A stretch of 33,883 nucleotides of DNA from Clostridiales bacterium (GTDB taxonomy: Bacteria > Bacillota > Clostridia > Oscillospirales > CAG-272), in contig JAEEJH010000126.1 of assembly GCA_016281775.1 (NCBI GenBank), positions 1-33,883 of the forward strand. The letters run 5' to 3'. The translations under genes and the position numbers were made by a program. Below are positions 1 through 33,883 of this stretch, piece by piece. Numbering within the stretch: the stretch's first letter is position 1; each line of letters opens with the position of its first letter. The notes beneath the pieces were generated by a model. That model saw only the letters and a list, made by a program, of their open reading frames with translations. It did not search any database and had not been told where the DNA came from.

Positions 1-21
1 GAGCGCAGTATCGGCGAACAA

Positions 22-49
22 AAAAGCGACCGCTTGATCGGTCGCTTTT
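22..49 (-). terminator. Rho-independent terminator of the glycogen operon
   Basis: Inverted repeat AAAAGCGACCG-cttgat-CGGTCGCTTTT (22-32/39-49). On the minus strand it ends in a T-run, a few nt after the stop at 54. Confidence 0.85.
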
Positions 50-53
50 CGTA

Positions 54-1880
54 TCATTTCCGTTTCAAAACTTTGTACGTCGCGGGAGGGAGGGTGAGCG
101 GTCGGCTGTCGCCGTCGAATGATCTGCATTTATATCCGCCGGCGGTGAGAGTCACCGGTTCGTCCGAAGCGTTTGACAAATACAGATATTCGCCTCTTTG
201 TACGCCGAGAACCGAGCCGTCGCAGAATACGATATCGGCGCCGCCTCTGTACTTTTTTCTGTTTTTCAGCAGCGTCGAGACCTTTTTGATCATCGCCTTG
301 TCTTCGCGTCCCCACGGGTACGGCATACGGTTGAACGGGTCGCGGTAGCCCTGCATACCCGCCTCGTCGCCGTAGTAGACCGAGACCGTGCCCGGCAAAA
401 AGCAAAGCAGGGAAAAGGAAAGATAAAACTTTTTCTTCGCCTCGGCGTACTGCTTATCGCTCATGCGTTTTACCGCCAGCACCGAGCCGGGCAGATCGCC
501 CGCGGGATCGGCGCCGAGTACGGTAAGTATGCGCTCGGTATCGTGCGTGCCGAGAAAGTTCATCAGATACGGTATAACGTGATCCGGATAATGACTTTTT
601 ATCGTGCCGAATACTCGGGCGAAGCTCTCCGCGTCCCCGTTTTTGACGTAGTCTATCGCCGCGGCCTTTATCGGATAATTCATTACCGAATCGAGCTGGC
701 GCGATGAGAAATAACGGCGGCGGACGCCGTACGCGATCTTGTTCGACGCGTCTTCCCACACCTCGCCTATTATGATCGAACCGGGCTTTTCGGCTTCCGC
801 TGCGGCTTTTATGCGGTCGAGCAGCTCATCGGAGAGCTCGTCCGCGACGTCGAGCCGCCAGCCGTCCGCGCCGAGGCGCAGATATCTGCGTATCACTCCG
901 TCTTTGCCAGTGAAGAATTCAAGCACGTCTTCGTTACGCGTGTCGAGCTGCGGCAGACATTTTACGCCCCACCAGCATTCGTAATCGTCGGGGTAACGCC
1001 TGAACCGGTACCAGCCGCGGTAAGGCGATCCCGGGTCGTTATACGCGCCGGGGCTTTCGTATTTGCCGTATTTGTTGAAATACACGCTGTCGTCGCCGGT
1101 GTGATCGAAAACGCCGTCAAGTATGATCTTCATCCCGAGACCGTGTGCTTTTTCGCACAGCTCGACAAAAGCGTCTTCGCCGCCGAAGCATTCGTCGACG
1201 GCGTTGTAGTCGCCCGGATCGTATTTGTGGTTCGAATAGGCTTTGAATATCGGGGAGAGATATATTACGTCGATCCCGAGTTCTTTTAAATAACCGAGTT
1301 CTTCCGTAATTCCGTAAAGATCGCCGCCGAAAAACGTATTGTTTTTCAATTCCTGTCCGGGGTATTCGGTATATTCCGGCACGCCGTTATCCCAGTCGTC
1401 GTAATATACGGCGTCTGCGCGGCGAGGACTCTTGCCGCTTTTTTTGAACCGGTCGACGAAAATGTGGTACATATTCGCGTTTGAAAAGCTTTCATCGGGA
1501 GACGCGCCTTCTTTGACGAGCGTGAGCTGAAATGCGGCGCATCCGTCGGGGTTTGCCCGCAGCTGCCCGGTACGCTCGTCGCCCGTATTATGTACGTACA
1601 GATCGCCTTCTTCGGTTTGTACTGCAAACGTCAGGTAATACAGCCCCGGCCCGGCAGAAAAATCCGCCTCGTAGCAGTCTCTGCCGGAAAAAGCCCCAAT
1701 GTACGAGGCTTTTTTCTTTATTATCGTACCGTCTTTATCGCAAATAACGGTCAGCTCGCAGCCGTGCGCGCAGTAAACGCGCTTGACGAAAAGCCGGCAT
1801 ACGCCGCCGCGGTATTCAAACAGTACGTGCGGCGAGCCGGTGAAATCGTCAATGAAAATGTCTTTTATTAAGCGCATCAT
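54..1880 (-). CDS. GH13 family alpha-glycosidase (neopullulanase / alpha-amylase-like)
   Basis: GH13 motifs: DGVFDHTG, DGWRLDVADE, IIGEVWED, FLGTHDTERI. An in-frame ATG at 1880 overlaps the glgP stop (ATGA, 1877-1880), so it is preferred over the ORF-track start at 1901. Confidence 0.9.
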   Translation of the reverse strand: MMRLIKDIFIDDFTGSPHVLFEYRGGVCRLFVKRVYCAHGCELTVICDKDGTIIKKKASYIGAFSGRDCYEADFSAGPGLYYLTFAVQTEEGDLYVHNTGDERTGQLRANPDGCAAFQLTLVKEGASPDESFSNANMYHIFVDRFKKSGKSPRRADAVYYDDWDNGVPEYTEYPGQELKNNTFFGGDLYGITEELGYLKELGIDVIYLSPIFKAYSNHKYDPGDYNAVDECFGGEDAFVELCEKAHGLGMKIILDGVFDHTGDDSVYFNKYGKYESPGAYNDPGSPYRGWYRFRRYPDDYECWWGVKCLPQLDTRNEDVLEFFTGKDGVIRRYLRLGADGWRLDVADELSDELLDRIKAAAEAEKPGSIIIGEVWEDASNKIAYGVRRRYFSSRQLDSVMNYPIKAAAIDYVKNGDAESFARVFGTIKSHYPDHVIPYLMNFLGTHDTERILTVLGADPAGDLPGSVLAVKRMSDKQYAEAKKKFYLSFSLLCFLPGTVSVYYGDEAGMQGYRDPFNRMPYPWGREDKAMIKKVSTLLKNRKKYRGGADIVFCDGSVLGVQRGEYLYLSNASDEPVTLTAGGYKCRSFDGDSRPLTLPPATYKVLKRK

Positions 1881-4288
1881 TTGAGCGGCTTGATCCCCCA
1901 TATATTGTTCGCGTATTCACGTACCGAGCGGTCTGACGAGAAGAAGCCCGAAGCGGCTATGTTGTCGAGGCTCATCTGCGACCAGAGTTTTTTATCGGCG
2001 TAGTCGTTTACCATTCTGCCGTGTACGTCGAGATACGAAGCGAAATCGGCGATGCACATATAAGGATCCGGCACGCCTTTGCCGTATATGAGATACTGCG
2101 AGAAGTCGGAGAAAGAGACCCCGTCGAATCCGCGGTTGAGAGTCTTTATGATACCCTGAAGCGTCTCCGAGCCGTTATAGTAAGAAACGGAAGAATAACC
2201 CGACGACCAGAGCGCGTCGACCTCGTGCGTTTCAAGACCGAAGACGTAAAACGAATTGCCGCCGAGCTGCTCGCGCATTTCTATATTCGCGCCGTCGAGC
2301 GTGCCTATCGTCACCGCGCCGTTCATCATAAGTTTCATATTGCCGGTGCCGCTCGCCTCTTTGCCGGCGAGAGATATCTGTTCGGATATCTCGGCGGCGG
2401 GTATGAGCTTTTCTGCAAGCGATACGCAGTAGTTTTCAAGAAACGCGACAGAGAGTTTGTCTTTCATCTCCGGGCGTTTCGCTATGTCCGCGCCGAGGCG
2501 GTTTATCAGCTTGATAAGCTGTTTCGCGTGATAGTAGCCGGGCGCGGCTTTCGCCGAAAAGATGAAGCACTGCGGCGTGATGTCGAGGTCCGGGTCTTCG
2601 AGCAGGGCGTTATAGATCGATATGATGCGCAGAACGTTCAATAACTGCCGCTTGTATTCGTGCATGCGTTTGATATGCACGTCGAAAAGCATCTGCGGAT
2701 CGATTTTTACGCCCTTTTCCGTCGCGGCGTATTTGACGAGCCGCTCTTTGTTTTCTTTTTTGATTTGCTCAAGCTTCTCGAGCACGGAGGCGTCGTCTCT
2801 GTATTTCGAAAATTCTGAGAGCTTTTCGGGACGTTTTTTATATCCCGTTCCGATGCAATCGTCGAGCAGGGAAACGAGCCCGGGGTTAGAATACAGGAGC
2901 CAGCGTCTGTGATCGATGCCGTTCGTGACGTTGGTGAATTTCTGCGGTTCATAACCGTAAAAGTCGCTGAAAACGGTCTTTTTCAGTATTTCGGAATGAA
3001 GAGCTGATACGCCGTTTACCGTATGCGAGCCGATGACCGAAAGGTTAGCCATCCTTACCGAACCGCCGCCGATGATCGACATGCGGTTGAGTTTGTCGGC
3101 GTCGTGGGTATACTCGTTCCAGAGCTTTTCACAGTATCTGCGGTTTATTTCGCAGATGATCGAATAGATCCTCGGCAGACGGATATTGAACAGATCCTGA
3201 CGCCACGTCTCGAGCGCTTCGGGCATGACCGTGTGGTTCGTGTATGAGATCGTCGCCGTCGTGATCTCCCACGCCTTGTCCCAGGTATAGTTGCATTCGT
3301 CGAGCAGTATTCGCATCAGCTCCGCCACGCACATCGCGGGATGCGTGTCGTTGATATGTATCGCGACGAACTGCGGCAGATTATCGGCCGTGCCGTGACG
3401 CTCGAGATGATCGTGCATTATGTTCTGTAAAGCCGCGGAAACGAGAAAATACTGTTGAGTGAGGCGGAGCATTTTGCCCGCGTCGTGATCGTCCGACGGG
3501 TAAAGCACTTTGGAGATCAGCTCCGCGTGCGTGCTTTCTTCGAGGGCTTTGAGATATTTGCCCTGGGAAAACGCCTTCATGTCAAAGCTCTTGAAATCTC
3601 TCGCTCGCCACAGACGCAGAGTGTTCACCGCGTCGGTACCGGCGCCCGATATGAGCATATCGTAAGGCACCGCCTCGACCTCTTCCGCGTCTTTGTAATT
3701 GATATACATACCGCCTTCACGCCATTCTTCTTCTATCCTGCCGCCGAATTTGACGGTGACGGCGCAGTCGGTGCGCGGTATGAGCCACGCTTCACCCGAC
3801 GGGAGCCATATTTCGGGCAGCTCCGCCTGCTCGCAGTCGACTATCTTCTGCCTGAAGAAGCCGTATTCGTAGCAAAGACAGTGACCGACGGCGGGATAAT
3901 CCTGCGAGGAAAGCGAGTTCATATAGCACGCGGCGAGCCTGCCGAGACCGCCGTTGCCGAGACCCGGATCGGCTTCCGCCTTGATAAGGGATTTGAGCGA
4001 AAATCCCATATCGGTCAATGCCTCTTTGAAAGCGTCGTACACGCCGAGGTTGTAAAGATTTGCTTTGAGCGACGGACCGATCAGAAACTCCATGCACATA
4101 TAATAGACTTTTTTTGCGCCGTTCTTCTTGATCTTCTTTTCGAACGCCGCGTTTTTCTTCATCAGTATATCGCGCACGGTCATGAGCGTCGACTTATACA
4201 TCTGTTCGTCTGACGCCGTTTCGGGACGGGCGGCGAAATATTTGTCGAGTTTTTCGGTTATTTGTTTTTTTGCTTCTGCTGCTGTCAT
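1877..4288 (-). CDS. glgP: Glycogen/starch/alpha-glucan phosphorylase
   Basis: 803 aa; motifs GNGGLGRLAACYM and EASGTGNMKLMMNGAVTIGTLDGANIEM (PLP-lysine region). Confidence 0.96.
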   Translation of the reverse strand: MTAAEAKKQITEKLDKYFAARPETASDEQMYKSTLMTVRDILMKKNAAFEKKIKKNGAKKVYYMCMEFLIGPSLKANLYNLGVYDAFKEALTDMGFSLKSLIKAEADPGLGNGGLGRLAACYMNSLSSQDYPAVGHCLCYEYGFFRQKIVDCEQAELPEIWLPSGEAWLIPRTDCAVTVKFGGRIEEEWREGGMYINYKDAEEVEAVPYDMLISGAGTDAVNTLRLWRARDFKSFDMKAFSQGKYLKALEESTHAELISKVLYPSDDHDAGKMLRLTQQYFLVSAALQNIMHDHLERHGTADNLPQFVAIHINDTHPAMCVAELMRILLDECNYTWDKAWEITTATISYTNHTVMPEALETWRQDLFNIRLPRIYSIICEINRRYCEKLWNEYTHDADKLNRMSIIGGGSVRMANLSVIGSHTVNGVSALHSEILKKTVFSDFYGYEPQKFTNVTNGIDHRRWLLYSNPGLVSLLDDCIGTGYKKRPEKLSEFSKYRDDASVLEKLEQIKKENKERLVKYAATEKGVKIDPQMLFDVHIKRMHEYKRQLLNVLRIISIYNALLEDPDLDITPQCFIFSAKAAPGYYHAKQLIKLINRLGADIAKRPEMKDKLSVAFLENYCVSLAEKLIPAAEISEQISLAGKEASGTGNMKLMMNGAVTIGTLDGANIEMREQLGGNSFYVFGLETHEVDALWSSGYSSVSYYNGSETLQGIIKTLNRGFDGVSFSDFSQYLIYGKGVPDPYMCIADFASYLDVHGRMVNDYADKKLWSQMSLDNIAASGFFSSDRSVREYANNIWGIKPLK

Positions 4289-4306
4289 TATCGGGTATCG
4301 CCTTTC

Positions 4307-5737
4307 TTAAATTGAGTTGTATAACTGCGCGTATTTTTCAGCCGATACGGACCACGAAAAATCGTGTTTCATTATCTTTTCGCAAAGAGCCTCGAATTCT
4401 TCTTTGCTGCGGTAAAGCGCGAGCGCTTCGCGTATGACGTAAAGCATATCATGGCTGTTGTACGCCGCGAACGTGAAGCCGTTGCCGACGTGTTCGCCGT
4501 TTTCTTCATGGTACGGTTTTATCGAATCGTAAAGACCGCCCGTCTCGCGAACGACCGGCACGGCGCCGTAGCGCGACGCTATCATCTGCGAAAGACCGCA
4601 CGGCTCGGTCTTCGACGGCATAAGGAAAATATCCGACGAAGCGTAGATCTTCTTTGACAGATCCTTGTCATAGGCTATTATAGCTCTGACCTTGTCGTTG
4701 TGGCGGTACTGCAGACCTCTGAAAAAGTCTTCGTACTGCCTGTCGCCGCATCCGAGAACAACGAGCTGAACGTCGTCTCTCATGAGTTCTTCCGCCTGCT
4801 CGCGCACAAGGTCGAGCCCCTTCTGGTCGGTAAGACGGCTTATGACGGAGATCATCGGTACGTCAGCTCTTACGGGCAGACCGACCTCGGCCTGAAAAGC
4901 GACTTTGTTCTCGGCTTTTCTCTTGACGCTTCTGTAAGTATAATTCTTATAAAGCGCCGGGTCGGTATGCGGATCGTAGTAAACGTAGTCTATACCGTTC
5001 AAAACGCCGCAGAGCTTGCACGAGTACATGCGAATAATCGGATCGAGACCGTTTGAGAATTCCGGCGTCATTATCTCCTGCGCGTATCTCTCGCTGACCG
5101 TAACGACCCTGTCGGCGCAGACTATCGCGCCTTTCATAAGGTTGATCTGCCCGTTGAAATCGTATATCTCGTACGATCGCTGATCGAGATCGAATATGTC
5201 GCCCGACAGAGCGTGATCGTACTGTCCCTGATACAGTATGTTATGTATCGAGAACACGGCTTTGATTTTCGAATAGCGGCTGTCGATCGCGTATTTAGTT
5301 TTCAGGTGGATGACCGCGAGCGCCGTCTGCCAGTCGTTGCAGTGCAGAACGTCCGGAAAAAAGTCGAGCTGATCCATCGCGGCGAGTATCGACGCGGAGA
5401 AATACGCGAACCGCTCGCCGTCGTCAAAACTGCCGTAAAGAGAACCGCGCTTGAAATAATACTCGTTGTCCACAAAGTAGTAAGTCACGCCGTTATCCGT
5501 AAGGCTGTATATCGCGCAGTAGATCCTGCGCCAGCTCAGCTTTACGCTGAATTCTTTTTCTTTTATCATTTTTCTGCGGTATTCTTCCTTTACCGCGGAA
5601 TACAGAGGTGAGATGACTCTTACGTCGTAATCACCGTGTTTTTTCTTCAAGGCCTTGGGAAGAGAACCGATAACGTCGCCGAGACCGCCCGACGACGAAT
5701 ACGGCAGGACCTCAGATGATGCGTACAGTATTTTCAT
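4307..5737 (-). CDS. glgA: Glycogen synthase (ADP-glucose, GT5)
   Basis: N-terminal SSEVLPYSSSGGLGDVIGSLPKAL (KxGGL-like); C-terminal MPSKTEPCGLSQMIASRYGAVPVVRETGGLYDS. Confidence 0.96.
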   Translation of the reverse strand: MKILYASSEVLPYSSSGGLGDVIGSLPKALKKKHGDYDVRVISPLYSAVKEEYRRKMIKEKEFSVKLSWRRIYCAIYSLTDNGVTYYFVDNEYYFKRGSLYGSFDDGERFAYFSASILAAMDQLDFFPDVLHCNDWQTALAVIHLKTKYAIDSRYSKIKAVFSIHNILYQGQYDHALSGDIFDLDQRSYEIYDFNGQINLMKGAIVCADRVVTVSERYAQEIMTPEFSNGLDPIIRMYSCKLCGVLNGIDYVYYDPHTDPALYKNYTYRSVKRKAENKVAFQAEVGLPVRADVPMISVISRLTDQKGLDLVREQAEELMRDDVQLVVLGCGDRQYEDFFRGLQYRHNDKVRAIIAYDKDLSKKIYASSDIFLMPSKTEPCGLSQMIASRYGAVPVVRETGGLYDSIKPYHEENGEHVGNGFTFAAYNSHDMLYVIREALALYRSKEEFEALCEKIMKHDFSWSVSAEKYAQLYNSI

Positions 5738-5745
5738 AATTACCT

Positions 5746-6879
5746 TTACACTATCGTATTTTTCGGAACGTAGAACGGCAGAGTGGAATGACCGGAAAGA
5801 CGGACCCCCTCTTTTACGACCACGTTTTTGTCAAGCACCGAGCAGTTTATCTGCGCTCCGGCACTTATTACGCTGTCCTGCATGATTATCGAGTCTTTGA
5901 CGACCGCGCCTTTGCCGATCGTGACGCCGCGGAATATTATCGAATTTTCGACGTGACCTTCGATCAGACATCCGTCGGCGAACAGAGAGTTGGATACGGT
6001 CGCCGCGTCCGTGTATCTCGTCGGAGGCGAATTTCTGATCTTCGTGTAGATCGGTCTGTTCTTTATGCCGAACAGCGCGTTTCTGACCTCGGGATCGAGC
6101 AGTTCGAGACTGCACGAGAAATATTCGGAAAGCGAGCTGACGCAGGCGAAATAGCCCTCGTATTCGTACGCCATTATCTTGTACGAATGAACGTTGCGCA
6201 AAAGCACGTCGGAGTTGAACGAGGTGTAGCCGTGAGCAGAGGCGTCGTTTACGATGTTGAGCAGCTTTTCGCGTTCGAGAACCATGATGTTGAGGCTTAC
6301 CGAATGCTCGCCCGAAACGTCGAACGGGTAGATCAGCAGATCGTTCACTCTGCCGTCGCCGTCCTTATTGATTATTACGTTTTTTACAGCCAGATCGGGC
6401 GTGAGCTTCATTTTCTTTGTCGCGAGCGTTATATCCGCTCCGGTCTTTTTATGAAACGCGATCATATCGCCGAGGTCTATGTTGCAGATCACGTCGCAGT
6501 CCGAGAGAACTATGAGATCTTCTTTTCTGCGCGAGATATAGACGGTCGCCGATTTCAGCGATTCAAGCCTTGAGCTGATATGCGATCTGACGTTGTCGTT
6601 AGCGAAAGCCGTGATGTTCGGGGAGATGAGTTTTACGCCGCCGGCTCTCGTCGCAAGGTCCCAGTCTTTACCCGTGCCGATGTGGTCGGAGAGCGACTGA
6701 TAATTCGTCTGGGTTATGATACCGACGCTCGTAACGCCGGAGTTTACCATATTGGAGAGCGTGAAATCTATGAATCTGTATCTGCATCCGAACGGAACGC
6801 TCGCCATGGTGCGAAGGCGCGTAAGCTCGGGCAGATTCCTGTCGTGGATGTTGGAGAAGATTATACCCGTTACAGACAT
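5746..6879 (-). CDS. glgD: GlgD subunit of glucose-1-phosphate adenylyltransferase
   Basis: Nucleotidyltransferase plus left-handed beta-helix repeats. N-terminus MSVTGIIFSNIHDRNLPELTRLRTMASVPFGCRYRFIDFTLSN is typical of GlgD; adjacent to glgC. Confidence 0.94.
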   Translation of the reverse strand: MSVTGIIFSNIHDRNLPELTRLRTMASVPFGCRYRFIDFTLSNMVNSGVTSVGIITQTNYQSLSDHIGTGKDWDLATRAGGVKLISPNITAFANDNVRSHISSRLESLKSATVYISRRKEDLIVLSDCDVICNIDLGDMIAFHKKTGADITLATKKMKLTPDLAVKNVIINKDGDGRVNDLLIYPFDVSGEHSVSLNIMVLEREKLLNIVNDASAHGYTSFNSDVLLRNVHSYKIMAYEYEGYFACVSSLSEYFSCSLELLDPEVRNALFGIKNRPIYTKIRNSPPTRYTDAATVSNSLFADGCLIEGHVENSIIFRGVTIGKGAVVKDSIIMQDSVISAGAQINCSVLDKNVVVKEGVRLSGHSTLPFYVPKNTIV

Positions 6880-6880
6880 T

Positions 6881-8080
6881 TTATTTATCCTCCTTCGGTA
6901 GTACGCTCGTCATCACGCCGCCGCCGATGACCGTTTTGTCGGGCAAAACGAGACCCGCGCCGAGCAGGGCGATGCCTTTGCCCGAAGCCGCGTTTTCACC
7001 GACGCGGCAGTTTTCACCTACGCGTACGCGGCAGTCGAGCATACTGTATTCTATTACGGAGCCGGCGCCTATCTCGGACTCTTCGAACACGACTGAATCT
7101 CTGACTACCGCTCCGGCGTCTATCTTCACGCCGCCGAAAAGAACGGAATTTATAACGGTGCCGTACACTTCACAGCCTTCGGTGACGAGCGAGTTTTCGA
7201 CTCTCGCTTCGCTTCCGATGAAGTGCGGAGGTCTCGTCGAATTGCGCGAGAGTATGCGCTGTTTAGGCGTACGCAGATCGAGAGCGGGCTTCTGACCGAT
7301 AAGGTCCATGTTCGCTTCCCAGAGACTCTTTACCGTGCCGACGTCCTTCCAGTAACCGGAGAACGGATAAGCGAACATCTTCGCTCCGTTCTTCAGCATC
7401 CTCGGTATAACGTTTTTGCCGAAGTCGTTCGACGACTTTTCGTCCGCTTCGTCCTCTTCGAGATACTTTTTGAGCACTTCCTTGCCGAAAATATAGATGC
7501 CCATCGAAGCTTTCGTGCTTTTCGGTTTAGCCGGTTTTTCTTCGAATTGGTATATCGAGCCGTCTTCGTACGTGTTCATGATGCCGAAACGCGACGCTTC
7601 GTCGAGCGGCACTTCGATGACCGCGATTGTGCAGTCGGCGCCTTTTTCGATATGGTATTTCAGCATCTCCGAGTAATCCATTTTGTAGATATGGTCGCCC
7701 GAGAGGATGAGAACGTAGTCGGGATCGTATCTTTCTATGAAATCGAGGTTCTGATAGATCGCGTTCGCCGTGCCGGTGTACCACGCGGCGCCCGTGGCGC
7801 GCTGATACGGGGGCAGGATCTTGACGCCGCCGTAAGTTCTGTCAAGGTCCCACGGCTGGCCGCTGCCTATATACTCGTTCAATACGTAAGGCTGGTACTG
7901 CGTGAGGACTCCCACCGTGTCAATGCCGGAGTTTACGCAGTTCGATAAAGTAAAATCGATGATCCTGTACTTGCCGCCGAAAGGTACGGCAGGCTTTGCC
8001 GTCTTTTCGGTCAGGTTATACAGTCGGCTGCCCTGACCGCCCGCGAGCAGCATGGCAACGCATCTTTTTTTCTGTAACAT
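6881..8080 (-). CDS. glgC: Glucose-1-phosphate adenylyltransferase catalytic subunit
   Basis: [56 protein letters not shown]-terminal hexapeptide repeats. Confidence 0.96.
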
Positions 8081-8095
8081 GGCTGTATCTCCTTT

Positions 8096-9997
8096 TTATT
8101 TTTTGCGTTTGATAGGTTCGTATTTATATATAGCAGCCGAAAGGGGCGGCAAATCGAGCTTCACGCTCAGACCGAAGCCGTCGCACGGCTCTTTTTCCGA
8201 ATAAACGACGTTCTGAGCGCCGGGGTGCGTCGCGAATATTTCCGTATAAGCGCCCGCTTTCGGCACGCCGACCGTATAGCCGTTGAGCTCGGCGGCTGAA
8301 AAGTTGAAAGCGCACATTACGAAAGAACCGTCCGCGGCGTACCGCAGAAACACCGCGGTATTGTGATCGGCGTCGTCGACCTTAAGCCATTTGAACCCGT
8401 CCCATGAAAGATCGCGTTCCCAGAGCTGCTTGTGTTCGAGATAGAAATGATTGAGAGCGGCGGTGAACATCCACAGCGCGGAATGCTTTTCATACCCGGT
8501 CATGAACCATTCGAGAGAGGACGTGCAGTCCCATTCGCGGAACTGACCGTATTCGCAGCCCATGAAAAGCAGTTTTTTGCCGGGATGGCACATCATGAAA
8601 GTCAGATAACAGCGAAGGCCGTCGAATTTCTGACCGTAATCGCCGAACATTTTGTTTATAAGCGATCCCTTGCCGTGCACGACCTCGTCGTGAGAGACCG
8701 ACAGAACGTAATTTTCATTGAAAGCGTACATCATCGAAAACGTGATGCGGTTATGCTCGTATCTGCGGTAAACGGGATCGAGAGAGAAATAACGGAGCGT
8801 GTCGTTCATGAATCCCATATCCCATTTGAAGCTGAATCCGAGCCCTCCCGCGAACACGGGTTTGGTAAGCATCGGCCAGTCGGAAGATTCCTCGGCGATC
8901 ATCAGAACGTCGGAAAAACAGCCGAACACGGCGCTGTTCAGTTTCTTGAAAAACGCTATCGCCTCGTAATTCCTGTTCGAACCGTCGTGCGCCGGCACCC
9001 ATTCGCCGGGACGTCTGTCAAAATCGAGATAGAGCATGGAAGCGACCGCGTCGACGCGCAGTCCGTCGATATGATAGACCGTCATCCAGTAAAGCGCGTT
9101 CGAGATAAGAAACGACTGTACCTCTTCGCGCCCGACGTCGAAGAAACGTGTCCCCCAGACTTTATGTTCTTTTCTGTCTTCTCCCTGATATTCATAGCAG
9201 AGCGAACCGTCGAATTCGATCAGCCCGTGCGGGTCCTTCGAAAAGTGAGCCGGGACCCAGTCCATGATAACGCCTATACCGTATTTATGCATCTTGTTTA
9301 TGAAATACATGAAATCGGCAGGCTCGCCGAATCGCGAAGTCGGGGCGTAAAAGCCGCAGCCCTGATATCCCCAGCTCTCGTCGAGCGGGTGCTCGGCGAC
9401 CGGCAGCAGTTCTATATGCGTATAGCCCATACGTTTCACGTACGGCGCGATGAAGTCCGCAAGTTCTCTGTAGGTCAGATACGTCCCGTCCTCATGGCGC
9501 TTGAAAGAGCCGAGATGTATTTCGTATATATTTATCGGCGCGGTGTAAGCCGGTCTGTCCGTACCCGGGCAGATCGCTGTCTTTCTCGCTTCGAGCCAGT
9601 CGCCGTCATCCCAGCAAAAATCCGGCAGAACGTAGAGATAAGAAGCGGTCTCTTTATGCGTACCGTCGAATACGGCGTAGGGATCGGCTTTGTAAAAAGT
9701 CCTGTCGCCGTTTTTGATCATGTATTTGTATTTCATTCGCCAGCCGTTCTCGAAATACAGGTCGGTCTTGACCTCCCATATCCCTCTGTCCGTGATCTTG
9801 GTCATCGGCAGAGAAGCGCTCCAGCCGTTGAAATCTCCGACAACGAAAATACTGTCGGCGTCAGGCGCCCAGGTGCGGAAAACGGTGACGGTCTTGCCGT
9901 CTTCGTCTTCTTCGCGGTGAACGCCGAAATATTCGTAAGCTTTGAAATACGTGCCCTGATGGAACAGGTACTGTTCGGTTGAGAAATCTTTTTTCAT
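8096..9997 (-). CDS. glgB: 1,4-alpha-glucan branching enzyme
   Basis: N-terminal CBM48-like region (FRTWAPDADSIFVVGDFNGW) and GH13 motifs DWVPAHF, DGLRVDAVASMLYLD, MIAEESSDWP, LSVSHDEVVHGKGSL. Confidence 0.96.
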   Translation of the reverse strand: MKKDFSTEQYLFHQGTYFKAYEYFGVHREEDEDGKTVTVFRTWAPDADSIFVVGDFNGWSASLPMTKITDRGIWEVKTDLYFENGWRMKYKYMIKNGDRTFYKADPYAVFDGTHKETASYLYVLPDFCWDDGDWLEARKTAICPGTDRPAYTAPINIYEIHLGSFKRHEDGTYLTYRELADFIAPYVKRMGYTHIELLPVAEHPLDESWGYQGCGFYAPTSRFGEPADFMYFINKMHKYGIGVIMDWVPAHFSKDPHGLIEFDGSLCYEYQGEDRKEHKVWGTRFFDVGREEVQSFLISNALYWMTVYHIDGLRVDAVASMLYLDFDRRPGEWVPAHDGSNRNYEAIAFFKKLNSAVFGCFSDVLMIAEESSDWPMLTKPVFAGGLGFSFKWDMGFMNDTLRYFSLDPVYRRYEHNRITFSMMYAFNENYVLSVSHDEVVHGKGSLINKMFGDYGQKFDGLRCYLTFMMCHPGKKLLFMGCEYGQFREWDCTSSLEWFMTGYEKHSALWMFTAALNHFYLEHKQLWERDLSWDGFKWLKVDDADHNTAVFLRYAADGSFVMCAFNFSAAELNGYTVGVPKAGAYTEIFATHPGAQNVVYSEKEPCDGFGLSVKLDLPPLSAAIYKYEPIKRKK

Positions 9998-10860
9998 TTC
10001 GTCTCTCCGTATTCTATGCCGTATTTGTCGGTGTAATAGTCGACGCGCTCCGAGTTATTGTAAACGGGCGGATAAAGGTTTTGCGCCGGATCTATTCCGG
10101 CAAGCGCGCATACCGCCTCGTGACTGCGCCTTTGCAGGTCCGTCACACGCTCGCCCGCTTTAAGTTCTTTATCGGGATAAAGCGGTTCACCTATATTGAC
10201 TGTCAGCAGAGCCGTCTGCTTGAATATCTTTTTTCTGATGAATCCGGGCTCTCTGTACGAGAATGCGATCGGCACGATCGGCTTGCCGTACCTGCACGCA
10301 AAATAAGCCGCGCCGTTCTTGAACGGTCTGATCGGCTGATAGAATTCCCACATGCTGCCCTCGGCGTAAACGTGCAGCCAGCCTCCGCGGCCGAGCAGAC
10401 CGCCTATGCTTTCGCCGAAAACGTGCGCGGCGCGTACGTCGCCGACCGGTATCGGTATGCCGCCGACGAGACGCATCAGAGGACCGGTCTCGCCGTTTAT
10501 ATTCTTATCCCATGTAAGCACGTACGGTTTGACAGGCTTTACCGCGCGCATTATGCAGATGTAATCCCAGAAATGTATGTGGTTGCTGCATGAGATCACG
10601 CCTTTTTTAAGCACGTCCTTATATTTTTTAAGGTTCTTTTTTCCGTTCGTTTTAAGCCCGAGCCGTATCGCCGCGACGGGAAATACAAGCACGTGAAGCA
10701 GTAAAAAGATGAAAAATCTGCGGAATCTGAACAGCGCCGAGTCTTCTACGTAGGGGTAATTCTTATCGAATTTCAAGCCTCTGTCCATTTTGATCTTTAT
10801 GTAATGCGACGCCGTATCTTTCGGAAAAGGGTACCTTGTCGGTTTAGGATCGTAAGCCAT
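9994..10860 (-). CDS. Lysophospholipid / 1-acyl-sn-glycerol-3-phosphate acyltransferase (PlsC family)
   Basis: HX4D motif in SNHIHFWDY; YAEGSMW; IPIPVG. The start at 10860 (MAYDPKP) with an upstream GAGG is preferred, because the ORF-track start at 10926 would cover the promoter. ATGA overlap with glgB at 9994-9997. Confidence 0.82.
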   Translation of the reverse strand: MAYDPKPTRYPFPKDTASHYIKIKMDRGLKFDKNYPYVEDSALFRFRRFFIFLLLHVLVFPVAAIRLGLKTNGKKNLKKYKDVLKKGVISCSNHIHFWDYICIMRAVKPVKPYVLTWDKNINGETGPLMRLVGGIPIPVGDVRAAHVFGESIGGLLGRGGWLHVYAEGSMWEFYQPIRPFKNGAAYFACRYGKPIVPIAFSYREPGFIRKKIFKQTALLTVNIGEPLYPDKELKAGERVTDLQRRSHEAVCALAGIDPAQNLYPPVYNNSERVDYYTDKYGIEYGETK

Positions 10861-10887
10861 TATCAACCTCAAAAATTTATTCATCTT

Positions 10888-10916
10888 ATTGTACCACGGA
10901 TATTTGAATAATTCAA
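10888..10916 (-). promoter_or_regulatory. Putative sigma-A promoter of the glycogen operon with an overlapping dyad
   Basis: On the minus strand: TTGAAT-N17-TACAAT with extended -10 (TGG-TACAAT). Perfect dyad TTGAAT-A-ATTCAA at 10904-10916 overlaps the -35. Confidence 0.65.
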
Positions 10917-10976
10917 TAATTATCAAACAATTTTAATGGCTTTTACATAAAAATATAATTAGTTTTTTATAACTAC

Positions 10977-11005
10977 TTGAAAAAAACGGGAAAGTATGTT
11001 AAAAT
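10977..11005 (+). promoter_or_regulatory. Putative sigma-A promoter for the 11031 operon
   Basis: TTGAAA (10977-10982)-N17-TAAAAT (11000-11005), followed by AAGGGAG and an ATG at 11031. Confidence 0.65.
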
Positions 11006-11030
11006 ATCAAAAAATCAAGGGAGTACAGCT

Positions 11031-11675
11031 ATGGATAACAAGATCAGAGAGCCCGGCAAGGTCGGAGAAGAGATAGTTTACTGTACCGACGGAAAATACC
11101 GCTGGTCGTACGAGCTTAACCTGTTCAAAAATCCGACGATACTGATTATGATCTTGAAGATATTTTTCTTCATCATACTCGGCATATTCGTTTTCGTAAC
11201 GCTTTTCGATATGGGCAATCCGGGCTTCTTCTGGGAGGGGTTTCTTCTCAATCTCAAGATGTTCGGCATAATTCTTCTCGTCATGTTCGGCATATCGCTG
11301 CTCGGATATCTGGTTTACGCCGCGATTATGGGCGGCAAATACTGCGTGCTTTTCGAAATGGACGAAGAGGGCGTCACGCATACGCAGATGATGAAGCAAG
11401 TCAAAAGATCCGAGCTCATTTCGACGCTCACCGTGCTTGCGGGTCTCGCCGCGAAAAATCCGACGACCGTCGGCGTCGGTCTGAACTCCGGCGCGAGAAC
11501 GAGTATGCGATCGGAGTTTTCAAAAGTCAGAAGCGTGAAATCGTACCCTAAAAGAGGCGTTATAAAGGTCAATATGACTTTTGAAAAGAATCAGGTATAC
11601 GCGTCGAAAGCCGACTTTGATTTCGTGAACGGCTTTATACTTGATCACTGCCCGAATCTCAAAAAACGCAAATAA
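11031..11675 (+). CDS. Membrane protein of unknown function, two predicted TM helices plus a C-terminal soluble domain
   Basis: Hydrophobic segments ILIMILKIFFFIILGIFVFVTLF and MFGIILLVMFGISLLGYLVYAAI. ATG at 11031 with RBS; the ORF-track start at 10977 is a TTG lying inside the -35 box. Confidence 0.7.
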   Translation: MDNKIREPGKVGEEIVYCTDGKYRWSYELNLFKNPTILIMILKIFFFIILGIFVFVTLFDMGNPGFFWEGFLLNLKMFGIILLVMFGISLLGYLVYAAIMGGKYCVLFEMDEEGVTHTQMMKQVKRSELISTLTVLAGLAAKNPTTVGVGLNSGARTSMRSEFSKVRSVKSYPKRGVIKVNMTFEKNQVYASKADFDFVNGFILDHCPNLKKRK

Positions 11676-11694
11676 AGGTCAAGGGTAACTTTGA

Positions 11695-12540
11695 ATGAAT
11701 TATCTCAATCTGATCACGGTGATACCGGCGATCGCGCTGTGCGCGTACGTCTGGTATAAAGACAGAGCGGAGAAAGAGCCGGTCGGGCTTCTTCTGATAC
11801 TGCTCGGCGCAGGCGCGGCGCTGTGCGTGCCCGCCAAGCTGTTATCGGGGCTCGTTTCGTCGCTTTTCGATTCCGCGTTTTCGCCTTACGTCAGTTTTTC
11901 CGTAAGCGGCGTGGCTGAGTATACATCGGACGGTATGATGTATTTGCACAATTTTCTCTGTGCGGTCGTTGCCGTCGCCCTCACAGAAGAGGCGTTCAAA
12001 TGGCTCGCCGTATTTTTCATCACGCGAAAAAACAAAAACTTCAATTCGCTTTTCGACGGCATCGTCTACCACGTGTTTCTGTCAATCGGTTTTTCGCTTG
12101 CCGAGAATCTTATGATCGTTTACAGCGACGGGACCGATACGCTGCTGATCCGCGCGTTTATCTCCGTGCCCGCGCATCTGCTTTTCGGCATACTCTCGGG
12201 CTTCTTCTATACTGTCTGGCACGTTTATAAAAAAGCGTCGGACAAAGAAAACGCGCTTATCGCCGACGGACGTATATCGGAAAAAAAGATCCGCACGGCT
12301 CCGCTTTATCTCATCCTGAGCGCCGCCGTGCCGGTGCTCGTACACGGTATCGGCACGTTTGCGGAGATCAACGGAAGCAGACATTTCAGATTCGCGTATT
12401 TTGTTCTGGCGATAATCCTTTACGCCGTATGTTTCGTCATCACTCACGCCGTGTCGCGCCGCGACAAGTCGGATACGGAGACGGCGGACGTCATATTGAG
12501 ACGTGCTCACGGCGATACCGGGCGGGGTGATTCACAATGA
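11695..12540 (+). CDS. PrsW-family glutamic-type intramembrane protease
   Basis: Multi-TM protein with LTEEAFKW (EExxK) and FDGIVYHVFLSIGFSLAENLMIV, plus AHLLFGILSGFFY. Confidence 0.8.
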   Translation: MNYLNLITVIPAIALCAYVWYKDRAEKEPVGLLLILLGAGAALCVPAKLLSGLVSSLFDSAFSPYVSFSVSGVAEYTSDGMMYLHNFLCAVVAVALTEEAFKWLAVFFITRKNKNFNSLFDGIVYHVFLSIGFSLAENLMIVYSDGTDTLLIRAFISVPAHLLFGILSGFFYTVWHVYKKASDKENALIADGRISEKKIRTAPLYLILSAAVPVLVHGIGTFAEINGSRHFRFAYFVLAIILYAVCFVITHAVSRRDKSDTETADVILRRAHGDTGRGDSQ

Positions 12541-13793
12541 AGAAATTTCTGAAAGGCGTGCTGTTTGTCGCCGCCGTTGCGGCGGTGATATATATCGGCT
12601 ATCATATCATACTCGGAGGCTTCAGTCTGCTGATGCTTTCCGATACGTCGGACCCGGCGCCCGCGCCCGGCGGTACGGCCTATATACCGCCCGGTACGGA
12701 AGGCGAGACCGACGCCGAGACGGAAAAGACGTCCTCGCCGTCATACGAGGCGAGAGCCGCCGACTTTTACTACGCTCAACTGAACGAATCGGAAAAGGTC
12801 GTTTACGCAGGTCTATACGACGCCGTCAGGAGCGGCAAAAACAGTATAAGAGTAAAAGGCCTGCCCGAACCCGGATATAAAGATATGATCAAAAGATCGG
12901 TCTATTCGCTTACATACGATCATCCCGAACTGTTCTGGCTTAACAGAAGCTTCACGATGACGCGCACGTATTCGGACGGTAAGACCGTAGTGCTGATAGA
13001 ACTGCACAGTTATGAATTCTACGAGTATTCGTCGAACCCTCAAAGATACGTTGCTAAGCTTGAAAACAAAGTTGCCGAGGTCGCGTCTCTCGCGTCGGGC
13101 ATCGAAACGGAATACGAAAAAGCGAAATTCTTTTATAAGTATCTCGCCGAGCACACCGAATATGACGACGAGAGGCTCGCCGAATCGCAAAAAACGGTAC
13201 ACTCTCCGCTTAGTCAGCTGATATACACGCCGTACGCCTGCCTCGTCGAAGGCAGAGCCGTATGCGCGGGATACGCCAAAGCGTTCCAGATGCTCTGCGA
13301 AGCCTGCGGCATCGAATGCACTTATATCACCGGCTGGGGAGGGGAAGAGCGGCACGGCTGGAGCTGCGTGAAGCTCGACGGCGAATACTATTTCGTCGAT
13401 CCGACGTGGGGCGACGGCGAAGTCACGTACGAAGGCAAGCCGATCGAATGCGTGAATTACGAATACCTCTGCATGAATAAAGAAACGCTCGGACTGTCTC
13501 ATCTGCCCGACGAAGAACTGCTTCCGGTCCCGGTATGCGATTCCGACAAGTACGATTATTTCGTCTATAACGGCTTTCTTATGAGCTCGTTTTCGGATCC
13601 GGTCGTGTCGGACGTGATAAACAGGCAGGCGGGTGAGCGGCCGATACTGCTCAAGTTTACCGACAAAAAAGCTTACGCCGAAGCGGCGGACAGCGTATCC
13701 AAAGATAAGATAAGCGCGCTGAAAAGCGCGGATTACTTGTTTTCGAGAAAAGAAGACAGAAAAACCGTATATATCTACGTCATAGATAAATGA
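12537..13793 (+). CDS. Membrane-anchored transglutaminase-like domain protein
   Basis: N-terminal TM helix and a Pro/Thr/Glu-rich linker, then a Cys-His-Asp triad in GRAVCAGYAKAFQMLC (C243), ERHGWSCV (H273), YYFVDPTWGD (D288). ATGA overlap with the upstream gene. Confidence 0.85.
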   Translation: MKKFLKGVLFVAAVAAVIYIGYHIILGGFSLLMLSDTSDPAPAPGGTAYIPPGTEGETDAETEKTSSPSYEARAADFYYAQLNESEKVVYAGLYDAVRSGKNSIRVKGLPEPGYKDMIKRSVYSLTYDHPELFWLNRSFTMTRTYSDGKTVVLIELHSYEFYEYSSNPQRYVAKLENKVAEVASLASGIETEYEKAKFFYKYLAEHTEYDDERLAESQKTVHSPLSQLIYTPYACLVEGRAVCAGYAKAFQMLCEACGIECTYITGWGGEERHGWSCVKLDGEYYFVDPTWGDGEVTYEGKPIECVNYEYLCMNKETLGLSHLPDEELLPVPVCDSDKYDYFVYNGFLMSSFSDPVVSDVINRQAGERPILLKFTDKKAYAEAADSVSKDKISALKSADYLFSRKEDRKTVYIYVIDK

Positions 13794-13801
13794 AAAAAAG
13801 G

Positions 13802-13826
13802 CGGTCGGAAGTTCGGTTTCCGACCG
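13802..13826. terminator. Bidirectional terminator between convergent operons
   Basis: CGGTCGGAA-gttcggt-TTCCGACCG, with an A-run upstream (13794-13799) and a T-run downstream (tcttttttg). Confidence 0.8.
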
Positions 13827-13900
13827 TCTTTTTTGTCGTCTGTCAGTTGATGACCGTTAAAAAATCCTTGATAACGGCGCTGATAAGCTCGCCGTTCTTT

Positions 13901-15397
13901 TTAAAACAGCATCGCTTCGGCGTATTCGGAAACGAACAGAGGGTTCGATGCGAGCTGAACGGTCTTTATTTTCTTAACTGCCGCTTCGCACTCGGAGCGA
14001 AGCGGCAGCGAAAGCAGAAGCAGAGAAGCGCCGGAGAGCGCCGCGTTACCCGTAACGGTGATCCTGTCTTTCAGTTCAGCCGGTATAAGCCCGATCTTCG
14101 CCGCGTTTTCTTTGTCGAGGTAACTTCCGAAGCCGCCGGCGATATAAAGCGTATCAACCTCCTCGATCTTTACGCCCGAGGTCTTTAACAGTGTAACAAT
14201 GCCCGCATGTACCGCGCCTTTTGCAAGCTGTATCGCGCGTATATCCTTCTGCGTCAGCGTGACGTTTTCGTCTAAAGTAATATCTTCTTCAAGGTATCCC
14301 GTTTCGTCAAGATCTTCCGTATCGAGCATACACGCGACCGCGTCGACTATTCCGCTGCCGCAGATACCGGCGGGAGCCTTATCGCCGATCACGCGTACGC
14401 GGTATTTTCCGTCTTTCAGATATACCTTATCGACCGCGCCGTCGCCGCCGCTCATGCCGCACGATATGCCCGCGCCTTCAAAAGCCGGACCCGCGGCTGT
14501 GGAGCAGGCGTAAAACGAGCCTTTGTCGTTCAACACTATCTCGTTGTTGGTGCCTATGTCGGTCAGCATCGTTATCCCGCCCGCTTCATACATCCCGGCG
14601 CTGCATATCGCGGCTGTCGTATCTGCGCCGATAAAAGCAGATATGCACGGCGGAAAATAAATCACGGCGTTTTCGGAGATCGCGTCAAGCCCGATATCCG
14701 AAGCCGGTACATTACAGCCGAAAAGACGCTTCGCCGCAAACGGCGCGTGGGTAAGCGGTTCGACGTCCTCGCCCGTGAGAAGATACAGCATCGCCGTATT
14801 GCCGGCTATCACCGCGCCGTCGATATCGTGCGGGTCGATACCCGCGCCGCGCGCGGCTTTTTTTATCAGTTCGTTCACGCCGTTTCGTATCGACGCGGCT
14901 ATCGCCGCCGCTTCGCCTTTCAGCGCCGCTTCCATACGCGAGATAACGTCAGCGCCGAAAGACCTCTGCGGATTGAGGCAGCTTTGGCCCGATATCAGAT
15001 TCCCCGCGCTGTCGTACAGCCGCAGCGCTATGGTGGTCGTGCCTATATCTATCGCGGCGCCGTATTTTACAAAAGACGGCGAAAGTACGTACTCACGGAG
15101 ATCTCCGTCGGTCCTTATCTGCGAAGCGCCCGCCTCTTCATAACTTATATCGCAGTCGCCTTCGATATACGTCATGCACGCGAGGCGCACGCCGCTTTCT
15201 ATCTCGTCATTCGTCAGCAGATCGCGTTCTTTCTGCGTCAAGGCGGAAAGAGCGCCGCTCGCCTTTACCTTGCATTTGCCGCATTTGCCGTGACCGCCGC
15301 AGGCGCCGCCGAAACCGCGCGGAACAAGAGCGGAGTACAGCGAAACGCCCTCTTCTGTAAACAGTGTATTTTTGTTTACGGTAACTTTACACTTCAT
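13901..15397 (-). CDS. [2Fe-2S] ferredoxin + ASKHA-domain corrinoid protein reductive activase (DUF4445 / RACE-type)
   Basis: N-terminal FGGACGGHGKCGKCKVKASG...RLACM (2Fe-2S cysteines) and an ASKHA phosphate motif AAIDIGTTTIALRLYD; ADTTAAICSAGMYEAGGITMLTDIGTNNEIV; IAGGFGSYLDKENAAKIGLIP. Start placed at 15397 (ATGA overlap 15394-15397); the ORF-track N-terminal extension is spurious. Confidence 0.88.
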   Translation of the reverse strand: MKCKVTVNKNTLFTEEGVSLYSALVPRGFGGACGGHGKCGKCKVKASGALSALTQKERDLLTNDEIESGVRLACMTYIEGDCDISYEEAGASQIRTDGDLREYVLSPSFVKYGAAIDIGTTTIALRLYDSAGNLISGQSCLNPQRSFGADVISRMEAALKGEAAAIAASIRNGVNELIKKAARGAGIDPHDIDGAVIAGNTAMLYLLTGEDVEPLTHAPFAAKRLFGCNVPASDIGLDAISENAVIYFPPCISAFIGADTTAAICSAGMYEAGGITMLTDIGTNNEIVLNDKGSFYACSTAAGPAFEGAGISCGMSGGDGAVDKVYLKDGKYRVRVIGDKAPAGICGSGIVDAVACMLDTEDLDETGYLEEDITLDENVTLTQKDIRAIQLAKGAVHAGIVTLLKTSGVKIEEVDTLYIAGGFGSYLDKENAAKIGLIPAELKDRITVTGNAALSGASLLLLSLPLRSECEAAVKKIKTVQLASNPLFVSEYAEAMLF

Positions 15398-15960
15398 ATC
15401 TGACCGATATCGAACAGCACCGCGCCGAAATAAGTCACGGTGTTCTGTCCGTTGATATATTTCATTCCCGCCGCTTTTGCAAGCGCGGATACGTTCACTC
15501 CGTACGTCTCGAGCGAGGCGACGGCATCGTCCGGATGGCGGCACGGTTCGTTCGTCTTTTTAGCGCAGACTTCGCAGATACTGCATCCGCCCGCGCCGAG
15601 ATTCAGATACCGGGCAAACGGTTCGTCTTTCATTGCCTCGCGTACGTCAGCCATCAGCTTTGCATGCGCCTTCATCGCCTCGACCATGCCTTCGAAATCG
15701 TAACTGTCTTCAAGCGTGCCGACCGACTGATATACGAAGATGAAACCGTAAGAGCGAAGTTCTTTTATAAGCGTTTCTATATCGCCCGCGTCGGGCGGAC
15801 ACATCCAGTTTTTGCCGTAATTGCCGCAGACGTTCTTCTCGCAGAGCGTGCGGAAAGACGGATCGGTCGTTACATCCGAAACCGGTATCACCGCGGCTTT
15901 GTACGCGCCGTACGAGACGGCGAGTTCTGAAAGGTGTATAAACAATTCTTCTTTTTTCAT
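15394..15960 (-). CDS. DUF2284-family cysteine-rich (putative metal-binding) protein
   Basis: CGNYGKNWMCPP and GAGGCSICEVCAKKTNEPCRHPDDAVASLETYGVNV, typical of the DUF2284 family. Confidence 0.82.
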   Translation of the reverse strand: MKKEELFIHLSELAVSYGAYKAAVIPVSDVTTDPSFRTLCEKNVCGNYGKNWMCPPDAGDIETLIKELRSYGFIFVYQSVGTLEDSYDFEGMVEAMKAHAKLMADVREAMKDEPFARYLNLGAGGCSICEVCAKKTNEPCRHPDDAVASLETYGVNVSALAKAAGMKYINGQNTVTYFGAVLFDIGQI

Positions 15961-15961
15961 A

Positions 15962-16600
15962 TCAGTTTGCGGCGCAGAAAGCCGCCGCGGCGTCAGCCGC
16001 GCTTGCGGCGTCTGGCGTGTAGCAGTCGGCGCCTATCTGACGGCAGAACGCTTCGTCTACCGGCGCGCCGCCTATCATGATTTTCACTTTGTCGCGTATG
16101 CCGGCTTCTTCCGCTTTTTTGACCACTTCGCCCATAACTCCCATGGTGGTCGTGAGCAGAGCGGAGCAGCAGATTATCTGACAGTTCTGCTCGATCGCAG
16201 TCTGTATGAACGTTTCCGGCGCGACGTCCGTGCCGAGATCTATGACCTCGAGCCCTTTGCCTTCCATCATCATCTTTACGAGGTTTTTGCCTATATCGTG
16301 CAGATCTCCCTGTACCGTGCCGATGCAGACTCTGCCGACGGCTTTTACGCCCGCCTGTTCGAGATAAGGCTTCAGTACCTGAGACCCGACGTTCATCGCG
16401 CGCGCGGCGACGAGCACTTCGGGAACGTAGACTTCATTCGCCTTGAATTTCTCGCCGATGATATTCATACCGTCGAGAAGACCTTTGCTGAGAATCTCTT
16501 CGGGGGCATAACCCTGTTCTACAGCCTGCATAACGAGCTCTTTTACTATCTTGGCTTTACCTTTTTGCAGATTTTCGGATATTTCGGTAAGAATGCTCAT
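15962..16600 (-). CDS. Corrinoid (B12-binding) methyltransferase protein, MtaC/MtbC/MttC-like
   Basis: Met-synthase cap-like N-terminal helices followed by GTVQGDLHDIGKNLV (DxHxxG lower-ligand motif), CSALLTTTMGVMGEVV and KIMIGGAPVDEAF. Confidence 0.93.
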   Translation of the reverse strand: MSILTEISENLQKGKAKIVKELVMQAVEQGYAPEEILSKGLLDGMNIIGEKFKANEVYVPEVLVAARAMNVGSQVLKPYLEQAGVKAVGRVCIGTVQGDLHDIGKNLVKMMMEGKGLEVIDLGTDVAPETFIQTAIEQNCQIICCSALLTTTMGVMGEVVKKAEEAGIRDKVKIMIGGAPVDEAFCRQIGADCYTPDAASAADAAAAFCAAN

Positions 16601-16614
16601 TTTATTATCCTCCG

Positions 16615-18249
16615 TTATATTATTTTTATGATTTTACCGCGGGTTACGCCGCCCGGATTGTATGCGTCGACCGTGACGTGATATCTCACGCCGCGGATAA
16701 GGCTTCTTATCTCGGCTCCGCATTCGCCGATGATCTGATAATGCGTATGCAGTTCGTTTTCGTTGACGCCGAAACGGACGAAATATCCTTCCGCTCCGGG
16801 CACCGGCTCCCAGCTGACCGTCATGTCGCGTTCGTCTTCGTGCCGCAGTACCGAAAAATCGGGAGCGGAATCCGGCGCTTTTTCGCCGCCTTTTCCGAAG
16901 ATACGCAGACCCGAAACGGCGAATCTGCCGTTTGCCGGGAATCCGCCTCGGTTTGTCAGCTTGATATATCTGAACTTCACGCTGTCGAACTGGAAATACT
17001 CGTGAGACAGATCGTCTTCGTTATCTGTTCTGTCTATCAGCGTTACCCAGTTTTCACCGTCGCATGAGACTTCGACCGTGTATTTATATGAAAATCCGTT
17101 GTCTCTTCCGTGGCATGGCGTAATATCCTGATCGGCGAAATTCACCTGGAGCGAAAACACGTCGCGCATAACACCGAGATCGGCGGCGAGATATTCGCCT
17201 GCGTCGCCTGTCGCCGCGCTCCACCACGTTTTCATATTCTCGTCGAATGCAAGGCAGGGAAGATGATCGCCGTAAACCGACGAGGCGGAAGCTTTCGCGT
17301 TATACGAGAGTAGATGCATGCCCGCGTCCGATCCGGTAAAAGGATCGTCGGTATCGTGCGGGTATATCATCGGATAGTCGCCCCGCAGAGTGTTCGTATA
17401 CAATCTTCCGTCTATGATCTTGGCGGGAAACAAAGCAAGGCGCCGCTCGAACATGTGATTCACGCTGATCGACACCGTGTCGATCTTCCAAAGGCTGCCG
17501 CGCTTGTCCTCGAACAGACAGCCGTGACCCGCGCCGCGCATGAAGCCGGTCGGTTTGAACACGGTCGGGCTGTTATCGCAGTTTTCAAAAGGTCCGAGCG
17601 GATGATCCGATACGGCGACGCCGTCGCAGTAGGTCGAAAACTCCGTTCCGGGCGTGGCGTATGTAAGGTAGTATTTGCCGTTTATCTTGTTTACCCAGCC
17701 GCCCTCGAGGCTCGGCATACGCTCGATCTCGTTATTGTCGCCGCAGCGGTCGTAACCGCGGTTTTTATAATCCGAATAAAATATCGGCACCGGTCCTTCG
17801 ACGACGCGCATATTATCGTTCGGATCGAGCTTCGACGCGTGCAAACACCTGTCGCCGAGCCCTTCGTAAACGTAAACGTAACCGTCGTCGTCGAAAAGGA
17901 ACGCCGGATCGTGCCATTCGTATGGCCGCCCGATATTCACCCACGAATCCGGATCGAACGGATCGTCGGAATACAAGATACTGCCGCCCTGACTGTGCGT
18001 TATATACATCCGCTCGCCTGCGACGCAGACGCCGGGAGCGAAAAGCCCGAATTCCGGCTGTTTTTTCAGATCGACTCGGATAAAGTCCCATTTGACGAGA
18101 TCGTCGGATATCCAGTAACCGGAGCCGTGCGAAGCGAAAAGAAAGTATTTTTCTTTGTAGAGCACGATCGCCGGGTCTGCGGACTCGCGTCCGTTGTAAC
18201 TTAACTGATACTGATAATTGATATTAACGGGGTTACAAAAGGTTTTCAT
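16615..18249 (-). CDS. GH43-family glycosidase with F5/8 type C (discoidin) and fibronectin type III-like domains; no signal peptide
   Basis: Beta-propeller motifs SADPAIVLYKEKYFLFAS, WHDPAFLFDDDGYVYVYEG, EIERMPSLEGGWV. Discoidin-like AFDENMKTWWSAATGDAGEYLAADLG...RYIKLTNRGG; C-terminal FN3-like VSWEPVPGAEGYFVRFG. Confidence 0.85.
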   Translation of the reverse strand: MKTFCNPVNINYQYQLSYNGRESADPAIVLYKEKYFLFASHGSGYWISDDLVKWDFIRVDLKKQPEFGLFAPGVCVAGERMYITHSQGGSILYSDDPFDPDSWVNIGRPYEWHDPAFLFDDDGYVYVYEGLGDRCLHASKLDPNDNMRVVEGPVPIFYSDYKNRGYDRCGDNNEIERMPSLEGGWVNKINGKYYLTYATPGTEFSTYCDGVAVSDHPLGPFENCDNSPTVFKPTGFMRGAGHGCLFEDKRGSLWKIDTVSISVNHMFERRLALFPAKIIDGRLYTNTLRGDYPMIYPHDTDDPFTGSDAGMHLLSYNAKASASSVYGDHLPCLAFDENMKTWWSAATGDAGEYLAADLGVMRDVFSLQVNFADQDITPCHGRDNGFSYKYTVEVSCDGENWVTLIDRTDNEDDLSHEYFQFDSVKFRYIKLTNRGGFPANGRFAVSGLRIFGKGGEKAPDSAPDFSVLRHEDERDMTVSWEPVPGAEGYFVRFGVNENELHTHYQIIGECGAEIRSLIRGVRYHVTVDAYNPGGVTRGKIIKII

Positions 18250-18263
18250 ATACGTATTACCCT

Positions 18264-19364
18264 TTATTTATAATTCAGCGCGCCGGAATGTATGATACCT
18301 GTCATTTTTTTATGCCATCCGATATCGTTCCACAGAGACGGAAACTGAGGTCCGCAGAAATTATTCGTTGTGATTGCAGCCCAGCGACCGGTTTGCGAAG
18401 CTGTTTTTACTCCGATCTCGCATAGCTCTTTTATCCAGCTCCAGTCCGTACCCGGTCTGTCCATACAGTCGATGATGCCCCAGCACTCGGTAGTTACGAG
18501 CGGCAGTCCGGTTTCTTCCGAAAAAGCGGCGAAGTAACGTATCTGTTCCGTTAAAACGTGCTGCCAGTATTTTTTGCTTTTCAGGTAAAGTTCTTTTTGC
18601 TGTTCGATGATCTCGCCGGGCGTTCCGTCGCGTCTTACCTTTGCAAACGCGGCTGTAAATCTTCCGTCGCCGTCGCCGTTCATCCATATATGCGGTTCGT
18701 ACAGTCCGTAGCCTTCGAGATCTTCACGGCCTATCCTGTCAAATTCCGTGGATACCGAAAAGGTCAGCGGTATATCCGGATACGCTTTTTTGTATTCGTT
18801 TATCGTGCCGTGTATCCAGTATTGACAAAGATCTCCGTCGCGGAACGGCACCGAGCCGTCTTCGTTTCTCACGAAATCAGCCCAATGAGCAAATTCGTTG
18901 CAGAAATCAACGTACAGAACGTCGCCGCCGGCGGCAAGGACCGTCTCGGTAGCGCGGATAAACATTTTCGCAAGCGTTTTCGGCGTATCGACGGAGCGGA
19001 CGGCGCTTCTCGTGCCGCTGTCGCGGAACCACGTTGAAAGCCCGAGCTTTATTCCGTTTGCGGAGCAGACTTTTACGAAATCGGTCAGCTTTTTTTCAAC
19101 GTTTTCGATATAAATCGTTTCTCTCGTCCCCCACGACGCATAATCCGGCGGCCAGACGGGATCGAGCCGGAACACGCCGTGAGGATTACGGTATATCATA
19201 TGAGGAAAAACGTCGAGTCTTATCGCGTCGTAACCGCGTTCTTTCAACTCGGTTACGGCTTTTTCCCAGTCTTCGTATCCGCCGCCTTCGAAACGGCGTT
19301 CGAGCCATGAGAAATCCCACATCGTTATGGCGAGCGGATGCTTCAGTGAGTTCAAGGCGTTCAT
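18264..19364 (-). CDS. Cellulase-like (sugar-binding cellulase-like) TIM-barrel glycoside hydrolase family protein, no signal peptide
   Basis: MWDFSWLERRFEGGGYEDWEKAVTELKERGYDAIRLDVFPH; DVLYVDFCNEF; LVTTECWG. Looks like the PF12876-type cellulase-like family, assigned from memory rather than a search. Confidence 0.65.
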   Translation of the reverse strand: MNALNSLKHPLAITMWDFSWLERRFEGGGYEDWEKAVTELKERGYDAIRLDVFPHMIYRNPHGVFRLDPVWPPDYASWGTRETIYIENVEKKLTDFVKVCSANGIKLGLSTWFRDSGTRSAVRSVDTPKTLAKMFIRATETVLAAGGDVLYVDFCNEFAHWADFVRNEDGSVPFRDGDLCQYWIHGTINEYKKAYPDIPLTFSVSTEFDRIGREDLEGYGLYEPHIWMNGDGDGRFTAAFAKVRRDGTPGEIIEQQKELYLKSKKYWQHVLTEQIRYFAAFSEETGLPLVTTECWGIIDCMDRPGTDWSWIKELCEIGVKTASQTGRWAAITTNNFCGPQFPSLWNDIGWHKKMTGIIHSGALNYK

Positions 19365-20479
19365 ATTTTGATCTTCTTTATCTCTTCCGTATAATACTGT
19401 ACGAGTTCGAATTTCGTACCGGGCATCAGTCTGTGGTCCGGGCAGGGGATAAAGCCGCCGAGCGAGGCGAGCCGCTTCATACGTTCGACCTCTTTATCGA
19501 CCGCTGCTTTGTCTATACGCAGAGCGGTCTTGTCCATACCGCCTACGCCGAGAACGTTTTTGCCGAATTTCTTTCTCGCCGGCTCGAACTGATCGCCCCA
19601 TACGCCGACCTCTATCGGGAACATAGTGTTCACGCCGGTTTCGACCCACGTCGGCAGAAGCTTATCCGTCACGCCGTCACAGTCGAGCGATATGATATCT
19701 ATGCCGTATTTATGGCAAAGCTCGTTGCGTTTTTTATAATGCTTCGCGCACAGCCCGTCGAACAGATCGGGTGAGAGAAGAGGCCCGTTTTTGAAGCAGA
19801 TATCCTCCCAGTAGTGCGCGAAATCGAATTTCGCGCCCGTCTGTAAGATCGCCTCGGCGCATTTGTACTGCATTTCGGCGTAGGTGTCGACTATGTCGGC
19901 GAAAAGCTCCTCGTCCTCGTCGTATATGAGATAACTCATACCGATCACGGTCGTTATGTTTCTTATGTTGCCCATGACCGAACCGAGGTGCAGTCCCACG
20001 GGTACGTCGTACGGGCGTATATCGTTGAACTTTTTGTAAAACTCAACGTCTACGCGTTCGGAAAAAAACTGCATTTTCGGTTTGTAGTATTTTTCAAACG
20101 ACTCGCGGTCTTTCAATAGATAATCGTCTTCCGACGGTATCGACGTTACGCCGGGCTTGACGCGCTCGATAACGCCGTCGGCGTTCTGCACGCGGCGCGA
20201 TCCGTCGGGCAGGACCTCGAGCACTTTGGTCTCAAATCCGGGTATGAGATGATTTGCGCTGCCGTAAGTTCTGTAATAGTTGAAATCCCAGCCGAGCAGT
20301 TTATCAAGTTCACGTTCCTTTTCGCTGCCGTCATAGTTGCCGATCGCAAGCTCCGCAGGTATCTTGCCGAGCCTTACCCATTCGTCAAGCAGCTCGGGCC
20401 AGTAGCCGAAATGCACCGCAGGCATTCTGTCGACCGGCTTGAAATGCAGAAGGTTAATGCATCTTTCTCTGTTAGTCAT
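19361..20479 (-). CDS. Uroporphyrinogen decarboxylase (URO-D)-family methyltransferase, Cys-type
   Basis: MTNRERCINLLHFKPVDRMP; HYWEDICFKNGPLLSPDLF; IISLDCDGVTDKLLP; GGFIPCPDHRLMPGT. ATGA overlap with the downstream gene start (19361-19364). Confidence 0.87.
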   Translation of the reverse strand: MTNRERCINLLHFKPVDRMPAVHFGYWPELLDEWVRLGKIPAELAIGNYDGSEKERELDKLLGWDFNYYRTYGSANHLIPGFETKVLEVLPDGSRRVQNADGVIERVKPGVTSIPSEDDYLLKDRESFEKYYKPKMQFFSERVDVEFYKKFNDIRPYDVPVGLHLGSVMGNIRNITTVIGMSYLIYDEDEELFADIVDTYAEMQYKCAEAILQTGAKFDFAHYWEDICFKNGPLLSPDLFDGLCAKHYKKRNELCHKYGIDIISLDCDGVTDKLLPTWVETGVNTMFPIEVGVWGDQFEPARKKFGKNVLGVGGMDKTALRIDKAAVDKEVERMKRLASLGGFIPCPDHRLMPGTKFELVQYYTEEIKKIKI

Positions 20480-20488
20480 TGAATCACC

Positions 20489-21490
20489 CTATTTTACCGC
20501 TTTTTCAGCGTATTCTTTAAGCATATCGATGTATTTGTAGTATCTTTCAAGCGGTACGTCCGGCGGCGTCTGATGGTCGACGCTCGGTATGAAACCGCCC
20601 GTCTTCATCACGGGCAGAAGACGTTCGAATTCGCCGCGCATATCTTCAACGCCGCGGCGCATCGTCATTTTGTCAAACGCTCCGATGAACAGAAAATCGG
20701 GGTGCGCTTCACGCAGAGCCGCGACGTCTACGCCCGCCTGCCGCTCAAGCGGCAGAACGCCTTCGATGCCGGCGTGCTTCAGCCACGGTATCATCTTCGT
20801 TATATCACCGTCGCTGTCGACGATGACTTTCGTGCCGTGTTCTTTTATGTAAGGTATGACCTTTTGATAGTACGGGAGAAGGAACTCGTTGAACGAATCT
20901 TCCGAGATCATGGGACCGTTGTTATAGCTCATATCTTCGCCGAAGGTCATGAAATCAGGTGTGAGGACCGAATATACCTTTTCAAGCGTTCTGAGCTGAA
21001 AATCGGCAAGATCGTCGAGTATCCGGTGATAAAGCTCCGGTTCGTCGTAGAAAGAATACAGATGATTCTCTATGCCGAGCAGAGTGCGGGGAAACCAGAA
21101 GCCGCCGTCTACAGAGAACCAGATCGGAAAATCGCCGCGGTCGTGCGCTTCTTTGAGCGCCTTCATGCCTTCGATCGCCGCGTCGACTTCGTTATCGGGA
21201 TAGAGGTAAGGCAGAAGAGCCTCGTAGCCGTCTTCGTCTTCGCAGATCGGTCCGCCGTTGAATTTCGGCTGAGGACAGTCTGCAGCTCGATGCTGGAACC
21301 AGAACTGTATATGCTGATCGAGGCCGAGATAAGGCGCAAGCTCGCGAAAACCGATGTCGGACGGCAGTCCCTGGCTTTGCCAATTGACGACGGTCTTATC
21401 CCACCACCACGACGCCCATTCGATAGCGGGCAATCTGTCGTCCGGTTTTTCAAAATTCAAAACAGCCTGAAAACGTTCTCTGTTGGTCAT
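20489..21490 (-). CDS. Uroporphyrinogen decarboxylase (URO-D)-family methyltransferase, Ser-type paralog
   Basis: MTNRERFQAVLNFEKPDDRLPAIEW; FGEDMSYNNGPMISEDSF; VIVDSDGDITKMIPWL; GGFIPSVDHQTPPDVP. Confidence 0.86.
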   Translation of the reverse strand: MTNRERFQAVLNFEKPDDRLPAIEWASWWWDKTVVNWQSQGLPSDIGFRELAPYLGLDQHIQFWFQHRAADCPQPKFNGGPICEDEDGYEALLPYLYPDNEVDAAIEGMKALKEAHDRGDFPIWFSVDGGFWFPRTLLGIENHLYSFYDEPELYHRILDDLADFQLRTLEKVYSVLTPDFMTFGEDMSYNNGPMISEDSFNEFLLPYYQKVIPYIKEHGTKVIVDSDGDITKMIPWLKHAGIEGVLPLERQAGVDVAALREAHPDFLFIGAFDKMTMRRGVEDMRGEFERLLPVMKTGGFIPSVDHQTPPDVPLERYYKYIDMLKEYAEKAVK

Positions 21491-21509
21491 TGTATTATCC
21501 TCTCAATCA

Positions 21510-23375
21510 TCAAAATAAACGGATCGAAGCGAAGCCGTAAGGCGGTATATCGGAAAGATATGCTTTATCGCCTTCGAGGCGCCCCGTGCAGTTGAAAAAT
21601 TCCGCGTTATCGTACTTCCGATCGAGTTCGACGATTCCGTCCATTACGGGATCTGCGAAGAAATTCCAGAGCCCGACGACCGTTTCTTTTTCGTTCTTTT
21701 TGCACTGCAGATAAAGCTGAGGGCAGTCGTTTACGTAAGCCGGCAGTTTTCTGCCGAGCCGCGCGGCAAAATCGGCGTACTGTCTGCCGCGCTTTTTATG
21801 CCGCATTACCGCCGGATCGCTTTCGCGCGGGCTGAAATTGAGTATCAGGAATTTCTGCCCGTCGGCGTTTTCATAGTAAAGAGACATCGGCACCGTTTTG
21901 CCGTTGACTTCCGCGTAACTCAAAACCTCAGCGTTATCGCTGAACCGTGCGACGTATATCAAAGCGTTATAGACGCCGGCGTCGTCGCCGTCTTCATAGG
22001 TTTCCGTCGCGGTGTGTTCGATGCCGTCAACGCCTATAAAACCGCAGTCGATGCCGCGTTTCGTAAGTATATCCGCGGCGGCCGTGTCGATTATCAGACC
22101 GTTATCAAGCGCTGACAGCGGCAGATTTCTCGCGTTTTCGTCAAACGCCGCGCCGAAAACGCCCTCTCCCGTATAGACCGTCGGTACGGAGCAGTAGGAA
22201 AGCGACCGCGCCGCCATCGGGAAGAACAGATGCTCGGGATCGTTTAACGTGTTGTATACCGTCGGGTATTGTGCTTCGGCAAATTTCTTCATCGAAGAAT
22301 ATATCCTTACGCCGCAGGACTCTTTATCCGCAAAATGCGCGTTTATCCATTCGTATACCGGTTTATTGCGTTCGTACAGCCGCGCGTAACCTGTCTCGGT
22401 GTCGGGGCGCGATGTGTAGTCTATGCCGTATTTCAGTATGCCGTCGTTGCAGCCGGCCGCGCGCAGCGCCGTATCGAAGCCTTCGAGATATGCGGCGGGG
22501 CACTGTATACGGGGGCGAGGGAAAACGTCGCCTTCGGACATCACCTCTATATCGGGGAATTTCGTCCACGCCGCTTCCATACGTTCGAGCTCGATCGTAT
22601 CCTGTATCATATTGCCCCAGTTCTGCTTCGCCGCCCAGTAAGGCGCGCCGATCAGACGGACGAAAGGTTTGGTCTTATCGCCCGCGAGCAGACGCGCGAT
22701 CTCAGCGGCGTCGACGCCGTCGATATCCCATCCGGTCATACAGGTGCAGAAGCCGACGCGAATGTTTTCATCCACCTCGTCGATCGCTGCTCTTACGCTT
22801 TTCGCAAAGTTTCTGAAGGCGTCGCCGTTAGCCTGTAAATATGCGTCGCGGTAACGGTTTTTGCCGCCGTTTCTTATCAGCGGGTAAAGCTCTTCCGCCG
22901 AATGCTCTTCGCCCGTGATCGCGTTTATCATCCTGACGTGGTTTTTGCATAAGCAGCCGGGCAGCGAGCCGAAAAAGCCGTATCTGAAATCGTCGTCGAA
23001 CATCAGAAGATCCGGTCCGCAGCCCGCAAGCTCTTTCAGAAAATCAAGCGCGAACTGCATAAACCCGGGATCGGTCGGGCAGGCGTAGCGCGTGTATCTG
23101 GCGCCGTCGAGACCGGTCATACATTCAAATTTCGTATCTTCCTTGAACATGAACGTCCAGATCCAGATACCGACCTCGAGGCCGTTTTTCTTGAAATAAG
23201 GGATGAACTCTTTGAGATACTTAATCGCCCGCGCTCTTTCGACGGGATCGGTGATATAATATTCGAGGCTGATGAACACCCTGTCGGCGTCAAAACGCTT
23301 CAGCTGATTCAGCGTTTCTTTCGCGCCATGTCTGATCATGGTATCGTTGCCTACCGGTACGGAAATTCTGTACAT
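21510..23375 (-). CDS. Uncharacterised TIM-barrel, glycoside-hydrolase-like cytoplasmic protein
   Basis: MYRISVPVGNDTMIRHGAKETLNQLKRFDADRVFISLEYY...GLEVGIWIWTFMF...GPDLLMFDDDFRYGF...RVGFCTCMTGWDIDG. Start at 23375 has GGAGG upstream (minus strand: GGAGAAATGGAGGTATTTGAAATG). No signal peptide. Confidence 0.65.
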   Translation of the reverse strand: MYRISVPVGNDTMIRHGAKETLNQLKRFDADRVFISLEYYITDPVERARAIKYLKEFIPYFKKNGLEVGIWIWTFMFKEDTKFECMTGLDGARYTRYACPTDPGFMQFALDFLKELAGCGPDLLMFDDDFRYGFFGSLPGCLCKNHVRMINAITGEEHSAEELYPLIRNGGKNRYRDAYLQANGDAFRNFAKSVRAAIDEVDENIRVGFCTCMTGWDIDGVDAAEIARLLAGDKTKPFVRLIGAPYWAAKQNWGNMIQDTIELERMEAAWTKFPDIEVMSEGDVFPRPRIQCPAAYLEGFDTALRAAGCNDGILKYGIDYTSRPDTETGYARLYERNKPVYEWINAHFADKESCGVRIYSSMKKFAEAQYPTVYNTLNDPEHLFFPMAARSLSYCSVPTVYTGEGVFGAAFDENARNLPLSALDNGLIIDTAAADILTKRGIDCGFIGVDGIEHTATETYEDGDDAGVYNALIYVARFSDNAEVLSYAEVNGKTVPMSLYYENADGQKFLILNFSPRESDPAVMRHKKRGRQYADFAARLGRKLPAYVNDCPQLYLQCKKNEKETVVGLWNFFADPVMDGIVELDRKYDNAEFFNCTGRLEGDKAYLSDIPPYGFASIRLF

Positions 23376-23403
23376 TTCAAATACCTCCATTTCTCCTGAT
23401 ACC

Positions 23404-23431
23404 ATTTTACCATAATTTTTGTAAATTTCAA
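23404..23431 (-). promoter_or_regulatory. Putative promoter of the methyl-transfer/glycosidase operon
   Basis: On the minus strand: TTGAAA-N16-TAAAAT with extended -10 (TGG-TAAAAT), about 30 nt upstream of the 23375 start. Confidence 0.6.
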
Positions 23432-23471
23432 TAGAAATGTTGATTTATTTTTTAATTTTTCCGTAATTCCG

Positions 23472-23499
23472 TTGACAAATCACAAAGCACTATTATAAT
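23472..23499 (+). promoter_or_regulatory. Consensus sigma-A promoter of the serpin/partner-switch operon
   Basis: TTGACA (23472-23477)-N16-TATAAT (23494-23499); GGAGG RBS at 23522-23526; ATG at 23533. Confidence 0.8.
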
Positions 23500-23532
23500 T
23501 AAATCATAAAAACTCGATAGCGGAGGCAATTT

Positions 23533-24318
23533 ATGAAGAAAAAACTCGTTATAGTTTCGATAGACGGCATGAGACCGGACGGCTTTCTTAAGTGCGGCAG
23601 TCCCTTCGCCGATGAGATCATGAAAAAAGCGACGTATTCGCTGAACGGCAGAACGGTGTTTCCGTCGGTCACGCTGCCGTGCCATATGTCGATATTCCAC
23701 AGCGTACCGCCGGAGCGCCACGGCGTAACGACCAACACGTACACGCCCATGGTCAGACCGGTCAACGGCCTTTTCGAACAGGTCGGATACGCCGGAGGTG
23801 TCAGCGCGATATTCTACGGCTGGGACAATATACGCGACGTCGCAAGACCGGGTTACGTCAAGTACGGCGAATTCATAAACTGCTTTATGAAAGATCATAC
23901 CGACGGGATCCTTACCGACCGCTGTCTTAAAAGAATGAGAGAAGACAGACCTGATCTCGTGTTCCTTTACCTCGTCGAGACCGACGATAAAGGCGGTCAC
24001 GACGTCGGATGGATGAGCGAGACGTATCTCGAGTACGTAAAATACGCGCTCGGATGCGTCGAACGCGTTTACAGAGAATTCGGAGATGAATATTCATTCA
24101 TAATAACCGCCGATCACGGCGGCCACGACAGAGGTCACGGGACCGATATGCCCGAGGATATGACCGTGCCGATATTCTTTATGGGAGAAGATTTTGAAGA
24201 AGGGAAAGAGCTCCCCGAACTTTCCGTACTCGATATCGCTCCCACCGCCGCGGACGTCATGGGCGTGATGAAAGCTCCCGAATGGGAAGGCATAAGCTTA
24301 TTGAGCGAGGTGAGTTGA
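23533..24318 (+). CDS. Alkaline-phosphatase-superfamily type I phosphodiesterase / nucleotide pyrophosphatase-like protein
   Basis: VIVSIDGMRPDGF, NGRTVFPSVTLPCHMSIF (nucleophile region), YLVETDDKGGHDVG, IITADHGGHDRGHG. Confidence 0.87.
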   Translation: MKKKLVIVSIDGMRPDGFLKCGSPFADEIMKKATYSLNGRTVFPSVTLPCHMSIFHSVPPERHGVTTNTYTPMVRPVNGLFEQVGYAGGVSAIFYGWDNIRDVARPGYVKYGEFINCFMKDHTDGILTDRCLKRMREDRPDLVFLYLVETDDKGGHDVGWMSETYLEYVKYALGCVERVYREFGDEYSFIITADHGGHDRGHGTDMPEDMTVPIFFMGEDFEEGKELPELSVLDIAPTAADVMGVMKAPEWEGISLLSEVS

Positions 24319-24320
24319 AA

Positions 24321-25646
24321 ATGAAAAAGATCATAGCAGCCGTATTGGCGTTCATGCTCGCAGCGTCGCTTTCCGCGTGCATGGGGACCGGCGTGATCCC
24401 GGATATAACGGATGATACCGCGGATGATCATACGGTCGAACAGATAAGCGATCCGAAGCCCGTCGCGGCTAAAGGCGTGCAGTTTCTTACGGGCGAAACG
24501 TTCGTTTCTGACAGAACGGCGTCAAAGGTAAGCGAACAGTTCAAAAAGGGCTATGCCGGACTTGCGATCGAGCTTTTGAGACGTTCGGCAAACGGTAAGA
24601 GCGCTCTTATCTCGCCGCTCTCGGTAATGACGGCTTTGCAGATGACGGCGAACGGCGCGAAAGGTCAGACGCTTTCCGAAATGCAGAAAGTGCTCGCGGG
24701 TATGGATACGGAAGAACTCAACAAACAGCTCTTCAACTATTACGCAAAACTCGCGTCGACCGACGGCGCAAGGCTCGAGAGCGCGAACGCGATATGGATC
24801 ACCGACAGCGACGATTTTACCGCGGATAAGGGATTCTTAGACATCATCAACAATACGTTCCGCGCACAGATTGCCACGGCTCCGTTTCCCGACAGATCTA
24901 CCGTCGACGCGATAAACGAGTGGTGCAAGCTCAACACCGATGAAATGATCAAAAAGATACTCGAATACGACGACGTCAGCTCCGATACGGTAATGGTACT
25001 GCTCAACGCCTTGTGCTTCAGCGCGCTGTGGGCGGAACAGTATGAAGAATATCAGTGCAGAGAAGCTGAATTCGAAGGCGAGCACGGCACAAGCAAAGTC
25101 ACGATGATGTATTCGGAAGAAGGCGGATATATAAGCGGAGATAAAGAAAAAGGGTTCGTCAAATATTATAAAGACGGTAACTACGCCTTTGTCGCCCTGC
25201 TGCCGGAAAAAGGCGTCAGAATGAGCGATTACCTATCGTCGCTGACGGGCGAAAAGCTCGTTTCGCTGCTCAATAACCGCGGAGGCGCCGTCAGCGCCGG
25301 TCTGCCCAAGTTCAAATTCGACTGGTCGGCATCGCTCGTTCCGGTACTTTGCGAAATGGGTATGGAGACGGCGTTCACCGAAAGATCGGATCTTTCCGGT
25401 CTCGGCAAAACCAAAAACGGCGAGGCGCTCGCAATAAGCGATGTCATACACAAAACGCATATAGAAGTCGACGAATCCGGCACGAGAGCCGCCGCGGTGA
25501 CCGCGGTCATCGTCAACAAGGTCACGTCCGCAATGCCGACCGAAAGGCACGAGGTCATCCTCGACAGACCTTTCGTATACGCAATAATCGACACGAATAC
25601 GAATCTTCCGGTATTTCTCGGATGTATTACCGATATAAATAAATAA
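24321..25646 (+). CDS. Serpin-family lipoprotein (putative serine/cysteine protease inhibitor)
   Basis: Lipoprotein signal MKKIIAAVLAFMLAASLSAC. Serpin core ISPLSVMTALQMTANGAKGQTLSEMQKVL; hinge VDESGTRAAAVTAV; C-terminal LDRPFVYAIIDTNTNLPVFLGCI. ATG at 24321 with GAGGTGA upstream. Confidence 0.93.
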   Translation: MKKIIAAVLAFMLAASLSACMGTGVIPDITDDTADDHTVEQISDPKPVAAKGVQFLTGETFVSDRTASKVSEQFKKGYAGLAIELLRRSANGKSALISPLSVMTALQMTANGAKGQTLSEMQKVLAGMDTEELNKQLFNYYAKLASTDGARLESANAIWITDSDDFTADKGFLDIINNTFRAQIATAPFPDRSTVDAINEWCKLNTDEMIKKILEYDDVSSDTVMVLLNALCFSALWAEQYEEYQCREAEFEGEHGTSKVTMMYSEEGGYISGDKEKGFVKYYKDGNYAFVALLPEKGVRMSDYLSSLTGEKLVSLLNNRGGAVSAGLPKFKFDWSASLVPVLCEMGMETAFTERSDLSGLGKTKNGEALAISDVIHKTHIEVDESGTRAAAVTAVIVNKVTSAMPTERHEVILDRPFVYAIIDTNTNLPVFLGCITDINK

Positions 25647-25669
25647 CTTCCGAAAAGGAGATAATGATA

Positions 25670-25966
25670 ATGAAGATCGAACAGAACAAAAACGGTAACG
25701 AACTGACGATCGCCCTTCAGGGCAGACTCGACACGGCGACCGCGCCGGAGCTTGAAGAAGTCATAAGATCGTCTCTTGACGGTGTGACGGAACTTGTATT
25801 GGACCTGAAAGAACTCGATTATATCTCGTCCGCAGGTCTGAGAGTGCTTCTTGCCGCTCAGAAGACGATGAACAAGCAGGGCGCGATGAAAGTACAGAAC
25901 GTCAACGAGACCGTAAACGAGATATTCGAAGTGACGGGATTTACGGATATCCTCACGATCATATGA
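25670..25966 (+). CDS. STAS-domain anti-sigma factor antagonist (RsbV/SpoIIAA-like)
   Basis: LTIALQGRLDTATAPELEEVI...LVLDLKELDYISSAGLRVLLAAQKTM...VNEIFEVTGFTDIL. RBS AAGGAG (25655-25660) fits the ATG at 25670 better than the one at 25664. Confidence 0.92.
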   Translation: MKIEQNKNGNELTIALQGRLDTATAPELEEVIRSSLDGVTELVLDLKELDYISSAGLRVLLAAQKTMNKQGAMKVQNVNETVNEIFEVTGFTDILTII

Positions 25967-27762
25967 GCGCGGCCATGTCGATAAAAGAAACGAAAAAAAC
26001 GCCGAACGTCGGTATAATCGTACAGATAGCGATCTTTTTTCTGATCGGTATACTGACGACGGGAACGATAACTTTTATAGTCGAACGCCGCCTCTCGAAC
26101 GAAAGCGTAACGGCACAGGCGGAGCAGCTCGCGGCTGCAATGGCGGACGAGGTGAAACAGTCCGTCACGGAGTATCCGGCATACGAGTGGCTCCTTGAAT
26201 ACTGGTACGATAATTCCGACAAACTCGATATCGAATATGACGCGACGTACGTCAACGGCACGAAAACCGAAGAGAAGTGCCGGGAACTTTCGAAAAAATA
26301 TCCGGATATCCAGCTTAAATACGTTGACGAGGGTCAGATCGCTTCGATGCCTGAAGAAGACAAAAAACTGTACGCCGAGATCGCGTATTCGTGGCTCATA
26401 ACGCACGTGAACCAGATAAAAAGATCGTATCATATAGATTATCTTTTCTGCGTCGTCACGGAGCCGCCGTACGATTCACAGGTCTTTCTGTTCAGCGGCG
26501 CGGATGAAGGCGCGGTGCGAGGGACAACGTTTTCCGAGATCTATCCGGCGGGACACAAAGTCAGCGTTGCTGAAAGCCAGCAGAAAGCGATGGAAAACGC
26601 GATACATAACTCAAGGCATCTTGCCGACGCGGGCGATTACGTCGATCACTACACTTATATGTGTCCGCTCGGTGAAAAAGCCGTTATGATCGGGCTGACT
26701 TACAATCTGTCAAGCCTGCGCGCCGATATCGACGCGACAACGCTGAGAGGCACGCGCTATGCGATGCTCAACCAGCTTACGCTGTCGCTCATAAGCATCG
26801 CGCTGATATTGCTATTCGTTATAATACCGCTTAAAAAAGTGCAGAAAAACATACGTCTGTACCGCGTGACGAAAGACAGCGCAAACGTTATAAAGAACCT
26901 TGAGAAAGTCAGACCGCACAACGAGATAGGCGAGCTGTCGGAAGACGTTTCGGAACTCGCCTGCGAGATCGACGATCACCTTGAAAAGATCCGTTCGATC
27001 ACCGCAGAAAAGGAACGTATCGGTGCGGAGCTGACTCTCGCAACGCGCATTCAGGCGGCGATGCTTCCGAGCATTTTCCCGCCTTTCCCCGAAAAGACCG
27101 AATTCGATCTTTACGCCTCAATGGATCCGGCTAAGGAAGTCGGCGGCGATTTTTACGATTTCTTCCTGGTAGACGACGATCATCTGTGCATGGTGATAGC
27201 GGACGTGTCGGGCAAGGGCGTACCGGCGGCGCTGTTCATGATGGCTTCTAAGATAATACTCGCGAACAACGCGATGATGGGCAAGAGCCCGTCGCAGATA
27301 CTAACGGATACAAACGCCGCGATCTGCTCGAATAACCGCGAGGAAATGTTCGTGACGGTATGGCTCGGCATACTCGAGATATCGACCGGCAGACTTACCG
27401 CGGCGAACGCCGGCCACGAATACCCGGCTGTCAAATCGCCCGACGGCGGATTTGAACTGCTGAAAGACAAACACGGCTTCATCATCGGCGGTATGGCGGG
27501 CGCAAAGTATAAGGAATACGAGCTGACGCTCGAACCCGGCTCGAAGCTGTTCTTATATACGGACGGCGTGCCGGAAGCGACCGATGCGGACGGGCAGATG
27601 TTCGGCGCGGAGCGCATGACAGACGCACTGAACGCCGACAGCGGCGCGTCGCCCGAACAGATACTCAAAAACGTAAGAGCGGCAGTCGACGGATTTGTGA
27701 GAGATGCGGAACAGTTCGACGATCTGACGATGCTGTGCATTGAAATCAAAGAACGGAGATAA
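25963..27762 (+). CDS. Membrane-bound sensor PP2C-type (SpoIIE/RsbU-like) serine phosphatase
   Basis: TM1 (about residues 17-40), about 225-residue extracytoplasmic domain, TM2 (about 269-290), coiled linker ITAEKERIGAELTLATRIQAAMLP, then PP2C motifs EVGGDFYDFF, VIADVSGKGVPAALFM, LYTDGVPEATD, EQFDDLTML. ATGA overlap with the STAS gene. Confidence 0.93.
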   Translation: MSAAMSIKETKKTPNVGIIVQIAIFFLIGILTTGTITFIVERRLSNESVTAQAEQLAAAMADEVKQSVTEYPAYEWLLEYWYDNSDKLDIEYDATYVNGTKTEEKCRELSKKYPDIQLKYVDEGQIASMPEEDKKLYAEIAYSWLITHVNQIKRSYHIDYLFCVVTEPPYDSQVFLFSGADEGAVRGTTFSEIYPAGHKVSVAESQQKAMENAIHNSRHLADAGDYVDHYTYMCPLGEKAVMIGLTYNLSSLRADIDATTLRGTRYAMLNQLTLSLISIALILLFVIIPLKKVQKNIRLYRVTKDSANVIKNLEKVRPHNEIGELSEDVSELACEIDDHLEKIRSITAEKERIGAELTLATRIQAAMLPSIFPPFPEKTEFDLYASMDPAKEVGGDFYDFFLVDDDHLCMVIADVSGKGVPAALFMMASKIILANNAMMGKSPSQILTDTNAAICSNNREEMFVTVWLGILEISTGRLTAANAGHEYPAVKSPDGGFELLKDKHGFIIGGMAGAKYKEYELTLEPGSKLFLYTDGVPEATDADGQMFGAERMTDALNADSGASPEQILKNVRAAVDGFVRDAEQFDDLTMLCIEIKERR

Positions 27763-27767
27763 CGTAT

Positions 27768-29357
27768 ATGTCAGAATACAATAATCAACCCATAACGGTC
27801 GTTCTGACCGGGAGAATAGATTCCGGCAACGCCGCCGCTGCGGAAACCGAGATCCTGGCGCAGCTTGCCGGCAAGGGCAGCGTTCCGGTCCGGCTCGACG
27901 CATCCGCGCTCGAATATATATCGAGCGCGGGACTCAGAGTTATACTTCGCTTAAAAAAAGCGTTTCCGGATCTGCGGATAGAAAACGTCAGCCCGGAAGT
28001 GTACGATATACTTGAAATGACCGGCTTTACGGAGATGATGGACGTCGTAAAAGCTTACAGGACCGTTTCGGTCGAAGGCTGCGAGGTAATAGGTGAAGGC
28101 GCAAACGGCAAGGTTTACCGCATCGACGGCGACAACGTCGTAAAGACGTATAAAAACGCCGACGCGCTTGCCGAGATACAGCACGAACGCGAGGTCGCCC
28201 GTCTCGCCCTTATACTCGGCGTGCCTACGGCGATATCGTACGACGTCGTCAGAGTAGGCGACAGCTACGGTTCCGTATTTGAGCTGCTGAACGCCAAGTC
28301 TTTTTCAAAGATACTCGCAAAAGAACCGGACAAGTTCGACTGGTGCGTATCCGAATACGTCGGAATGCTGAAAAAGATCCACGGCATAACCGTACCGGAA
28401 GGCAAACTCCCGTCGATCAGGCAGAAGCGGCTCGGCAGTGTGAAGAATTTGAAAGGCGTATTGCCCGACGCTCTCTTTGAAAAACTGCTCGGGATGACCG
28501 AAGCGATACCGGAAAGCGACCGCATGATCCACGGCGACTATCATACTAAAAATATTGTGCTCGCCGGCGACGAGGTGCTTGTAATAGATATGGATACGCT
28601 GTCCGTTGGTCATCCGATATTCGATTTTGTCAATATGTATAATTCATATATAGGATTTTCGGAGTACGATCACGACGTGGTACTGAAATTCCAGGGTTAC
28701 GATTACGAAACGTCGAAACGCTTCTGGCGCGCATCGCTCGCGGCTTATCTCAATACGAATGATGAAAATTATATAAACGGGGTCGAAGAGAAGATCCGCT
28801 GCCTGTCATACGCGTATCTGATCGAGCGCTCCATACGCCGCGGACTTGACGAAGAAGGCGCGCGTTCGCTGTGGATCGGCAGACTGACCGAAATTCTGCA
28901 GCGTGTCGATTCGCTCTGTTTCGAAGCCGCGCCCGAAGACGGCGGCGCACAGAACGAACTCGTGATCGAAGCGGATACGGCGAACCTCGAAAAAGTCACG
29001 GAATTCGTCGACGCGCGTCTTGAGGCGGCAGGCTGTCCGCTCAAACCGAAAATGCAGATAGACGTCGCGGTCGAAGAGATCTTCGTGAATATCGCGCATT
29101 ACGCCTATACGCCCGGCAAAGGCAACGCGACCGTACGCGTTGAAGTTTCGGACGATCCCGTGACCGTGACGCTCACGTTCATCGACAGAGGCGTACCTTA
29201 CGATCCGCTGAAGAAAGACGATCCGGACGTGACGCTCAGCGCGGAAGAGCGCGGTATCGGCGGGCTCGGTATTTTCATGACGAAGAAAATGATGGACGAC
29301 GTCTCTTACGAATACAAAAACGGTCAGAACATTCTGACGCTGAAAAAAACGATCTGA
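27768..29357 (+). CDS. Three-domain fusion: STAS + aminoglycoside phosphotransferase/choline-kinase-like kinase + RsbW-like HATPase
   Basis: STAS residues about 1-97 (LEYISSAGLRVIL). APH-like kinase about 105-375 (GEGANGKVYRI, K126, HGDYHTKN 255-262, VIDMDT 272-277). HATPase_c about 395-529 (VAVEEIFVNIAHYAY N-box, IDRGVPYDP, GIGGLGIFMTKKMMD). Confidence 0.9.
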   Translation: MSEYNNQPITVVLTGRIDSGNAAAAETEILAQLAGKGSVPVRLDASALEYISSAGLRVILRLKKAFPDLRIENVSPEVYDILEMTGFTEMMDVVKAYRTVSVEGCEVIGEGANGKVYRIDGDNVVKTYKNADALAEIQHEREVARLALILGVPTAISYDVVRVGDSYGSVFELLNAKSFSKILAKEPDKFDWCVSEYVGMLKKIHGITVPEGKLPSIRQKRLGSVKNLKGVLPDALFEKLLGMTEAIPESDRMIHGDYHTKNIVLAGDEVLVIDMDTLSVGHPIFDFVNMYNSYIGFSEYDHDVVLKFQGYDYETSKRFWRASLAAYLNTNDENYINGVEEKIRCLSYAYLIERSIRRGLDEEGARSLWIGRLTEILQRVDSLCFEAAPEDGGAQNELVIEADTANLEKVTEFVDARLEAAGCPLKPKMQIDVAVEEIFVNIAHYAYTPGKGNATVRVEVSDDPVTVTLTFIDRGVPYDPLKKDDPDVTLSAEERGIGGLGIFMTKKMMDDVSYEYKNGQNILTLKKTI

Positions 29358-29370
29358 TAAGGAGCTATTT

Positions 29371-30228
29371 ATGTACGGTGGACCGTGCAGGATCGATCTG
29401 CATATGCATTCATCCGTTTCCGACGGGACCGACACCCCGGAACAGCTTTTGCATAACGTAACGATTGCCGGTATCGGCGTGTTTTCGGTGACGGATCACG
29501 ACGCTGTAAAAGCCGCGTCCGTCATACGCGGACTTCTCGGCAAAAACTCCCCGGTCTTTATACCCGGCGCGGAATTTTCGTGCCGCGACGGTTACGGCAG
29601 ATACCATATACTCGGCTACGGGTTCGATCCGGAAAGCGGACCGATACTTGAGCTTGTCGGTTTCGGTCACGCTCTGCGGATGAGAAAGGTAAAAGCGAGG
29701 CTTGATTTCGTCGTGAGGGAATTCGGGTTCGAGTTTTCGGATGATGAGATCGAACGTCTTTTATCGCTCGACAATCCCGGCAAACCCCATATCGGCAATC
29801 TTATGGTCAGCCACGGTTACGCTGAATCTATAAAAGACGCGATAGACAACTATATCGACAAACTCGAGATATCAGACGATTATCTTACCCCCGAAGACGC
29901 GATATCCGGCATAATCGGGGGAGGAGGCGCCGCCGTGATCGCCCATCCGTTTTACGGCAGCGGCGACGAGTTGATACTCGGGGACGAGATGGAAAAACGT
30001 ATCCGCAGGCTCAAAAGAGCGGGACTTTGCGGGATCGAGGCGTATTATTCGGGATTTTCGCCGAAACTGCAGAAGCAGGCCGTCGCTCTTGCCGATAAAT
30101 ACGACCTTTACGTTACCGCCGGCAGCGATTATCACGGTAAAAACAAACTCGTGAAACTCGGCGATACGGGCTTGCCCGAAGGCGAACGCCCCGAAAGACT
30201 GCGGCGTTTTATCGAGCTTTTCGTATAA
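29371..30228 (+). CDS. PHP-domain metal-dependent phosphoesterase
   Basis: IDLHMHSSVSDGTDTPEQLL; FSVTDHDAV; IPGAEFSC; VIAHPFYG; VTAGSDYHGKNK. RBS AAGGAG just upstream. Confidence 0.9.
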   Translation: MYGGPCRIDLHMHSSVSDGTDTPEQLLHNVTIAGIGVFSVTDHDAVKAASVIRGLLGKNSPVFIPGAEFSCRDGYGRYHILGYGFDPESGPILELVGFGHALRMRKVKARLDFVVREFGFEFSDDEIERLLSLDNPGKPHIGNLMVSHGYAESIKDAIDNYIDKLEISDDYLTPEDAISGIIGGGGAAVIAHPFYGSGDELILGDEMEKRIRRLKRAGLCGIEAYYSGFSPKLQKQAVALADKYDLYVTAGSDYHGKNKLVKLGDTGLPEGERPERLRRFIELFV

Positions 30229-30236
30229 TAAAAACG

Positions 30237-30270
30237 AATAAAAAAATCGGCTTGCGCCGATTTTTTTATT
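30237..30270. terminator. Bidirectional terminator between convergent genes
   Basis: Perfect 15-bp stem AATAAAAAAATCGGC-ttgc-GCCGATTTTTTTATT. The minus-strand gene's stop codon (30266-30268) lies inside it. Confidence 0.9.
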
Positions 30271-31327
30271 CAAAATCTTCGATACGCCACTCGTCGAGCC
30301 ATTCGATATAAGGCTTATCGCCGTCAAAGCGGACCGGCAGCCAGACGTAGTCGGCTTCTTTCGTTCTTTCCCTCGGAAGCGAGCGCATAACGACGGACGC
30401 TTTCGCCTTTTCGTCTTCCGGCGCGAACGGATCGAACAGTATATCGTACGCCTTTTCGTACAGCTCGTACGGCACGTCCATCGCGTTCGGCATCCATCGG
30501 TCGGCGCAGGCTATGTAAAGATCCTTTTTGCACGGGACTTTGAATACGCTAGATATCTGGCTGTGAAACGACGTTCTGCTCGGATCGTTCACGTGCGGAT
30601 CGCCGAGAACGGTGTAAGGCCCGTGCCACGTATCCGCGACCGCCGCTTCGGAAGGGTTCGGCATATAGCCGCTCGTGCCGGAAGTGATCAGATAGTGTTT
30701 GAAATTGCGTACGAAATGCGCCGTCGCCTCACGTACGTACGGCGGGTGACTGTGAGGAAAGTGGGTCGAATAATAACCGGTGACGTTCGTATAATCGTCG
30801 GTAAGATCCGCGCATATCGTCTCCGAATGCACGCGCTCGAAATAGTAATACGCTTTGCCGTCCGGTGCGACCGCAAGATCAAAATCGCCCGCGCTCATAC
30901 CGAGCGGATAAAGCCCTTCACGCACCTTCGTGTAAGGACCGGTCAGTTTATCCGCCGTCATGACCGTCTCGCTCTGCGAGCCGTCTTTCTGCATGATCTT
31001 TAACCAGCAGACGAATTTCTTCATTCTGCCGTTATAGATTATATGCGGTCTGTCCATCATCGAATGCGGATTGACGCTTGAATCCGGGTCGTCGGGTTCC
31101 GGTGGTATGATCAGCCCGAGATCTTCCCAGTTGTAAAGATCGTCCGAGCGGTAACAGCGTACGCCCCAGTGCCAGATACCTTTTTCGGGATCGGTGAATT
31201 CCTTGTTTTCACCGTACCAGTAATACGAGCCGTCAAGATACATAAGAGAACCGCCGTGCGCCTGTATGCGCTCGCCCTTCGTGTCGAGCCAGATCTGCCC
31301 CGGTCTTATGGAATCGTATTTTTTCAT
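30266..31327 (-). CDS. GH43-like five-bladed beta-propeller glycosidase, no signal peptide
   Basis: HGGSLMYLDGSYYWYGENKEF; MMDRPHIIYNGRMKKFVCWLKI; SAGDFDLAVAPDGKAYYYFERVHSE. ATG at 31327 with AAAGGTGA RBS preferred over the GTG at 31336. Confidence 0.75.
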   Translation of the reverse strand: MKKYDSIRPGQIWLDTKGERIQAHGGSLMYLDGSYYWYGENKEFTDPEKGIWHWGVRCYRSDDLYNWEDLGLIIPPEPDDPDSSVNPHSMMDRPHIIYNGRMKKFVCWLKIMQKDGSQSETVMTADKLTGPYTKVREGLYPLGMSAGDFDLAVAPDGKAYYYFERVHSETICADLTDDYTNVTGYYSTHFPHSHPPYVREATAHFVRNFKHYLITSGTSGYMPNPSEAAVADTWHGPYTVLGDPHVNDPSRTSFHSQISSVFKVPCKKDLYIACADRWMPNAMDVPYELYEKAYDILFDPFAPEDEKAKASVVMRSLPRERTKEADYVWLPVRFDGDKPYIEWLDEWRIEDFE

Positions 31328-31332
31328 ATCGG

Positions 31333-33883
31333 TCACCTTTCTATCATTACGAACACGCCTTCGGCGATATCGAGCGTTACGGAATATTCGCCGTTGACTT
31401 TTTCAAGCGTCGTTTTTTCGCCGTTTTTCCATGCCGTGACTTTGTATTCGCCGTCAAGGGTGAAAACGAAATCCGCTTTCGTATCTTTGTTCACGCTGTT
31501 CATGTTGACAGCGGTAAAAGCGAAACCGTCGCCGTTCTTTTCTTCAAAACATCCGAAGAGCAGAGGATCGTCCGATTTTATTTCTTTGATCACGTTGAAA
31601 CCGTCGTACTGATTGTCGAACTGGGCGTACGCGAATTTTAATCCGTCGCAGTTTTTGCAGAACGCGCCGACGTTTTTGAACCTTACGTAATCGTCGGATA
31701 ACGCGAGTATTTCAAAGTCGGCTTTCTTTGCCGCGTCGTACACTTCGGTAGTCTTGCCGTCAACTACAAAAGCGTAATGGTTAGTGTAGCTGTAAAGATA
31801 GTGGAGAAACGTCTTTACGCCGAACGAAAGACCTACGTACATCTGCCATCTTATATCTTTATAATTCGGCGTCCATTTGCCGCCGTCGTAGTCTACCGAT
31901 TGAATGAACAGCCAGAATTCACGGTCGTATCTGCGGCACGCCGAGGCGAACACGTCCATGTTTTTCAGATATTCACCATATATTTTTTTCGTCCTTCCGC
32001 TCGACCGGTAAGGGTAGATATCGACGCACATATAACTGCCGGGTACGCTTTCGGCGTATTCGGAGACGTACTTTTCATATAGATCCGGATCCGAATCATA
32101 GTAATCGATCTTCGCCGCGCCGGCGCCGTATTTGAGCTGGGCGGCGTTTGCATACATCGGGAGCAGATTGTAGTAGCAGAGCTTGCCCGGAAGAGTGCCG
32201 TTATAATATTCGGTAAGCGCCGACATTCTGCCGAATTCGTCGGTGCCGGGCTCGTCGTATATAATATTGCCGAAATAAGAATCGTAATCGTAATATTCGT
32301 AACAGGACGCCGGGACCGGATCGGGTTTCGACGCGTTGAATTTCGAGGGCGAATAAATATAGCGAAGCACTTTGACGCCGTATTTTCTTGCGTCGTTCAT
32401 TACCGTCCTGAGCGTGGCGCCCTCTTCGATGTCGCCGAGGTTGATGAGCAGCGAAAGCCCGGCTTCCGAAAACGTTTTTATCGTATTGCCGTCAACGCCG
32501 TAAGGGAACTGCGACCACGCGCCGATTGTTATGCCGTCTTTATTTGAAACGTTCGACTCGAGAACGGGCTGACCGAGCACGGCTTTTATAAGCCTTGTCA
32601 CTATCGAAGCGAATTCTGCGCCCGACAGAGTTTTTGCGTTGATATCGGTTATCACACCGCTGCATACCGCGAGATTTTCCGCGTCTGAGAGTCCTTTTAC
32701 CGAAAGCGACTTATCTGTATAAACCGACAGATCGAATCTTTTTAAGAGAGAACCGACGAGCTGCGCGGTGAACTTAGCGTCGGCCGGATCTTTAAGATCA
32801 TCGGTATTCGCCGGCGGCAGTATTTCTTCGAAAACGCCGAACAGTATCGCCGTCGCTCTGTCTTTTGTTATTTTTTCAGCTTTGAGTTCGGCTTCGGTCA
32901 TTACTCCGCGTATGGTGACGAAATCGGCGTCCGTTTCAACTTTTTTATCGGGGTAAGACAGAGAATACTCGCCCGCCTTCGAGGCAAGATACGAGACGAA
33001 TCCGATGGAATTGACGTAACTGACTGCAACGACGGTTTCTTTGCCGTCGGCGCTGCATACAACGATCGGAGAAACGCCGTTTTTGATCTCAGCCGCCGCG
33101 CTTTGAATCATCAGATAATCCGCCGAATTGTAACCGTCAGACAGAGTATTGCCCGGCACAACGGCTTTTGCAAAGTCTTTTGAAAACGTAACGGATTCGG
33201 AATAATCAGGTCCTTTCGCGTCGTCGAGGAACACCTGCGCGTCCTCTTCCGTCTTGAAAAATCCGACGCGGTCAAGATATATTACGGCCTTTTTGTCAAG
33301 AGAACCGCCGTTTATCGGGTCTATCCTGAACGCCGTGATAACGCCTTCCCAGAACGCGTTTTTACGCATATCGGTTATCACGTTCGTCCACGCGCCGCGG
33401 TTGCTGACGTTGATCCAGGTAAGTCCGTCGTCGCTGAAAGAAGGATGGTTTTCCGAGGTGACGAAAAACACGCCCTGGTTATAAGTCGATTTTACGCTGT
33501 ATCTGTACGCGACGAACGGATACTCCTGCGAATCGAACTGCTCGTCTTCGGTAAACGTGCAGAAGATCATCGGATCGTGATTCGTCGGAACGAGTTTAAG
33601 CACGTTGAACTCGCGCGAGACTTCAACGCCCTGCGTGGTCCATTTCGTCTGTTTTTTATTGTCCGCAAACAGGTAGGCGTGCGTATCGTCGTAAGGCGGT
33701 ACGTACGGTTCTTCAGTCGCCGCCTCCGTTTCGGTTTCGTCCGTTACCGTGTTTTCGGTATCGGACGCTTTTTCCGTCAGGCGTTCAGCCGTTTCCGTAT
33801 CCGCGGCGGTCGTCGCGGCGGGCGCGTTCTGACCGCACGAAGGCAGAACGAGCATGAACAGCGCAAGCGCGAGCGTGGCGAGC
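31333..33883 (-). CDS. Large secreted lipoprotein (N-terminus cut by window edge) with possible degenerate S-layer-homology-like region and a C-terminal glycosidase-like domain
   Basis: The frame stays open to the window edge: LATLALALFMLVLPSC (lipobox), then an acidic Thr/Glu-rich linker (NAPAATTAADTETAERLTEKASDTENTVTDETETEAATEEP). The C-terminal half contains ITIGAWSQFP...YDEPGTDEFGRMS. Confidence 0.65.
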   Translation of the reverse strand, partial: LATLALALFMLVLPSCGQNAPAATTAADTETAERLTEKASDTENTVTDETETEAATEEPYVPPYDDTHAYLFADNKKQTKWTTQGVEVSREFNVLKLVPTNHDPMIFCTFTEDEQFDSQEYPFVAYRYSVKSTYNQGVFFVTSENHPSFSDDGLTWINVSNRGAWTNVITDMRKNAFWEGVITAFRIDPINGGSLDKKAVIYLDRVGFFKTEEDAQVFLDDAKGPDYSESVTFSKDFAKAVVPGNTLSDGYNSADYLMIQSAAAEIKNGVSPIVVCSADGKETVVAVSYVNSIGFVSYLASKAGEYSLSYPDKKVETDADFVTIRGVMTEAELKAEKITKDRATAILFGVFEEILPPANTDDLKDPADAKFTAQLVGSLLKRFDLSVYTDKSLSVKGLSDAENLAVCSGVITDINAKTLSGAEFASIVTRLIKAVLGQPVLESNVSNKDGITIGAWSQFPYGVDGNTIKTFSEAGLSLLINLGDIEEGATLRTVMNDARKYGVKVLRYIYSPSKFNASKPDPVPASCYEYYDYDSYFGNIIYDEPGTDEFGRMSALTEYYNGTLPGKLCYYNLLPMYANAAQLKYGAGAAKIDYYDSDPDLYEKYVSEYAESVPGSYMCVDIYPYRSSGRTKKIYGEYLKNMDVFASACRRYDREFWLFIQSVDYDGGKWTPNYKDIRWQMYVGLSFGVKTFLHYLYSYTNHYAFVVDGKTTEVYDAAKKADFEILALSDDYVRFKNVGAFCKNCDGLKFAYAQFDNQYDGFNVIKEIKSDDPLLFGCFEEKNGDGFAFTAVNMNSVNKDTKADFVFTLDGEYKVTAWKNGEKTTLEKVNGEYSVTLDIAEGVFVMIER

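Follow-up and report, generated by a model that had tools for sequence, protein, structure and literature searches.

Which methylated compound serves as the donor of an operon that combines corrinoid-dependent methyl transfer with glycosidases? The window, i.e., the whole stretch of 33,883 nucleotides analyzed here (Clostridiales bacterium, GenBank assembly accession number GCA_016281775.1, contig JAEEJH010000126.1), harbors such an operon of a rumen bacterium, whose eight co-directional genes run on the minus strand from position 23375 to position 13901 (Table 1). All of the tightly packed genes described in an earlier note were present in the given order, and their domains were matched by Pfam, apart from GHw, for which Pfam and NCBIfam searches gave no match. 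The intergenic gaps from GHw to ACT are 19, 9, -4, 14, 14, 1, and -4 bp, so that some genes overlap, e.g., ACT, which starts at position 15397, and the DUF2284 gene by 4 nt. The GHw reading frame could begin at position 23405; its homologues begin with MYKISVP, which corresponds to position 23375 with GGAGG upstream and is the more likely start. Of the single promoter proposed ahead of the operon, a TG-extended site was found, but its support is positional, and promoter-like sites were no more frequent in real than in shuffled sequence. Together with a terminator-like element, this site may bracket the operon, judged by position only. The operon itself is beyond chance, because the same methyl-transfer core was found again in dozens of genomes. 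Control by a cobalamin or SAM riboswitch was rejected, since Rfam detected neither in the window nor in seven relatives.

Table 1. Features of the operon and of its upstream surroundings in the window
Feature	Position	Strand	Basis
Lipoprotein, secreted, probable extracellular partner	31333..33855	-	No Pfam match; homology to L074/L035
Second GH43	30266..31336	-	Overlaps lipoprotein gene; putative link to operon
Promoter-like site	23404..23431	-	TTGAAA-N16-TAAAAT, TG before second hexamer; consensus match, positional support
GHw, GH-like TIM-barrel protein, unnamed family	21510..23375	-	No signal peptide seen; homologues
MT-B, URO-D superfamily methyltransferase	20489..21490	-	D-S-D-G (D225, D227) and H306
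MT-A, URO-D superfamily methyltransferase, family marker	19361..20479	-	D-C-D-G (D266, D268) and H349
CelL, PF12876 cellulase-like GH	18264..19364	-	Pfam 8.9e-88; relative 3gyc
GH43 with F5/8 type C and FN3-like domains	16615..18249	-	No signal peptide seen; Pfam
CP, monomeric corrinoid protein	15962..16600	-	DLHDIG motif; B12-binding 7.5e-26 and B12-binding_2
DUF2284, seven Cys	15394..15960	-	Pfam 3.5e-47
ACT, RACo-type reductive activase (2Fe-2S and ASKHA)	13901..15397	-	Pfam
Terminator-like 9-bp stem-loop with T-run	13802..13826	-	Positional support

A clue to the chemistry is the predicted metal site of the two methyltransferases, which match the Pfam URO-D family with 1.8e-16 and 1.7e-9 and are the only URO-D proteins found in the window genome. 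The closest solved fold is MtaA (4ay7) for MT-A and UroD and 4ay7 for MT-B. In the alignment, both carry Asp-x-Asp and His in the places where methanogen thiol methyltransferases carry His-x-Cys and Cys. Among the aligned MT-A sequences, DCDG is present in 104/106 and the His in 106/106, while those of MT-B mostly show DSDG, HSCG, or HSDG, plus the His. Cys-to-carboxylate changes of the metal site accompany O-substrates (PMC10418091), which argues for O-methyl substrates of MT-A and MT-B, and the Asp-Asp-His site fits O-demethylation; the argument is indirect, because O-demethylases without Zn have been published (PMC13222342). Methyl removal from oxygen is most likely, possibly from methylated plant sugars. 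The site also bears on a hardly probable reading in which the locus has diverged from type 1 mlp clusters and serves the salvage of methyl-sulfur or methyl-selenium compounds. Such clusters (Kountz and Balskus, PMC10418091) likewise occur in anaerobic Firmicutes and combine several URO-D proteins, a corrinoid protein, and a Ram/RACE (RACo-type) activase without a THF methyltransferase. However, Mlps are His-Cys-Cys enzymes acting on S or Se, and type 1 requires the His-Cys-Cys proteins Mlp2 and Mlp3, a motif that both window proteins lack and that only the MT-II of relatives has. Moreover, both score far below the MtaA/CmuA model or do not match it, and no sulfur or selenium genes were seen in the window.

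The remaining core genes are of familiar types. ACT shows the C-terminal (1.7e-66) and middle RACo domains and the 2Fe-2S domain in Pfam, and DUF2284, present in 51/104 surveyed loci, perhaps delivers electrons to this activase. No PF02310 protein other than CP was found in the window genome. CP most resembles the cobalamin-binding protein 1y80 from Moorella, and the chain 4jgi, from an O-demethylase of Desulfitobacterium, was also matched. These similarities of CP would suit a methoxylated aromatic donor attached to a plant glycoside of the flavonoid, lignan, or monolignol type, from which the glycosidases would cut the sugar before MT-A and MT-B demethylate the aglycone in the manner of acetogens. 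Characterized O-demethylases of the URO-D family use aryl methyl ethers (PMC13222342), and GH106-like and GH78 rhamnosidase-like neighbors occur in a few loci. Compared by description, the acetogen systems OdmABCD, VdmABCD, and MtvABC and the archaeal Mto share a URO-D MT-I, a monomeric corrinoid protein, and a RACo-type activase with the window cluster. In contrast to these, the latter has two Asp-Asp-His MT-I types, DUF2284, and glycosidases and lacks a pterin-type MT-II, the only PF00809 protein found being encoded on contig C65. We nevertheless consider an aromatic donor unlikely: no aromatic-catabolism genes were seen in the window, uronate genes of two loci (L093 and L076) and the GH95 of the genus indicate sugars, and the Wood-Ljungdahl pathway, through which O-demethylation pays off in acetogens, is missing from the hosts. 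The Wood-Ljungdahl corrinoid protein CFeSP (PF03599) had no match in the genus of the window, and matches in the family were weak and nearly all in frames of MetH length. The hosts are therefore not acetogens, unlike those of Odm, Vdm, and Mtv, and acetogenesis was rejected as the methyl sink.

Where, then, does the methyl group go? The expected methyl-transfer core is present in one unit with respect to substrate methyltransferases, corrinoid protein, and activase, but a second (acceptor) methyltransferase was not found in the window operon. Relatives add either a third URO-D protein with an intact His-Cys-Cys site (MT-II) or a homocysteine S-methyltransferase (HcyMT) that retains its zinc motifs, never both (MT-II only, 45; HcyMT only, 4; neither, 11). 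MT-II shows HNCG in 43/45 cases and HCC in the aligned columns. The single PF02574 protein of the window genome is a stand-alone HcyMT on contig C127, and the only PF00809 protein found is the pterin methyltransferase on C65 (MTHFR-ETF-ETF-pterin methyltransferase). Neither MetE (PF01717) nor MetH was found in this genome, which is 90.7 percent complete. With CP, the parts of a split MetH are present once each on three contigs, and CP might mainly be the B12 subunit of such an enzyme, with MT-A and MT-B as secondary feeders. The missing MetH and MetE and the single copies of CP, HcyMT, and MeTr speak for this reading. It appears very unlikely given the incomplete genome, the occurrence of the operon together with long MetH-type pterin-domain frames in three genomes of the same genus, and the conservation of the core in MetH genomes. 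Among known systems, split MetH and core methionine synthases (PMC7857596) likewise pass methyl from a methyl-corrinoid to homocysteine via a separate protein; the acceptor of the sister species is a PF02574 protein and not a MetE-type Mes.

The glycosidases were assessed across 104 dereplicated loci, almost all of them from herbivore-gut Clostridia. A cultured carrier, Eisenbergiella porci (L101), has an MT-A with a value of 78 percent. The conserved unit is the methyltransferase module; in about one-third of the loci with MT-A, the gene run does not include a corrinoid protein, in some cases because contigs end. Glycosidases inside the module are mainly confined to the genus-level clade of the window, where almost all operons that are sufficiently complete to be judged have one and GH95, GH43, and PF12876 occupy interior positions; this conservation may partly mirror recent common ancestry. 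The proposed association thus recurs across the clade but is missing from most of the 104 loci, so glycosidases cannot define a universal substrate of the system. A universal association was rejected, as the 72 genes flanking the module showed no dominant Pfam family. A widespread, unnamed methyl-transfer module is separable from a genus-specific sugar context. In L093, a KDPG aldolase/KDG kinase and a heparinase-type lyase lie directly upstream, and L076 has a PfkB kinase.

The modules without glycosidases in most genomes would also suit a small C1 donor (pectin methanol, chloromethane, or other), the glycosidases being merely coexpressed on plant cell-wall feed. A URO-D MT-I that uses chloromethane is known, and the corresponding CdmBCA system shares such an MT-I, a corrinoid protein, and an activating enzyme with the window operon, but has no zinc and, unlike it, a pterin MT-II (PMC13222342). 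The MtaABC/MtbA systems of methanogens have in common the MtaA fold of MT-A, the MtaA zinc motif in the MT-II of relatives, and the two-step logic, whereas the acceptor here is, as far as known, not coenzyme M and Pfam found no MtaB-type methanol methyltransferase in the operon. Several MT-I paralogues per operon, e.g., the five URO-D-like proteins that L152 encodes in addition to MT-II, suggest several larger donors and render a small one distinctly improbable.

Within the genus, the cytosolic glycosidases and the methyl-transfer genes do form one unit; no signal peptide was seen on GHw or GH43 of the window. In the GH43 protein, GH43 (4.8e-21) and F5/8 type C (2.3e-14) were detected, with fn3 weak and below the cutoff (0.0003); copies in the operons of L033, L078, and L079 are 76 to 84 percent identical. 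CelL, with visible Glu motifs (NEF and TECWG), has copies of 81 to 82 percent identity in the operons of L074, L035, and L075. The window lipoprotein is 62 percent identical to an 847-amino-acid lipoprotein inside the methyltransferase operons of L074 and L035. When MT-A, MT-B, GHw, GH43, and the lipoprotein were compared with PDB sequences, no informative relatives emerged. GHw family members are present in 34/394 genomes of the order, and in L073 a homologue (80 percent) also adjoins MT-B/MT-A; GHw was rejected as a system marker, since homologues in other genomes are mostly located elsewhere.

The notion of a methoxylated sugar or glycoside donor is partly supported; it draws on the genus-wide glycosidases and the fitting metal site and is weakened by the many loci without glycosidases. 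Tentatively, we favor a corrinoid-dependent O-demethylation operon of a nonacetogenic herbivore-gut Clostridium, with an O-methylated plant-glycan sugar or oligosaccharide as the likeliest, unproven donor in this genus and homocysteine or folate as the methyl acceptor. The activase would, like its family, reduce CP to Co(I), to which MT-A and MT-B would transfer the methyl group from the donor oxygen. GH43, the PF12876 protein, and GHw, together with the lipoprotein and second GH43 encoded 7 to 10 kb upstream, might release or trim this donor. Methyl-Co(III) would then pass to MT-II in most relatives, to HcyMT in the sister species, and to the stand-alone HcyMT and/or the pterin methyltransferase in the window genome, yielding a demethylated sugar for catabolism and methionine or methyl-THF. 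More specifically, and rather doubtfully, several donor-specific methyltransferases could share one CP in a dedicated, O2-independent demethylation of O-methyl sugars in nonacetogenic gut Clostridia, with the methyl group passing to homocysteine to give methionine without methyl-folate. The first test substrate of the earlier note, 4-O-methylglucuronoxylan, was rejected as donor: GH115 and GH67 are absent from 5/5 genomes of the genus, and among 196 family genomes neither GH115 (2/43 versus 6/153; p=1.0) nor GH67 (2/43 versus 2/153; p=0.21) was associated with MT-A.

Plant walls and glycans bear O-methyl sugars, e.g., 2-O-methyl-xylose and 2-O-methyl-fucose of RG-II and 4-O-methyl-glucuronate, and the sugar demethylation known to us is aerobic (P450). 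In the papers searched, nothing was found that links URO-D or corrinoid proteins to glycoside hydrolases or to O-methylated compounds. If sugars are the donors, anaerobic corrinoid sugar demethylation would be a reaction without description in the literature searched; such a B12-dependent route would explain the handling of O-methyl sugars by anaerobic rumen and gut bacteria and give the one-carbon metabolism of the gut a further source of methyl groups outside acetogens. It would also provide new URO-D methyltransferases that can be put to the test.

The operon contains the eight genes that the earlier note had described; after correction of start sites with homologues and ribosome-binding sites, these minus-strand genes lie no more than 19 bp apart or overlap by 4 nt. 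A promoter-like site was found ahead of it, but the argument for a single promoter, as postulated before, is positional, because promoter-like matches were not enriched over shuffled sequences. The contig, which the window covers entirely (33883 bases), belongs to a 2.58-Mb draft genome that is 90.7 percent complete; its named relatives are for the most part metagenome-assembled genomes of Clostridia/Oscillospiraceae from rumen and hindgut.

Features of the window
Feature	Position	Strand	Remark
Methyltransferase operon	23375-13901	minus	eight genes
Promoter-like site	23431-23404	minus	basis: position only
Terminator-like stem	13826-13802	minus	downstream bracket of operon
Glycogen cluster	54-9997		ordinary; amylase, phosphorylase, glycogen synthase, GlgC/GlgD-like, branching enzyme
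Secreted serpin of gut Clostridium	24282-25646		adjoins phosphodiesterase/sulfatase-like gene
Partner-switching regulatory cassette	25664-29357		STAS, SpoIIE phosphatase, STAS-kinase-HATPase fusion
Lipoprotein + GH43 operon	30266-33855		lipoprotein gene at 31333-33855

Orthologues of the methyltransferase MT-A (at least 64 percent identity) are present in 43 of the 196 genomes of the family. In a neighborhood survey of 121 loci (104 after dereplication), many of them cut by contig ends, the gene run of MT-A contained the corrinoid protein (CP) in 65/104 loci, DUF2284 and the activase in 51/104 each, MT-II, a third URO-D protein, in 46/104, and MT-B or a similar protein in 42/104; in some loci MT-A stands on its own. 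The conserved unit is therefore the methyltransferase module, which is also found without glycosidases.

The models of MT-A (pLDDT 84, nearest structure 4ay7) and MT-B (pLDDT 92) both represent URO-D/MtaA barrels. MT-II of the relatives aligns with MtaA (4ay7) at the HxC motif and the second Cys, which are the known zinc ligands. In profile alignments, D225, D227, and H306 of MT-B fall on these positions, and D266, D268, and H349 of MT-A fall on those of MT-B; in the direct MT-A/MT-II alignment, and also in the joint one, the first pair is shifted by one residue. The motif is HNCG in 43/45 MT-II and DCDG in 104/106 MT-A proteins, and MT-B exhibits DSDG (22), HSCG (13), HSDG (9), and few others. 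His-Cys-Cys sites have been associated with S/Se substrates and carboxylate replacements with O substrates (Kountz and Balskus, PMC10418091). Under this metal-site rule, the motif pattern predicts an oxygen-bound methyl donor for MT-A and MT-B and a thiol acceptor for MT-II, and we infer O-demethylation by the operon; a caveat is that zinc is absent from CdmB and a Moorella O-demethylase (PMC13222342).

Of the proposed two-methyltransferase scheme, MT-A/MT-B, CP, and the activase were recovered, but the window operon contains neither MT-II nor the homocysteine S-methyltransferase HcyMT. MT-II is missing from the operons of the window's clade; HcyMT is located between MT-A and CP in six closely related, not independent loci (L033, L074, L035, L078, L075, and L093; proteins 81-88 percent identical to that of L033), and the two never occur together. 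The window genome harbors a single PF02574 protein (contig C127, 31 percent identical to operon-type HcyMT), a single PF02310 protein, i.e., the operon CP, no MetE-type protein at its 90.7 percent completeness, and, on contig C65, an operon encoding MTHFR and two ETF subunits along with a pterin methyltransferase. Homocysteine and THF are therefore both possible sinks, and the methyl group would flow to either. Acetogenesis was rejected as a sink because PF03599 matches were weak in the family, absent from the genus, and nearly all in MetH-length frames; the Wood-Ljungdahl corrinoid protein CFeSP is absent. The C65 operon (L158:2729-6239) also occurs in L213, and its methyltransferase is 79 percent identical in another family member with MT-A.

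The association with glycosidases recurs in the window's genus-level clade but is sporadic elsewhere (five loci with a GH106-like gene and one each with GH78, GH29, and GH3). Methyltransferase operons include GH43 (window, L033, L078, L079), PF12876 (window, L074, L035, L075), GH95 (L074, L035, L079), and an 847-aa lipoprotein (L074, L035) with a 62 percent homologue in the window's lipoprotein gene. Among operons complete enough to judge, at least one such gene accompanies every MT-A of at least 82 percent identity, except in L076 and L077. Directly upstream of MT-B, L093 carries KDPG aldolase/KDG kinase, heparinase-type lyase, SDR, FAD, and OYE-type genes, and L076 a PfkB kinase. These upstream genes and the interior glycosidases support some sugar as methyl donor in this clade; a xylan side chain is disfavored. 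OYE-type, SDR, and FAD-binding genes recur near MT-A homologues of just 46-79 percent identity (L093:1322-8834, L067, L069), in L093 together with the lyase and the KDPG aldolase/KDG kinase, which is a fusion.

We classify the operon, which appears to work like an O-demethylase system, as a novel corrinoid methyl-transfer variant. In contrast to acetogen O-demethylase systems, it lacks an in-cluster pterin MT-II and its host the Wood-Ljungdahl feature, and unlike type 1 mlp clusters, it lacks their defining His-Cys-Cys feature.

Corrinoid proteins fused to an AraC-type regulator are encoded by 26 operon genes; these proteins of ~512-542 aa with a full corrinoid-binding domain adjoin methyltransferases (L038:10578-12143 and ~25 other operons) and could sense the methylation or redox state of the corrinoid. 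UD7, a URO-D-like protein of roughly 405-430 aa without Pfam match that is kept in L050:9369-10610 and 12 other operons, is probably another substrate methyltransferase.
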